A stretch of DNA of 64,000 nucleotides, from NCBI GenBank assembly GCA_024640955.1, contig JAHEDZ010000006.1, positions 1-64,000 of the forward strand. The letters are read 5' to 3'. Shown in pieces: positions 1 through 64,000 of this stretch. Made by a program: the position numbers and the translations under genes. Every line of letters begins with the position of its first letter. Positions within the stretch are counted from its first letter, which is position 1. The DNA is from Oceanospirillaceae bacterium (GTDB taxonomy: Bacteria; Pseudomonadota; Gammaproteobacteria; Pseudomonadales; Balneatricaceae). The notes under the pieces are model-generated. The model searched no databases and had not been told where the DNA came from. It saw nothing but the letters and a program-made list of their open reading frames with translations.

Positions 1-493
1 AATCGAACTTGAGTTCGTTGTTGGAGGTCAGAGAGATTTTCACGCTTACAGCGAGCGTCCCGGGGTAACCCTCTAGGCCCTCGTCAAGCACCGTTGATAG
101 CTCAACACCAACCTCATCACTCGCTTTGAAAGGCTGCGCCTGAAACACCCTATTGTGTAGGCCTTGTAAACCGCCATGCAGCTGGTTATCACCCTCATTG
201 GCACTGAGTCTGTAAGTTTGACCATCAATAGCGAAGGACGCGCCGGCAATCCGGTTTGCATAGCGACCGACAAGCGCACCGAGATAGCCAGCATCCTGCT
301 CATAGCTGGACAAATCATCAAAACCGAGAACGACATTTTCCCGCTCGCCGCTAGCGTTAGGTAGGCATACCGCACTTACCCGGCCACCGTAGGTAATAAG
401 CTCGACACTCATACCTGACTCATTACTCAAAATGAATTTATCAACTGGGTGTCCAGCTACTGTTGAACCGAAGTCTGATCGAGTGATTTGCAT
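1..493 (-). CDS. galM: Aldose 1-epimerase, truncated at window start
   Basis: Reverse translation from ATG at 493 gives MQITRSDFGSTVAGHPVDKFILSNESGMSVELITYGGRVSAVCLPN...GRYANRIAGASFAIDGQTYRLSANEGDNQLHGG, typical GalM N-terminus (GRYANRI, LSANEGDNQLHGG). Missing from the ORF track because it runs off the edge. Confidence 0.88.
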   Translation of the reverse strand, partial: MQITRSDFGSTVAGHPVDKFILSNESGMSVELITYGGRVSAVCLPNASGERENVVLGFDDLSSYEQDAGYLGALVGRYANRIAGASFAIDGQTYRLSANEGDNQLHGGLQGLHNRVFQAQPFKASDEVGVELSTVLDEGLEGYPGTLAVSVKISLTSNNELKFD

Positions 494-700
494 AAATTTT
501 CTACCCAGAGTATCCAGAGCGCTTAGAGCGCCGAGATAAGGAGTTTAGCGATTAGGGCATGAAAGCGCATTAATAGCGTCAAGAAGAAAAGCTGAATGCA
601 CAGACTCGGTTATCTTTACAGATGCTTAACTGCAGCCTACGTTAGCGACCGATTGGAAGGGTCGGGGAATGCGGCTACGCCGCACGCCCCGCGTGCAAGA

Positions 701-1570
701 TTAATCTAGAACGACGGTCTTAAGGCCGTTAACAAATACACGGTGTTCAGAGTGGGCTTTAACCGCTTTAGAGAGCGCTAGGTTCTCCATATTTCGGCCC
801 ATATCACGCAGGTCATCTGGCTCAAAACCGTGATCAACACGGCCGACTTCCTGCTCAATGATTGGACCCTCGTCCAGATCCGAAGTGACATAATGAGCGG
901 TCGCGCCGATCTGCTTAACACCGCGATCAAAGGCCTGATAGTAAGGACGCGCGCCTTTGAAGCCTGGCAGGAAGGAGTGATGAATGTTGATGCACTGGCC
1001 AGCCAGCGCAGAGCAGAGCTCAGGCGAGAGAATCTGCATGTAGCGCGCTAGCACCACTAACTCTGAACTCGTCTCTTTAAACGCCTGCATAATGCGTTTT
1101 TCACGCGCAGCCTTGGTCTCAAGTTTGGTTTCCAGATTCGGTAGAAGCTCAAAGCCCAAACCATAAAACTTCGCGATAGGCTCAAGATCAGGGTGGTTCG
1201 ACAAAATACCGGTCACTTCAATGTTGAGCTCACCGCGTTTCTGACGGTACAGCAACTCCATCAAACAGTGGTCGTGCTGCGATACTAGTATCAGCGTCTT
1301 CATTGGCGCTGAAACCTCAGCGAAGTGCGAAACCATATCCAGCTCATCAGCGACCTGCGCTTTAAAATCAGCCTCTACCGCTACAAGATCAAGTGGCGCC
1401 TCGGTGGTGAACTCAATGCGACAGAAAAAGCGCCCTGAGTGCAGGTCGTCGAACTGTTTCATCTCAGTGATGAAGCAACCTCGACCCGCCAGAAATCCTG
1501 AAATAGCTGCAACAAGGCCGGTCTGTCCCGGACATTCAACTTTAAGGATGTAGGCGTTAGCACTGCTCAT
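701..1570 (-). CDS. purU: Formyltetrahydrofolate deformylase
   Basis: 289 aa; N-terminal ACT-like domain (CPGQTGLVAAISGFLAGRGCFITEMKQFDD) and formyltransferase core (INIHHSFLPGFKGARPYYQAFDRGVKQIGATAHYVTSDLDEGPIIEQ). Confidence 0.95.
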   Translation of the reverse strand: MSSANAYILKVECPGQTGLVAAISGFLAGRGCFITEMKQFDDLHSGRFFCRIEFTTEAPLDLVAVEADFKAQVADELDMVSHFAEVSAPMKTLILVSQHDHCLMELLYRQKRGELNIEVTGILSNHPDLEPIAKFYGLGFELLPNLETKLETKAAREKRIMQAFKETSSELVVLARYMQILSPELCSALAGQCINIHHSFLPGFKGARPYYQAFDRGVKQIGATAHYVTSDLDEGPIIEQEVGRVDHGFEPDDLRDMGRNMENLALSKAVKAHSEHRVFVNGLKTVVLD

Positions 1571-1765
1571 GACACTCTCCTGAATGAGCTCTATTAACGA
1601 GCTTTGATTACCGAAGGATTTCGGGTGGTTTAAAAACAGAGTGCAAGCTTAGGGGGCTTGCACTCTTTGCACAACAAAAGCCTGCTCTGATTGACGACTT
1701 TTATCTCATATCTCTCATACTGAGTGATGCGAAGCTATCAATTCACATCACCGGCTAAGCCTCAG

Positions 1766-3001
1766 CTAGCCTGCTTGCTTCAACAGCACTTTCATATTCA
1801 CTGAGGCATCAGCCAACTGCTCAGGCTCAATCTGTGCACGCTTGTTGATGAGACGCTCGCAGAGTTTCACATCTTTAGCCACTGAGTTACCCGGTCCAAT
1901 ACCGGCTACAGCAATGACGCGGTGGTCCATATCCAGCTCGAAAACCAGAAGGTTGTCACCTGATTCACGCGCGGCGCGTTTAGACTCAGGGTGCCCCCAG
2001 CCAGCCATCTGCAGACCAAGATCGTACTGATCTGACCAGAACCAAGGCAGGCCTTCAAACTTAGTGTTCTCACCGCTTAAGATCTGATCGGCTACGTGAT
2101 GCCCCTGCTCCTGCGCGTTCCGCCAAGACTCTACACGCACACGCTCACCATTGAGCGCCAGCGGGAAGGAGCAGCAGTCACCCACTGCATAGATATCTGC
2201 AGCACTGGTTTCCAGGTACTCGTTAACGGCGATACCGTTAGCGAGTTCAAGGCCAGCATTATCGGCCAGTTCGATGTTAGGCACAGCACCTACACCAAGA
2301 ACCAGCAGATCGAATTCAAATTTTTCGCCGTCATTGAGCTCTACAAAGACAGAATCACTGCTCGCATTTACATCAGCGATATGCGCGCCCATGTGCAGGT
2401 TTACACCAGCGTCTTTGTGGCGCTGTTCAACACGCGAGCTAATTTCAGGCGGAAGTACGCGGCTAAGCAGGCGCTCCTGCGCTTCAAACAGATCAACCTT
2501 GGCACCTTCCGAGAGTGCAGACGCCAGCTCGAGGCCAATGAAACCGCCGCCGACAATACCTACACGTGGATTGGCATGTTTCTCAACCAGCGCCTTAATA
2601 TCATCGGCATCAGCTTTTGTGCGCAGCGTCTTGATAGGTGTTCCGGGCAGGTCATAGGCCGGAATCATACGCGCACGAGCACCGGTTGCAATAACCAGTT
2701 TATCGAACGGCAATTTCACGCCATTTACCTCAACGGTTTTACCCGCTGCATCAATAGACTGAGCTGGCTGACCGGCAAACAGCGTCAAGCGATCTGAGTC
2801 GAGCTGTTTGGTTGGATCCAGATCAACCACCGGTACCGGCTCACCAATCTTCAGCCCTTTAGAGAGGGGTGGACGGTCATAGGCCACATCCGCTTCGTCA
2901 CTGATCAGACTGATATGCAGATCCTGATCACTGGCCAGCAGACGCTGAGCACAACTTACACCAGCAAGGCTGGCACCGATAATAATGATTGATTTAGACA
3001 T
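1766..3001 (-). CDS. FAD-dependent NAD(P)H:ferredoxin/rubredoxin reductase-type oxidoreductase
   Basis: SIIIIGASLAGVSCAQRL FAD motif, GIVGGGFIGLELAS NAD motif, IYAVGDCC. Start placed at MSKSIIIIG. Confidence 0.85.
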   Translation of the reverse strand: MSKSIIIIGASLAGVSCAQRLLASDQDLHISLISDEADVAYDRPPLSKGLKIGEPVPVVDLDPTKQLDSDRLTLFAGQPAQSIDAAGKTVEVNGVKLPFDKLVIATGARARMIPAYDLPGTPIKTLRTKADADDIKALVEKHANPRVGIVGGGFIGLELASALSEGAKVDLFEAQERLLSRVLPPEISSRVEQRHKDAGVNLHMGAHIADVNASSDSVFVELNDGEKFEFDLLVLGVGAVPNIELADNAGLELANGIAVNEYLETSAADIYAVGDCCSFPLALNGERVRVESWRNAQEQGHHVADQILSGENTKFEGLPWFWSDQYDLGLQMAGWGHPESKRAARESGDNLLVFELDMDHRVIAVAGIGPGNSVAKDVKLCERLINKRAQIEPEQLADASVNMKVLLKQAG

Positions 3002-3072
3002 CGCTCTTTCGCTAGAGGTAAAACAGTGCAATTCTAGATCCGTTACATCAAGCAACGGATCCAGACGAAGGT

Positions 3073-4077
3073 TTAGCCAAGTACTTCAGATACTTTAACC
3101 ATGCGGCCTTCAGCCGCGGAACGTACAGCCGCTTCAGCCAGTACCAGCGCCATCAGACCATCTTCGCCAGTCGTTGGTGGAGTCACTCCCTGCTCAACAG
3201 CTGCAACGAAAGCGCGAATCTCCGCCTGGTAAGCGGGCATGTAGCGCTCCATGAAGAAGTTCATCAATGGACGACGTTTGTAGCCATCGGCAGTGGCGAT
3301 CTGCACGGTGTTCTCGTGGTGGTTGTCAGCTTGCGCCATACCCTCAGAGCCCAGCACTTCAATGCGCTGGTCGTAACCGTAGGTCGCACGACGAGTGTTG
3401 GTGATAACAGCCTGGCGACCCGATGCAGTCTTCATCAGTACGTTGACTGAGTCGTAGTCACCGGCTTTACCGATCTCTTCATCCACGAGGACAGAACCCG
3501 TCGCCTGAACTTCAGCAACTTCCTCACCCAATAACCAACGCGCGATATCAAAGTCATGGATAGTCATGTCGCGGAAGATGCCACCTGAGCGCTTGATGTA
3601 ATCGACCGGTGGTGCACCCGGGTCACGGCTCGTAATAGTAACCATCTCAACCTTACCAATGGTGCCATCATCAATAGCATCTTTAACACCAGTAAAGTCA
3701 GGATCGAAACGACGGTTGAAGCCGACCATCAGAGTACCTTTGGTCTCTTCAACCACCTTCAGACAGTCCTGTACACGCTTAATGCTCAGGTCAACAGGCT
3801 TCTCACAGAACACCGCTTTGCCCGCTTTACAGAACTGTTCAATGAGGTCTGCGTGAGTGTCAGTTGGGGTACAGATTATTACGCCGTCGATGTCAGCTGA
3901 TGTAGCAATCTCATCGATCGTGCGAATATCACAACCGTGCTCGTCTGCCATCGCCTTCGCAGCATCTGCAAAGGGCTCTGCAACAGCAACAAACTCTGCA
4001 CCAGCGGCAGCGCTAATAGCAACAGCATGGGCTTTACCGATACGGCCAGCACCCAAAATACCAATACGAACTGTCAT
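3073..4077 (-). CDS. iolG: Inositol 2-dehydrogenase
   Basis: 334 aa Gfo/Idh/MocA protein: RIGILGAGRIGKAHA, CEKPVD, GFNRRFDPDF, GGIFRDMTIHDFDIARWLLGEE; next to iol genes. Confidence 0.9.
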   Translation of the reverse strand: MTVRIGILGAGRIGKAHAVAISAAAGAEFVAVAEPFADAAKAMADEHGCDIRTIDEIATSADIDGVIICTPTDTHADLIEQFCKAGKAVFCEKPVDLSIKRVQDCLKVVEETKGTLMVGFNRRFDPDFTGVKDAIDDGTIGKVEMVTITSRDPGAPPVDYIKRSGGIFRDMTIHDFDIARWLLGEEVAEVQATGSVLVDEEIGKAGDYDSVNVLMKTASGRQAVITNTRRATYGYDQRIEVLGSEGMAQADNHHENTVQIATADGYKRRPLMNFFMERYMPAYQAEIRAFVAAVEQGVTPPTTGEDGLMALVLAEAAVRSAAEGRMVKVSEVLG

Positions 4078-4184
4078 TTAATTTCTCCTAGGAATAGCCC
4101 GATTCCGAGCCGATATACCTGAGCTAGACGCCCATTTTCTCTGATTAGGCGACTCTAGCAATCTATTTTTCAACTATCAATACA

Positions 4185-4204
4185 TTTGGAATAAATATTC
4201 CAAA
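4185..4204. promoter_or_regulatory. Putative IolR-type operator upstream of iolG
   Basis: TTTGGAATAAATATTCCAAA: 8-bp inverted arms; contains GGAA-N6-TTCC. Confidence 0.5.
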
Positions 4205-4331
4205 GGTTGGATTTAACTCAGTCTTAACATCTGATTTCCACCTCATTCGCTGCGCGAATAAGCCTCCTACAAGGAGGCTTATCTAGCCTCTGTGGGAGGC
4301 TTATCGACTGACGGGAGATGAGGCGAAAAAA

Positions 4332-4351
4332 ACGCCCTCAAATGAGGGCGT
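4332..4351 (-). terminator. Rho-independent terminator of the inositol ABC transporter operon
   Basis: acgccctcaaatgagggcgt hairpin followed by a T-run on the minus strand, just after the ATPase stop at 4381. Confidence 0.75.
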
Positions 4352-4380
4352 CTATCAGAGCTACTTAAACCATCTTGCTT

Positions 4381-5151
4381 TTAAGCGTTCTCAGCATACT
4401 CCGGAGCGGTCTTCGCACCCGTGATGTAAGAAACTACGTCTTCGCCAGAGGTCTCCTCTTTACGCAGATTCGCAACAATCTTACCGCGACGGAATACTAC
4501 GATGCGATCCACCAGATCAAACACCTGACGCATGTTGTGGCTGATCAGAATCAGTGGTTCACCGGCCTCTTTCAGCGTGCGGATAATGTTCTCAACCTGC
4601 GCTGTCTCCTGAACACCCAGAGCCGCTGTTGGCTCATCCATGATGGTCAGTTTTGAGTGGAAGGTTGCAGTGCGGGCGATTGCCACACACTGACGCTGAC
4701 CACCTGACATGTTGCTGATAGCGTTGTTGATGTTCGGAATCTTAACCCCGGTCTTCTCCAGCGAGGCAAGGGTCTTCTCGCGCATCGCTTTGTAATCGAG
4801 TACCGAGAATGGCCCCAACTTGAACTTAAAGATTTCACGCCCCAAGAAAAGGTTATCTGGAACGTTCAACGCATCTGCCAACGCAAGGTTCTGGAACACG
4901 GTCTCGATGCCCGCTTCCCGCGCCTCTAGCGGCCCTTTGAAATCGACTTCTTCACCATCAAACCAAACTTTACCTGCAGTTCGCTGCTCTACAGCTGTGA
5001 TCTGACGTACAAAGGTCGATTTCCCCGCGCCGTTATCACCCATAATAGCAACGTGCTCGCCTTTGCGGATCTCAAAATTCGCACCCTCAAGTGCTTGGAC
5101 ACCACCGTAGTGTTTGGTGAGGCCTTCTGTTTTCAGAATAATATCGCTCAT
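4381..5151 (-). CDS. Sugar (inositol) ABC transporter ATP-binding protein, FrcA-like
   Basis: 256 aa; Walker A GDNGAGKST, signature SGGQRQ, Walker B LTIMDEPTAALG. Confidence 0.9.
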   Translation of the reverse strand: MSDIILKTEGLTKHYGGVQALEGANFEIRKGEHVAIMGDNGAGKSTFVRQITAVEQRTAGKVWFDGEEVDFKGPLEAREAGIETVFQNLALADALNVPDNLFLGREIFKFKLGPFSVLDYKAMREKTLASLEKTGVKIPNINNAISNMSGGQRQCVAIARTATFHSKLTIMDEPTAALGVQETAQVENIIRTLKEAGEPLILISHNMRQVFDLVDRIVVFRRGKIVANLRKEETSGEDVVSYITGAKTAPEYAENA

Positions 5152-5160
5152 CTCAAACTC

Positions 5161-6237
5161 CTAGGACTTAGCCGCTTGCTTGCGCGCACGCCACTGGTCA
5201 AGAACAACCGCGCCCACAATGATCGCTCCCTTTGCCATCTCTTGATAGAAAGCATCTAACTTGAGGAAAGTGAAGCCGGAAATAATTACACCGTAAATCA
5301 AAGCGCCAATACATGTACCTAGTATTGAGCCGCGGCCGCCAGCAAGTGATACACCGCCGATTACCGCCATCGCAATCGCGTCGAGCTCGTACATCAGCCC
5401 CATACCTGATTGCCCGGTAAGGGCCTTCGAGGACATAACAATCGCTGCAACGGCGGATAAAATGCCTGCTATTGCGTAAATCAGGACCTTGAGGCGCTCT
5501 ACTTCAATACCGGACATTCGAGCAGCCTGCTCATTAGAACCTATCGCGTAAGTGTGCTTGCCGTACTTTGTGTACCTCAGCAAAAAGTGCATCAAAACAG
5601 CAAGGGCGATAAATATGAACACGGGATTCATGCCAGCGCCAATCTCGGCATAACTCTCTTGTAGATAAGAGATTGGCACGCCTTTGGTCGTCCAGTTTGC
5701 CACTCCACGAGCAAACAACATCATACCGAGCGTCGCAATGAATGGCGGTATTTTCGCATAAGCTATCAGAGCACCATTGACCACTCCAGCTACCAAACCC
5801 GCAAATAAACCAACAACTATTGGAACAATTAAGGGTAAATTCAGATAAGCCTCGCCCAGAATTGGCTTGAGATTATCCATCCCATACTGATTGACAGACG
5901 CCTGTGCAAAGGCTGTCGCTATCATTGCGACAGCGCCGACAATCGAACCAGAACTTAGATCAATCCCCCCGGATATAATTACTTGGGTAACCCCTAGAGC
6001 GATGATACCAATGATTGCAACCTGCAAAACGATGATTTTTAAGCGAGGCTCATTAAATAAGGTATCAACACGATCGCGTGTGTTGAATAAGAAACTGTCA
6101 CCTACGAATAGTCGCCCTAAGACCTCAAAGGCACCAACGATTAAAATCAATGCAAAAAATACATTGAGCTCAGGTGGACGATGGCGCTTTTTCGGGTCGT
6201 ACTTCAAGCCGCCAAGGCCGTGCTGACTAGCCGACAT
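5161..6237 (-). CDS. Sugar (inositol) ABC transporter permease, RbsC/FrcC family
   Basis: 358 aa multi-TM protein; IISGGIDLSSGSIVG, GRGSILGTCIGALIYGVI. Confidence 0.9.
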   Translation of the reverse strand: MSASQHGLGGLKYDPKKRHRPPELNVFFALILIVGAFEVLGRLFVGDSFLFNTRDRVDTLFNEPRLKIIVLQVAIIGIIALGVTQVIISGGIDLSSGSIVGAVAMIATAFAQASVNQYGMDNLKPILGEAYLNLPLIVPIVVGLFAGLVAGVVNGALIAYAKIPPFIATLGMMLFARGVANWTTKGVPISYLQESYAEIGAGMNPVFIFIALAVLMHFLLRYTKYGKHTYAIGSNEQAARMSGIEVERLKVLIYAIAGILSAVAAIVMSSKALTGQSGMGLMYELDAIAMAVIGGVSLAGGRGSILGTCIGALIYGVIISGFTFLKLDAFYQEMAKGAIIVGAVVLDQWRARKQAAKS

Positions 6238-6268
6238 TAGAGTTCTCCCAGATATCAGACTTTTAAAA

Positions 6269-6289
6269 AAGGGCTCCGAAGGAGCCCTT
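6269..6289 (-). terminator. Intercistronic terminator-like/attenuator hairpin between binding protein and permease genes
   Basis: aagggctccgaaggagccctt with a T-run on the minus strand, between the SBP stop (6309) and permease start (6237). Confidence 0.6.
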
Positions 6290-6308
6290 GGCTTATTGCA
6301 GTTCGTAT

Positions 6309-7271
6309 TTACTTGTTGCGATCGAGGTACTGGTCGATGTTATCCATAGAAACCAGTTCGAACGGAATGTACACTTCACGAGACACTTTTTCGCCAGCAA
6401 TCAGCTTAGCAGCTGTGTCTACTGCACCAGCACCCTGTGCTGCCGCGTTCTGGAAGACGGTAACGTCAAGATCGCCGCCCTTCATCGCTGCAAGTGCATC
6501 GTCTGTAGCATCAACGCCACCGACAACAACAGAGTCCATGGAGATTCCAGCCGCCTTCATTGCCTGGATCGCACCCAAGGCCATTTCGTCATTGTTCGCA
6601 ATCACGAAGTCAAACGGATCCCCCGTAGACAACCAGTTAGTCATGATGTCCTGAGCTTTAGTACGCTGCCACTCACCAGTTGTTTTTGGCGCGACGAGTT
6701 CCATGAAATTACACATATCAAGACCCATGACCTGCTCAGCATCAGCCGTACGCTGGATTGCCGCCTCATTGGTAAGCTGTCCCATTAGCAGGTAACCGCG
6801 AGCTCCATCGGATTTGCCTTCGGCTCGAAGCTGGTTACACATCGCAAATGTCTGCAGTGTGCCAGATTCAATTTCGTTAGAAGCAACATACGCGAACGGA
6901 CCGCCATCGAGCTGCTCAATTGGTACAGGCTTACGGTTAACGAATACGGCTGGTATACCCGCATCTTTCAGCGCCTGTGTCATTGGCTGCACAGCGGTCG
7001 AATCTACTGCCTGAATAATCACAGCATCAATACCGTTTGCAATTAAGTTATTGATCTGGTCGATCTGGCGACCCTGGTCGTTATTTGCGTCCAGCTGGAT
7101 CATGGTGTGACCGTTAGCTTCCGCATAAGCCTCAGCCCCATTACGTAGAATCGTTGTAAACTTGTCATCGAATAGGTAAGCCGCAAATGCGAGATCGGCG
7201 GCGTTAGATACCTGAGCAACACCGCCAGTTACGGCAGCCGTCAGAGATGCAGCAAGGATCGTTTTTTTCAT
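6309..7271 (-). CDS. Periplasmic sugar/inositol-binding protein (RbsB-type)
   Basis: Signal peptide MKKTILAASLTAAVTGGVAQVSNA; periplasmic-binding-protein I fold (NNLIANGIDAVIIQAVDS, IANNDEMALGAIQAMKAAG). Confidence 0.9.
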   Translation of the reverse strand: MKKTILAASLTAAVTGGVAQVSNAADLAFAAYLFDDKFTTILRNGAEAYAEANGHTMIQLDANNDQGRQIDQINNLIANGIDAVIIQAVDSTAVQPMTQALKDAGIPAVFVNRKPVPIEQLDGGPFAYVASNEIESGTLQTFAMCNQLRAEGKSDGARGYLLMGQLTNEAAIQRTADAEQVMGLDMCNFMELVAPKTTGEWQRTKAQDIMTNWLSTGDPFDFVIANNDEMALGAIQAMKAAGISMDSVVVGGVDATDDALAAMKGGDLDVTVFQNAAAQGAGAVDTAAKLIAGEKVSREVYIPFELVSMDNIDQYLDRNK

Positions 7272-7353
7272 TTTTTCGTCTCCTGTTGGTGTCTGGCACA
7301 CCGATTATTGTTATTGAACCAGAAATCCTCGAAAGGACTATTTTCATGCTGAG

Positions 7354-8184
7354 TTAGCAGCTTGAACCGGATAACTCACTTGCAATGAAATCGAACGATT
7401 GAGCGATCGCCTCAGATGGATTTTCTAATCCATGCACTTCTGGCGAGAAGGGCTCAAACGAGACAGATCCACTATAACCTGCCTCCTGTAACTCTCGAAT
7501 TTGATCAACATTACCAATACGGTCGCGTGCGTCAACCAAAATTCTATGTTCATCCCGCATATCCATCGCCCCAAGCCTTGGATCTACAACACCCGAGATC
7601 TCAATAATCCCAGTGTGCTCTGGGAAAATGGGCGCGCCAATTGCGCAACCATTTGCAATAAAATGGTGGAACGTATCGTGCACCAACATAAAGGTGCTCT
7701 CTCCTTCCACCGCTTCAATAGCCTCTACGGCTTCAGCTTTGTGACGCAGCGAGCACTGCACAAAACCCAGCGGTTCGATAAACCCTTTGATACCCGCCGC
7801 TTGAAGTAGCGGCTTCAACTCAGCCAGTGCAGTTTTTAAATTTGCCTGGCGCTCGCCATCCGCAGTACCTGAGCCGTCATTTACGGGAATTAAACCGATA
7901 CCTGCAGCGCCAATCGCCGCGGCGGTTTTAACTAGAGACGCCGCCTGCTCGGCTCGTTCTGCGTTCCACTCATTGAAACGCTCTAACTGCGCCAGGCCCG
8001 TAATTTTTATATCCAAATCGACAGACAACTGCTGCACTTGCTCGGGGGAGTCGCCATCAAATAGCGGCCGGTTCAGATCATTACGAAGATGCACGCCCAC
8101 ACACCCTAGCCGTTTCGCAATGCGCATCAAATCATCGTATCGCATACTTGGGCAAGCCATGTGATTGATCGCTTTTTGCAGCAT
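7354..8184 (-). CDS. iolI: 2-keto-myo-inositol isomerase / sugar phosphate isomerase-epimerase family
   Basis: TIM-barrel protein MLQKAINHMACPSMRYDDLMRIAKRLGCVGVHLRNDL...SVSFEPFSPEVH; within the iol locus. Confidence 0.7.
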   Translation of the reverse strand: MLQKAINHMACPSMRYDDLMRIAKRLGCVGVHLRNDLNRPLFDGDSPEQVQQLSVDLDIKITGLAQLERFNEWNAERAEQAASLVKTAAAIGAAGIGLIPVNDGSGTADGERQANLKTALAELKPLLQAAGIKGFIEPLGFVQCSLRHKAEAVEAIEAVEGESTFMLVHDTFHHFIANGCAIGAPIFPEHTGIIEISGVVDPRLGAMDMRDEHRILVDARDRIGNVDQIRELQEAGYSGSVSFEPFSPEVHGLENPSEAIAQSFDFIASELSGSSC

Positions 8185-8247
8185 TCTTGTCACTCTAAAT
8201 TGGATAATGCAGCCCAAAGATAACAATCAAATTTCCAAATAACAACA

Positions 8248-8265
8248 ATTTGGAACACTTATTCT
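8248..8265. promoter_or_regulatory. Putative second IolR-type operator upstream of the iolI-like gene
   Basis: ATTTGGAACACTTATTCT resembles 4185-4204 (GGAA-N6-TTCT); also overlaps inverted repeat ttccaaat/atttggaa (8233-8255). Confidence 0.4.
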
Positions 8266-8356
8266 AAAGATATTTTTACTTTAGATATAACAAACCGAAT
8301 ATGGATACTGCTAAATCAAAGTCGTTAAATATAAATCATACCGGCAGACTCTTTGT

Positions 8357-9175
8357 TTACAGGGCTCGCAGCAGCTCTCTTGTGGTCAAGACAATCCGCG
8401 CTTCAAGATCAGTCAAAATCTCTATCCGATCGAAACGCTGCGGATTCTCTGCCAGTACTTGCCGCAGATCACGCCCAAAGGCCTGTCGCAGTTCTGTGCC
8501 GATATTGTATTTACAGATCGCTGAACTGCGCGCCAGCGATGCGCGCTGGGCTTTGGGTACCCCACTGCCTCCGTGAATGACCAGCGGTATATCGGTGCCC
8601 GCTTCGATCTTCGCCAGCAACTGCTCATCCAGTCGCGTTTCTGACTCTGTCTGCAGATGCACATTACCAATAGAGATTGCCATGGCATCGATGCCGGTTT
8701 GTTCAGCAAAACTCCGCGCCTCATCTGGATCCGTGCCCGCCGAGGACTCACCCTCGGCATAGCCGACAAAGCCAATTTCACCCTCAACCGACACCCCGGC
8801 AGCATGTGCCATACGCACGACCTCGGATGTGTGGCGGATATTGTCTGCCAGTGACAGTCGCGAGCCGTCATACATCACGCCGGTGAAACCGGCCTCTATC
8901 GCTGCACGACACTCTTCAAGGTCCCGAGAGTGATCCAAATGGATCACAACAGGCACACTGACCGACTCGGCGACCGAGCGCATCATTGTCGCTAGAACGG
9001 GTATCGGCGTGTGTGCGCGACAACCCGGGCCGGCCTGTAAAATAACAGGCGCACCCTCAGCTTCAGCAGCACGCGCGTAAGCGCGCATGTCTTCCCACCC
9101 CAGGCAGACTAGCCCTGCAACTGCATAGCGGTTTTTCAGGGCGTCCTGCAGCACCTCAGCGAGCGTTGCGATCAT
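8357..9175 (-). CDS. iolJ: Class II ketose-bisphosphate aldolase, IolJ-like
   Basis: 272 aa; PVVIHLDHSRDLEECRAAIEAGFTGVMYDGSRLSLADNI, IPLVIHGGSGVP. Confidence 0.8.
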   Translation of the reverse strand: MIATLAEVLQDALKNRYAVAGLVCLGWEDMRAYARAAEAEGAPVILQAGPGCRAHTPIPVLATMMRSVAESVSVPVVIHLDHSRDLEECRAAIEAGFTGVMYDGSRLSLADNIRHTSEVVRMAHAAGVSVEGEIGFVGYAEGESSAGTDPDEARSFAEQTGIDAMAISIGNVHLQTESETRLDEQLLAKIEAGTDIPLVIHGGSGVPKAQRASLARSSAICKYNIGTELRQAFGRDLRQVLAENPQRFDRIEILTDLEARIVLTTRELLRAL

Positions 9176-10014
9176 TTAAACTTCGACCACATCGACTTCA
9201 TTCCAGGAATTGTCTCTAACTGGCCCGCGTGAGTGGGCTGAAAGTATGGCGACAGGCCACGCTGGGCGGCACCGCCAAGGATGGTAAAATAGTACATCTG
9301 GTAGCCCGGCATTACACAGCAGGGGTGATACCCGTCATCGATCACGAAGGTAGAGCCGTCAACCACGTGGTAAGCCTCTCCCGGATCATTTTCAGACTTC
9401 TGCAGTAGCTGCAGCGCTGAGCCGGTATTGGGCTTAAAGCGGAAGTTGTAGGTCTCATCGTGACGTGTCTCCAGACCTTCACGATCATTGCCATGTTTGT
9501 GGCTAGGGAAGCCCGACCAGCCGCCCTCACCTACTGTGAAGAGCTCAGAGACAAGTAGCTTACCGACCTTACCCTGCTGCTTCATACCCAGAATATGTTT
9601 AATCTTGCGGTGCGTTTTCGTGTCGTCAGAGCCGTACTGAATCATCTCGATATCGTCAGCCATCACAGCAAAAGGCTCTAGCGCCTCTTCGAATGGCGCA
9701 CCAGCAATAAACACTTCGGCGGTGTCTGATTCACAGACAAATGCCGCCTTCTGGCCCGTTGGCACGTAAACTCCCTCAGGTTCGCCATCCCACACATCTT
9801 CAGTACGCAGGCCGATCGTGGCGATATCCTCACCTTCAACGCTGACGCTTACACGCCCCGTTGCTGGCACGATGCAGGTTTCGAAACCGGCCACTTCATA
9901 GTCAAAGCGTTCACCACGCTTAAGCTTGACGATATTGAAGTAGTTCAACGGTACCGTCTCGTTGTTCACATCAACGATCGGCTGGTTCTTATTATCGAAT
10001 GGAGCGATATGCAT
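9172..10014 (-). CDS. iolB: 5-deoxy-glucuronate isomerase
   Basis: 280 aa; SGFPSHKHGNDREG...LEEVYNFR-like region (HDETYNFRF), YHPCCVMPGYQMYYFTILGG. Confidence 0.93.
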   Translation of the reverse strand: MHIAPFDNKNQPIVDVNNETVPLNYFNIVKLKRGERFDYEVAGFETCIVPATGRVSVSVEGEDIATIGLRTEDVWDGEPEGVYVPTGQKAAFVCESDTAEVFIAGAPFEEALEPFAVMADDIEMIQYGSDDTKTHRKIKHILGMKQQGKVGKLLVSELFTVGEGGWSGFPSHKHGNDREGLETRHDETYNFRFKPNTGSALQLLQKSENDPGEAYHVVDGSTFVIDDGYHPCCVMPGYQMYYFTILGGAAQRGLSPYFQPTHAGQLETIPGMKSMWSKFK

Positions 10015-10016
10015 GA

Positions 10017-11018
10017 TTAAACTCCTGACACGCTTTGTGTCGTGTTGCGTGTACGTCTGAATTGATTGATATCTTCAAGAGTTGGCATTGCCGGAGCACA
10101 GCCTACTCGCGTTACCACAATGGCAGCAGCCGCGCTGCCGATTTGAATGGCTTCAGTGATCGGCTCACCCCGGCACAAGCTCGCCAACAAACCGCCTAAG
10201 AAAGCGTCTCCTGCTCCAGTCGGTTTAAGCGGTGAAACAGGAAAAACTCCGGTCTGGATCAGGCGACCGTCGGTCAGCAGGCTCTTAGAACCGTGCTCGC
10301 CCTGTTTGTAGATGCAGTTACACCCCTGGGCCGTGAGGAGGGCCGCTTCAGCCAACCCCCGCTCGTAATCCCCAGCGAGGTGACCAAACTCCTCATCATT
10401 GCCGACTAGCAGTTCTACATACTCCACCGCCTGATGATAAACAGTTTGGGCCATCTCTGGGCTTTCCCAAGAGTAGGGTCGGTAGTCCAGGTCCATAATC
10501 ACAGGAATACCGGCGACCTGAGCTCTCTTCAGCGCCAGCAGGCTAGCACTGCGAGACGGCTCTAACGTAAGACAAGTTCCAGTGATAACGAGGGCGCGAT
10601 AGGCGCGAAAATCGACGGCTACTATCTGCTCCTCATCCATCTGAAAGTCCGCTGCGTTGTTGCGGTAGATAACCGACTGATGATCCTCTACCCGCGACTC
10701 CGCTAACGCTAGGCTAGTACGCTCATCACCGCTGATCGTTTTTACAAGCGCGTCATTAATGCCGTAGTGAGCAAGTTGGTTACGCACAAAGCGCCCTACA
10801 GCATCATCCGATACGCAAGTCAGTAAGGCGACGGGCACTTCGTAACGACGCAAGGCAACGGCGATATTGCCGCTGGAGCCACCCAGCGCTGTCGTAAACT
10901 GCGATGCCTCTTCGGTCCGTGTGCCAGGAGGGTCCGGATAGAGGTCAAGGCCCGCCCTGCCAATCACAAGAATCGGCTGGTCCGACTCAGTTAACGCCTG
11001 AAGCAAATGCTCTACCAC
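10017..11018 (-). CDS. iolC: 5-dehydro-2-deoxygluconokinase
   Basis: 333 aa PfkB kinase; ILVIGRAGLDLYPDPPGT, LDYRPYSWES, PTGAGDAFLGGL. Confidence 0.93.
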   Translation of the reverse strand: MVEHLLQALTESDQPILVIGRAGLDLYPDPPGTRTEEASQFTTALGGSSGNIAVALRRYEVPVALLTCVSDDAVGRFVRNQLAHYGINDALVKTISGDERTSLALAESRVEDHQSVIYRNNAADFQMDEEQIVAVDFRAYRALVITGTCLTLEPSRSASLLALKRAQVAGIPVIMDLDYRPYSWESPEMAQTVYHQAVEYVELLVGNDEEFGHLAGDYERGLAEAALLTAQGCNCIYKQGEHGSKSLLTDGRLIQTGVFPVSPLKPTGAGDAFLGGLLASLCRGEPITEAIQIGSAAAAIVVTRVGCAPAMPTLEDINQFRRTRNTTQSVSGV

Positions 11019-12893
11019 CTAGACCCCCTTACGCTGGCGGTCACGACCCGCTTCAGTTTCAGCATGAGCGTCGAGCACCTCCTGACGGTTGGAGACCGCG
11101 GGGGTGCCCACCTCCCACCAAGCATGTCCCTCATTGGTCCAACCATCATAAGGATCAACATCCATCACAATTACATAGGTCCGATCAGACTCTTTCGCTC
11201 GCTGGAACGCCGCCTGCATCTCGTTTGCATCGGCAACGCGCTCAGTCTGAGCACCCATGCTCTGTGCGTGCTGTTCGAAGTCGACACCCAACTGATTCGT
11301 CGCGGTGGGTGTATCTTTAAAGAGGTTATTAAAGCTGGCATTGCCTTTGCCGGTTTGCAGCTTATTGATGACCGCGAAACCACCATTGTCGAGCACAAGA
11401 ATAATCAGCTTCTTGTCGGTGATAACTGCTGAGTAGATATCGGAGTTCATCAGCAAGTAGGAGCCATCTCCAACAAACACAATTGTATCGTTTTGCTTCT
11501 CCTGCTCACTCTGGGCAATACGAGCCCCCCAGCCACCGGCAATTTCATAACCCATGCAACTGAAACCAAACTCCACATCAACGGTGCTCACTTGCAACGT
11601 GCGCCAGTTGGCAGTCACTTCGGCCGGCAGACCGCCCGCGGCAGTAACCACACGGTCTCCCTCATCGCAGAGCGCATTTACGACCCCGATCGCCTGCGCG
11701 TAACGATTGGGACCGGACTTAATATCTGTATTAGCCGCACGGATAACGTCCCAAGCCTCGCGCTCAGATGCGGCCATATCCAACCACCCAGGCGGCGATA
11801 CGTATTCACCGAGAAGCTGTGAAAGGGCTGGCAACGACTCCTTGGCACCTGCGATCACCTCTAGACCTTGGTGCTTAAGTGCGTCATGCCGCCCGGGGTT
11901 AATCTTTATGAGCTGTGTCGTCTCGCCAAAGACTGTCCAGGAGCCTGTAGTAAAGTCCTGCAATCGAGTGCCTACGCAGAGCACTACATCAGCCTTATCA
12001 GCGAGAGCATTAGCCGAATCTGAGCCAGTCACTCCCAGTGGGCCGCAGTTCAACGGATAATCCCAACGCAAGTTTGCGCGACCGGCAATCGTCTCAACCA
12101 CCGGAATCTGATGCTCGTCGGCGAAGTGGCGGAGTGTGTCAATCGCATCGCCGTACTGCACACCACCTCCCGCAATGATCAGCGGACGCTTCGCGGTTTT
12201 TAACAGCTCGGCTGCCGCTTCAAGCTCAACAGGATCAGGGATAATTGAACGTACACGATGGACTTTGGGCTCAAAGAAGCTCACGGGGTATTCGTACACC
12301 CAGCCCTGCACATCCTGTGGCAAACCGATAAAAGCCGGCCCACAATCTGCTGGATCCAACATCGTGCCAATTGCTTGCGGCAAGGACTGTAGGATCTGTG
12401 CAGGGTGAGTAATACGATCCCAGTAGCGCGTCACGGACTTAAACGCATCGGTCACACCCAGAGTCGGGTTATTGAAATGCTCAACCTGCTGCAACACCGG
12501 ATCCGGCAGACGTGTCGCGAAGTTATCGCCACACAACATCAACATCGGCAGACGGTTTGCCATCGCAAGCGCCGAGGAGGTTATCAGATTGGCAGTACCA
12601 GGCCCGGCAGAGGCGGTACACAACATGAAACGTCGACGCAGGTGGTACTTGGCGTAAGCGGCAGCCGCGAACCCCATAGACTGTTCGTTCTGTCCTCGAT
12701 AGAGCGGCAGATCGTCCTGGACTTCGTATAACGCTTCACCCAGACAGGTAACGTTGCCGTGGCCAAAAATACCGAAGCCGCCGCCGCACAACCGAACCCT
12801 CTGACCGTCAATCTCAATCCACTGATTCTGCAGATATTTAACAATTGCTTGGGCTGTTGTCAGGGTAATTGTTTTGCCCGCTGTTGTTGTCAT
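11019..12893 (-). CDS. iolD: 3D-(3,5/4)-trihydroxycyclohexane-1,2-dione acylhydrolase (ThDP-dependent)
   Basis: 624 aa; YLQNQWIEIDGQRVRLCGGGFGIFGHGNVTCLGEAL, ThDP motif GDGSYLLMNSDIYSAVITDKKLIILVLDN. Confidence 0.95.
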   Translation of the reverse strand: MTTTAGKTITLTTAQAIVKYLQNQWIEIDGQRVRLCGGGFGIFGHGNVTCLGEALYEVQDDLPLYRGQNEQSMGFAAAAYAKYHLRRRFMLCTASAGPGTANLITSSALAMANRLPMLMLCGDNFATRLPDPVLQQVEHFNNPTLGVTDAFKSVTRYWDRITHPAQILQSLPQAIGTMLDPADCGPAFIGLPQDVQGWVYEYPVSFFEPKVHRVRSIIPDPVELEAAAELLKTAKRPLIIAGGGVQYGDAIDTLRHFADEHQIPVVETIAGRANLRWDYPLNCGPLGVTGSDSANALADKADVVLCVGTRLQDFTTGSWTVFGETTQLIKINPGRHDALKHQGLEVIAGAKESLPALSQLLGEYVSPPGWLDMAASEREAWDVIRAANTDIKSGPNRYAQAIGVVNALCDEGDRVVTAAGGLPAEVTANWRTLQVSTVDVEFGFSCMGYEIAGGWGARIAQSEQEKQNDTIVFVGDGSYLLMNSDIYSAVITDKKLIILVLDNGGFAVINKLQTGKGNASFNNLFKDTPTATNQLGVDFEQHAQSMGAQTERVADANEMQAAFQRAKESDRTYVIVMDVDPYDGWTNEGHAWWEVGTPAVSNRQEVLDAHAETEAGRDRQRKGV

Positions 12894-12940
12894 CGGTGCA
12901 TCCTGTTATTGATTATTCTTTCGGATGACGATACAACATC

Positions 12941-12954
12941 TGCAACCGGTTGCA
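12941..12954. promoter_or_regulatory. LacI-type palindromic operator in the iolD / Gfo-Idh divergent intergenic region
   Basis: TGCAACCGGTTGCA is a perfect 14-bp palindrome with central CCGG. Confidence 0.6.
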
Positions 12955-12971
12955 AACCTAAGGATAAAAAG

Positions 12972-14057
12972 ATGCAAAAAATCAGGCTGGGCGTCATCGG
13001 AGGTGGCTATATGGGCAAGGCCCATTCGATCGCTGCACACTCTGTTAGCGCTGTAATGGAGCTCGAAACCGTGGTTGAGTTAGGCGGTATTGCAGCCGGT
13101 TCTGCGCAAAGCGCCGCCCGCTATGCCCAACTGTTCAATGCGCCCCACTCTTTTGCCACGGCCAAAGAGTTGATCGAATCGGACAAAATTGATGCCGTAG
13201 TCATAGCATCGCCGCAGGACACACACCTCGAATTTGTCGAACTCTGTGCCAAAGCCGGTAAGCCGGTTATGTGCGAAAAGCCGATGGGGCGAACACTGCC
13301 CGAAGCCCAAGCGATAGCTGCAGCAGCCGAATCTGTCGTTAACCTGGTTGCCTACAACTACATCAACACACCCGCCAGCGCCTATGCCCGCAAACTGATT
13401 GCCGAGGGTGCTATCGGGGAGATCACTTGGTTCCGCGGTGAGCACAACGAAGATTTTATGGTGGATGCGCTTAGCACCTGGCGCTTGCAGGGGGACGCCA
13501 ACGGGACACTGGGTGATCTTGCGCCTCATGTTATCCAGTGTGCACTCGCCTTCTGTGGCCCAATCGAATCTTTGGTCGCCGATATCAAATGCCGCCCTGA
13601 GTCGCGTCGCCAAAGCAAAGACACAGAGTCGAATGATGATCAGGTGCAATTTATGTGTCAGTTCAGTAATGGCGCGAACGGCTTCATCTCATCCTCGCGC
13701 GTAGCCCACGGGCGAAAAATGGGTTATGCCTACGAGATTCACGGCTCCGAGGGGACTATCCGCTTTGACCAAGAGGATCAGAACTGTGTTTGGCTCTATC
13801 AGCGCGACAACAGCCCAAATGCCGGCTTTCAACGTATCTTAGCCGGACCTGACCATGGTGATTTCCGATTTTTCTGTCAAGGCGCTGGCCATGGCACGGG
13901 TTATCAGGACCAGATCATTATCGAACAGGCCAATTTTATTCGTGCCATCTTGGGCCATCAGCCCGCGTGGCCTAGTTTCAGTGATGGTGTCGAGGTAATG
14001 CGGGTTGTCGACGCTATTCGAGAATCATACAAACAATCAGGCTGGGTGAGCCTGTAA
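12972..14057 (+). CDS. Gfo/Idh/MocA family oxidoreductase (inositol-locus paralog 1)
   Basis: MQKIRLGVIGGGYMGKAHSIAAHS, CEKPMGRTL; start moved to 12972 because the upstream extension lies in the intergenic region. Confidence 0.85.
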   Translation: MQKIRLGVIGGGYMGKAHSIAAHSVSAVMELETVVELGGIAAGSAQSAARYAQLFNAPHSFATAKELIESDKIDAVVIASPQDTHLEFVELCAKAGKPVMCEKPMGRTLPEAQAIAAAAESVVNLVAYNYINTPASAYARKLIAEGAIGEITWFRGEHNEDFMVDALSTWRLQGDANGTLGDLAPHVIQCALAFCGPIESLVADIKCRPESRRQSKDTESNDDQVQFMCQFSNGANGFISSSRVAHGRKMGYAYEIHGSEGTIRFDQEDQNCVWLYQRDNSPNAGFQRILAGPDHGDFRFFCQGAGHGTGYQDQIIIEQANFIRAILGHQPAWPSFSDGVEVMRVVDAIRESYKQSGWVSL

Positions 14058-14073
14058 CCAAAGGATAAAAACA

Positions 14074-14964
14074 ATGAGTATCAAAGTCGGTAATGCGCCC
14101 TGCTCTTGGGGTGTGGAGTTTGCTGGAGATCCACGCAATCCGAGTTGGCAAACCGTCCTGAAAGAGTGTGCCGATGCAGGTTATCAAGGCATTGAGCTGG
14201 GCCCCATTGGCTTCATGCCTGAGGACCCAGTTGAGCTTGCTGACGCGCTAGCCCAACACAAGCTGGAGATGATGGCAGGTGTGCTATACCAACCCTTCCA
14301 TGATGCGAGCGCCTTTGACGACTTGCTAGATAAGGCTCACCGCACCGCCCGCGCGCTGAATGCACATGGCGCCCAACAGATGGTACTGATCGATTCGATC
14401 TCAGAGCGTCGCGCACCCTCTGCCGGCCGGCCCGAAGAGGCAGTGAAAATGGATAGCGCCGAGTGGAGAGCATTTGTTGATCGCATCCGCACGGTCGCTA
14501 AGCTCGGTACCGAGGAGTACGGCCTCACCGTCAGCATTCACAGCCACAGTGCTGGCTTCGTTGATTACCTGCCCGAACTAGAACTGTTACTTCAAGAGAT
14601 CGACTCAAAACATCTCAAGCTGTGCGTAGACACCGGCCACCAAACCTATGCCGGTTTCGATCCAGTTGAGTTTATGACACGCAACTTTGATCGCTTAGCT
14701 TATGTCCACTTCAAAGATATAGATCCTGCTGTGAAAGCCCATGTTATCGCCAACCGCACCGGTTTTTATGACGCCTGTGGTCAGGGTATCTTTTGCAACT
14801 TGGGCAAGGGCGAGGTCAACTTTAACGCAGTCAAACAGCTGCTAACTGATCGTGGTTACAACGGCTGGATTACCGTTGAGCAGGACTGCGATCCAACACT
14901 CGACGTTTCACCTCTCACTGATGCGCGCGCGAACCGAGAGTTTCTCGCCAGCGTTGGCTTTTAA
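14074..14964 (+). CDS. iolE: Myo-inosose-2 dehydratase
   Basis: 296 aa TIM barrel: VGNAPCSWGVEFAGDPRNPSWQTVLKECADAGYQGIELGPIGFMPED; VDTGHQTYAGFDPVEFM. Confidence 0.93.
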   Translation: MSIKVGNAPCSWGVEFAGDPRNPSWQTVLKECADAGYQGIELGPIGFMPEDPVELADALAQHKLEMMAGVLYQPFHDASAFDDLLDKAHRTARALNAHGAQQMVLIDSISERRAPSAGRPEEAVKMDSAEWRAFVDRIRTVAKLGTEEYGLTVSIHSHSAGFVDYLPELELLLQEIDSKHLKLCVDTGHQTYAGFDPVEFMTRNFDRLAYVHFKDIDPAVKAHVIANRTGFYDACGQGIFCNLGKGEVNFNAVKQLLTDRGYNGWITVEQDCDPTLDVSPLTDARANREFLASVGF

Positions 14965-14988
14965 TTTTTTGTACTGGAGTCGTTCTAT

Positions 14989-16122
14989 ATGAAACCAATT
15001 AACTGGGGTTTGATTGGCGGCGGTCGTGGCAGTCAGATTGGCCCAGCTCACCGACTGGGTGCACGCCTCGATGGCCTGTTTAACTTTAAAGCGGCTGCAC
15101 TAGACCACCGCCCTGAAGAGGGCAAAGTTTACGGTGTAGAGCTGGGTCTAGATTCTGATCGCAGTTATGGCGACTGGCGCGAGATGCTAGAGGGCGAGCG
15201 CAACCGCGAAGATCGCATTGAGTTGGTGACCATCGCTACACCTAACGACACTCACTATGAGATCAGTAAAGCCTTCCTGGAAGCGGGCTTCCACGTACTC
15301 TGCGAAAAGCCACTGACTATGAATGTCGAGCAGGCCGAAGATCTAGTCAAAGTAGCTCAGGCGAGTGGCAAGATCTGCGCGGTAAACTATGGCTACTCTG
15401 GCTATTCACTGGTGCGCCATATGCGAGCAATGGTCGCGCGTGGTGATATCGGCAAGGTGCGCATGGTATTTGCCGAGTTTGCCCACGGCCATCACGCCGA
15501 TGCAGCAGATGCTGACAACCCGCGCGTACGCTGGCGTTACGATCCGAGCAAAGTGGGTGTATCGGCGCAGTTCGCCGATTGCGGCATCCATGCCATGCAC
15601 ATGGCCAGCTTCGTGACCAATCAACGCGTGGAACAGCTCAGCGCCGACTGCGTTAGCCTACTCCCGAGCCGCGAACTTGAGGATGACGCTATGGTGAACT
15701 TCCGTATGTCAGAAGGTACCGTGGGTCGTCTGTGGACCTCATCCTGTGCCATTGGTCGCCAGCATGGTCTGACAATTCAGGTGTTCGGTGAAACCGGAGG
15801 TCTGCGCTGGGCGCAGGAGCAGCCGAATCAGCTCTACTACACTCCCGTCGGTGGCCGCACACAGGTGATCGAGCGCGGTGAAGCAAACCTCTCCCCAGAA
15901 GCCGATCGTTCAAGTCGAGTAACGGTGGGTCACGCGGAGGGTATGCCACTCGCCTTCGGTAATATCTACACCGAATTGGCACAGGCGATTGATATGGATA
16001 AGCAGGGCCAAACGCCCGACCTAGGCTTAATTCCAATGGTCGACGCCGGCGCTGATTCGATCAAAGCGATTGCTGCGGTGGCGCGCTCGGGCAACAGCCA
16101 GGGAAGCTGGGAGTCTCTCTAG
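14989..16122 (+). CDS. Gfo/Idh/MocA family oxidoreductase (inositol-locus paralog 2)
   Basis: 377 aa; INWGLIGGGRGSQIGPAHRLGARLDGLFNF, CEKPLTMNVEQAE. Confidence 0.85.
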   Translation: MKPINWGLIGGGRGSQIGPAHRLGARLDGLFNFKAAALDHRPEEGKVYGVELGLDSDRSYGDWREMLEGERNREDRIELVTIATPNDTHYEISKAFLEAGFHVLCEKPLTMNVEQAEDLVKVAQASGKICAVNYGYSGYSLVRHMRAMVARGDIGKVRMVFAEFAHGHHADAADADNPRVRWRYDPSKVGVSAQFADCGIHAMHMASFVTNQRVEQLSADCVSLLPSRELEDDAMVNFRMSEGTVGRLWTSSCAIGRQHGLTIQVFGETGGLRWAQEQPNQLYYTPVGGRTQVIERGEANLSPEADRSSRVTVGHAEGMPLAFGNIYTELAQAIDMDKQGQTPDLGLIPMVDAGADSIKAIAAVARSGNSQGSWESL

Positions 16123-17138
16123 CTCTGCTTGACAGGCGCCAAGGTGTCACGCTCGATAATGTCGCAAGGCAACAGCGTGACACTCGGCTTCGAGGGTTCT
16201 CCGGCAGTGAGCTGAGCTTGTAAGCGATCAACCGTCAACTCCATAACTCTGGCTGTGGGCTGAGCGATGGTTGTCAAACGGATACCCTCCCAAGCGGACA
16301 TCTGGATATTGTTAAAACCGAGAATACCTACCCGCTCGGGCACCTTAACACCCGCACTATTCAGAGCATTGATAGCGCCCATAGCGATCATATCATCACC
16401 ACAGAGGTACCCTTGTGCCAGCCCCGTTTCCATCAGATGGTGCATCGCCTCATTGCCGGCCTCAAAGGTGTAGCCCTGGGCAAAATGCACCTGCACGCTG
16501 GCACCCTCGGTCTCAGCCACCGACATAAAGCCCGAAAGACGATCTCTGGTTGATGTAGCGAGCTGGGGACCACCTAAAAATCCAAGCTTGGTATAACCCG
16601 AGGCGAGCAGACGACGAGCAGCCAGAGCGCCTGCCGCTTGATTATCAATGCTCACCACATCGTACTGCCCATCATTGGTGCGCCCAAAAGCATGAACAAC
16701 CAAAAGCCCCGCCTCAACGAAGGCATCCGTGAACCCCATCGGCAAGGTCGATGAGGCCACCACAACCGCATCAACCTGATACTGCAGAAGCAGGTCCAGG
16801 CTACGTTGCGGTTCAACTTCATCAGACAGGTTGATCAGCAGCGTACGCAACCCACGTGCCTGCAACAGCCGTGTGAAGGTGTCGAGGATCTCGAGATAGG
16901 CTGGATTCTTGAAATTATTGGCAACTAAGCCAACCAGACCGGTCTGCCCTGTGGTTAAACTGCGCGCAAGGATATTGGGCCTGTAACCCAACTCCCGTGC
17001 AGCTTTCTCAACTCGCGCTTTGGTCTGGCCCGAAACCGACGCTCCAGGCGTAAATGTGCGCGATACCGCGCTGCGGCTGACACCCGCCAACTGCGCAACC
17101 TCTGCCAGGGTTACTCGATTCTTTGCTGCTCTCGCCAC
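16119..17138 (-). CDS. LacI family transcriptional regulator (probable inositol-locus regulator)
   Basis: VTLAEVAQLAGVSRSAVSRTFTPGASVS HTH; convergent stop overlap CTAG with the Gfo/Idh gene. Confidence 0.9.
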   Translation of the reverse strand: MARAAKNRVTLAEVAQLAGVSRSAVSRTFTPGASVSGQTKARVEKAARELGYRPNILARSLTTGQTGLVGLVANNFKNPAYLEILDTFTRLLQARGLRTLLINLSDEVEPQRSLDLLLQYQVDAVVVASSTLPMGFTDAFVEAGLLVVHAFGRTNDGQYDVVSIDNQAAGALAARRLLASGYTKLGFLGGPQLATSTRDRLSGFMSVAETEGASVQVHFAQGYTFEAGNEAMHHLMETGLAQGYLCGDDMIAMGAINALNSAGVKVPERVGILGFNNIQMSAWEGIRLTTIAQPTARVMELTVDRLQAQLTAGEPSKPSVTLLPCDIIERDTLAPVKQS

Positions 17139-17224
17139 GCTTCTAGCGCCTTATTAGAATTGTTTTCTTAAGATTATCAATTTATTGGATTTAGTCCACC
17201 ATCTACGGGCAGTTACAAAACCTT

Positions 17225-17345
17225 TGCGTTGTGATGACTTGGGTGTCCTCGGCAGAATTTTGAATGCCATGGATGGCATTCACAAGCGTACAAAGATGTA
17301 TTCACAGCGCTTCTGACGAGGACACCCAAGTCATTGCAATGCCCA
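17225..17345. repeat. MITE-like element with ~24-bp terminal inverted repeats
   Basis: ATGACTTGGGTGTCCTCGGCAGAA (17234-17257) and its inverse TTCTGACGAGGACACCCAAGTCAT (17311-17334), one mismatch; internal palindrome GAATGCCATGGATGGCATTC (17262-17281). Confidence 0.65.
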
Positions 17346-17509
17346 AAGATATGTCGTTTCATCATTGCTCTCACAAAGTTTGATGTACAAACATCAGAAT
17401 CGACAGTCTAGTATCGAGCCGATGATCATTCTGATATCAAAAACTTTCAGAGCATTGCCAATAGAGAGCAAAACTCTATAATCGCTAAATCTAACAAGGA
17501 GGAATTTCC

Positions 17510-18595
17510 ATGTCCGAGCGCGATTACAGCCTGTTGGGAAAAAGCGGTAAGCAAGCTGTAGAACTTGGATTGGCTGATGCTAGCTGGTACCAGTCCGACA
17601 TTCCTCGTAAAGAGATGAAGCAGTTTATGCAGCGCTCGGACAAGCCGGCTATTCGTGACACATTCATACTGTTCACAGCAATGATCGCGTTTGCAGGAGG
17701 TGGTATCTATTTCTGGGGTAGCTGGCTGTGCGTTCCATTTTGGGCTGCTTATGGAGTGCTCTACGGATCGGCGATGGATTCGCGCTGGCATGAGTGCAGT
17801 CATCGTACAGCTTTTCGTACTCGCTGGATGAACGAGTGGCTCTATCAGGTCGCCTGTTTCATGATGATTCGCAACCCAGTCTCTTGGCGCTGGAGCCACA
17901 CCCGTCACCATACGGATACCATTATTGTTGGCCGTGATCCCGAGATCGCGGCACAGAAGCCCATCTCCTTCTGGCGCCTGATTCAGAACTACATTGGTGT
18001 GATGGATGTGATTGGCGGTCTTAAGAACATGCTGATAAACGCCAGCGGTAAACTCAACCCTGAAGAGGCGACTTACATCCCCGAGATGGATAAACAACAA
18101 GCCATCACCGTCGCTCGTATTTGGCTGCTGATCTACGCTATCACTTTTGCCAGCGCATTTATGCTGCAGTCCTGGATTCCCTTAATGCTAGTGGGTCTGC
18201 CACGCATCTATGGTGCCTGGCATATGGTGTTGACAGGTATGACGCAGCACGCAGGCCTGGCGGATAACGCTATTGATCACCGGCTCAACAGTCGCACGGT
18301 GTACATGAACCCAATCAGCCGCTTCATCTACTGGAATATGAACTACCACGTTGAGCACCACATGTTCCCAACGGTGCCTTATCACCAACTGCCAGCGCTA
18401 CACGAGCGGCTGAAGGGAGATTTTCCAGAGCCGAGCCCGTCCCTGTTGGCCGCCTACCGCGAGTTTGTGCCGATTCTTTGGCGCCAGCGCAACGAGCCGG
18501 ACTACTACCTGCGCCGTCCACTACCCGCAACCGCTCAGCCGTACAAAGACCTTGTGCCGGATACTGCGGCGAATGAAACAGCCAGCGCAGCCTGA
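17510..18595 (+). CDS. Membrane fatty-acid desaturase/hydroxylase superfamily protein
   Basis: 361 aa multi-TM; histidine boxes HECSH, HTRHH, HVEHH. Substrate unknown. Confidence 0.85.
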   Translation: MSERDYSLLGKSGKQAVELGLADASWYQSDIPRKEMKQFMQRSDKPAIRDTFILFTAMIAFAGGGIYFWGSWLCVPFWAAYGVLYGSAMDSRWHECSHRTAFRTRWMNEWLYQVACFMMIRNPVSWRWSHTRHHTDTIIVGRDPEIAAQKPISFWRLIQNYIGVMDVIGGLKNMLINASGKLNPEEATYIPEMDKQQAITVARIWLLIYAITFASAFMLQSWIPLMLVGLPRIYGAWHMVLTGMTQHAGLADNAIDHRLNSRTVYMNPISRFIYWNMNYHVEHHMFPTVPYHQLPALHERLKGDFPEPSPSLLAAYREFVPILWRQRNEPDYYLRRPLPATAQPYKDLVPDTAANETASAA

Positions 18596-18617
18596 GTGCT
18601 GCGCGCCAAGAAGAGAG

Positions 18618-19646
18618 TTAGACGTTCTCGCGGGTGTAAGTGATGAACGGCAGAATACGCTCGTAGCGCAGTTCAGCATTTCTCTCAGACGCCGCTCTGC
18701 ACATCGCATCCACCGTCTCGGCGGCGAGACGATCAACCAGATTTGCGAGCAGTAGCGTCAGGGTGCCATCCAGCAAGCCCTGCACGTGAGCTGGCGCAAG
18801 ATCATGACCCACGACAAGCGGCGGACTATCCGGCTGCACATCTCTGATAGCTTCGAGACTACCGGCCAATCCGCTACCCGCCACATAGAGTCCAACCACA
18901 TCAGAATGCTGGTGCAGTAGACGCTCTGTAAGGTCGCGGGCGATCTGGTCATTCTCGTAAGTTGAGTGAACATCCAGCAACTCAAACTCTGGTGCATGCT
19001 CACGGAAGTAAGAGCGAAAGCCGATCTCATTGGCCTCCTGACAGCGGTAACGGTGGTTACCCACAAACAGTGCGACCGGGCCAGGCTGCTTTGCCATGTG
19101 GTGAATCGACCAGGCTGCAGTGCGCCCCACTTTCCAGTTATCCAAACCGATGTAGTGTGCGCCAGTGGCGATCGGCAGCGCTGAGATGATGGCAAAGACG
19201 GACTTATCCTTCTCGCGCACCTGCTGCACTGCCTGACTGATACGGGGATGCTGTGCAGCAACCACCGCAATAGCGTCACAGGATTCACCCAAAGCTGTGA
19301 TACGCGAGGCGATATATTCGGGAGAGAGGTCTTCCATATATTCGACCTCCATATCAACACGCACATCCTCTACGCTCGACGCGGCAGAGTTGAACGCATC
19401 GCCCACGTTTTTGTAGAAGCTCGTATCTTTCTGCTGCAGTAACACACCAAAGCGAAAACGGGTGAGCTTGGCCCCCAGACGGTGCTCGATAGCATGCAGA
19501 CCATAAAAACCAATGCGCTCTGCCGCCTCCAAAACCTGCTTAATGGTGACTTCCCGCACTTTCTGATGCCCGCTCAGAACGCGGTTCACTGTTGAAACGG
19601 AGACGCCAGCTTCAGCAGCGAGATCTCTAATAGTAGGGCGACCCAT
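18618..19646 (-). CDS. LacI family transcriptional regulator
   Basis: MGRPTIRDLAAEAGVSVSTVNRVLSGHQKVRE HTH; sugar-binding-like C-terminal domain. Confidence 0.9.
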   Translation of the reverse strand: MGRPTIRDLAAEAGVSVSTVNRVLSGHQKVREVTIKQVLEAAERIGFYGLHAIEHRLGAKLTRFRFGVLLQQKDTSFYKNVGDAFNSAASSVEDVRVDMEVEYMEDLSPEYIASRITALGESCDAIAVVAAQHPRISQAVQQVREKDKSVFAIISALPIATGAHYIGLDNWKVGRTAAWSIHHMAKQPGPVALFVGNHRYRCQEANEIGFRSYFREHAPEFELLDVHSTYENDQIARDLTERLLHQHSDVVGLYVAGSGLAGSLEAIRDVQPDSPPLVVGHDLAPAHVQGLLDGTLTLLLANLVDRLAAETVDAMCRAASERNAELRYERILPFITYTRENV

Positions 19647-19837
19647 AAGCAGACAACCTGATCGAAGTAATTGAAACACTGTGACACTTTATGACACAGG
19701 ATAAGCCACAAGGAGCTGGACCGAAAGCAATATTGAGAGCATTTGCAACAAATAATCCAATTCAGATTTTTTCAACTCGAATATTCCGCTTTGATAGGTA
19801 TACTTTGCGGACTGATAATTAAAATTTGGAGAGACCG

Positions 19838-20656
19838 ATGGATATCTATCATAACCGCCCTACCGTTGCTGACATCCGCGCCATGAAAGCGCGTGGCGAG
19901 AAGATCTCAATGGTCTTCGTCACTACGCTGGAAGAGGCACGCGCTGCTGATGCTGCTGGCATTCACATGCTCTCGATCGAAGGGCGATTCTTCTCTCCTG
20001 AGATGCGCGAAGCTGCGGGCAAGTGTTTTGTTCAGGTCGGTTTGCCATACGGCCCATTCGGCGAGCTCGCTACTGCTGAAGATTACCTTCGCGAAGCGTT
20101 CAAATTCATGCGCATGGGTGGTGACGCGTTCTACTGCTGTGCCGCTCTCGATATCGTAAAAACGCTCGCCGACAACGGTGTGCCAGTTGTAGGTCATATC
20201 GGTCTGTGCCCATCTAAAGCAACTTGGACCGGCGGTTTCAAAGCTGTGGGTAAATCTTTCGAGACCGCTAAATGGGTCTACGAAGAGGCGAAGAAACTTG
20301 AAGAGGCCGGCGCCTTCGGTGCTGAGCTCGAAGTTGTACCGGATCGCATTGCAGCGGAGATCACCAAGCGCTCTTCACTAATTATGCTCGGCATGGGTGG
20401 CGGACCAGATGCAGATGCGCAGTACCTGTTCGCAGAGGACATCCTGGGTTACACACCGGGTCACCGTCCACGCCACGCCAAGGTGTACCGTGACTTTGCC
20501 GCTGAATATGCTCGTCTCCAGGAAGAGCGTGTAGCAGCGTTCAAAGAGTTCATTGCTGATGTAAACAGCGGTGCCTACCCAGAAGCGGGTCACTGCGTAC
20601 CAGTTTCTGACGAAGAGTTCGCTAAATTCGAAGAATTCCTCAAGTCACAGGACTAA
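19838..20656 (+). CDS. Divergent ketopantoate hydroxymethyltransferase (PanB)-like protein
   Basis: VVGHIGLCPSKATWTGGFKAVGKS, GAFGAELEVVPDRIAAEI, LGYTPGHRPRHAKVYRDF align with PanB core motifs; start at MDIYHNRP. Confidence 0.75.
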   Translation: MDIYHNRPTVADIRAMKARGEKISMVFVTTLEEARAADAAGIHMLSIEGRFFSPEMREAAGKCFVQVGLPYGPFGELATAEDYLREAFKFMRMGGDAFYCCAALDIVKTLADNGVPVVGHIGLCPSKATWTGGFKAVGKSFETAKWVYEEAKKLEEAGAFGAELEVVPDRIAAEITKRSSLIMLGMGGGPDADAQYLFAEDILGYTPGHRPRHAKVYRDFAAEYARLQEERVAAFKEFIADVNSGAYPEAGHCVPVSDEEFAKFEEFLKSQD

Positions 20657-20680
20657 TTAGGCTAAAATAGCCGACTTTCC

Positions 20681-20700
20681 ACCGCGGGTTATCCCGCGGT
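20681..20700. other. Intercistronic stem-loop between PanB-like gene and folD
   Basis: ACCGCGGGTTATCCCGCGGT, perfect 8-bp arms, 4-nt loop; no strong T-tract. Confidence 0.6.
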
Positions 20701-20737
20701 GCTTGGTTTTGCAGATTTAATTCGAGGAAAAGTAGTA

Positions 20738-21583
20738 ATGACTGCCCTTATTCTTGACGGTAGCGCCGTAGCCAAAAAGACTGAAGCTGAACTCACCGAG
20801 CGCGTCGCTGCGCTAAAAGAGCGCAGCGGCGGCCAAACACCAGCACTGGCAACTATTCTGGTGGGTGGCGACCCAGCTTCAGCTACCTACGTTCGCATGA
20901 AGGGCAACGCCTGTAAGCGCATTGGCATGGATTCAATCACGGTAGAGATGCCGGAGGAGACCACTACCGAAGAGCTACTGGCTAAAATCCACGAGCTAAA
21001 TGCAAATCCAAACTGCCACGGCATTCTGCTACAGCACCCAGTTCCAGAACAGATTGATGAGCGCGCTTGCTTTGACGCTATTGATCTGGAGAAGGATGTC
21101 GACGGCGTTACCTGCCTCGGCTTTGGCCGCATGGCGATGCAAGAAGAGGCTTACGGTTCAGCCACACCACAGGGCATCATGCGCCTGCTTGAGGCTTATG
21201 ACATTCCACTGTCTGGCAAAAACGCTGTCGTCGTAGGTCGCAGCCCAATTCTGGGCAAGCCTATGGCGATGATGCTACTCAACAAGGATGCGACGGTAAC
21301 CATCTGTCACTCACGCACTCAGGGTCTGGCCGAAATCATCAAAGGTGCAGACATCGTTGTGGGTGCTGTGGGCCGCCCGGAGTTCATCAAAGCTGAGTGG
21401 ATCAAGGATGGTGCAGTTGTTGTGGATGCTGGCTACCACCCGGGTGGTGTCGGTGATATCGAACTTGAGCCACTGCATGACCGTGTTAGCGCACTGACGC
21501 CGGTACCTGGCGGCGTAGGCCCAATGACAATCAATACGCTGATCTACCAGTGCGTCGCATCCGGCGAGAAGAAGATCGGTTAA
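20738..21583 (+). CDS. folD: Bifunctional methylene-THF dehydrogenase / methenyl-THF cyclohydrolase
   Basis: [76 protein letters not shown]. Confidence 0.96.
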
Positions 21584-21623
21584 TACAGCCAAGGTCGCCT
21601 CATTCGAAAAAATTTGTACGAGA

Positions 21624-21710
21624 GTTATCCGACTCAGCCGGATGACACGACAATACAGAAACCTTTTTAGGAGGGTTATCCGACAGAGTCGGATGACGCG
21701 ACAAAAATAC
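21624..21710. repeat. Two imperfect direct repeats, each with an internal inverted repeat
   Basis: gttatccgactcagccggatgacacgacaatac (21624-21656) and gttatccgacagagtcggatgacgcgacaaaaatac (21675-21710). Confidence 0.65.
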
Positions 21711-21721
21711 GAGAACGCAAG

Positions 21722-22501
21722 ATGAGTCAGACACTTTTCCCTCTAGCGGCTTGTGCCGAAATGCTCTGGCAGGAGAAACCGATCGAGTGGCGTACATCAC
21801 GCCTTAAAGAGATGGGTTTTGGCGTTGGCCTGTGGAACTGGCCCGATCAGGACCTCGACAAGCTCGAGAAGTCAGGTGCCAACTTCACCATCATGAACGG
21901 TTACCTTGAAGGACGCCTGGCCGATGACGAGGGCGCAGATATGCTGCTCAAGTCCGCGCGCGAAACCGCACAGATTGGCAAGCGTTTAGGCGTTGACCGC
22001 CTCAACCTGCACGGTACAGGCCTGGGCGACGGCGGCATCCCAATTTGGCAGCACGAAGTGGTTAGCGGCGCGATGTGGATGAAGGCTAAAGACACCCTCA
22101 ACCACATCTGTGATATGGCCGAAGAGGAAGGTGTAGTATTCACACTTGAGAACCTCAACCTCCTCGACCACCCAGGCTGCCCATTCGGTAGCACTGAGGA
22201 TGTAATCGCACTGGTCTCTGCAGTAGACCGCCCGCAACTGCGTATCAACCTAGACCTCTACCACACTCAGATTGGTGGAGGTGATCTGGTGCGCTGGTGT
22301 GAAAAAGCACTGCCTTGGATTGGTGAAGTTCAGGTTGCCGACAACCCAGGTCGTTGCGAGCCGGGTACAGGCGAGATCAACTACGCGGGCGTTGCTAAAG
22401 CGCTGAAAAAGATGGGTTACACCGGCCCTGTGGGGATGGAAGCCTTCGCTGCAGGCGACGAAGAGGTTGCACTGGAAGCTTTCCGCGCCGCGTTCTCCTA
22501 A
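21722..22501 (+). CDS. Hydroxypyruvate isomerase-like TIM-barrel protein
   Basis: 259 aa; GFGVGLWNWPDQDL, FTLENLNLLDHPGCPFG, RINLDLYHTQIGGGDLVRW, NPGRCEPGTGEINY typical of the Hyi family. Confidence 0.8.
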   Translation: MSQTLFPLAACAEMLWQEKPIEWRTSRLKEMGFGVGLWNWPDQDLDKLEKSGANFTIMNGYLEGRLADDEGADMLLKSARETAQIGKRLGVDRLNLHGTGLGDGGIPIWQHEVVSGAMWMKAKDTLNHICDMAEEEGVVFTLENLNLLDHPGCPFGSTEDVIALVSAVDRPQLRINLDLYHTQIGGGDLVRWCEKALPWIGEVQVADNPGRCEPGTGEINYAGVAKALKKMGYTGPVGMEAFAAGDEEVALEAFRAAFS

Positions 22502-22503
22502 GG

Positions 22504-25026
22504 CTATTGCCTGCATCTGAAGGGGTCAGAGTTGGCGTCCGTAGCAAGGAGCGTCGCAACCCGATTTTTTAATTCATCGATTCGTACAGGCTTATTCATT
22601 ACCGCATCGGCACCGGCACTGAGCAGAGACTCAGTCTCTTGCCCTAGGGTCGCTGCAGTCAGTCCAATTATTGGCTGACCATAGCCCTGCGCGCGCGCTG
22701 CTTTCGTAAACTCTATCCCATTCATCTCTGGCATAAAGATATCCGTAAGAACTAGGTCAACTTGGCTTTTCGCTAGAATATCCAGAGCCTGCTGGCCATT
22801 TTTAGCGATTCTTAGTACCGCGCACTCCTCAGAGAGCAGTACCGCAGTCATCTGTAATATGCCCTCATCATCCTCAACCAGTAGCACGGAGAGGTTGGCT
22901 AGCGAATTAGGTCGATCCAGATCTGACTTAGAATTCTCATCATTGGTTTCAGTACCAACCTCGGCGCTCCACTCCAGAACGAAGCGCGCCCCACCCATAG
23001 GGCTGGGTTCGTAACGCAGATCGCCCCTCATCATTTTGGCAATTTCACGGCAGATATAGAGCCCCAAGCCGGTTCCATTGCTGGCACCTTCGCCGCGTTC
23101 ATAAGCTTCGAACAGCCGTTCACGCTCAGATTCCGCAACCCCACGACCATTATCATCCACCAAGATACAAAGAACTTTTAGCCCGCTAGAGCGCAACTCA
23201 CTCATCGCGATAACCCGTATCTCGCTTCCCCCAGAGTGGAGAATCGCATTTTTGATTAGATTGGAAATCAGTTGCTTCAGCGGCCCCGCCATTAACCTGA
23301 CTGGCTTATCGAACAAAGAGTGATAGTCTGCGACCAGCTTCATGCCAGCGTCTTGTGCAAGGGTTTGAAGCAGAGACACCTGATTACTCACTAGCTCGCG
23401 GACCAGCTCACTGGAGTATTCGTGCTCTACGATCTCATCTGGCTTGGATACAGTGCGCAGTGTGTCCACGACGTTGAGCAGCTGATCAACACTCGCCTCA
23501 AATAGCCCCCGGTCAACGGTACCCAGACCTTTGCGCTCTTGCTCGAGCTGCATTTTTAGAATTGCGGCGGGTGTGCGCAGCTCATGACCAATGACAGCAT
23601 ACATAGCTTTTTCACGCTGTTGCTGACGGGCGATCTCGGCATTGCTGCTACGTAACTTATCCTCAATTTGAACCGTTGCGGAAATATTCAGGTTACTGAC
23701 ATTTACAGCAACAACCCCTCCCGCAGCATCCAACTCGGGCCAGTAATTCAACTCAAACCAGTGACCTCCACTTGGACCGTCTAGCGCCTTGTACCGCTGT
23801 CTGTAAGGCTCCTTTTTACTCATGGCTTTGTCGATGGCTGCGGTGTGTAAGTCGATTAACTGCGGATGCATCCCGGCTTTGAGGGTCTCAAAATCGATCG
23901 AACCACCAACTTCCAAACCCCAGCGTTTAGCAAACTGCGAATTGTAGGTTAACGTCCAATCACTTAGGCTGAGTCGCCAGTAGATCAAATCTAACTGGTT
24001 ACAGAGACTGTCAAACTTCGCCATCTCATTTTCAAGATACTGTTGTTTGCGAGACAAATCCGACATAGCAGCCTGTAACTGAGACGACTGTAGCTGTTTT
24101 ACCTCGAACAGCTCTGCAAGTTTTTTGCGATTCTTGACCTCATCTTCTATTAACTGGGAAAACCCAACACGATGCAGTTCACCCTCATCATCCCGGTACT
24201 CAAAAAGGGTCTGCTGCCGAAACCAACGATATACTCGCGGTGCGTATTCAGACTCTGCTTGAGGGTCAAATTTAGACCGGAACTCGGTGGGGGTATTTAA
24301 CTGCTCAAGATTCGTGCTGAGCTGCTCCCGAAATTCCGGTTCTACAAGTTCAAAACGCTTTGGAGCACCGATGAATACAACCTCCCGCTCGCCCCGAGTG
24401 TGGATGAAATATCCCAATCCATCACTCACACGCTCGTCATACACACTAATTTTTACTGCTTTAAGAACTCCTTTTAACGTCTGTTCAAGCTGAGCTCTTT
24501 CGCGATTCGATTCATCTAAAAGAGTGATGTAGGCCCGCAGATAAAAAAGCAGGCTGATCACCACCGCTAAGGTTACGACTGCTCGACCTACCACAGCAAA
24601 ATCAACCTGATCTTGCACAGTTATCATCGCCAGAAGTAACACTACAGACCCTAGCGAGTAGAGAATCAGGAAGCGCAGACGTTCTAATCCAAAAATCCCG
24701 GCCACAGCAACAAAGGCCGGCAAAAGAATTGATGCGAGCTCACCGTTGTGCCAAACAAGTGCCCACATAACCAAGGTTGAAGCAAGAACGAAGGTCTCTG
24801 CTGAACGACGTAAGGTTTCAGCGCCAACTTTAAGCGCATAGAAATGAACAGTAAAAGCAGCAGCAAGCAAGAGGGCCAAAAACGCAGGTGGGAAAAGAGC
24901 GCTCTCCACTGGAAACGCAGTGATGACTACAGCGCTGCAAAGAATGACTGCCAAAAAGATTAGATCGAGCCGTAACCTCAGCCTCGTTAATGCCGGCACC
25001 GATATTTTATTATTGTGCGTATCCAT
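22504..25026 (-). CDS. Hybrid sensor histidine kinase/response regulator
   Basis: 840 aa; N-terminal TM helices, H-box AVIGHELRTPAAIL, ATPase NDNGRGVAESERERLFEAYERGEG..TGLGLYI, receiver LSVLLVEDDEGIL...DLVLTDIFMPEMNG. Confidence 0.92.
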   Translation of the reverse strand: MDTHNNKISVPALTRLRLRLDLIFLAVILCSAVVITAFPVESALFPPAFLALLLAAAFTVHFYALKVGAETLRRSAETFVLASTLVMWALVWHNGELASILLPAFVAVAGIFGLERLRFLILYSLGSVVLLLAMITVQDQVDFAVVGRAVVTLAVVISLLFYLRAYITLLDESNRERAQLEQTLKGVLKAVKISVYDERVSDGLGYFIHTRGEREVVFIGAPKRFELVEPEFREQLSTNLEQLNTPTEFRSKFDPQAESEYAPRVYRWFRQQTLFEYRDDEGELHRVGFSQLIEDEVKNRKKLAELFEVKQLQSSQLQAAMSDLSRKQQYLENEMAKFDSLCNQLDLIYWRLSLSDWTLTYNSQFAKRWGLEVGGSIDFETLKAGMHPQLIDLHTAAIDKAMSKKEPYRQRYKALDGPSGGHWFELNYWPELDAAGGVVAVNVSNLNISATVQIEDKLRSSNAEIARQQQREKAMYAVIGHELRTPAAILKMQLEQERKGLGTVDRGLFEASVDQLLNVVDTLRTVSKPDEIVEHEYSSELVRELVSNQVSLLQTLAQDAGMKLVADYHSLFDKPVRLMAGPLKQLISNLIKNAILHSGGSEIRVIAMSELRSSGLKVLCILVDDNGRGVAESERERLFEAYERGEGASNGTGLGLYICREIAKMMRGDLRYEPSPMGGARFVLEWSAEVGTETNDENSKSDLDRPNSLANLSVLLVEDDEGILQMTAVLLSEECAVLRIAKNGQQALDILAKSQVDLVLTDIFMPEMNGIEFTKAARAQGYGQPIIGLTAATLGQETESLLSAGADAVMNKPVRIDELKNRVATLLATDANSDPFRCRQ

Positions 25027-25104
25027 GGGTGATCAACTTATTCTTATGCGCTTCAAACACGATAAAGGATCGCTTAGACGAAAGCTACAAGACTCAGTCA
25101 GCTG

Positions 25105-25345
25105 ACTACTCTGATTCGACTCCCTGACTCCGCAAAGCACTCCATTCGCTAATGAACTCCTCCAGCAATGACTGATTCTGGATCTTGTGATCTGTGGTTA
25201 CGCCCAATCTCTCTAGTAGACGCAGCACTATCTGTTGACCCTACTCATCCAGACTCTGGAAATCATCCTCAAAGATACGACGGTTCGCATAAGCATTTTT
25301 TAATTTAAATAAAGATTGATCATAAATAATTAATGAACAACCAAA
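25105..25345 (-). pseudogene. Decayed gene fragment with in-frame stop
   Basis: Minus-strand reading DQSLFKLKNAYANRRIFEDDFQSLDE*GQQIVLRLLERLGVTTDHKIQNQSLLEEFISEWSALRSQGVESE*: protein-like composition interrupted by TAG, no start codon. Confidence 0.45.
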
Positions 25346-25575
25346 ACACTATTAGAAATATTCATATTCGAAATATCATTCATACCAAAATAAAACCAAT
25401 AAAAACAACAAGTTAAAAGCGTTCAGCAAAACTCAACTTATAAAATTCGAAAGAAAATAACTTATTGTTTTAAAAGGATTTTTAAAAGCCTTTTAGCCTT
25501 TATTTATTTGTGATAAATCATTATTTATTTTATACTTATCAATATTTATAAATAAAACATCAAGAGTATTTAAAG

Positions 25576-25836
25576 ATGCAGGAAAAAGAGATTCGATTGC
25601 TTTTCAAAGCAGGTGTTTTTGAGCGCGCACAGTGCGCACCAATCTTGATGTCGCCAGGTTGGACACTGCGTTTTCTAACGCGTGACGGCGAGACGGTTCA
25701 GCTGGAGTTACAGCGCTCCAAGAAAGAGCGCGAATTCAAAAGCCTCGACGGCGCAGCAGCCGTCGCCAAGCGCATCGGCTTCGACTGGCTACAAGTCCGC
25801 CTAGGTGAACTGGAGTGGCAGGAGAAAACGGGCTAA
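25576..25836 (+). CDS. Small hypothetical protein, resembles RepB/ParC-like small plasmid-associated proteins
   Basis: 86 aa LLFKAGVFERAQCAPILMSPGWTLRFLTRDGE...FKSLDGAAAVAKRIGFDWLQVRLG; resemblance is from memory only. Confidence 0.5.
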   Translation: MQEKEIRLLFKAGVFERAQCAPILMSPGWTLRFLTRDGETVQLELQRSKKEREFKSLDGAAAVAKRIGFDWLQVRLGELEWQEKTG

Positions 25837-25930
25837 CTGGTTATTTTTCGAAGGGGACGTCCAAGAAGGAGCTATGTAGCACGCAGTGCTATTTCGCGCT
25901 AAGCCCAAATCGCAGTCGCGTAATACGCGC

Positions 25931-26212
25931 CTACTCGGCTATTACTGCCCGTATGAGACGGATTCGAAGGTCGCTTTTGGGGTAAGAGGTGCAGAGGTAA
26001 AACATCGTTGGTGCTGTCAGCTCAGCTCGGGGATAACGCTGAAACACTGTTCCTGCCAGTAGTTCAGCATCGCAGATCTGACACACACCATTGCGGCATG
26101 CCCTGCGCTGATTAATACCAAATTCAGTGAGCTGTTCGAGAAGGGTACGATCGGGATCGAGTTGAAACACAGCTGCGACCCCGTTAATGACAAGTGTAAA
26201 GCGCTCAGTCAT
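25931..26212 (-). CDS. Standalone [2Fe-2S] plant-type ferredoxin domain protein
   Basis: [58 protein letters not shown]4CX2C...C pattern; start overlaps the ubiD stop. Confidence 0.8.
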
Positions 26213-27683
26213 CAATGCCGAGATCTTTCCAGATCTCGTCAACCCGAGCTTTAATCGATTCATCCATGGTAATCGGCTCACCCCACTCACGAGTGGTCTC
26301 GCCCTCCCACTTATTAGTGGCATCCATACCCATCTTCGAACCCAGCCCAGAGACCGGCGAAGCAAAATCGAGGTAGTCGATCGGCGTATTCTCGATCATC
26401 GTGGTATCACGCGCCGGATCCATTCGCGTCGTAATCGCCCAGATCACATCATTCCAATCACGCACATTAACGTCATCGTCGCAAACGATGACAAACTTGG
26501 TGTACATAAACTGCCGCAAGAAGGACCAGACACCCAGCATAATCCGCTTCGCATGACCCGGATAGGCCTTCTTCATGCTGACCACTGCCATACGATAAGA
26601 GCAGCCCTCGGGCGGCAGATAGAAGTCTACAATCTCGGGGAATTGCTTCTGCAGAATCGGTACAAATACTTCATTGAGCGCTACACCTAGGATCGCTGGC
26701 TCATCGGGCGGACGGCCGGTGTAGGTGCTGTGATAGATCGGATCTTTACGCATAGTGATGCGCTCTACAGTAAAGACCGGGAACTGATCGACCTCATTGT
26801 AGTAGCCTGTGTGATCACCGAAGGGGCCTTCATCGGCCATCTCATCGGGGTAGAGGTAACCCTCAAGCACTATCTCGGCACTGGCGGGCACCTGCAGATC
26901 ACTGCCTATGCACTGAGTCACCTCGGTTTTACCACCGCGCAGCAGCCCCGCAAAGGCGTACTCTGACAGCGTATCGGGTACAGGCGTTACCGCACCGAGA
27001 ATAGTCGCAGGGTCAGCGCCTAAGGCAACGGCAACGGGGAAGGGTTCGCCCGGACGCTCCTTCTTCCACTCACGAAAGTCCAAAGCACCGCCACGGTGCG
27101 CCAGCCAGCGCATAATAAGCTTGTTCTTAGCGATCAGTTGCTGACGGTAGATACCCAGATTTTGCCGTGTCTTGTTTGGCCCACGAGTAATCACTAGCGG
27201 CCAGGTCACTAGCGGCCCAGCATCGCCCGGCCAACAGGTCTGAATCGGGATGCGGTTAAGATCGACCTCATCACCCTCTAGGACAACCTGCTGACAGGGG
27301 GCATTTCGCACCTGCTTAGGCCCCATATTGAGCACTTGTTTGAAGATCGGCAGCTTATCCCAGGCATCCTTAAAACCCTTGGGTGGCTCGGGCTCTTTAA
27401 GCTGTGCCAGTACCTTACCGACCTCGCGCAGTGCAGAGACAGACTCTTCGCCCATCCCAAAAGCGACGCGCTCCGGTGTTCCGAATAGATTCCCCAGCAC
27501 CGGCATATCGTAGCCTATAGGGTTCTCGAACAGCAGCGCAGGGCCTTGGCGACGCAGCGTACGGTCACAGATCTCAGTCATCTCAAGATTCGGGTCAACG
27601 GGGTGCTTGATACGTTTGAGTTCACCGCGCTTCTCAAGCTGATCAATAAAATCGCGCAGATCTCTGTATTTCGGTGATGCCAT
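26205..27683 (-). CDS. ubiD: 4-hydroxy-3-polyprenylbenzoate decarboxylase
   Basis: ~492 aa from [72 protein letters not shown]. Confidence 0.95.
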
Positions 27684-27717
27684 CTTCGCTCCCTTAGAGT
27701 GCTTGCAGCAGAAAAAC

Positions 27718-27746
27718 AAAAGGGCGAGTTGTTACGCTCGCCCTTT
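27718..27746 (-). terminator. Intrinsic terminator downstream of rho
   Basis: aaagggcgagttgttacgctcgcccttt; minus strand continues TTTTGTTTTT. Confidence 0.75.
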
Positions 27747-27782
27747 CCTGATGGATTGGGGCGCACCCCAGTTTCACATCAA

Positions 27783-29042
27783 TTATTTTCGCTTCATAGA
27801 CAGGAAGAACTCTTCGTTTGTCTTGAAATCCTTCAGCTTGTCGATAACAAACTCTGTTGCCGCTGCATCTTCCATTGAGTCCAGCAGTTTGCGCAAAATC
27901 CACATACGCTGCAGCTCTTCCTCAGTCGTCAGCAGGTCTTCACGACGTGTGCCGGAACGGCGGATGTTAATCGCTGGGAATACACGTTTCTCTGCAACAC
28001 GACGGTCGAGGTGCACTTCTGAGTTACCTGTACCTTTGAACTCCTCAAAGATAACTTCGTCCATCTTAGAGCCAGTATCAACCAGAGCTGTCGCAATAAT
28101 GGTAAGGCTGCCACCTTCCTCAATGTTACGCGCAGCACCGAAGAAACGCTTCGGACGCTCCAGCGCGTGAGCATCCACACCACCAGTCAGCACCTTACCT
28201 GATGAAGGGATAACCGTATTGTAGGCACGTGCCAGACGGGTAATAGAGTCGAGCAGGATAACCACATCTTTCTTGTGCTCGGTCAGGCGCTTCGCCTTCT
28301 CCAGCACCATCTCTGCAACCTGCACATGCCGTGATGGCGGCTCATCAAAGGTTGAAGCAACGACTTCGCCGCGCACAGTACGCTGCATGTCAGTTACCTC
28401 TTCCGGACGTTCATCAATCAGCAGCACAATCAGGTAAACATCGGGGTTGTTACGCGTGATGCTGTTAGCAATATTCTGCAGCATCAGTGTCTTACCTGCC
28501 TTAGGCGGTGACACGATCAGTGCACGCTGGCCTTTACCCATAGGGCTTACTAGGTCGAGCACCCGAGCAGTGATATCTTCAGTTGAGCCGTTACCAATCT
28601 CCATGCGCATACGGTTCTGCGCAAACAGCGGTGTCAGGTTCTCGAACAGGATCTTGTTCTTGGCGTTCTCTGGCTGATCGTAGTTGATCTCAGAGACCTT
28701 CAGCAGCGCAAAGTAGCGCTCACTATCCTTCGGCGGACGGATCTTACCGGAGATTGTGTCACCTGTACGCAGGTTGAACCGGCGTATTTGGCTTGGCGAT
28801 ACGTAGATATCGTCTGGACCTGCGAGGTATGAGGAGTCAGCTGAACGCAGGAAGCCGAAGCCATCCTGTAGGATCTCCAGTACGCCGTCGCCGTAGATAT
28901 CTTCACCGCTGCGTGCATGCTTCTTAAGGATCGCAAAAATAACGTCCTGTTTGCGTGAACGAGCGAGGTTGTCGAGTCCCATCTCTGCTGCAATGTTGAG
29001 CAGTTCTGGCATAGATTTTAGTTTGAGTTCGGTAAGATTCAT
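27783..29042 (-). CDS. rho: Transcription termination factor Rho
   Basis: 419 aa [54 protein letters not shown]-like P-loop; [11 protein letters not shown]. Confidence 0.98.
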
Positions 29043-29188
29043 TGTCGTTTTAGATGAAGGGCTAGTTGCAGCCGAACGGCTGTGTTGCCGGAAGGTTTAG
29101 TTTCAGAAGAAGGAATTCGAAAAGTATCTTTCGCAAAGACATCTTAAATATATACAGCGTCTGCGGGGCTGTCCAGCAAACTGATCAA

Positions 29189-29220
29189 AAAAAGAGCAGA
29201 TCTGTTAAATCTGCTCTTTT
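29189..29220 (-). terminator. Intrinsic terminator of trxA
   Basis: aaaagagcagat-ctgttaa-atctgctctttt stem-loop with T-tract on the minus strand. Confidence 0.8.
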
Positions 29221-29234
29221 GTAGTGTCAAAAAC

Positions 29235-29561
29235 TTAAAGATTTGCGTCTACAAAGGCCGCCAGCTGTGACTTAGACAAAGCACCCACTTTAGTCGCTTC
29301 AACGTTACCACCCTTGAACAGCATTAGGGTTGGGATGCCACGAATACCAAACTTAGGTGGAGTTTCGTTGTTTTCGTCAATGTTCAGCTTACATACCTTG
29401 ATACGACCGTCATACTCTTTAGCGATCTCTTCTAGGACCGGCGCAATCATTTTACAAGGGCCACACCACTCCGCCCAGTAATCAACCAGTACAGGTACTT
29501 CAGCTTTTAGTACATCTTCCTCAAAACTAGCGTCACTTACATTAACGATGTTCTCACTCAT
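29235..29561 (-). CDS. trxA: Thioredoxin 1
   Basis: [24 protein letters not shown], active site WCGPC. Confidence 0.97.
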
Positions 29562-29756
29562 TCGTGAATATCTCCAAAGCGCTTGCACGCTATTTATCTG
29601 TGAACATTAGACGGTAAACGTCTTACAAACGAACTATCGCGCGTTCTTTTGCGCACTCTATTGCAAAAGCTAGTCGCGAGATAATAGCATCTGTATCGGC
29701 TTTTGGGGAATTGCCCCAAAGAACTAACTCGCGCAGCCTTTTTGAGAACTATAAGA

Positions 29757-30743
29757 ATGTACCTGAGCCTCGCCCAACATAGTCGTATTGTCGCTCATCA
29801 GTGGTACGACATTACAGTCACTCTGTTTAAAGTACTGATCCCCGCGCTGATCGTGGTACGCCTGTTGGAGCAGGCCGGATTCGTTGATCTTCTGGCTCAG
29901 TTATTGGCGCCGCTGATGCACTTACTTGACCTGCCGCCCCTCGCTGGATTGATCTGGGCGACCGCGATGCTGACCAATATCTATGCCGGTCTGGTCATTA
30001 TGATCACCTACGCATCCGACTGGACACTGGCACAGGTCACCTGCATGGGTATGTTGATGCTCGGTGCCCATAACATGCTGGTAGAGGTCAGTATTGCGCG
30101 CAAAGCGGGCTGTCGCATACTGCCGCAGGCGCTGATGCGCATAATCAGCGCTTTTCTGCTCGCCTGGCTGTTGAGTTGGTACTATGCCGACGACCCAGTA
30201 ATGCAGCAGACACACGCCTTTATTTGGCAGCCTGAAGTGCGCGGTGCAGACTGGGGTACCTGGGCTACAACTCAGCTCACCAGCCTTTTCTGGACCGCTA
30301 TCGTGATCTTGATACTGGTCACGGCCCTGCAAATCCTGAAGGTCACGGGTGTTGAGCGGATGCTGGAACAGGCGCTAAAACCTCTACTCAAGCTGATCGG
30401 CATCTCGCAGAAAGCGCTATCGATGACGCTGATAGGCATGACACTGGGGCTCGCGTTTGGTGGCGGACTGTTGATTCGTGAAGCGGAGAAGGGTGAACTC
30501 AATCCACGAGAGATCCTCGCAGCCATCAGCCTGCTTGGGCTGTGTCACAGTTTGATTGAGGATACGCTGCTGATAGCACTTACCGGTGCATCGCTTTGGG
30601 CAGTAGTAGGCTATCGGTTGATATGGGCACTGCTACTTATTGCGATTATCGCGCGGTTGATTCCGCTGATTCCAGATAAGGTGCTAGATCGGTGGTTTGC
30701 TACGTCCGTAGTGAAAGAGCCAACAGAAGAGAAGGTCGGGTAA
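29757..30743 (+). CDS. Nucleoside-recognition (Gate) domain membrane protein
   Basis: ~328 aa multi-TM; LTNIYAGLVIMITYASDWTLAQVTCMGMLMLGAHNMLVEVSIARKAGCR. Confidence 0.75.
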   Translation: MYLSLAQHSRIVAHQWYDITVTLFKVLIPALIVVRLLEQAGFVDLLAQLLAPLMHLLDLPPLAGLIWATAMLTNIYAGLVIMITYASDWTLAQVTCMGMLMLGAHNMLVEVSIARKAGCRILPQALMRIISAFLLAWLLSWYYADDPVMQQTHAFIWQPEVRGADWGTWATTQLTSLFWTAIVILILVTALQILKVTGVERMLEQALKPLLKLIGISQKALSMTLIGMTLGLAFGGGLLIREAEKGELNPREILAAISLLGLCHSLIEDTLLIALTGASLWAVVGYRLIWALLLIAIIARLIPLIPDKVLDRWFATSVVKEPTEEKVG

Positions 30744-30782
30744 TAGCCGCATAGGCGGCTACAACCCTCGTACCGGAAAATT

Positions 30783-30831
30783 TGTAGGAGCGATCTACGC
30801 GAAGCCTACGTTCGCGACGGATCGCACGGCC
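30783..30831. repeat. REP-like element (TGTAGGAG family)
   Basis: TGTAGGAGCGATCTACGCGAAGCCTACGTTCGCGACGGATCGCACGGCC. Confidence 0.6.
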
Positions 30832-30834
30832 CGA

Positions 30835-32406
30835 TTAAACCTGCGGCCCAGCCGCAATAATCGCTTCATCGACACCACCAAATTTCTCAAAGTTCTTCAC
30901 AAACTTCGACGCCAACTCAGCTGCCGCAGCATCATAGGCTTGAGCCGACTCCCAGGTCTGGCGTGGTACCAGCAGATTAGAGTCTACTGAGGGCACCGCC
31001 ACAGGGACATCGAGGTTCAGCCCATCAATGTGCTGCGTCTCTACATCATTCAGACAGCCATTCTGGATTGCAGAGATCACCGAACGCGTCGTTGGGATAC
31101 TGAAGCGCTGACCTGTGCCATAGCTACCGCCGGTCCAGCCGGTATTTACCAGGTAGACACGCGAACCAAACTCTTCGATACGCTTCATCAGCAGCTCGGC
31201 GTATTCCGCTGCTGGGCGCGGGAAAAAAGGCGCACCGAAGCAGGTGGAGAAGGTCGACTTAATGCCACCGCCCGACCCCATCTCCGTCGAACCGACAAGT
31301 GCGGTGTAGCCAGAAAGAAAGTGGTAAGCCGCAGCTTCCTTGGTGAGTACTGATACCGGTGGTAGGACACCAGTGAGGTCACAAGTAAGGAAAATGATGT
31401 TATCCGGTTCAGCCCCCATATTAGTCGCAGAGCGTTTGTCAATGTGCTCCAAGGGGTAAGCACAGCGGCCATTTTCGGTCAGACTAGTGTCGTTATAGTC
31501 GGCACGACGTGCATCATTTAGTGTCACGTTCTCAACAATTGCACCAAAACGGATCGCTTCCCAAATAATCGGCTCGTTCTTATGGCTCAGGTTGATGGTC
31601 TTGGCATAACAGCCACCTTCAAGGTTGAACACTGTGCCTTTGCCCCAGCCGTGTTCATCATCACCGATCAAGTAGCGATCAGGATCCGCTGAGAGCGTGG
31701 TCTTGCCCGTACCCGAAAGACCAAAAAAGAGGGTAGTCGCACCATCTTCGCCAATATTGGCTGAACAGTGCATCGGCAGCACGTCCCGCTCAGGCAGCAG
31801 GAAGTTCTGCACTGAGAACATCGCCTTCTTCATTTCACCCGCGTAGCGCATGCCTGCAATCAGTACTTTGCGCTTAGCAAAGTTGAGGATGACGCAGCCA
31901 TCGGAGTTGGTGGCGTCGCGCTCGGGATCACATTCGAAGCTGGCAACGTTGAGGATCTGCCACTCCTCTTTATCCTTCGGGTTGAAGTGCGCTGGGCGAA
32001 TAAAGAGGTTTTGCCCAAAGAGGTTCTGCCAAGCCGTTTCAGTCGTCATGCGCACTGCTAGGTAGTGGTTTGGATCCGAGCCAACGTGTACCTCAGAGAC
32101 AAAGTGCTCTCTATCGCTGAGGTAGGCCTCAACGCGCGACCAGAGCGCATCAAACTTAGCAGCATCAAATGGGCGGTTGATTGCCCCCCAATCGATGGAG
32201 TCGGCCGTACTCGGCTCCTGCACGATGAAACGATCCATCGGCGAGCGGCCTGTCCGCTTGGCGGTGGTTACAACCAGCGCACCGGTGTTGGCAAGTGTGC
32301 CTTCACCGCGAGCAACAGCGGCTTCAACAAGAGCTGCAGGCGCTAAATTAAGGTGGGTCGTGGAAACTGACTCTTTAGTCATCTGTTTTTCTATCCTTTC
32401 GGGCAC
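30835..32406 (-). CDS. pckA: Phosphoenolpyruvate carboxykinase (ATP)
   Basis: [37 protein letters not shown]. Confidence 0.97.
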
Positions 32407-32600
32407 TGCCCCGTTTACCTGGAAATAAAAACCCAGCCGACCTCTAAAGGGTCACGTTCGATGACGTTTTTGCTTGGGTAGGATACGAACCAGTTGATCT
32501 GGTCTCTTTTTTTAGCGTGTCGCAAAATTTGATTCGCAATACTTATACCACCGATTTTCTCACAACCGGCGGCGCAGGCGTACCCTGAGGGCCTTACCTA

Positions 32601-33479
32601 TTAGTGCAATGAACCCTCGTCATTTAGGCGACCGTCGTTGTGAAACAGGGCGCGGATATCGGCAGTATCAAAGCTATACAGCTCATTGCAGAACTGGCAG
32701 CTCATCTCAATCGCACCGCCCTGCTCTTCGGCAAGCTCTAACAACTCATCTTGCGTCATCATCTGCATCGCATTGGCGCTACGCTCGCGGCTGCAGTCGC
32801 AGTTGAAGATAAGATCTTCAGATTCGAACAGGCGCACTGTTTCCTCGTGGTACAGGCGGTAAAGGATGGTCTCGTTGTCGAGCTGCAACAGTTCTTCCGA
32901 TTTGAGCGTTTGAGCTAAAGCGACAATGTGCTCCCAGTCGGCAGAGCCTGTACCCGCCGCAGGCAGGACCTGAGTGAGCATACCGGCTGCATGCTTGCCA
33001 TCGGCGGCGAGCTGAATTTTGGTGGGTAGCTGCTCTGATTGAGAGAAGTAGCGTTCCAGACAGTCACTCAGGGTGGCACCTTCGAGTGACACAACACCTT
33101 GATAACGTTGACCGTCTTTTGGCTCGATGGTTAGAGCCATACGGCCATTCTGCAGCAGCTCATCCAAGCGCTCGGCATCAGGCAGCTCTCCTTCATCGAA
33201 ACGCGCAATCGCACGTACATGATTATCATGGGTCGCTTCGGCCATCAGAATCCTAACAGCACCCTCGCCCTGAGCTTGGAGTGATACACGACCTTCGATC
33301 TTCAGGTTGGATGTGAGTAGCGCAACTGCCGCCAGCAACTCACCCAGCAGAATCTGTAGTCGCTCGGGGTAGTCGGCGCGGGCAAGCACTTCCGCATAGG
33401 CTTTATCGAGACCCACAATGGCACCTCGCACATCAATATCATCAAACAGAAGGCGTTGAATTTGGTCAGGACTACTCAT
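32601..33479 (-). CDS. hslO: Redox-regulated chaperone Hsp33
   Basis: 292 aa; zinc motif CDCSRERSANAM...CQFCNELYSF. Confidence 0.95.
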   Translation of the reverse strand: MSSPDQIQRLLFDDIDVRGAIVGLDKAYAEVLARADYPERLQILLGELLAAVALLTSNLKIEGRVSLQAQGEGAVRILMAEATHDNHVRAIARFDEGELPDAERLDELLQNGRMALTIEPKDGQRYQGVVSLEGATLSDCLERYFSQSEQLPTKIQLAADGKHAAGMLTQVLPAAGTGSADWEHIVALAQTLKSEELLQLDNETILYRLYHEETVRLFESEDLIFNCDCSRERSANAMQMMTQDELLELAEEQGGAIEMSCQFCNELYSFDTADIRALFHNDGRLNDEGSLH

Positions 33480-33565
33480 GAATTTTTGCGCTCAAACTCG
33501 ATAAAAAACGGCATATTTCGAAGTGCGTAAATTGTAACGAAAAATTGGGCAACCGCCGACCCCTA

Positions 33566-33952
33566 CTAGCCGTCCCAGAACCCTTTAATGCGCAGCAGTT
33601 CGCGCCTACTCTTTTTATTTGGTCGATTTTCGGGTGCAGACCCAAGATTTTTGCGCGCCTCGGCATTGGATGCGCGTTTATCGACACTCTCTTGGGTCTC
33701 TCGGTAGAGTTTTTGGGCCTCAGGCGCTCCGCGACGCGTGTCGGACAGTCCTAACACCTCGATTATCTTCTCTTCATACCCTTGTCGCAGTTTTATCTCG
33801 GCGCCAATCTCAACATTTCTGGAGCATTTGGCCTTGTGGCCGTTGTATTGAACCTTGCCCCCCTCGATCATCTCCTTGGCTAAACCTCGCGTCTTGTAGA
33901 AACGCGCAGCCCAGAGCCACTTATCGAGTCGAACCTGTTCTGAATCACTCAT
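33566..33952 (-). CDS. hslR: Ribosome-associated heat shock protein 15 (S4 domain)
   Basis: VRLDKWLWAARFYKTRGLAKEMIEGGKVQYNGHKAKCSRNVEIGAEI. Confidence 0.95.
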   Translation of the reverse strand: MSDSEQVRLDKWLWAARFYKTRGLAKEMIEGGKVQYNGHKAKCSRNVEIGAEIKLRQGYEEKIIEVLGLSDTRRGAPEAQKLYRETQESVDKRASNAEARKNLGSAPENRPNKKSRRELLRIKGFWDG

Positions 33953-34650
33953 TAGTCGGGAAACACCTCAGAAAAATCCTGTAACACGGGAAAATCACAA
34001 TCATCGAGATCACGCGGTGGTTGCTGGCTATCGGGTTGCGAAATCGTGAGCAGATGTGCGATGCCATAATCACGTGCGGAGCGAAGCACCGGCAAGCTAT
34101 CGTCCACCATTAGAGTACGCTCTGGATCGAAAGGTTCGATCTGCTGGAGCTTTTCCCAGAACAGCTGCTGCTCTTTTGGCACGCCAAAGTCGTGCGAACT
34201 AATAACGCGGTCGATCTCTGACTCCAGCTCTGTGTGTCTGAATTTCAAATCAACTCCACCACGGTGAGAGTTCGTTACAATCACGATACGACGACCGGTC
34301 TGGCGCACACGTTGCAAAAATTCCTGAACCGAATCACGGTAACCGATCTTATCTGCCACCTCTGCCTTTAGCTCGGTAATGGGTAGATCTAACTCTTTTG
34401 ACCAGTAATCAAAGCAGTACCACTGCAGCGTACCCACTTCCCGCATGATGCGCTCATGCAACCAGATTCGAGCCTCATCGGGGTCGAGCTGATTTTTCTC
34501 AGCATAGACAGCGGGAATAAACTCAAGCCAGAAGTGGCTATCAAAGTGGAGATCGAGCAAAGTTCCGTCCATATCTAGAAAGACGGTATCTATCGCTTGC
34601 CAATTCAACATAATCAGGGAACACTCAGGGTTCAGCATGGATGAATACAA
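33952..34650 (-). CDS. yrfG: GMP/IMP nucleotidase, HAD family
   Basis: VFLDMDGTLLDLHFDSHFWLEFIP; located between hslR and nudE as in E. coli. Confidence 0.9.
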   Translation of the reverse strand: MYSSMLNPECSLIMLNWQAIDTVFLDMDGTLLDLHFDSHFWLEFIPAVYAEKNQLDPDEARIWLHERIMREVGTLQWYCFDYWSKELDLPITELKAEVADKIGYRDSVQEFLQRVRQTGRRIVIVTNSHRGGVDLKFRHTELESEIDRVISSHDFGVPKEQQLFWEKLQQIEPFDPERTLMVDDSLPVLRSARDYGIAHLLTISQPDSQQPPRDLDDCDFPVLQDFSEVFPD

Positions 34651-35201
34651 GTATGCACATCAAACCCGAGATTTTGAAGCTAAGTCGCCCTGAGCGTTCG
34701 CGACTTTTTCATGTAGAGCAGGTCCATCTGCGTTTTAGTAACGGCGAAGAACGCATGTTCGAGCGGTTGATAACGCCACCTCGTGGGGCCGTGATGGTGA
34801 TAGCGATTGATGAGGATGATCATCTAATCCTAATCCGCGAGTACGCTGCTGGGCTTGATGAGTATGTGCTGACGCTGCCCAAAGGGGTTATAGACCCAGG
34901 TGAAGATCCGGTTCAGGCGGCCAATCGAGAATTGCAGGAGGAGGCCGGCTTCGGTGCTCGCGAGCTCCATCCGCTCAAGCGTATCAGCGCTGCGCCAAAC
35001 TACATGGGACACATGCTCGATCTCGTTATTGCGCGCGATCTCTATCCAAGCAAGTTGGAGGGCGATGAGCCGGAGCCGCTAGAGGTAGTGCGCTATCCGC
35101 TATCTCAGATCGACGATCTGATTACCCAAGCAGATTTCCATGAGGGCCGTGCTATCGCCGCTCTGTTCTTGCTGAAAAATTGGCTGGCTGAGAATCGTTA
35201 A
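34641..35201 (+). CDS. nudE: ADP compounds hydrolase NudE
   Basis: Nudix box GVIDPGEDPVQAANRELQEEAGFGARELH; syntenic with yrfG/hslR/hslO/pckA. Confidence 0.92.
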   Translation: MNTSMHIKPEILKLSRPERSRLFHVEQVHLRFSNGEERMFERLITPPRGAVMVIAIDEDDHLILIREYAAGLDEYVLTLPKGVIDPGEDPVQAANRELQEEAGFGARELHPLKRISAAPNYMGHMLDLVIARDLYPSKLEGDEPEPLEVVRYPLSQIDDLITQADFHEGRAIAALFLLKNWLAENR

Positions 35202-35284
35202 TCGGCTAATTTGGGAGCGATCGACCAAAGGTACTTTCGCGACCCACTGGAAAATATGCCTCCGGCATACATCCCTCTTACCGT

Positions 35285-35566
35285 CTACTCACCGGATTTG
35301 CAGGCTAGCGTTCCTGCCATGATCGTTTGCTCTACCTTGGTCTCAAATGCGGAGTCTCCTTTATCCATCCGCATGATGCGTTCCACATCCAGATCAGAAA
35401 ATCGCTCGTGAACGTAATCCGACAGACAGTTACACTGAGCTTCGGTACCGCCACCTGATGTACATCCATCGCGGAACGGCTCCCACGTCTTGGATGTGAG
35501 GTACTGGGTTTTCACAACATAGACCGCCAGCATCACAATACTGATCCAAACGAGCACTTTAGACAT
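35285..35566 (-). CDS. Hypothetical small protein with N-terminal TM helix
   Basis: 93 aa; MSKVLVWISIVMLAVYVVKTQYLTSK hydrophobic segment, Cys residues (DGCTSGGGTEAQCNCLSDYV). Confidence 0.6.
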   Translation of the reverse strand: MSKVLVWISIVMLAVYVVKTQYLTSKTWEPFRDGCTSGGGTEAQCNCLSDYVHERFSDLDVERIMRMDKGDSAFETKVEQTIMAGTLACKSGE

Positions 35567-35785
35567 AGCTGTACCTTGATTAACGAGAAAGCGGCCCTAT
35601 TGTAAGGGTGTTGAGATGTGGCGCCAGCTAACTTTAGTTGCACCACAGTAAACAGGTTATAACGGCCTAACAAACCGCGCTAAAGAGCCTGTTATCTGCG
35701 CTTTAAGTATTATAAAAGGGTGTTATCATACGCCCCAGCGTTTTACAGGCTTTTCGATCACAATTTAACGATTATGGAGCAACCC

Positions 35786-36370
35786 ATGAGCTTTGAACTG
35801 CCAGCACTGCCATATGCAAAAGATGCACTGGAGCCACACGTCTCTGCTGAGACTCTGGACTTCCACCACGGCAAACACCACAACACTTACGTTGTAAAAC
35901 TGAACGGCCTGCTCCCAGGCTCTGAGTTTGAAGGTAAGACACTGGAAGAGATCATCATGTCTGCTCCAGCGGGCGGCGTATTCAACAACGCAGCACAGAT
36001 CTGGAACCACACCTTCTACTGGCACTCTCTGTCACCAAACGGCGGCGGCGCTGCAACCGGTGCGATTGCTGATGCGATCAACGCTAAGTGGGGCTCTTTT
36101 GAAGCCTTCCAGGAAGCGTTCAACGACAAAGCAGTAAACAACTTCGGCTCTTCTTGGACTTGGTTGGTTAAGAACGCTGACGGTTCACTTGATATCGTTA
36201 ACACTAGCAACGCTGGCACGCCAATGACTGACGGCCAGACTGCAATCCTGACCGTTGACCTGTGGGAACACGCTTACTACATTGACTACCGCAATGTACG
36301 TCCAGACTACCTGAAAGGTTTCTGGTCACTGGTTAACTGGGAATTCGCAAACGCGAACCTCGCAGCCTAA
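35786..36370 (+). CDS. sodB: Superoxide dismutase [Fe]
   Basis: [55 protein letters not shown]. Confidence 0.97.
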
Positions 36371-36385
36371 TCTGCGCTCAGTCGT

Positions 36386-36414
36386 AAAAAGGAAGCCTCG
36401 GCTTCCTTTTTTTT
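36386..36414 (+). terminator. Intrinsic terminator of sodB
   Basis: aaaaaggaagcctcggcttcctttttttt. Confidence 0.85.
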
Positions 36415-36455
36415 GGCGAGTTTGGTAACTCTTCTTATTTATTCTGGATCTTCAT

Positions 36456-38918
36456 ATGTCTAATCAAACTCCGCGCATCGAACAATTAATCGATCAGATG
36501 ACACTCGAGGAGCAGGTGAGCCTTTTATCTGGCGAAGACTTCTGGTCTCTACCAGCTATCCCACGCCTGGGCATCAACAAGATGCGGGTCACAGACGGTC
36601 CAAATGGTGCGCGCGGATCAGGCTCTCTTTTCGGTGGTGTAAGTGCTGCCTGCTTTCCATGCGGAATATCTATTGGTGCGACTTGGAATCCAAAGCTAAC
36701 CGAAGAGATCGGAAAAGCGATTGCTCAAGAGGTAAAGTCCAAAAGCGCCCACCTTTCTCTCGGCCCAACGGTGAACGTCCATCGCAGTTGCACCAATGGC
36801 CGAAACTTCGAGTGCTACTCGGAGGATCCAGAACTCGCTGCCTCGCTAACTACAGCCTATATTAAAGGGCTACAACGCGAGGGCGTAGGTTCTGCGGTAA
36901 AACACTTTGCCGGTAATGAAAGCGAAATTGAGCGCACCACCACTGATTCGGTTATTGATGAGCGAACACTGCGTGAAATTTATCTGCGTCCCTTCGAGGA
37001 CGCCGTCAAGAAAGCTGGCACTTGGTCGATGATGTCCTCGTACAACAAATTAAATGGGACCTATACAGCCGAAAACAGATGGCTTTTGACCCAGGTTCTG
37101 CGGGACGAATGGGGATTCGACGGCGCACTCACTTCTGATTGGTTCGGTTCGCGTTCCACTGCGCCAACAATTAATGCGGGCCTCAATATGGAGATGCCGG
37201 GGCCTGTGCGTGATCGCGGTCAAAAATTGATCGATGCGATCGATGCTGGCGACGTGTCCCGCGAACAGGTCCGCTCTCTGGCACTTGATGTACTCCGACT
37301 GATGGAGCGAGTCGGATCGTTAGCCGACAACAGCGCCTTCGAAGAGCATGCAGATAATCTCCCAGAGCACCGTACCCTTATTCGACAGGCAGGTGCAGAG
37401 GGAACTGTTCTGTTGAAAAACAGCACAAATCTTCTGCCACTCCAGCCAAAAACCGCAGGAAAAATAGCTGTAATCGGCCCGAATGCCAACGTGGCTCAGA
37501 TCATGGGAGGAGGCTCAGCCCAACTCAACCCACACTACACAGTTACTCCACTGGATGGTCTTAAAGCCCGTATAGATAAATCAAATCTGATTTTTGAAAA
37601 AGGGTGCAGCAACTACCGATTTGAACCCCTGTACAAAGGTGAACTGCAGGTAGAGTTTTTTGCCAACCGTGAGTTGAGCGGCGAACCGGTGCACACTGAG
37701 TCAATGACCGATGGAGTAGCTTTTTGGATACCACCTTTCGGCGGCAATAAGGTCGAGGTTGGAAACTTTTCAGCACGCGTATCGGCGAAATACACACCAA
37801 AAAGCTCAGGCACTCACCATCTAGGCTTCCACTGTGCTGGTTTGGCACGGGTTTTCCTGAACGATGAGCTGATCCTTGATTTAACCGACAATTGGACAAA
37901 GGGCCGAACATTCTTCGAGGAAGGGTGTGACGAACAGACGGTTCCAGTCGAATTAATGGCCGAGACGGAGTGCAAAATTCACTTCGACTTTATGAGCCGC
38001 GAAAGCGATAACCTCACTCTCTCAGCCTGGCGTCTAGGTATCTCCAAACCGCTCGGTGACGTAGAGATGGATGAGGCCGTAAACGCAGCGGCAGAGGCGG
38101 ATACAGTTGTACTCTTTGCTGGTCGCTCTGGCGAGTGGGACGCTGAAGGCAGTGACCTTGAGAATATAGCCCTCCCTGGTCGCCAGGATGAGCTGATAAG
38201 CAAAGTTCTGGCAGCAAACCCCAATACCGTAGTTGTATTGCAAACCGGTGGCCCAACTGAGATGCCGTGGGTAGATCAAGCAGACACCCTTCTACAAGCT
38301 TGGTATCCAGGACAGGAGTGCGGTAACGCCATCGCTGATGTGCTCTTCGGTGACGTAGAGCCAACAGGCCGTCTGCCACAGAGCTTCCCGGTGAAGTGGA
38401 GCGATAACCCAACAGCTGTCGGCGATGAACTCGTCTACCCAGGCAAGGACGGCCGCGTTGAGTACCGCGAGAAGCTCAATATTGGCTACCGCCACTACGA
38501 TGCAACCGGTGTGAAACCACTTTTCCCATTCGGTTTTGGCTTGGGCTACACCGCCTTTGCTCTGAGTGACCTCAATGCAGAAGCCAACGCTGATGGCAGC
38601 GTCGCAGCGAGTGTGAAGGTTACCAATACCGGCGCAAATCACGGCACTACCGTAGTGCAGCTCTACACCTCAGAACTGAGCAGCAGAGTTGAGCGACCGG
38701 TTAAAGAGCTGAAGCAGTTCAACAAGCTCACCCTGCAGGCAGGCGAGAGCGCAGTTGTGGAGTTTGAATTGGGTCTACGCGACTTTGCCTACTGTGATGT
38801 AGATGCCAAAGGCTGGCGTGTAGACGCGGGAACCTTCCGCCTCAGCGCTGGCTTCAACGCTGAGCAGATTGAGCAGACCTGCGAGATCCAACTCGCCGAC
38901 CAGTTCGCCGGCTATTGA
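36456..38918 (+). CDS. Beta-glucosidase, glycoside hydrolase family 3 (PA14 insert likely)
   Basis: 820 aa; RVTDGPNGARG, KHFAGNESEIERTTTDSVIDERTLREIYLRPFE, ALTSDWFGSRST nucleophile region, fibronectin-III-like C-terminus. Confidence 0.9.
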   Translation: MSNQTPRIEQLIDQMTLEEQVSLLSGEDFWSLPAIPRLGINKMRVTDGPNGARGSGSLFGGVSAACFPCGISIGATWNPKLTEEIGKAIAQEVKSKSAHLSLGPTVNVHRSCTNGRNFECYSEDPELAASLTTAYIKGLQREGVGSAVKHFAGNESEIERTTTDSVIDERTLREIYLRPFEDAVKKAGTWSMMSSYNKLNGTYTAENRWLLTQVLRDEWGFDGALTSDWFGSRSTAPTINAGLNMEMPGPVRDRGQKLIDAIDAGDVSREQVRSLALDVLRLMERVGSLADNSAFEEHADNLPEHRTLIRQAGAEGTVLLKNSTNLLPLQPKTAGKIAVIGPNANVAQIMGGGSAQLNPHYTVTPLDGLKARIDKSNLIFEKGCSNYRFEPLYKGELQVEFFANRELSGEPVHTESMTDGVAFWIPPFGGNKVEVGNFSARVSAKYTPKSSGTHHLGFHCAGLARVFLNDELILDLTDNWTKGRTFFEEGCDEQTVPVELMAETECKIHFDFMSRESDNLTLSAWRLGISKPLGDVEMDEAVNAAAEADTVVLFAGRSGEWDAEGSDLENIALPGRQDELISKVLAANPNTVVVLQTGGPTEMPWVDQADTLLQAWYPGQECGNAIADVLFGDVEPTGRLPQSFPVKWSDNPTAVGDELVYPGKDGRVEYREKLNIGYRHYDATGVKPLFPFGFGLGYTAFALSDLNAEANADGSVAASVKVTNTGANHGTTVVQLYTSELSSRVERPVKELKQFNKLTLQAGESAVVEFELGLRDFAYCDVDAKGWRVDAGTFRLSAGFNAEQIEQTCEIQLADQFAGY

Positions 38919-38920
38919 TT

Positions 38921-38972
38921 TGTAGGAGCGCAGCTATGCTACGCGATCGCGCCCATAAAGTGCGCTCCTACA
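38921..38972. repeat. REP-like element, 12-bp perfect terminal inverted arms
   Basis: TGTAGGAGCGCA (38921-38932) ... TGCGCTCCTACA (38961-38972). Confidence 0.75.
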
Positions 38973-39600
38973 GGAATTTAGACTTGTTGGTGACGACTAC
39001 GTTGAAGGAGATCGAAATACGTGGGGTATCTGCGAGGTTGGGGTGTACGAAATGGTGCAGGAATGCCGGCCAGAGGAAGAGCTCTCCCGGCGTAGGTAGG
39101 CACCGATATTCAGGATCAAACTGCCCATCATTGCGAAGAGCTGTCATATTGGCAGCACCTCTAGGATCATAGAAACTGATACAACCGGGGTTCAGGTCGT
39201 CTCGCCCTGTCGAACTTGGTTGTTCAGGCACATCAAGGTAGTAGGTTCCGGAGAGCCAAGAGTGTGGGTGATTATGCAGGTTGTGGTAATCGCCTTTGGC
39301 GTTTATATTCGCCCATGCCTGCACGGAGACCTCTGGCATCGTTGAGATACCTGCCTCAGAAACATAATCAGCAATGGCCCGCATCACGCACTGCTGCAAC
39401 CAAGCAATAGCCGGGTGATTAAGTTCGAATAGGTTCTGGTTGAGGTAGTTGGTCGTTAGCTGATTTTGCTGTGCATTTGCCTGCATTAGCAGGGTCGAAA
39501 TTACCGGATTGGCCGCTTCATGCCCGGGCAGCTTGATGGACATGAACAGAGTCGGCCAGAGACGCCGAAACTCAGCTTGGCCATCAACCCGCTGCATCAA
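38968..39600 (-). CDS. Putative 2OG-Fe(II) oxygenase family protein
   Basis: 210 aa; NLHNHPHSWLSGTYYLDVP, GELFLWPAFLHHFVHPNLADTPRISISFNVV. Confidence 0.8.
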   Translation of the reverse strand: MMQRVDGQAEFRRLWPTLFMSIKLPGHEAANPVISTLLMQANAQQNQLTTNYLNQNLFELNHPAIAWLQQCVMRAIADYVSEAGISTMPEVSVQAWANINAKGDYHNLHNHPHSWLSGTYYLDVPEQPSSTGRDDLNPGCISFYDPRGAANMTALRNDGQFDPEYRCLPTPGELFLWPAFLHHFVHPNLADTPRISISFNVVVTNKSKFL

Positions 39601-39815
39601 GCGAGCTTAATCCTGTAACGAATGACGCCACCCTCTGACTCTTGAATTAAAAGCAGTTCGTGGCCAACAAGCTCACAGAGCGACAGCAGATCACGACGGC
39701 CGCTAGGATCGTCAGTGAAGAAATCTACCTCAGTACCACTCGGCAGGCCAGCGGTACGCTTCTTCAGACGGAGTATAGGCAAAGGGCAAAGCAGGCCGAC
39801 AGCGTCGACCTGCAT
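39597..39815 (-). CDS. TusA/SirA-like sulfurtransferase
   Basis: MQVDAVGLLCPLPILRLKKRTAGLPSGTEVDFFTDDPSGRRDLLSLCE; CPxP motif. Confidence 0.8.
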   Translation of the reverse strand: MQVDAVGLLCPLPILRLKKRTAGLPSGTEVDFFTDDPSGRRDLLSLCELVGHELLLIQESEGGVIRYRIKLA

Positions 39816-39828
39816 CACCTCAGTCTGC

Positions 39829-39957
39829 TCAGTTACGTCGTACGCTGCTTGCACTGCTGCCGCGCTCCGCTGCCGACCAACCAAACTCGTTCAGCACTGT
39901 CGGTGCCGCAAACGCTATCACCAGTGCCACTGCAAACGCAGAGATCATTGCTTTCAC
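39829..39957 (-). CDS. 42-aa predicted single-TM small protein in the FDH operon (not in ORF track)
   Basis: GTG start overlapping the fdh gamma stop (GTGA): (M)KAMISAFAVALVIAFAAPTVLNEFGWSAAERGSSASSVRRN*. Confidence 0.65.
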   Translation of the reverse strand: MKAMISAFAVALVIAFAAPTVLNEFGWSAAERGSSASSVRRN

Positions 39958-41138
39958 GATGAACCTCCTTTGCCCTGCCCTGTACCCTGCTTAGCTTCCA
40001 CTTCAGCAACCCACAGATCATGATGCTGGCGTGCCCATTCCAAATCCACCTGACCATTACCCATTGCATCAAAGGCACCTTCCATACCGACAGAACCGAT
40101 ATAGATATGAGCGATAATCGCTAGCATCATCACGAAGGCAATAATTGAGTGCCAGATGTTGGCGTACTGCATCTCTTCGTGCGGCAACAGCACTGTAGGA
40201 AGATCTGTGCCAGCCACCGAGTTGATCAGTGCAAAAGTCTTGGCAAACATTGGCATCTCAAATGGGAACAGCAACGACAAACCAGACAGTGATACTGACA
40301 GGCCTAGCAACATAACAGTCCAGAAGATGATCTTCTGACCCGCGTTGAACTTCTTCGCTGATGGGTGCGACTTGGTGAAGATACCTCCGCCAGCCAACAA
40401 CCATTTGATATCCAACTTATTAGGGATGTTGTGCGCCACCCACATGAAGAAGGTCATCACCAGCCCAATCATGAAGGCCCAGGCAATATTGTTGTGGATA
40501 AACTTCGAACCCGCTGCCAGTGTTGCAAAGGCTTCAGGACCCATCGCCGGTATCAAGAATTTACGGCCCATTAACACCAGCAGCCCGGTAACACCCAACG
40601 CGACAAATGACCCGGCCAGCAACCAGTGGCCAAAACGCTCTATCGCTTTAAAGCGCTCAATAGTTGTGCCTGCAGGCCCACCATCAATCATGATGCGACC
40701 ACGGACAAAATAGAAGAAAATCAACAATCCGATGATACCCAGCAGTGCACCACCACCGTAGGTAATTACCGGCCCCTCACGAAGCTGGTACCAGGGCATA
40801 CCGGCGTCCTGAATAAGGACCTCTGCTGCTGGCCCTCGCTGTTGCAGTGAAGGATTGATCTCGTTGTAACGAATTGCTCGGTATACCTCAGAGTCTGACA
40901 CACCGCCGTTGGTACCCAACTGTTCAGTGGTATCTTTGGCTCGGCTCGGGTCTCCGACGTTTTCCGATCTGAAGCGCTCATCAACGTCCAGGTGCGCTTG
41001 ACGCGCCATAATATCTTCCAGTGTCTGAGCACCGCCAGTTGAGGTGCGATCGACAACAGGTGCTGCCTCGTTCGCCCAACTGGTGTTGAACAGTGATGCT
41101 ACCAACAACAGGGCAGCAGTTACCGCTTTGAAATTCAT
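39954..41138 (-). CDS. Formate dehydrogenase gamma subunit (cytochrome b556)
   Basis: MNFKAVTAALLLVASLFNTSWA signal; IERFGHWLLAGSFVALGVTGL, multiple TM helices with His. Confidence 0.9.
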   Translation of the reverse strand: MNFKAVTAALLLVASLFNTSWANEAAPVVDRTSTGGAQTLEDIMARQAHLDVDERFRSENVGDPSRAKDTTEQLGTNGGVSDSEVYRAIRYNEINPSLQQRGPAAEVLIQDAGMPWYQLREGPVITYGGGALLGIIGLLIFFYFVRGRIMIDGGPAGTTIERFKAIERFGHWLLAGSFVALGVTGLLVLMGRKFLIPAMGPEAFATLAAGSKFIHNNIAWAFMIGLVMTFFMWVAHNIPNKLDIKWLLAGGGIFTKSHPSAKKFNAGQKIIFWTVMLLGLSVSLSGLSLLFPFEMPMFAKTFALINSVAGTDLPTVLLPHEEMQYANIWHSIIAFVMMLAIIAHIYIGSVGMEGAFDAMGNGQVDLEWARQHHDLWVAEVEAKQGTGQGKGGSS

Positions 41139-41215
41139 AAGGGCACTCCAATAGAATCCACTAAATGAAGCTGTTAGAGATAATCCGGGGCCCGAAGGCC
41201 CCGGCCAAAGCCTGA

Positions 41216-41821
41216 TTAGGCTTTCTTCTCGTAGGCTGTGCCCCATCCCCAGGCGCCAGAACCGAAACCACGGTTAATGACACGCTGACGATAGATGTCT
41301 GCTACGTCGTTACCGTCACCGGCCAACAACGCTTTGGTCGAACACATCTCCGCACAGATAGGCAATTTGCCCTCTGCGATGCGGTTGCGTCCATACTTCG
41401 CAAACTCCACAGTTGAGTTGTCCTCTTCCGGACCACCTGCACAGAATGTGCACTTATCCATCTTGCCTCGGCTACCAAAGTTACCCGCTTGCGGGAACTG
41501 TGGTGCGCCGAATGGGCAAGCATAGAAGCAGTAGCCACATCCGATACAGAGATCTTTAGAGTGCAACACCACACCATCGTCGGTCTGGTAGAAACAATCC
41601 ACTGGGCAGACTGCCATACAAGGCGCATCTGAACAGTGCATACAAGCTACCGAGATCGAACGCTCGCCTGGCTTACCATCTTCGATGGTTACCACGCGAC
41701 GGCGGTTGATGCCCCAAGGGACCTCATGCTCGTTTTTACAAGCCGTGACGCAAGCATTACATTCGATGCAGCGTTCGGCGTCGCAAAGGAACTTTGCGCG
41801 TGCTTGTCCTTCAAGTGCCAT
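41216..41821 (-). CDS. Formate dehydrogenase beta subunit (4Fe-4S)
   Basis: CIECNACVTACKNEHEVPWG, CIGCGYCFYACPFGAPQ. Confidence 0.93.
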   Translation of the reverse strand: MALEGQARAKFLCDAERCIECNACVTACKNEHEVPWGINRRRVVTIEDGKPGERSISVACMHCSDAPCMAVCPVDCFYQTDDGVVLHSKDLCIGCGYCFYACPFGAPQFPQAGNFGSRGKMDKCTFCAGGPEEDNSTVEFAKYGRNRIAEGKLPICAEMCSTKALLAGDGNDVADIYRQRVINRGFGSGAWGWGTAYEKKA

Positions 41822-41836
41822 CTTCTACACCTCCTC

Positions 41837-44722
41837 TTATGCTGGCTCAATCGCACATAGGGTCGCCTTGGTTTCCTGCATTTGGGTAACCGAGTCATAA
41901 CCGTATGTTTGAATGGTGTTGGATGATTCACCCAAAACGAATGGGTCGGAGCCCGCTGGGTACTTATCCCGCAGATCCTTACCTTCGAGGTGACCACCGA
42001 AGTGGAACGGCATGAAGGCTACGCCCTCACCGACACGCTCGGTTACCATCGCTTTGACTTTGATGCGACCGCCTTCCGGACCAGAGACCCAGACATCGTT
42101 GCCGTCACGAATGTTCAGGTTATTCGCGTCACGCGGGTTAACCTCAATAAACATATCCTGCTGCAACTCTGCCAGCCACGGGTTAGAACGGGTCTCCTCA
42201 CCACCGCCTTCGTACTCAACCAGACGACCCGAGGTCAGAATGATTGGGAACTCTTTACTGAAGTCGTTCTTCTGGATTGATTCATACAGAGTAGGAACAC
42301 GCCAGAAGGTCTTATCAGCATAGGTTGGGTAATCTTCAACCAGATCGCGTCGAGTGGTGTAGAGCGGCTCACGGTGCAGCGGTACTGGGTCTGGGAAGTT
42401 CCAGACGATCGCACGCGCCTTCGCATTACCGAACGGTGCACACTCATGCTTAATCGCAACACGCTGGATACCACCGGAGAGGTCGACTTTCCAGTTGGTC
42501 TTCGGACCGGCAACTGCATCGATCGCTGCGCGCTCATCTGCAGTGAGGTCTTTATCCCAACCCAAGTCCATCAGCATCTGCATCGTAAACTCTGGGTAAC
42601 CATCTTTGATTTCCGAGTTTTTCGAGTAGACACCATCTGCCAGCAGGCTTTCACCATCACGCTCAACACCGAAGCGAGCACGGAAGGTGAGACCACCCTC
42701 AGAGACAGGCAACGACATATCATAGAGGTTAGGTGTACCTGGGTGGTTCATCTCTGGCGTACCCCAACAAGGCCATGGCATACCGTAGACATCACCATCA
42801 CAAGGGCCACCCACCGCACGCAGTGTGGTCCTGTCGAAATGATGCTGGTACTGCATGTGCTTCTTGATACGCTCTGGAGACTGACCGGTGTAGCCGATAG
42901 TCCACATACCGCGGTTGAACTCGCGAGTGATGTCCTCAGTATTGGGGATATCGCCTTCAAGTTTGATGTTGCGGAACATTCGGTCGGTAAAACCAAATTT
43001 GTCCGAGAACAGCTTCATGATCTCGTGATCAACTTTTGAGTCGAACAACGGCTCAACGATCTTCTCACGCCACTGCAGTGAGCGGTTAGATGCTGTTACT
43101 GAACCTGCGTTCTCGAACTGAGTTGTCGAAGGCAGGAGGTAAGCACCATCCTTACGATCATGCAGTACCGCAGAGACGGTTGGGAATGGGTCAACTACAA
43201 CAAGAATGTCGAGTTTCTCCATCGCCTCTTTCATCTCCAACATACGCGTCTGTGAGTTTGGAGCGTGGCCCCAAAGTACCATAGCACGGGTGTTGTCTGG
43301 CTGCTCCAGGTTCTCTTTCGCTTCGAGGATACCGTCGATCCAACGAGATACAGGAATACCCTTCTCGTTCATCATCGGACGTGATTTGCCATCTTTGTCC
43401 ATGATAGCAAATTGACCTTTCAGCCAATCCAGATCCTCATCCCATACTCGCGCCCAGTGAGCCCAAGAGCCCGCTGCCAGACCGTAGTAACCCGGCAGAG
43501 TATCTGCCAGAACACCCAAGTCAGTAGCACCCTGTACGTTACAGTGACCACGGAAGATGTTGGTACCACCACCCGCTGTACCCATGTTACCCAGCGCCAG
43601 CTGAAGCACACAGTATGCACGTGTGTTGTTGTTACCGTTAGTGTGCTGGGTACCACCCATACACCAGATAACTGTACCTGGACGGTTGTTCGCGAGTGTG
43701 CGAGCAACACGCTCAAGTTGGGCACCCGGAGTTCCGGTTACACGCTCAACCTCTGCAGGGTTCCAACGCTTAACCTCTTCCTTGATGTCGTCCATGCCGT
43801 ATACACGAGTACGGATAAACTCTTTGTCTTCCCAGCCATTCTCAAAGATGTGCCAGAGAATACCCCAGATCAACGCAACGTCTGAGCCCGGACGGAAACG
43901 CACGTACTCATCAGCATGTGCCGCTGTGCGTGTGAAACGTGGGTCACATACGATTACCGGAGCGTTGTTCTCCTCCTTCGCTTTGAGGATGTGCAGCAGT
44001 GACACAGGGTGTGCCTCAGCTGGGTTACCCCCAATCAGGAAGATCGCTTTCGATTTGTGGATATCGTTGTAGGAGTTGGTCATCGCACCGTAACCCCAGG
44101 TATTCGCCACACCCGCCACGGTTGTAGAGTGACAGATACGCGCCTGGTGGTCGATATTGTTTGTGCCCCAGTAGGCTGCAAACTTGCGGTACAGGTACGC
44201 TTGTTCGTTCGAGAACTTCGCACTACCAAGCCAGTAGACAGAGTCAGGACCGCTCTCTTCACGGATCTGCAACATTTTGTCGCCGATCTCGTTGATTGCT
44301 TGATCCCAAGAGATCTTAGTCCACTCGCCGTTGACCATTTTCATCGGATGTTTGAGACGGCGTTCGTTGTGAGCATGCTCACGAACTGCAGCACCTTTGG
44401 CACAGTGTGCGCCGAGGTTGAATGGGCTATCCCAGCCAGGTTCCTGACCAGTCCAGACACCATTTTGTACTTCTGCTTCGACGGTACAACCCACTGAACA
44501 GTGCGTACATACCGACTTCTTGCGTACTACCTCACCACCCCCATCAGAGGGTGTAGCAGCTTGTACTCGCGAAGATCCGAGAGACAAGGTTGCCAACCCG
44601 CCTACTGCCACACCAGATGCCGCCAAGAATGAACGGCGATCCAGTGTTTTGGCCGCAAGCGATGAAAGTAAAGATCCCGCACGGGAGCCTTTCGCTACCC
44701 CATTCGTTTTCTTTCTTAACAT
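41837..44722 (-). CDS. fdhA: Formate dehydrogenase alpha subunit (molybdopterin/W-bis-MGD), TAT-exported
   Basis: 961 aa; RRSFLAASGVAVGG TAT, CTHCSVGCTVEAEVQ 4Fe-4S, ARICHSTTVAG metal-ligand Cys region (no in-frame UGA). Confidence 0.95.
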   Translation of the reverse strand: MLRKKTNGVAKGSRAGSLLSSLAAKTLDRRSFLAASGVAVGGLATLSLGSSRVQAATPSDGGGEVVRKKSVCTHCSVGCTVEAEVQNGVWTGQEPGWDSPFNLGAHCAKGAAVREHAHNERRLKHPMKMVNGEWTKISWDQAINEIGDKMLQIREESGPDSVYWLGSAKFSNEQAYLYRKFAAYWGTNNIDHQARICHSTTVAGVANTWGYGAMTNSYNDIHKSKAIFLIGGNPAEAHPVSLLHILKAKEENNAPVIVCDPRFTRTAAHADEYVRFRPGSDVALIWGILWHIFENGWEDKEFIRTRVYGMDDIKEEVKRWNPAEVERVTGTPGAQLERVARTLANNRPGTVIWCMGGTQHTNGNNNTRAYCVLQLALGNMGTAGGGTNIFRGHCNVQGATDLGVLADTLPGYYGLAAGSWAHWARVWDEDLDWLKGQFAIMDKDGKSRPMMNEKGIPVSRWIDGILEAKENLEQPDNTRAMVLWGHAPNSQTRMLEMKEAMEKLDILVVVDPFPTVSAVLHDRKDGAYLLPSTTQFENAGSVTASNRSLQWREKIVEPLFDSKVDHEIMKLFSDKFGFTDRMFRNIKLEGDIPNTEDITREFNRGMWTIGYTGQSPERIKKHMQYQHHFDRTTLRAVGGPCDGDVYGMPWPCWGTPEMNHPGTPNLYDMSLPVSEGGLTFRARFGVERDGESLLADGVYSKNSEIKDGYPEFTMQMLMDLGWDKDLTADERAAIDAVAGPKTNWKVDLSGGIQRVAIKHECAPFGNAKARAIVWNFPDPVPLHREPLYTTRRDLVEDYPTYADKTFWRVPTLYESIQKNDFSKEFPIILTSGRLVEYEGGGEETRSNPWLAELQQDMFIEVNPRDANNLNIRDGNDVWVSGPEGGRIKVKAMVTERVGEGVAFMPFHFGGHLEGKDLRDKYPAGSDPFVLGESSNTIQTYGYDSVTQMQETKATLCAIEPA

Positions 44723-44809
44723 GCCTATTACCTCATGTTTTTATTTTTCTCGTTCGTCAGAAAAAGTTCACCCCGTGAGCATCACGCAACCGCGGGGTTA
44801 CGAAATTCT

Positions 44810-45001
44810 TTAGAAGCGAGCCGATTCCAGATATTTGCGTGTGTGATCAGTGTCACGTAAGCCTCTGCTCTTCGGAACGCCATCTGCGGCGGCCTGAGCG
44901 GCGGCTTTCGGTGCAACTGCCACTGCAACGGCAGCCGGGGCTGCAGTCACTGCCAACCGCAAGAAGCGGCGACGGCTGTTTTCACGCGTTTGGTTCTCCA
45001 T
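44810..45001 (-). CDS. Formate dehydrogenase region TAT-target small protein
   Basis: 63 aa NSRRRFLRLAVTAAPAAVAVAVAPKAAA twin-arginine signal. Confidence 0.85.
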   Translation of the reverse strand: MENQTRENSRRRFLRLAVTAAPAAVAVAVAPKAAAQAAADGVPKSRGLRDTDHTRKYLESARF

Positions 45002-45042
45002 AGGGATACCTCCACCTGATTTAAAGGACCTAAAGGTCCCGG

Positions 45043-45654
45043 TTATTGAATTGCAAAAGCCTGCGCCTCTACCGCCATTAAAGCCTTCCCGAGGGAGCCC
45101 ACTGGGGCATAGAACACAGCATTCTGCGCTTCTTCTAAATCGGTAAAAAAGAGCTCAGCCCATTTTGCAAGATGAGCATCGAAAAACGCTTTCTGCGAAG
45201 CAAGGTCGCTGTCGCAGGAAAATTCATCTGTAATAATCCCGGCCATGATTTCGCACAGCGTACCCATGTGATCCTCCGGCTCCTTCACATCCTCATTAGC
45301 TTGGATACCCCGGCGCATCAAATCTGTTCGCAAATCGGCCAAAGGTTTTTCGTTGAGGAAACCGGTCAGGTAGTAACTAGCATAGGGTAGCAGTTCGCCA
45401 CGCCCCAGCCCGATAAAGAGATTGTTGAATTCGCGCTCGGCGTTGGTTGAATTCGTTCTCGCCGCGAGTTTGGCTAGGTTCTGACTTGCCTGCCCGACGG
45501 GAGTTTCATCGCCGCTGACGGTCGCAAGCCCAGCCAAGAGTTCGGCAGACGGGGGTGCACTCAGCAAGCTGCTTAGCAGCTGATAAAGTTGTGCGCGAGC
45601 TCGATCTTCAGGGGTGATAGAGCGTGGGCACTGTTTTTCCGCACTGTTTTCCAA
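45043..45654 (-). CDS. TorD-family molybdoenzyme chaperone
   Basis: 203 aa; ARAQLYQLLSSLLSAPP, PYASYYLTGFLNEKPLADLR, EPEDHMGTLCEIMAG. Confidence 0.9.
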   Translation of the reverse strand: MENSAEKQCPRSITPEDRARAQLYQLLSSLLSAPPSAELLAGLATVSGDETPVGQASQNLAKLAARTNSTNAEREFNNLFIGLGRGELLPYASYYLTGFLNEKPLADLRTDLMRRGIQANEDVKEPEDHMGTLCEIMAGIITDEFSCDSDLASQKAFFDAHLAKWAELFFTDLEEAQNAVFYAPVGSLGKALMAVEAQAFAIQ

Positions 45655-45743
45655 GGTGTATTCCTTTTAATTGTTCTCGGTACGGCATATGTACAACTTG
45701 TTTTACACCGCGTTGCGCATCCTGCGCAACGACTTTGATCCTT

Positions 45744-46421
45744 TTAACTAAAACTCATTCGAGGCCGATAACGAGCCACTGGGACTGCTGGCTGCTCTTG
45801 CTCTGCAAAACCCTCAGAGGGTTCCATCCCCTCATATTCAGCAGTATCTGTTATCTCTTCTGTCTCAGGTATTGAAGCAGGCCTCTCCTCGCTTGGCTCG
45901 CTTTGAACCTGTGGCGTAACCGGAATGCTTACGTCAGGCTCAAAATTCTGGATCGAATTCTGGGACTGGGCCGCTAGCTCTTGCAGCTTCTCTTCAGCAC
46001 GCTGCGCCTTATCGAACATCCCTTTACCAACTTGATAGAGCGTTTTGACGCCCTCAGGGCCGGTAGTAATCGCATTAAAATCCTCGTCATAGTCATTCAA
46101 ACCATCGAGGACGGCGAGTACGGGGTTGGACCGCCATAGCGAACGCAGGGCGCGCCGCCTGAGCGCCTCGGGGATTTCATTGCGCATGAATCCTTTGATA
46201 TCCATGCCGAGCTCAGACAAATCCGGATCAGGCAGCTCATATTTCGTCAGAATCTCCTCATCGCTGAGAGTCTCATTGACGGCAAGCTCGCGCTGCTCTT
46301 CTATAAGTTCGTCGCAATCCTGATCTACCGCTTCAACTGCGGCTTGTTCGGCAAGCTGCTCTTCCTGACGCGCTTCAGACTTGCGACGCGACCAGCGATC
46401 AAATCTAGATTCAGACATCAA
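45744..46421 (-). CDS. DUF3306 domain protein
   Basis: RFDRWSRRKSEARQ... LPDPDLSELGMDIKGFMRNEIPEALRRRALRSLWRSNPVLAVLDGLNDYDEDF. Confidence 0.85.
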   Translation of the reverse strand: MMSESRFDRWSRRKSEARQEEQLAEQAAVEAVDQDCDELIEEQRELAVNETLSDEEILTKYELPDPDLSELGMDIKGFMRNEIPEALRRRALRSLWRSNPVLAVLDGLNDYDEDFNAITTGPEGVKTLYQVGKGMFDKAQRAEEKLQELAAQSQNSIQNFEPDVSIPVTPQVQSEPSEERPASIPETEEITDTAEYEGMEPSEGFAEQEQPAVPVARYRPRMSFS

Positions 46422-46996
46422 TGCACACTCGCCTTCTTAATCGTGGTTGGTGCGCGGAAGACATCGCTCTCCTGGCGGATACGTACGTCGCCCTTACCGT
46501 CCTCAATCCCGTCAACGCGCTGCTTATCGCGGCGACGTTTTTTGAACGGCTCCTCAATATAATGCATATCGATAAACTCTTTGATCCAAGCTGCCAAAGA
46601 GTCCGGCATGGGAACAGCTTCAACAATGCTTTCGCCACTGTCCAGGGCGTCCTGAGCTTCATATGCGCTTGCTGTGATAGCGCTAACGAAATAATCGGAG
46701 GGTGACTGACCGCTCTCGTCTCGATCGAGAACGATCCAAAGAGAGGGAACGGCCATATTCAAAGATACAAGGTAGGCTTCTACGTCAGCCCGAAACAGTT
46801 CAAGTGTCACTGTACCAGCGTGGTAATCAACGATCTCGCCGTCGCGCACCAGTTCTCTCCAGAAAGCGTCAGTGGCTCCGGGAATGACTGCGACTGGTTT
46901 CCAAATGTGCTTCGCCCAGCGCGTGACGCCGGGGGTACAGCGCACCACTGCGCCAACGGGAAGCTCACGCCTCCAACTCTCAGTACGACCGCTCAT
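46418..46996 (-). CDS. DUF3305 domain protein
   Basis: SWRRELPVGAVVRCTPGVTRWAKHIWKPVAVIPGA; adjacent to DUF3306. Confidence 0.85.
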   Translation of the reverse strand: MSGRTESWRRELPVGAVVRCTPGVTRWAKHIWKPVAVIPGATDAFWRELVRDGEIVDYHAGTVTLELFRADVEAYLVSLNMAVPSLWIVLDRDESGQSPSDYFVSAITASAYEAQDALDSGESIVEAVPMPDSLAAWIKEFIDMHYIEEPFKKRRRDKQRVDGIEDGKGDVRIRQESDVFRAPTTIKKASVH

Positions 46997-47169
46997 GGAC
47001 TTCTCTTTTTTTCGTTTTGCCAGAGGGGAAAAAGCTCTTCTCCTCAGTTTTGCGTGACCAAACTAATCTACCCGTTATACCCTAACGTAGATCACATTTG
47101 GAATATAAATGGCTTCACATTGCGAAATTTTGATATAACTACGCTGATCACAATAAGAGTCTCTCACTG

Positions 47170-49161
47170 ATGGCGACCAACAAAACTCTGCTGCTGTGCA
47201 GCTGCGACAAGACCCAACCCATTGACATTAATGCGTTAAAAACCGCCATTCAGGCGGAGGAAGCAATAAAAGTTGATCAATTGTGCACAAACGAATTAGG
47301 CGTCGCAGTGCAGCATTTGAGCGGCACCAACGATGTTTTAATCGCTTGCGGACAGCAAGCTGCTCTTTTTGAGCGTTTAGCCGATGAGATAGAACAAGAG
47401 TCTGGGCAAGTCGCACCGCTCGATTTTATCGATCTGCGTGACCGCGCTGGCTGGGCGCCCCAAGGCGCGAAATCTAAACGTATCACAGCCAAGCAGTCGG
47501 CCTTACTCGCAACATCACAACTGCCTAACCCAATCGTTCCTCTGAAAAACATCGTCTCCAGTGGCGTCTGCTGCATTGTAGGACCAACCGAGCTATGCGT
47601 GCGAATGGCAGGACTGGTACAAGAGGAGCTCGGCGTAACCTGCGTTGTCACTGACTCGGGTCCTATCTCACTACCCTCGTCACATTACGATGTGGCAAAA
47701 GGGCAGTTGAAGTCAGCGAAAGGTGCGCTGGGCTGCTTCGAGCTCGAGTTCACCAATCTACAAACACTCAACCACCCAGGCAGAGGTGCGGCCAGTTACA
47801 CGGCACCCAACCCCGCCGCCACCAGCCGTTGCGATATCTTCATCGACCTGCGTGGCGCGCAACCTGCATTTCCCAGCCATAAGAAACGCAACGGCTACTT
47901 TTGGGCAGACCCCGACAAGAAGGGCGAGATAGAACGCATCGCACTAGTCGCACGAGAGCGCGTTGGGGAGTTTGAGAAGAGTGTCTACTACAAGCTGGAT
48001 ACTAATCTCTGTGCTCACTCGCGCGCCTCAAAAGTCGGCTGCACACGCTGTCTGGATGTCTGCCCGACAGAGGCGATCTATTCGGCCGGCGATTTTGTGC
48101 AGATCGACTCAAATATCTGCGCCGGCTGTGGTACCTGTGCATCAGTCTGCCCAACCTCAGCGATAGACATGAACGAGTCACCGTTCGAGTCGATCACCCA
48201 GGCACTCTCTTTGATGGCGAAAACCTACACCGAGCAGACTAAAGAGGTACCGCGACTCCTGGTACACACGGCCGAGCAAGGTTACGAAACGATTGCGCGA
48301 CATGCTCGCCATGCCGATGGTCTAGCTGATGATTTGATCCCTTTTGCCATCGAACACACAGACCGTTTCGGACACGCCGAGATGCTTGCCGCACTTGGCG
48401 CTGGCTTTGCCGAAGTTCTGTTACTTCCAGATAGCGACGAGGATGCAACTGTTCTGCAGCCTCAACTACAGCTGACACATGCGATATTGACTGGTGCTTC
48501 ATCACAAAGCGAGCGCATAAGACTCGTCAGCGTAGAACAGTTGAGCGCAGCGGCTGAGCACGCCTCAACCGCCTGCGATCCGGTTTTGCTACTTGGTGGG
48601 CGACGCGACATTACACGAGTTACTGCAGCCGCGATAACTACCAAAGCTGGCGGTTCTGCCGACCAGGCTATCGCACTGCCTGCAGGAGCACCCTATGGGG
48701 CGATCGAGATTAACTCAGACAAGTGTACGCTTTGCCTGGCATGCGTTTCGCTCTGTCCAACCGGCGCCCTGGCCGACCATCCCGATCGCCCTGAAGTGCA
48801 GTTCACCGAGAACGCCTGTGTGCAATGTGGTGTCTGTGAAAGCACGTGCCCAGAGACGGCTATCCAGCTAATCCCGCAGCTAGAATTGAACAAGAGCGCT
48901 TTAGACAAGCGCGCACTGCATGGTGAAGACCCATTTGAGTGTATCAGTTGTAGCAAGCCTTTCGGTGTTGCCAGCACGATAAAGCGCATCGTCGAGAAGC
49001 TCGAGGGTAACCACTGGATGTACACAAACACCGACAATCTGCAGTTGGTAAAGATGTGTGATGACTGTCGCGTAAAAGCACAATACCATGGAGAGAGCTC
49101 TCCTATGGCAATGGGCGAGCGACCCAGGGTCCGCACCACTGACGACTATCTCGACAGCTAA
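47170..49161 (+). CDS. Multi-cluster 4Fe-4S ferredoxin-type protein
   Basis: 663 aa; CTRCLDVCPTEAI, CAGCGTCASVCPTSAI, CTLCLACVSLCPTGAL, CVQCGVCESTCPETAI. Confidence 0.88.
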   Translation: MATNKTLLLCSCDKTQPIDINALKTAIQAEEAIKVDQLCTNELGVAVQHLSGTNDVLIACGQQAALFERLADEIEQESGQVAPLDFIDLRDRAGWAPQGAKSKRITAKQSALLATSQLPNPIVPLKNIVSSGVCCIVGPTELCVRMAGLVQEELGVTCVVTDSGPISLPSSHYDVAKGQLKSAKGALGCFELEFTNLQTLNHPGRGAASYTAPNPAATSRCDIFIDLRGAQPAFPSHKKRNGYFWADPDKKGEIERIALVARERVGEFEKSVYYKLDTNLCAHSRASKVGCTRCLDVCPTEAIYSAGDFVQIDSNICAGCGTCASVCPTSAIDMNESPFESITQALSLMAKTYTEQTKEVPRLLVHTAEQGYETIARHARHADGLADDLIPFAIEHTDRFGHAEMLAALGAGFAEVLLLPDSDEDATVLQPQLQLTHAILTGASSQSERIRLVSVEQLSAAAEHASTACDPVLLLGGRRDITRVTAAAITTKAGGSADQAIALPAGAPYGAIEINSDKCTLCLACVSLCPTGALADHPDRPEVQFTENACVQCGVCESTCPETAIQLIPQLELNKSALDKRALHGEDPFECISCSKPFGVASTIKRIVEKLEGNHWMYTNTDNLQLVKMCDDCRVKAQYHGESSPMAMGERPRVRTTDDYLDS

Positions 49162-49181
49162 GAAGAAGAATGGAATATAAA

Positions 49182-50030
49182 ATGGAACAATTTGTAGACG
49201 CAGGCGCAAAACCAAACATTATCGGCACGGACGCGCCGCGTCCTCAGGATAAGAATCCCGACGGTATTGATCGCATCATCGCTATCGCCTCAGGTAAAGG
49301 CGGCGTCGGGAAATCAACGGTATCGGCTAACCTAGCTGTTGCGCTAGCAGCCAAAGGCCTCAAAGTAGGCCTGCTTGACGCTGATGTTTACGGTCCCAGC
49401 CAGCCACGCATGCTAGGCGTTTCAGGCCGCCCATCAAGCCCCGATGGCCAGACTATTCTGCCGCTTCGGAATCATGGTGTTACGCTGATGTCATTGGGTC
49501 TGATGATGCCGGAAGATGAAGCAATTATCTGGCGCGGACCGATGCTCATGGGGGCACTCGAACAGATGATGAATCAGGTTGAGTGGGGCAAGCTAGATGT
49601 GCTGCTTGTTGACCTTCCGCCGGGAACCGGTGATGTGCAGATGACGCTGAGCCAGAAGTTCTTCGTTGCCGGCGCCGTTGTTGTTTCAACTCCACAGGAT
49701 ATTGCGCTACTCGATGCTCGCAAAGGGATCGACATGTTCAAACGGATGGAAGTACCCCTATTTGGCTTAATCGAAAATATGGCATCGTTTGTCTGTGATG
49801 GCTGTGGCAAAGAGCACCACCCATTTGGCTCAGGCGGTGCACGCGCAGAAGCGGAGAAGATTGGTGCTCCCTTCCTCGGCGAACTTCCACTAGATCTTGA
49901 GATCCGTATCGGTGCGGACGGTGGCGTTCCTATCGTGGTATCGAAACCTGACAGCCCACAGGCTGAGGCGTTCAAGCGAATTGCTGATCAACTGGTCAAC
50001 TCCGAGGTTTACGCTCAGGCGGTCCTATGA
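49182..50030 (+). CDS. Mrp/NBP35-family P-loop ATPase (Fe-S carrier type)
   Basis: IIAIASGKGGVGKSTVSANLAVALAAKGLKVGLLDADVYGPSQPRMLG; IENMASFVCDGCGKEHHPFG. Confidence 0.92.
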   Translation: MEQFVDAGAKPNIIGTDAPRPQDKNPDGIDRIIAIASGKGGVGKSTVSANLAVALAAKGLKVGLLDADVYGPSQPRMLGVSGRPSSPDGQTILPLRNHGVTLMSLGLMMPEDEAIIWRGPMLMGALEQMMNQVEWGKLDVLLVDLPPGTGDVQMTLSQKFFVAGAVVVSTPQDIALLDARKGIDMFKRMEVPLFGLIENMASFVCDGCGKEHHPFGSGGARAEAEKIGAPFLGELPLDLEIRIGADGGVPIVVSKPDSPQAEAFKRIADQLVNSEVYAQAVL

Positions 50031-50731
50031 CACAGACACCCCAATTTCCACCGCTGTTCAACGGCGAGAAGGTTCCGAAGCACACAGACCCTTTTGATAA
50101 GGCGGTCAGCCGTGCAGTTGCGGGTATCGACTCTGGAACCATTTTCTACTCAGAGAATAGCGACACCCTCCGGGCGGCCCTGGTGTTAGCACCGGAAACC
50201 GCTCTAGAGGAGTCAATCCAAGCCGTCTATGTTGCACAGATTGGCCTGGCCGAGAGCCTCGGCGCTTTAGCACCACCTGAGGTACCGGTGCACTTTGAAT
50301 GGCCTGATCGCATCAAGGTCAACGGTGCCGTTTGCGGCCGTGTTCGCTACGCCTGCGAAACCATGGATCCTAGCCAAACACCAAACTGGTTGGTCATTGG
50401 CATTGAGGTATCGTTTCTACCCGAGACGGATGATCCGGGCGCTAACCCTCACCAGACTTGTCTGTATGAAGAGGGCTGCGGTGAGATCGAACCTATGGCT
50501 CTACTCGAGAGCTGGTCTAAGCACACCCTGCTATGGCTGACCCACTTTATGGATAGCGGATTCGATCGCATCCACAACGAGTGGCGTCCGCGTTGCGACA
50601 GCCTTGGAAAAGAGATAGAGGCTCCGATGGAGGGGCTCTTTGTCGGCTTGGACGAAAAGGGCCGTATGCTACTGCGCCAGGGTGTAATGACTGAAACACT
50701 TAGCCTGATTAACTATGCGGAGCACCGATGA
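50027..50731 (+). CDS. Biotin/lipoate protein ligase-like protein (DUF4444-type)
   Basis: 234 aa; AALVLAPETALEESIQAVYVAQIGLAESLGALAPPEVPVHFEWPDRIKVNGAVCGRV. Confidence 0.7.
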   Translation: MTQTPQFPPLFNGEKVPKHTDPFDKAVSRAVAGIDSGTIFYSENSDTLRAALVLAPETALEESIQAVYVAQIGLAESLGALAPPEVPVHFEWPDRIKVNGAVCGRVRYACETMDPSQTPNWLVIGIEVSFLPETDDPGANPHQTCLYEEGCGEIEPMALLESWSKHTLLWLTHFMDSGFDRIHNEWRPRCDSLGKEIEAPMEGLFVGLDEKGRMLLRQGVMTETLSLINYAEHR

Positions 50732-51204
50732 AGTTAGCTCGAACTGTACGCCTAGATATCTCCGATCAAAATGTCTTTGACCAGCCAGCCGAAAGCGGGG
50801 AGTGGGCCATCTCGGGTGGTTTTCAATTCTCCAATTGGGGTGAGGCTGACCTCAAAGGCAAAGCCAAACAAGCATTCAGCAATGGTTGGTATAGCGTGGA
50901 GTCTGGCGGCCGTGCCAGTTTCGTTAGCGTTTGCGCCATCACCGAGGCGGAACTCGAGAGTGTAAAACGACAACTCGCGCAAACCTTTGTCCAGATCTAC
51001 GGTGCGCCCAGCGTCGATGCCGCAATGCCAGTTGCTGTTGACGAAGTAGAGCAGATGCAAGCGATGTGTGAGGATTTTGACGACAACACCCTGTTAATGG
51101 TGAGCCGAACGTTGACCGACTTAGGCGTAGAAGAGACCTATCGCTCGCGAGCGCCGCAGGATGCTTCGCTCGAAGCCTTTGCGGTTCACGGCAGCTACGA
51201 TTAG
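50728..51204 (+). CDS. DUF6505-like conserved protein of FDH cluster
   Basis: 158 aa KLARTVRLDISDQNVFDQPAESGEWAISGGF; 4-bp overlap with upstream CDS. Confidence 0.65.
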   Translation: MKLARTVRLDISDQNVFDQPAESGEWAISGGFQFSNWGEADLKGKAKQAFSNGWYSVESGGRASFVSVCAITEAELESVKRQLAQTFVQIYGAPSVDAAMPVAVDEVEQMQAMCEDFDDNTLLMVSRTLTDLGVEETYRSRAPQDASLEAFAVHGSYD

Positions 51205-51234
51205 AGATGTTGCTATAGAGGTGAAGGGCTCTAA

Positions 51235-52482
51235 TTAGAGCCCGAAACTCGAATAGGGGATGTAGCGCACAGTTACACCTGGCTCAATCTGTTGAGCTGA
51301 TTCATCTAGCTCGACCAAGCCCTGTGACCAAGCCAACCCTGTGACCCTTCCAGAACCCTCTGAGCTAAACACCTCGACCTTGCCATCACGCACTCTCGCC
51401 CGCAGCAATTCTGAGCGTCCTGGCTTTTTGTTCTTGGTGAAGTTAGCCTGCATCTCAAACCCTTGAGGTTCAAACCACTCGCCTCCTGAAAGCAGCGCCA
51501 TTGCGGGTGCGGCAAACCTCAGAGTACAGACCCACGCAGCAACAGGGTTGCCGGGCAAACCAACTACCGGCGTGCCTTTGTACATCGCCAGCGCTAGCGG
51601 CCGACCGGGCTTCAGAGCGATACGCCAGTTGCTGATTTCACCCTGAGCTTTCAAGGTCTTCGAGACGTGATCCTCATCTCCGGCGGAGATACCACCGCTG
51701 GTCAGGATAATGTCGCACTGTTCAGCGCCCGCATCCAGGGCTTTAACAACCTCTTCCGCTCTATCCAATGCGTGACCGAGATCGACCACCTGATATCCCA
51801 GCTGAGCGACCAATGACATCAACATAGGGCGGTTTGCGTCGTAAATTTGCCAGTCAGTCACATCTGCTCCGACTGGTTTAACTTCATCCCCCGTCGAGAG
51901 CACACCCACTCGTAGCGGCTTGAACGCATCAACCTGGGTTACGCCAACACTGGCTAGAACAGAAATATGTGTAGGTGCGAGACGCGTGCCAGCACCAATA
52001 ATTGCATCACCGGATAAGATATCCTCGCCCGCTTGGCGCGTATTTGCACGCTGCTTCAACGAACCGTTCAGATGCAATACGCCATCGACGGCTTCACAAT
52101 CCTCATCCAACACGACGGTGTCGGTACCGGCAGGCACAACGGCTCCAGTCAGAATACGAATAGCGTGCCCAACAGGCACCTCCGCCTGATAGGGAACCCC
52201 TGCAGCACTGCGGCCATCTACCAGCGGCATCTGCGTATGCACATCCGTAAGAGGGCCAGCAAAAGCGTAGCCATCAACGGCTGAATTAGTACTTGGAGGA
52301 TGGGCACGAGGGGCTAAAACATCTTTCGCCAAGATGCGGCCATTAGCCTCAGCCAGTGGCACCCCTGTTTCGATCTCAACGACCGGATGCAATCGCTCTT
52401 TTAGGCGCGCCAACGCCTCTTCGACAGGAGTCCAGTTAACACCGGGCGGTAGCGCAAAACAGTCGTTACGTAAGGGCTTCAT
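51235..52482 (-). CDS. moeA: Molybdopterin molybdenumtransferase
   Basis: GRILAKDVLAPRAHPPSTNSAVDGYAFAG, VGVLSTGDEV, LTSGGISAGDEDHV, GLPGNPVAAWVC. Confidence 0.95.
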   Translation of the reverse strand: MKPLRNDCFALPPGVNWTPVEEALARLKERLHPVVEIETGVPLAEANGRILAKDVLAPRAHPPSTNSAVDGYAFAGPLTDVHTQMPLVDGRSAAGVPYQAEVPVGHAIRILTGAVVPAGTDTVVLDEDCEAVDGVLHLNGSLKQRANTRQAGEDILSGDAIIGAGTRLAPTHISVLASVGVTQVDAFKPLRVGVLSTGDEVKPVGADVTDWQIYDANRPMLMSLVAQLGYQVVDLGHALDRAEEVVKALDAGAEQCDIILTSGGISAGDEDHVSKTLKAQGEISNWRIALKPGRPLALAMYKGTPVVGLPGNPVAAWVCTLRFAAPAMALLSGGEWFEPQGFEMQANFTKNKKPGRSELLRARVRDGKVEVFSSEGSGRVTGLAWSQGLVELDESAQQIEPGVTVRYIPYSSFGL

Positions 52483-52969
52483 GTGCCTCCTGCACCAGAA
52501 TAAAGTCGACCATTGATTTAACGTCGTTAATATCAAACTCTGGGCCGTCAAAGTCCAGCTTATAGTCGGTTGCTACCGCGATTATATCGGGATCATGGTG
52601 AAAGAGCGGGGTCTGGTCACAGGTTTGCAGGTGTACTTCGATCTTCGGATGACGATGCGATTTCATCCCCTCGACGACAACCCAATCACAGGGACTGAGC
52701 CGCGAAAGTAGCTCATCCAGATCGGGCTCCGGTGAACCGCGCAGTTCGTGCATAACGGCATAGCGCTGACCGCTGGCGAGTATCACCTCGTTTGCACCGG
52801 CGTCTCTGTGTCGATAGCTATCCGTACCTTTCTGGTCGACATCAACAAAGTGGTGGGCATGTTTAACGGAGCTCACGTTGAACCCGCGTGAACTCAGCTC
52901 GCTAATAACCGCTGTAGCGAGGGTTGTCTTACCACAGTTTTTCCAACCGACTATCCCGATAATCTTCAC
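52466..52969 (-). CDS. mobB: Molybdopterin-guanine dinucleotide biosynthesis protein B
   Basis: IIGIVGWKNCGKTTLATAVISEL, VKHAHHFVDVDQKGTDSYRHRDAGA. Confidence 0.94.
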   Translation of the reverse strand: MKIIGIVGWKNCGKTTLATAVISELSSRGFNVSSVKHAHHFVDVDQKGTDSYRHRDAGANEVILASGQRYAVMHELRGSPEPDLDELLSRLSPCDWVVVEGMKSHRHPKIEVHLQTCDQTPLFHHDPDIIAVATDYKLDFDGPEFDINDVKSMVDFILVQEAHEALT

Positions 52970-53553
52970 TTGAGGTGCTGCTCCGCCCAGGCCAGATCCT
53001 CTGGCGTATTGATATTAAAGAAGTCGTTCTCGTTGAAGAGTACCAGAGATTCACCCTGAGCTTGCGTCCATTGGCGAATCTTTCTTACCCCGTCCTTCAA
53101 CGCACTGCGCAGCTCTTCTCGACAGCTCACTTTCCAGCGCCCAAATGTGGGCTGAGGCAGGCGTCCGCGCTGCGGATCAGGTGTTGCAGCCAGTACAACC
53201 GGTGTAGTCTCTGTGCAAAAGCGCTCAACTAGGTCGGCGGGGAAATTTGGGGTATCCGCAGCAACGCTCACTATCCACTCATAGCCCTGCTCAGCGGCCC
53301 AATCCATGCCTGCCAAAACACCTGCTAGGGGGCCTGGATAGTCTGATATCGAATCAGGGACAACGGGTAAACCGAGGTCATCAAAACGACTGAGATCACC
53401 GTTGGCATTAATCACGACGGCATCGACCTGCGGGGCGATTCGCTCAATCACGCGCTCTATTAGGGTTTGTCCGTGGAGTTCAAGCCGGCCTTTATCGACT
53501 CCACCCATACGACTTGCCAGACCGCCCGCCAGAACCACAGCACACTCAGCCAA
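52966..53553 (-). CDS. mobA: Molybdenum cofactor guanylyltransferase
   Basis: CAVVLAGGLASRMGGVDKGRLELHGQTLIERVI; PLAGVLAGMDWA. Confidence 0.95.
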   Translation of the reverse strand: MAECAVVLAGGLASRMGGVDKGRLELHGQTLIERVIERIAPQVDAVVINANGDLSRFDDLGLPVVPDSISDYPGPLAGVLAGMDWAAEQGYEWIVSVAADTPNFPADLVERFCTETTPVVLAATPDPQRGRLPQPTFGRWKVSCREELRSALKDGVRKIRQWTQAQGESLVLFNENDFFNINTPEDLAWAEQHLK

Positions 53554-54415
53554 GTCGAGCTCCTTTACGTTGCATCTTGTCGCTCTCGTCGACCACCAAA
53601 TTGAGGTCCTGATCGTAGATCAAGCGGTGCTGCCCACTCAGGCAGGTAAACTTTTTCCCGCGCATTCGACCAATCAAAGTCAGGCCAACCTGGCGCGCTA
53701 TATCAACACCCCAGGCGGTAAATCCCGAACGGCTTATCAGTGTCGGAATACCCATCAAGGCGGTTTTTATAACCATCTCCGATGTGAGTCGCCCCGTCGT
53801 ATAAAGAACTTTGTCGGCGGCACTGACGCCGTTCATATGCATCCAGCCGGCGATCTTATCAACGGCGTTATGTCGGCCCACATCTTCCATGTAAGCAAGC
53901 ACTTCCTCACCCTGACAGAGTGCTGTCCCGTGAATAGCTCCCGTCTCCATATAGAGGCTCGGCGTATGGTTCACTTTATATGAGAGCGCATAGAAGCTGC
54001 TGGTGTTAACCGGTGTATCCTCCAACTCTAGCCCCTCCAGCCCTGCCATCATATCGCCAAACACAGTACCCACAGCACATCCCGACGTACGTGTCTTCTT
54101 CTCAAGCTTCTCCTCAACGTTAGTCGGCGATGTCGTGCGGACCACAGCGACCTCAAGCTCTTCGTCATAATCTATGGCAGTCACTTGATCAGTCGCTTTG
54201 AGCATCCCCTGATTCAACAGAAAACCGAGCGCAAGGTATTCGGGGTAGTCGCCAATCGTCATCGCGGTGACGATCTCTTGCGAGTTGAGGTAAATAGTCA
54301 GAGGGCGCTCTTCAATCACCTTGATAGATTTGGGATGCCCAAGCTCATCAACGCCCTCCACCTCTCTCGAGAGACGCGGATCATCGGGGTTTGGGACAGG
54401 TTTTTTTTGATTCAT
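53546..54415 (-). CDS. fdhD: Formate dehydrogenase accessory sulfurtransferase FdhD
   Basis: EERPLTIYLNSQEIVTAMTIGDYPEYLALGFLLNQGML; EDVGRHNAVDKIAGW; SGCAVGTVFGD. Confidence 0.95.
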   Translation of the reverse strand: MNQKKPVPNPDDPRLSREVEGVDELGHPKSIKVIEERPLTIYLNSQEIVTAMTIGDYPEYLALGFLLNQGMLKATDQVTAIDYDEELEVAVVRTTSPTNVEEKLEKKTRTSGCAVGTVFGDMMAGLEGLELEDTPVNTSSFYALSYKVNHTPSLYMETGAIHGTALCQGEEVLAYMEDVGRHNAVDKIAGWMHMNGVSAADKVLYTTGRLTSEMVIKTALMGIPTLISRSGFTAWGVDIARQVGLTLIGRMRGKKFTCLSGQHRLIYDQDLNLVVDESDKMQRKGARLG

Positions 54416-54578
54416 CTTTTTATTGCCAGCTCAGGGACTACTAATTTGCGAGGGCCGCTTTTTATCTTTTTACCTTTACGTGCAGGCCAGCCTCTCTGAT
54501 CAGCTAAAAAATCGCAACTGCGGTTCGCTGAGTTGCCTGTCTGTTGTATCCTTAACACTCTGCTTTAGAGAGTAAACC

Positions 54579-55445
54579 ATGTCAGAGTTTTTAACGACCA
54601 AAGAGGTAGCCGAGCTACTGCGCATCAAAGAGCGCAAGGTGTACGACCTCGCAGCTCGCAATACCATTCCCTGCGCCAAGGCGACGGGCAAACTCCTGTT
54701 TCCCAAAGCGGAGATCCGCGCCTGGATGCAGGAGAAGGGAATTAGCTCAGAGACGACGACAGCACCCCAGGCAATCGTGGTTGGCTCACATGACCCAGTG
54801 TTTGAGTGGGCTCTCAGCGCTTCCGGATCCGGCATTCCAACGCTCTTTAGCGGCAGCTTCGATGGCCTGCAGCGTTACAAAAAACGTGAAGGCGTAATCT
54901 GTGCGATTCACATCGAGAATACCGATCAGTCCGGTTGGAACTCTGAAATCATGAATCAAGAGCTCGCGAGCAGTCCGAGTGTGCTTGTACACTGGGCTCG
55001 ACGCGAACGCGGGTTAATCGTTAAGCCGGATACTGATATTTCTGGCTTCACAGATCTCGCTGGCGAACGTCTAGTAGCACGCCAGTCGGGCACGGGTTCA
55101 CAAACTGCTTTTTTATCCCGCGCTGAGCAGGTTGGACTGAATCCAGAAACCCTCAATTTTACTCGCGAAGCGCAAACAGAAACCGAAGCCGCACTCGCTA
55201 TTCTAGAGGATCAGGCCGACGCCGCCTTCGGGCTTCGCTGCTTTGCGGAGCGCTACGGACTCGACTTCATACCGTGCTGTATTGAGTCCTATGACTTGGT
55301 GATCGACCGCCACGCCTATTTCGAGCCACCTATCCAATCTTTACTGAGTTTTATCCGTTCGGCCGCGTTCGCAGCTGAGGCCGCCCGCTACGTTGGCTAC
55401 GACGTAACGGACGCTGGCCAAGTGCTTTTTAATGGAGCCCGCTAA
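54579..55445 (+). CDS. HTH (excisionase/MerR-like) plus PBP-like domain regulator
   Basis: SEFLTTKEVAELLRIKERKVYDLAARNTIPCAKATGKLLFPKAEIRAWM, then a binding-protein-like domain (FTDLAGERLVARQSGTGSQTAFL). Confidence 0.85.
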   Translation: MSEFLTTKEVAELLRIKERKVYDLAARNTIPCAKATGKLLFPKAEIRAWMQEKGISSETTTAPQAIVVGSHDPVFEWALSASGSGIPTLFSGSFDGLQRYKKREGVICAIHIENTDQSGWNSEIMNQELASSPSVLVHWARRERGLIVKPDTDISGFTDLAGERLVARQSGTGSQTAFLSRAEQVGLNPETLNFTREAQTETEAALAILEDQADAAFGLRCFAERYGLDFIPCCIESYDLVIDRHAYFEPPIQSLLSFIRSAAFAAEAARYVGYDVTDAGQVLFNGAR

Positions 55446-55448
55446 ACG

Positions 55449-56267
55449 CTAATTAGCATTAGGGAAAAAAAGCTGATTGCCCGCCACTTTATAGCTGGCA
55501 ATAGCGTTTTGGCCCTTTCCAGAAAGCAGCCAATCGATAAACTTTTGTCCAGCATCAACATTGACGCTAGGGCACTTCTGAGAGCTCACTAAGATAACGC
55601 CGTACTGGTTAAACAGACGCGTATCACCCTCAACATGAATCTGAAAATCACCTTTGTTACCAAATTTGGTCCAGGTAGCCCGGTCAGTCATTGCATAGGC
55701 CCCCATACCCACCGCAATGTTGAGCGTAGCCCCCATGCCAGAGCCCGTTTCACGATACCAAGTGCCTGAACTCTCATCTGGATTTACACCGGTCGCCTTC
55801 CACAGGCGCAACTCCGCTTTGTGAGTACCGGAGTCATCGCCACGAGAAGCAAACAGCGCTTGCGCGGATGCGATCTTCTCTAGCGATTCTGAGACTGAGT
55901 TTGACCCTGTCACGCCTGCTGGATCATCGGCAGGCCCTACAACAACAAAGTCGTTATACATCAGGTCAGAGCGACTGACACCGAACCCGGCTGCAACAAA
56001 CTTCTCCTCAGATGCTTTTGCGTGCACCAAAAGCACATCCCCATCACAACGCTCAGCATTCTTAATCGCCTGTCCGGTGCCAACTGCAACAACATTTACT
56101 TTGACACCGGTATCGGCCTCGACCATCGGCAAAAGATGGTCGTAGAGGCCGGAGTTTTTGGTGGATGTAGTCGACTGTACAATGATTGAGTCGGCCAGCA
56201 CCGCACCACTGATTAGCGACGCGGCCAAAAATGCTGTTGCTGAGGACAAGGCGTTGCGGCTTTTCAT
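55449..56267 (-). CDS. tupA: Tungstate ABC transporter substrate-binding protein
   Basis: SIIVQSTTSTKNSGLYDHLLPMVEADTGVKVNVVAVGTGQAI (TTTS-type motif); SRGDDSGTHKAELRLWK. Confidence 0.88.
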   Translation of the reverse strand: MKSRNALSSATAFLAASLISGAVLADSIIVQSTTSTKNSGLYDHLLPMVEADTGVKVNVVAVGTGQAIKNAERCDGDVLLVHAKASEEKFVAAGFGVSRSDLMYNDFVVVGPADDPAGVTGSNSVSESLEKIASAQALFASRGDDSGTHKAELRLWKATGVNPDESSGTWYRETGSGMGATLNIAVGMGAYAMTDRATWTKFGNKGDFQIHVEGDTRLFNQYGVILVSSQKCPSVNVDAGQKFIDWLLSGKGQNAIASYKVAGNQLFFPNAN

Positions 56268-56299
56268 CGAAGGTCTTCCTTCTGGTAATTTCAGGGTCA

Positions 56300-57025
56300 T
56301 TAGATCAACAGCTCGCCCGCGAGATAGGCTTGAGCCTCCCTCGACACCGGCTGATGAAAGAAGTTTTGAGCGCTCGTATGCTCGGTAATTTTTCCTTGAT
56401 GCAGAAACACCACATCCGAGGCTAGACGCTTAGCCTGACCAATATCATGTGAAACAAAGATTACTTTGACGCCCGCGTCGGCGGCCTGCTGAATCAGACG
56501 TTCGATGATCAACACCGATCCCGGATCTAGACTGGCCGTTGGCTCGTCCAACAGTAAGATTTTTGGCTGCGTCAGAAGAGCACGCGCTAGCGCCAGTCTT
56601 TGTTGCTCACCACCCGAGAGTCTGCGTGCCGGCTGCTTGGCCTTCTCGTACAGATGCACCTCAGACAACAGAGCCTCTATCTGCGCTGCAGTTGCGCCCT
56701 CAGGAGCAGCAAACAGCATGTTCTGCTCGACTGTGCGACGCAGCAGCGTGGGCTTCTGGAACACCATCGCCTGCTCACTTCGAGTCTGTTGCAGCGAACG
56801 GCCAGCGAATTCTATCTCACCCTCAGCAGGCAGCAGGCCGTGAAGTGAGCGCAGAAAAAGGCTTTTACCCGCCCCATTCGCGCCCATTACCAAGGTGACG
56901 CCCGACTCATAGCAGTTCAGCTCCAGCCCACGCAGCAGCTCTTGGCCATTTAAAAGAAGACGCAGCGAGCGCACCGCCAACACCGGTTCATTTAGGTTTG
57001 TTGCGAGCGGTTGTGGGTTAAACAT
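56300..57025 (-). CDS. tupC: Tungstate ABC transporter ATPase
   Basis: [51 protein letters not shown]. Confidence 0.88.
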   Translation of the reverse strand: MFNPQPLATNLNEPVLAVRSLRLLLNGQELLRGLELNCYESGVTLVMGANGAGKSLFLRSLHGLLPAEGEIEFAGRSLQQTRSEQAMVFQKPTLLRRTVEQNMLFAAPEGATAAQIEALLSEVHLYEKAKQPARRLSGGEQQRLALARALLTQPKILLLDEPTASLDPGSVLIIERLIQQAADAGVKVIFVSHDIGQAKRLASDVVFLHQGKITEHTSAQNFFHQPVSREAQAYLAGELLI

Positions 57026-57719
57026 AGGCGTTCCTTTGGGCGAAGGTACGCACAAACATGACCGCCGCGTTGACCAAAAGCGCCATTGCGACCAGAATCA
57101 TACCCAAAGCCAGGGCCATCGCGAGCTCGCCTTTTGCGGTCTCGAGCGCAATCGCTGTCGTCATTACACGGGTAAGGTGATCAATATTGCCACCCACAAT
57201 GATTACGGCCCCCACCTCAGATACGGCACGCCCAAATCCTGCCAAAACAGCAGTGACCAGCGAATAACGGGCATCCCATAAATAGACCGGTACTGCTCGT
57301 ATCTTAGTGACTCTCAGACTCTGAAAAAGCTCGGAGTATTCCAGATGCAGATCCTCCATCGTCTGGTGAGCCAAAGAAGCGATAATTGGCGTAATCAGAA
57401 GGATCTGCGCAATAACCATGGCGGTCGGCGTGTAAAGCAGACCGAGTACACCCAAGGGACCTGAGCGCGAGAGCATTAGGTACACCAGAAGACCGATAAC
57501 GACAGGTGGCATCGCCATTAGAGAGTTGAGGCAGGTTATAACGATGCGTTTACCGGGGAATTGGCTAATAGCCAACAGGGTACCCAGGGGCAACGCCAAG
57601 AGCACAGAAACAGTAAGGGCTGTGAGGCTAACCTCAATAGACAGCAGCATAATCTCGTACAGATCAGGGTCTGCTGAACCGATGAGTGTCATGGCCTCGA
57701 AAAACGAATCAATAAGCAT
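57018..57719 (-). CDS. tupB: Tungstate ABC transporter permease
   Basis: 233 aa; SLMAMPPVVIGLLVYLMLSRSGPLG, GFGRAVSEVGAVIIVGGNI. Confidence 0.88.
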   Translation of the reverse strand: MLIDSFFEAMTLIGSADPDLYEIMLLSIEVSLTALTVSVLLALPLGTLLAISQFPGKRIVITCLNSLMAMPPVVIGLLVYLMLSRSGPLGVLGLLYTPTAMVIAQILLITPIIASLAHQTMEDLHLEYSELFQSLRVTKIRAVPVYLWDARYSLVTAVLAGFGRAVSEVGAVIIVGGNIDHLTRVMTTAIALETAKGELAMALALGMILVAMALLVNAAVMFVRTFAQRNAYV

Positions 57720-57834
57720 AAAACTGCATTTTTTACATTTCTTGTAATTTTTTCGTATTTTTTACCCTAAACGGATCAATTGCAAGCTCAAGAAAAATCA
57801 CTAAGATGTACGAACAACAAAAAAAGAGCCCGAC

Positions 57835-58962
57835 ATGAAGGCAACCCGAGCACTGACTGAGTCATCCGCTGCATTTGCCGACCTAGGTACATTTCTACCT
57901 CTGGTCGTTGGCCTGATTGTGATTGCTGGAGTAGATCCAATAGGTCTGCTCTACGGTTTCGGGCTTTTCGCATTAGGCACTGGACTCTTTTATCGACGCC
58001 CGATACCCGTTCAGCCGATGAAAGCGACCGCTGCTATGGCCGTTGCAGGAATGATCGGTACCGAGGTGTTGATCGCAACAGGCATGATGTTAGGTCTAAC
58101 GCTGATTTTACTTAGTCAGACAAACCTGGTTTCCAAATTCAAACGATTGATCCCACCAACCGTACTGCATGGCATGCGCACCGCTCTGGCGCTGTCACTG
58201 ATTGCGAACGCTTACGCTATTGGAGCAATATCGCTGTATTGGACAGCCGTACTGCTGCTCTTGCTGGTCGGCCTGCAGTTCACTGCCCTGCGTGCCTTTG
58301 GCGGACTGTTAATACTGTTGCTTGGGTGGATGGCTCTCGGTGATTCATCGATAACATCAGCGGTACCGGGGGCGGCGCAAGGCATAATTAGCCTACCCGA
58401 ACTGCAGTTACCTGAAACTGCAGCCTTCGTCTCGGCTCTCGAACTCGCTTATCTGCCCCAACTGGCTCTGACGCTGACCAATGCACTCATACTGACGGCT
58501 GTGATTGCCCAAGACTATTTTCCTGATCACAATAGGCCTGCAACCGAAAAACGCTTAGCGTTTAGCTCAGGTCTGGCTAACTTCCTTCTTGCACCCCTTG
58601 GAGCCATTCCCATGTGCCATGGTGCAGGCGGACTGGCAGCGCATCATGCGATGGGCTCACGCACGGGCTGGTCGATCGCCATCTTCGGCGCAACATGTCT
58701 AGTGTTGGCAGCACTATTTGGCGAGCAGGTGACACACATTCTGACAGCGGTTCCACTTGAAGTAGTGGCAGCACTCGTGCTCTTCGCGAGCTGGCATTTA
58801 GCGGAGCCGGCGAAAATCTTAACGGTAAGGCCCTCATGCCAACTGATCATCGCCGCGATGACTGTTGTTGCACTCTGGGGCGGGTTGATGACGGCGCTCG
58901 TTGTGGGTGTAGCCCTGGAGTGGTCAATCTCCAAGTACGCCCAGCAGAAAACCACTCTGTAG
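57835..58962 (+). CDS. MOT1-like molybdate/sulfate transporter family protein
   Basis: 375 aa; AFADLGTFLPLVVGLIVIAGVDP, RRPIPVQPMKATAAMAVA, GAIPMCHGAGGLAAHHAMGSRTG. Confidence 0.85.
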   Translation: MKATRALTESSAAFADLGTFLPLVVGLIVIAGVDPIGLLYGFGLFALGTGLFYRRPIPVQPMKATAAMAVAGMIGTEVLIATGMMLGLTLILLSQTNLVSKFKRLIPPTVLHGMRTALALSLIANAYAIGAISLYWTAVLLLLLVGLQFTALRAFGGLLILLLGWMALGDSSITSAVPGAAQGIISLPELQLPETAAFVSALELAYLPQLALTLTNALILTAVIAQDYFPDHNRPATEKRLAFSSGLANFLLAPLGAIPMCHGAGGLAAHHAMGSRTGWSIAIFGATCLVLAALFGEQVTHILTAVPLEVVAALVLFASWHLAEPAKILTVRPSCQLIIAAMTVVALWGGLMTALVVGVALEWSISKYAQQKTTL

Positions 58963-59094
58963 GAGGGATGTAGCGCGAAGCGCTATTTCCCGACAACTCC
59001 CAGTGCAAGAACACCCTTGAAGGAGTGACGACCTCTGCGAACCTAACAAGCTGATAACGGGTCGCGAACGTGCCTGCGGCGGATCCCTCCTACA
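58958..59094. repeat. Paired REP-like elements (TGTAGGAGGGAT ... ATCCCTCCTACA)
   Basis: 12-bp perfect inverted arms 58958-58969 and 59083-59094 (boundaries +/-1 nt), between convergent genes. Confidence 0.7.
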
Positions 59095-59096
59095 AA

Positions 59097-59927
59097 CTAA
59101 CCCAAACGCTCAGCGTGCCAGCGCAGGTGATCTTCCATGAAGCTTGAAATAAAGAAGTAGGAGTGGTCATATCCCGGTTGCATTCGCAGCGTTAGATCGA
59201 TACCCGCCTCTTTACAAGCATCAGCCAGCAACCAGGGACGTAAGCCGTCATTAAGGAAACCATCGGCCTCACCCTGATCTACCAAGAGCTCTGGAAAACG
59301 CGCACCATCTTCAATGAGCGCGACGCTATCATAAGCGCGCCACGCAGACTCATCAGCCCCTAGGTATTCGCCCAGTGCACGCTTAGACCAGTCAGCTGTT
59401 GAGGGCTGCACAATTGGCGCGAACGCAGAACAGCTCCTGTAACGATCCGGATTCCGAAGTGCACAAACCAGTGCACCATGCCCACCCATAGAGTGGCCAA
59501 ACACAGCCTGACGCTGGGCATCCAGAGGGTACTCAGCGAACAAAAGCTGTGGCAGCTCCGCAGTTACATAGGAGTACATCTGATAGTTTGCCGCGAAAGG
59601 CTCCTGCGTGGCATCCACATAGAAACCAGCACCCTGCCCCATCTGCCAATCTGATGGATCGAAACCTGCGATAGCTTCGCCGCGTGGACTCGTATCAGGA
59701 CAGACAACGGCAACACCCAGCTCGGCAGCTACACGACGGTACTCACCCTTCTCCATCACATTGGCGTGGCTGCAAGTGAGACCTGAGAGATACCAAACGA
59801 CGGGAAACGGACCCTCACCCGGTGGCAAAAAGAGTGCGAAGGTCATATCGCACCCTGTGGCTTTAGCGGCGTGGCGAATAACCAGCTGCTCGCCACCAAA
59901 GCTCTTGTTGCTTGATAGAACTTCCAT
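59097..59927 (-). CDS. fghA: S-formylglutathione hydrolase
   Basis: LSGLTCSHANVMEKGEYRRVAAELGVAVVCPDTSPRGEA; GHSMGGHGALVCALRNPDRYRSCSAFAPI. Confidence 0.95.
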   Translation of the reverse strand: MEVLSSNKSFGGEQLVIRHAAKATGCDMTFALFLPPGEGPFPVVWYLSGLTCSHANVMEKGEYRRVAAELGVAVVCPDTSPRGEAIAGFDPSDWQMGQGAGFYVDATQEPFAANYQMYSYVTAELPQLLFAEYPLDAQRQAVFGHSMGGHGALVCALRNPDRYRSCSAFAPIVQPSTADWSKRALGEYLGADESAWRAYDSVALIEDGARFPELLVDQGEADGFLNDGLRPWLLADACKEAGIDLTLRMQPGYDHSYFFISSFMEDHLRWHAERLG

Positions 59928-59936
59928 CAGAACTTT

Positions 59937-59987
59937 CCTTTAAAACTGGCCTTTAAAACTGGCCTTTAAAACTGACCTTAAAACTCG
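59937..59987 (-). repeat. ~13-bp tandem repeat (3 full plus 1 degenerate unit) spanning the fghA RBS
   Basis: cctttaaaactgg cctttaaaactgg cctttaaaactga ccttaaaactcg; minus strand gives repeated TTTTAAAGG. Confidence 0.85.
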
Positions 59988-61111
59988 ACAACCGCGCGGA
60001 TAGACTCGCCCGAGTGCATCAGGTCAAATGCCTGATTGATATCTTCCAGCTTGAGCTTGTGTGTGATCATCGGGTCGATCTCAATCTTGCCATCCATGTA
60101 CCAGTCAACGAACTTAGGTACATCGGTACGGCCCTTCGCACCGCCAAAGGCAGTACCTTTCCAAACTCGGCCAGTAACTAGCTGGAACGGACGGGTGCTG
60201 ATCTCAGCGCCAGCTGGAGCTACACCGATAATTACCGATACACCCCAACCGCGGTGTGAACACTCAAGTGCTTCACGCATAACGTTTACGTTACCTGTCG
60301 CGTCGAAGGAGTAATCAACGCCACCAAACTGATCCTTTTCGGTTTTGGTCAGTTCGATGATCGCCTGAGTTACCGAACCTTCAATCTTGGACGGGTTAAT
60401 GAAGTCAGTCATACCAAACTTCTTCGCCATCTCCGCTTTATCGTCGTTGAGGTCAACACCGATGATCTTATCCGCACCTGCCATACGCAGACCCTGGATA
60501 ACATTCAGACCGATACCGCCCAGACCAAATACTGCCGCAGTAGAACCGATCTCAACGCCCGCTGTGTTGATGACAGAGCCGATGCCGGTAGTCACACCAC
60601 AGCCGATGTAACAGATCTTGTCGAATGGAGCGTCATCACGCACTTTCGCCAGAGCAATCTCAGGCATTACCGTGTGGTTAGCGAAGGTCGAGCAACCCAT
60701 GTAGTGGTAGATTGGAGTGCCATCCAGCATAGAGAAACGAGAGGTACCATCCGGCATCAAACCCTGGCCCTGAGTGCCGCGAATCGCAGTACAGAGGTTG
60801 GTTTTACCGCTGAGGCACGCGTGACACTGGCGGCACTCTGGCGTGTAAAGTGGGATAACGTGATCACCTGGCTTAAGTGTTGTAACACCCTCGCCTACCT
60901 CAACGACGACGCCCGCGCCTTCGTGGCCAAGAATCGCTGGGAAGAGACCTTCTGGGTCGTCACCTGAACGTGTGAATTCATCAGTGTGACATACACCTGT
61001 CGCCTTAATCTCAATCAAAACCTCGCCAGCTTTAGGGCTTTCAAGGTTAACTTCCATAATTTCCAGCGGTTTGCCCGGAGCAAGGGCGACGGCAGCACGA
61101 GTTTTCATCAT
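59978..61111 (-). CDS. adhC: S-(hydroxymethyl)glutathione dehydrogenase / class III alcohol dehydrogenase
   Basis: [70 protein letters not shown]. Confidence 0.96.
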
Positions 61112-61332
61112 ATCTCCCTAGATATTCTTCTATTTTAGGACCGGGTTGGATGTTAGCACCGAATAAAACGAGGTTGGGACAGGAAAAAAGATTCTGTCGC
61201 ATTTTGACTCATTTATGTCTCAAATGATCAGAAATCTTTTCAACAGCGATGTAAGGCGCTTGCGCCCGCATTGGCTGGATGCAGGCCCCACGTTGCCAAG
61301 TAGCCCGACGAAGCTAGTTAACGATCTGGATC

Positions 61333-61364
61333 GCGCACTACGCTTCGCGTACAGCTCTCCTACA
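61333..61364. repeat. REP-like element at the tesA 3' end
   Basis: Minus strand TGTAGGAGAGCTGTACGCGAAGCGTAGTGCGC. Confidence 0.55.
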
Positions 61365-61977
61365 GCTCAGGTTCGAGAACGGCCCAGACTGTGTCGAAAA
61401 TGATTGGTTGAGCTTCAGCGTTAGGGTGCAGGCCGTCAGACTGCATTAGATCCCACTCGGTTGCGACCTTATCGAGCAGGAAAGGTACTAGAGGTAGCTC
61501 ATACTTCTCTGCAAGCTGCCCAAATAGCTGAAAGAACTGCTGGGTGTACCGCGGTCCGTAGTTGGGTGGGAGGCGATTACCCAGCACAACAACTCGCGCA
61601 CCCGACTGCTGTGCCATTTCAACCAGCGCACTTAGGTTCTCCTCTACGATCTGTAGCGGTAGACCACGCAGCCCGTCGTTGGCACCCAATTCAAGCAGCA
61701 CCATATCTGGCTCGTGCAACTCGAGCAGGTCAGGCAAGCGCGATAGCCCTCCGGATGTGGTCTCACCGCTGACACTCGCGTTAATGACCTCAATTGGCTC
61801 GGGCGCCTCACTCAGACGCTGCTCCAGCATGTCGACCCAGCCCTCATCCGCCTGCAAGCCGTAGCCAGCAGCTAGGCTGTCACCAAGAACCAGAATACCG
61901 TCCGCGCGGGTATTCAGCGAAGTGAAAGTTAAGACTGTTACTACTAGGGTTAAAGCAAGTCTGGTCAATCTGATCAC
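61360..61977 (-). CDS. tesA: Arylesterase / acyl-CoA thioesterase I (GDSL)
   Basis: ILVLGDSLAAGYGLQADEGWVDMLEQRL; VNASVSGETTSGGLSRLP; LLELGANDGLRGLP. Start set at GTG (VIRLTRLAL). Confidence 0.92.
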   Translation of the reverse strand: MIRLTRLALTLVVTVLTFTSLNTRADGILVLGDSLAAGYGLQADEGWVDMLEQRLSEAPEPIEVINASVSGETTSGGLSRLPDLLELHEPDMVLLELGANDGLRGLPLQIVEENLSALVEMAQQSGARVVVLGNRLPPNYGPRYTQQFFQLFGQLAEKYELPLVPFLLDKVATEWDLMQSDGLHPNAEAQPIIFDTVWAVLEPEL

Positions 61978-62080
61978 CTTGGGTTCCTCTGAAACCTGAG
62001 CCGAACAACAGTTAGTGGCGTACCAGAATATACTAGACTGCAAATCTTTAGATCACCTGAATGAGAAGAGCAAAGCGCTG

Positions 62081-62761
62081 ATGAATGCACCTGCAACTGT
62101 CCTCGAAACACAAAATCTCGCGAAATCTTTCCGCTCTGCTGGGCGAGAGTTCGAGCTTTTTAAGTCGCTGAACCTGAGTGTAAAGTCAGGAGAGACCCTA
62201 GCTATAGTGGGGAAATCAGGCGCAGGTAAGTCGACACTACTGAGCCTATTGGCCGGTCTAGATGTACCGACCTCAGGCTCAATTAGCTTGGATGGTCAGC
62301 GACTCGATACGCTAGATGATGCGACGCGCGCCAAACTGCGCAGCGAACAGATCGCCTTTATCTTCCAATCTTTTCACCTTCTGCCTGAGCTGGACGCGCA
62401 AGCAAACGTTGCTCTGCCCTTAGAGATCCGTAATGAGCCCAACGCAATGCAGAAGGCGGCCGACTGGCTCATCCGAGTCGGGCTTGGCGAGCGTCTAGAC
62501 CATACACCGTCGCAGCTCTCGGGCGGTGAGCAGCAGCGTGTGGCAATCGCGCGAGCCTTCGCAGGTGAGCCTAAGGTGCTTTTTGCTGATGAACCTACAG
62601 GCAACCTGGATGAGGAGACCGGCAATCAGATTGTTGATCAACTCTTTGCGTTCAACGAGCAGCAGGGCACCACGCTTATTCTGATCACCCATGACCCCGA
62701 GCTGGCCGCACGCTGTCAGCGCCGCATTCTCCTTGTGAACGGTACCCTGGAGGAGCGTTAA
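62081..62761 (+). CDS. ybbA: ABC transporter ATP-binding protein, YbbA/LolD-like
   Basis: [61 protein letters not shown]; divergent from tesA as in E. coli. Confidence 0.9.
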
Positions 62762-64000
62762 TGAATCCAGTTGTAATGAAGCTAGCCCAGCGCCAGCTCT
62801 GGGCACAGTTGCGCACCGTTGAGTGGCGTGCTTTGTTGCTTGCCACCTGGCTCGCGATCACCCTCACGACCTTTCTATCGCTGCTCAGCGATCGTCTTGA
62901 ACAGGGCTTACTACGCGAAAGCGCCAGCGTGCTGGGTGCAGATTTGGTGCTGCGCTCCAGTCGCCCGCTGGACGAACAGCGCATTCTGGATGCCCAGCAG
63001 GCAGGACTTGAGACGACTCAGGTTATTCAGTTCCCGACTATGGTTGGAGCCGGTGAAAATCTCGTGCTCAGTTCGGCCCGAATCGTGACAGCTCCTTATC
63101 CGCTAAGAGGTGAGATCGTTACCGAGCCTACCCAAGGCACCGCTGTCCCGCCCCCCGGCGAGACCTGGGTAGAGCCGCGTATTTTAGAGCAGCTGCAAAT
63201 AGATGTTGGCGACCAGATTCAGTTCGGCTACGTTGACCTCACCGTGACCGCCCGTATGCTGACCTCGCCCGATCGTGGCAGTGGTTTTCGCAGCCTCAGC
63301 CCACATGTATTGGTGAACAAGGCTGATCTAGAGCAGAGTGGTGTCCTCGCGCCCGGCAGCCGAGCCCAGTTCCGTCTGCTGATGGCCGGTGACGCCGACC
63401 TAATTACAGCCTTCGAAGCAGAACTCCAACCCAAGCTGGAACAGTACGAACGGGTTCTTTCGCTGACCAGCGATCAGCCCGTAACCGGCAATGCACTGGG
63501 CAATGGTATGTCCTATCTACGCCTGAGCGCGCTAACCGCCCTACTGCTCTCTGCACTGACGATCATGCTCGCACTACGCCGCTTCAGTAACGGCCAACAG
63601 GGGCGCAGTGCACTGCTGATGTCCATGGGGTTACAGCCCCGAGAAGTGGTACGCCTCTATCTTTGTCAGTTGCTGATCGCTGCACTGGTTATCGGCGCTG
63701 CCGGCACGCTCAGTGGCGTGATTTTTGAGCGCATCGCTGACTACTGGATCTCTGACCTGCTGCCTCAGGCGCTACCCTCAGCTAACTGGTGGAGCTACCT
63801 CAGCGGTGCAGCGCTCGGCTTTGCTATGCTGATTCTATTGGGCTTACCTCCGACACTCGAGCAAGCCCGCGTACCGGTCGCTCAGCTCCTGCGGGGCGAG
63901 GACATCGGAACACAGACTAGCTCAGGCCGTTCGCTCTACGCGCTCAGCCTGGCGCTACTGGGGGCAACGATCCTTCTGTTCTTACAGGCACCCTTAGCCG
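62761..64000 (+). CDS. FtsX-like ABC permease (YbbP-like), truncated at window end
   Basis: ATG overlaps the ybbA stop (TAATG); [70 protein letters not shown]...; open to the window edge. Confidence 0.85.
   Translation, partial: MNPVVMKLAQRQLWAQLRTVEWRALLLATWLAITLTTFLSLLSDRLEQGLLRESASVLGADLVLRSSRPLDEQRILDAQQAGLETTQVIQFPTMVGAGENLVLSSARIVTAPYPLRGEIVTEPTQGTAVPPPGETWVEPRILEQLQIDVGDQIQFGYVDLTVTARMLTSPDRGSGFRSLSPHVLVNKADLEQSGVLAPGSRAQFRLLMAGDADLITAFEAELQPKLEQYERVLSLTSDQPVTGNALGNGMSYLRLSALTALLLSALTIMLALRRFSNGQQGRSALLMSMGLQPREVVRLYLCQLLIAALVIGAAGTLSGVIFERIADYWISDLLPQALPSANWWSYLSGAALGFAMLILLGLPPTLEQARVPVAQLLRGEDIGTQTSSGRSLYALSLALLGATILLFLQAPLA

Follow-up and report, generated by a model that had tools for sequence, protein, structure and literature searches.

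The closest described relatives of the locus analysed here are the mocDEF genes, known with their LacI regulator and their TIM-barrel neighbour from work on rhizopine catabolism (PMC3538637); in rhizobia, mocD is linked to this compound (PMC3538637, PMC10107442). For the one-carbon (C1) end of such a pathway, the purU-mabO-folD system offers a precedent, as it pairs a demethylase with the same kind of C1 disposal (PMC3891541).

The window (the whole stretch of 64,000 nucleotides that was analysed) and its genome share with the mocDEF system of Sinorhizobium meliloti L5-30 (3-O-methyl-scyllo-inosamine; PMC10107442, PMC3538637) a MocD-type oxygenase, MocE, an FAD reductase, a LacI regulator, a sugar TIM barrel, a rhizopine-type ABC transporter and inositol dehydrogenases (Table 1). 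In contrast to that system, a PanB-derived protein, FolD and PurU are added here, the genes are dispersed, mocE being encoded next to a second oxygenase on a different contig, and the host lies outside the rhizobia; the mocA/B/C/R set was not identified here, and no MocR-type regulator was noticed adjoining the module. The module extends the known mocDEF system. With purU-mabO-folD it would share demethylation coupled to tetrahydrofolate (THF), FolD and PurU. However, a flavoprotein N-demethylase loads THF itself in that system, whereas here a di-iron O-demethylase and the PanB-derived protein would divide the task.

A sequence-only reading of this DNA had singled out five genes (a desaturase-like oxygenase, a LacI regulator, a PanB-like protein, FolD and a Hyi-like TIM barrel), all of which we found as intact ORFs, and had not recognised them as a named pathway. 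This holds for the set as a whole and not for its mocDEF, LacI and TIM-barrel parts, which are those of rhizopine catabolism (PMC3538637). No paper on both PanB and MocD turned up in literature searches, and nothing relevant came from those on PanB, rhizopine and MocE.

Table 1 Features of the window, with profile scores followed by their cut-offs
Feature	Position	Strand	Support
PurU, formyl-THF deformylase	701-1570	-	TIGR00655, passed (301.1 vs 285.95)
FAD ferredoxin reductase, MocF-like	1766-3055	-	Pfam Pyr_redox_2 + Reductase_C
IolG-type inositol 2-dehydrogenase	3073-4077	-	TIGR04380 (427.9 vs 355)
ABC transporter	4381-7301	-	ATPase 4381-5151, permease 5161-6237, binding protein 6309-7301
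TIM barrel of MocD-linked type	7354-8226	-	48-52% identity to TIM barrels adjoining mocD clusters
iolB, iolC, iolD inositol degradation genes	9172-12893	-	IolC TIGR04382 (308 vs 300)
Gfo/Idh/MocA dehydrogenase, IolE-like, second Gfo/Idh/MocA dehydrogenase	12975-16122	+	
LacI-family regulator, probably iol	16119-17138	-	
MocD-like di-iron membrane oxygenase, proposed O-demethylase	17510-18595	+	PF00487 FA_desaturase (132.5 bits vs 29.7)
LacI-family regulator, divergent from PanB-like gene	18618-19679	-	PF00356 + PF13407
PanB-derived protein, proposed C1/hydroxymethyl transfer to THF	19838-20656	+	PF02548 (147.9 bits vs 28.7), family comparison, predicted structure
Hairpin, 9-pair GC, weak T tail, between panB-like and folD	20680-20701	+	
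FolD paralogue (methylene-THF dehydrogenase/cyclohydrolase)	20738-21583	+	PRK14192 equivalog, passed (527.3 vs 475)
Hyi/epimerase-like TIM barrel	21722-22501	+	PF01261
FrmB/FghA	59097-59927	-	TIGR02821 (419.5 vs 281.7)
FrmA	59978-61111	-	TIGR02818 (618.2 vs 543.95)

Recurrence of the gene set

The gene set is a recurrent bacterial module and not a private oddity. Among the 62 PanB-like relatives with enough flanking sequence for neighbourhood counts, 60 had MocE near the PanB-like gene, 59 had a di-iron oxygenase there and 58 had the two together. Independent sampling of the phylum gave MocE within 3 kb at 18 of 24 further PanB-like sites, and MocE was present in 17/18 genomes with the PanB-like family compared with 2/20 without it. 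Based on these counts and on the phylum sample, the grouping goes beyond chance. The sequence-only reading had proposed a catabolic module tied to inositol genes, to be abandoned if confined to this strain; the proposal survived, as co-occurrence of the PanB-like gene with MocE and the oxygenase is widespread among relatives.

The repeated neighbourhood consists of a LacI gene, a MocD or sterol-desaturase-type oxygenase, MocE, a reductase and the PanB-like gene, accompanied by a TIM barrel, IolG and a rhizopine-type ABC transporter and, in some lineages, by FolD and PurU. A distant PanB-like member (44% identical) also abuts a sterol-desaturase-type oxygenase. Since mocDEF clusters without an adjacent PanB-like gene exist, the PanB-like protein is not obligatory for demethylation. 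One locus (L078) has a PanB-like gene, no oxygenase, and conjugation-type genes downstream.

The PanB-derived protein

The PanB-like protein (soluble, 272 residues; the in-frame TTG at 19826 is an alternative start) scores under the NCBIfam equivalog cut-off for PanB (TIGR00222, 112.6 vs 207.55) and does not reach that of PRK00311 (133 vs 272). It belongs to a family of hundreds of members, mostly from Rhizobiales and Rhodobacterales, that forms a clade apart from canonical PanB (support 100/100). An AF2 model, with alignment rows taken from the genome scan, had a pTM of 0.86, and its top 28 matches in the PDB were all KPHMT; ICL/PEP-mutase structures were also among the matches. The model resembles canonical PanB, such as that of E. 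coli and PDB 1M3U, in overall fold (TM about 0.75) and has equivalents of H136 and of the general base E181, the latter kept as E165 in 91/91 members. In contrast, D45, S46, D84, K112 and E114 (E. coli numbering), which we take to be the Mg2+ and ketoacid ligands of PanB, are conserved in 10/10 canonical PanB proteins and absent or replaced in 91/91 PanB-like members, with the D45/S46 loop deleted, D84 changed to Gly, and K112 and E114 gone. As judged from the model and the alignments, the family has kept the PanB fold and lost its Mg/ketoacid site. Because the residues of this site are missing in all 91 members checked, the family is, by its sequences, not ketopantoate hydroxymethyltransferase. 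Nor is the gene the sole panB copy, which would have counted against the sequence-only reading, as a canonical panB is found elsewhere in the same genome. Hundreds of bacterial genes annotated as PanB, for pantothenate synthesis, appear to be something else, linked to the oxidative O-demethylation of inositol-type sugars.

In that earlier reading, a PanB-type retro-aldol step run catabolically would pass a hydroxymethyl carbon from a branched or methylated sugar acid to THF. The PanB fold and the nearby FolD and PurU fit such a step, but it requires the Mg2+ ligands and the ketoacid-binding lysine that are gone in 91/91 members, and it leaves the near-constant MocE and oxygenase partners unexplained. 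The lost active site ruled it out as the leading view, and we regard it as improbable: the proposed C1 route through THF, FolD and PurU stands, whereas the retro-aldol entry chemistry is probably wrong. A non-catalytic or regulatory role, in which the protein would serve the MocD/MocE oxygenases as chaperone or scaffold, would agree with the loss of the canonical site and with the company the protein keeps, since nearly all its occurrences are alongside the oxygenase and MocE, whether folate genes are there or not. Yet H120, E163, E165, Y99, C100, W130, R212 and H213 are invariant over 31 diverse members, a large polar, pocket-type set that would be unusual for a pure scaffold, and we assign this role a similarly low probability.

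Oxygenase and electron transfer

The product of the desaturase-like gene is 61-65% identical to MocD-like desaturases that adjoin the Rieske ferredoxin MocE. Its His boxes (HECSH, HTRHH and HVEHH), typical of a di-iron membrane oxygenase, are all present, and H94, H130, H134, H247 and H283 are invariant in 18 relatives. It is the only PF00487 gene of this genome; a search by sequence found no solved structure for MocD. The MocD-like nature of this protein had been missed in the first reading, as had the loss of the PanB active site and the MocF-like reductase, which is 39-44% identical to reductases adjoining MocE in related clusters and likely serves the MocD-like oxygenase. MocE lies outside the module cluster, on contig C24 (TIGR02377, 176.9 vs cut-off 136.15; 64-74% identity). 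All three MocDEF-type components (di-iron oxygenase, MocE and FAD ferredoxin reductase) are therefore found in the genome, and may O-demethylate an O-methyl-inositol derivative in this organism. As the partner is an oxygenase of the MocDE(F) type, oxidative O-demethylation is the natural entry step.

Inositol genes and the substrate

The Hyi-like TIM barrel is far from reaching the hydroxypyruvate isomerase cut-off (116.6 vs 353.45), and is 80% and 73% identical to TIM barrels found between mocE and the panB-like gene in Gemmobacter fulvus and Neotabrizicola, respectively. IolG is 70% identical to that of Marivivens, and the ATPase, permease and binding protein of the ABC transporter are 81%, 69% and 57% identical, respectively, to the transporter of the Marivivens moc cluster, being of the same type as one annotated "rhizopine-binding". 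The iolB and iolD genes were assigned by ORF content and position, and the IolE-like protein scored under the TIGR04379 cut-off (173 vs 290).

Methylated inositol-type sugars are abundant in legumes and conifers. The neighbouring genes point to O-methyl-inositols, already considered in the earlier reading, as the most plausible substrates. Since the substrate is read solely from these neighbours, and IolG is nearby in 31 of the 62 relatives and absent from many sterol-desaturase-type clusters, the oxygenase could instead act on another methyl ether, an N-methyl compound or a lipid, with the inositol genes incidental. However, IolG, sugar-type ABC transporters, LacI and sugar TIM barrels dominate the neighbourhoods and rhizobial mocD has its known tie to rhizopine, making such a substrate very unlikely.

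Proposed route and fate of the C1 unit

We favour, with moderate confidence, the explanation that the region is an oxidative O-demethylation branch of the inositol pathway, in which the C1 unit passes to THF via the PanB-derived protein and then through FolD and PurU to formate. Gene content, family identities, co-occurrence and the loss of the KPHMT site are observed, whereas the substrate, the demethylation in this organism and all catalysis by the PanB-derived protein are inferred. The ABC transporter would import a methylated inositol (pinitol, ononitol, bornesitol or a rhizopine-like compound), and its O-methyl group would be hydroxylated by the MocD-like oxygenase, with electrons passing from the MocF-like reductase to MocE and on to the oxygenase. 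The hemiacetal would yield free inositol and a C1 unit at the formaldehyde level. Free inositol would follow the IolE-D-B-C-J route via the TIM barrels and IolG, and the PanB-derived protein would move the C1 unit to THF, taking it either straight from the O-hydroxymethyl hemiacetal or from formaldehyde once this is free. Oxidation of the THF-bound unit to formate would fall to FolD and PurU, and formate dehydrogenase would complete the process.

Several separate lineages, the present one included, have FolD and PurU close to the PanB-like gene, which upholds the earlier claim of C1 handling by the module. The PanB-derived protein is probably the C1-handling step. The window FolD (start at 20699 or 20738) is encoded in addition to a canonical folD elsewhere in the genome (contig C24), and the window PurU is 46-48% identical to PurU of related clusters. 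Identities of only 41-48% between the window FolD and PurU and their counterparts in other clusters suggest that recruitment was separate.

The window also encodes FrmA and FrmB, a complete and competing glutathione route for formaldehyde. The same O-demethylation module might therefore release formaldehyde to FrmA/FrmB, with the PanB-derived protein acting not on THF but on the ring product or an intermediate, as an isomerase, lyase or hemiacetal breaker. Only 10/62 relatives have FolD and/or PurU adjacent, and the ICL/PEP-mutase matches place PanB in a superfamily of C-C/C-O lyases, both in keeping with such an exit. Against it stand the recurrence of FolD and PurU beside the PanB-like gene in separate lineages and the closest fold, that of a THF-using hydroxymethyltransferase, and we consider this exit doubtful, though less so than the other alternatives.

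Within the favoured O-demethylation route, we tentatively suggest that the PanB-derived proteins are enzymes dedicated to loading the O-demethylation carbon onto THF, from formaldehyde or straight from an O-hydroxymethyl intermediate. To our knowledge, no dedicated enzyme exists for the reaction of formaldehyde with THF. Without an enzyme, the two combine very slowly in vivo (PMC7073904), and a C1-loading role, if right, would supply the missing enzyme and be of use in synthetic methylotrophy. The family would then do for folate what the formaldehyde-activating enzyme does for its own carrier, concealed under the PanB name in hundreds of genomes. It would resemble Fae (H4MPT) and FrmA/FrmB in capturing formaldehyde on a carrier, but the proteins and carriers are unrelated, and FrmA/FrmB are also present in this genome.

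Regulatory elements

The LacI regulator divergent from the PanB-like gene is 36-47% identical to LacI regulators of related clusters. A search for a LacI operator common to the module found none; this result, the hairpin separating panB-like from folD and the position of MocE outside the cluster count against the favoured route. Hairpin sites of this kind were no more numerous in the region than in shuffles. The palindrome TGCAACCGGTTGCA is absent upstream of the PanB-like gene; it lies at 12941 and recurs at four related loci, all of which carry inositol-type genes.

A PanB-derived protein beside a mocDEF-type system

The five genes that a sequence-only reading had grouped as a module are all genuine, uninterrupted open reading frames. 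The PanB-like protein scored far under the curated PanB cut-off, as did the neighboring TIM barrel relative to that for hydroxypyruvate isomerase. Since the canonical panB and folD of this genome are found on other contigs (C26 and C24, respectively), the PanB-like and FolD copies in the window are paralogues. The TIM-barrel gene converges with one for a hybrid histidine kinase that includes a response-regulator domain and has no apparent relation to the module.

Features in the window
Feature	Position	Assignment
PurU	701-1570	true equivalog
Reductase	1766-3055	
Palindrome	12941-12954	
FA_desaturase	17510-18595	family scan
LacI	18618-19679	family scan
Pantoate_transf (PanB-like)	19838-20656	family scan
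Hairpin	20680-20701	
FolD	20738-21583	family scan
TIM barrel, xylose-isomerase type	21722-22501	family scan
Hybrid histidine kinase	22504-25026	
Formate-dehydrogenase-alpha-like molybdoprotein region	39954-44722	molybdoprotein under curated FDH cut-off
moeA-like	51235-52551	
FrmA and FrmB/FghA	59097-61111	

We compared 91 members of the PanB-derived family with 10 canonical PanB sequences, including that of E. coli, at positions with functional roles in PanB (D45, S46, D84, K112, E114, H136 and E181). The 91 members lack the D45/S46 loop, have glycine in place of D84 and have lost both K112 and E114, while retaining equivalents of H136 and E181. Tyr and Cys occupy the K112/E114 positions in the HMMER alignment, which leaves the precise position of the gap uncertain, although both residues are missing in either alignment. 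In a tree the family formed its own clade with full support and a very long branch. AF2 yielded a good model (pTM 0.86), whose best 28 PDB matches are all ketopantoate hydroxymethyltransferases (TM about 0.75). Based on the lost residues, the separate clade and the modeled fold, this protein is a PanB descendant that is incapable of PanB chemistry by the known route.

Distribution of the family and its association with MocE

With one genome per species, at least 528 stretches encode relatives, the best 80 of which come chiefly from Rhizobiales and Rhodobacterales and also include sequences from a few Betaproteobacteria and from one Trueperaceae MAG. Among the 62 of these 80 loci with enough flank, the Rieske ferredoxin MocE was found in 60, an oxygenase in 59 and both in 58, with MocE no more than 2 kb from the PanB-like gene in 57. 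Within 8 kb were ABC genes (53-55 loci), TIM barrels (50), LacI (48), IolG (31) and FolD/PurU (10). Because these loci were selected by similarity to the window protein, an independent sample of 399 genomes from the phylum was drawn. The family was present in 18 other genomes, at 24 sites. MocE was found in 17 of these 18, versus 2 of 20 genomes without the family, controls that belong to another lineage; counted from coordinates, 18 of the 24 sites have MocE no more than 3 kb away, and 19 have it no more than 8 kb away. In a genome from another family of the same class (G190), a member with 44% identity also abuts a sterol-desaturase-type oxygenase (L053:10043-11849). This member branches deeply within the PanB-derived family, and its genome gave no match to MocE.

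The association is not reciprocal, since some mocDEF clusters have no PanB-like gene next to them (L151:9977-13817, L152:1795-7875). In the latter, from Jiella, MocE and the reductase are grouped with a MocD-like match and an adjacent sterol desaturase. The PanB-like family was found neither in the one same-family genome nor in any same-order genome sampled; horizontal acquisition from Alphaproteobacteria is therefore likely.

Two oxygenase loci in one genome

The window desaturase carries all three His boxes, invariant across 18 relatives, and shares 61-65% identity with its best relatives in annotated plasmids, which are placed ahead of a gene annotated as a MocE family ferredoxin. A reductase of suitable type is present in the window (39-44% identity to cluster reductases). 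MocE is absent from the window. The only close MocE in the genome, over the MocE cut-off with 64-74% identity, is on contig C24, where it adjoins a sterol-desaturase-type oxygenase (FA_hydroxylase) and a glutathione-S-transferase-like gene (L051:9997-11428 and 8921-9913, both minus strand). This membrane oxygenase is 63% identical to that of the Gemmobacter cluster, and the locus is a second oxygenase locus, physically apart from the window module. The window PanB-like protein and the TIM barrel at 21722 have their closest matches in sterol-desaturase-type clusters (Gemmobacter, 70% and 80% identity). The window MocD, the transporter, IolG and the TIM barrel at 7354 are nearest to MocD-type clusters, such as that of Marivivens. 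Given these split affinities, the genome appears to run two oxygenases on one ferredoxin and one PanB-like protein.

The window system is a variant of mocDEF, with the PanB-derived family as a new, testable component. In the rhizopine literature, Bahar reportedly assigned removal of the methyl group to mocDEF in 1998. Rhizopine catabolism in Sinorhizobium meliloti includes MocD, MocE and MocF (PMC10107442). In several rhizobia, a 2013 study observed LacI regulators (FixV homologues) adjoining mocDEF and a TIM-barrel gene, a neighborhood that it proposed to serve catabolism of an inositol derivative (PMC3538637).

Probable fate of the C1 unit

The earlier idea that a C1 unit passes to THF was right in general outline, and the module is real. 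The proposed entry by a PanB retro-aldol step is unlikely given the lost metal and ketoacid residues; oxidative O-demethylation is the most probable way in. The PanB-derived protein is best explained as a putative C1-to-THF step, having lost the metal and ketoacid half but kept the fold of a THF-dependent hydroxymethyltransferase, with a proposed O-demethylase beside it and FolD/PurU sometimes nearby. On pAO1, a demethylase is flanked by purU and folD (PMC3891541). The window FolD and PurU share only 41-48% identity with their counterparts in other clusters, which hints that the same functions may have been recruited separately.

In the work of He and colleagues, formaldehyde and THF reacted spontaneously at a rate too low to matter for growth; PanB was weighed as a promiscuous catalyst, and deletion of panB in E. 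coli was without effect (PMC7073904). A folate route is plausible here. However, FrmA and FrmB/FghA, for glutathione-dependent formaldehyde oxidation, are encoded in the same window, leaving the glutathione route open to formaldehyde, which counts against the folate route. A formate dehydrogenase over the cut-off is on contig C39. The window also encodes a 961-aa formate-dehydrogenase-alpha-like molybdoprotein, adjoining a 430-aa protein without an NCBIfam match, and a moeA-like gene.

Regulation

No operator common to the module was found. The iolD and Gfo/Idh/MocA genes diverge from each other, and the gap separating them contains a perfect palindrome, TGCAACCGGTTGCA. The same 14-mer occurs in four other loci (L117, L128, L129 and L134), all with inositol-type genes, and is likely a LacI-type iol operator conserved across classes. 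A 9-pair GC hairpin with a weak T tail separates the PanB-like gene from folD and could attenuate transcription or divide the two genes into distinct transcripts, but the region is not richer in terminator-like sites than shuffled sequences.
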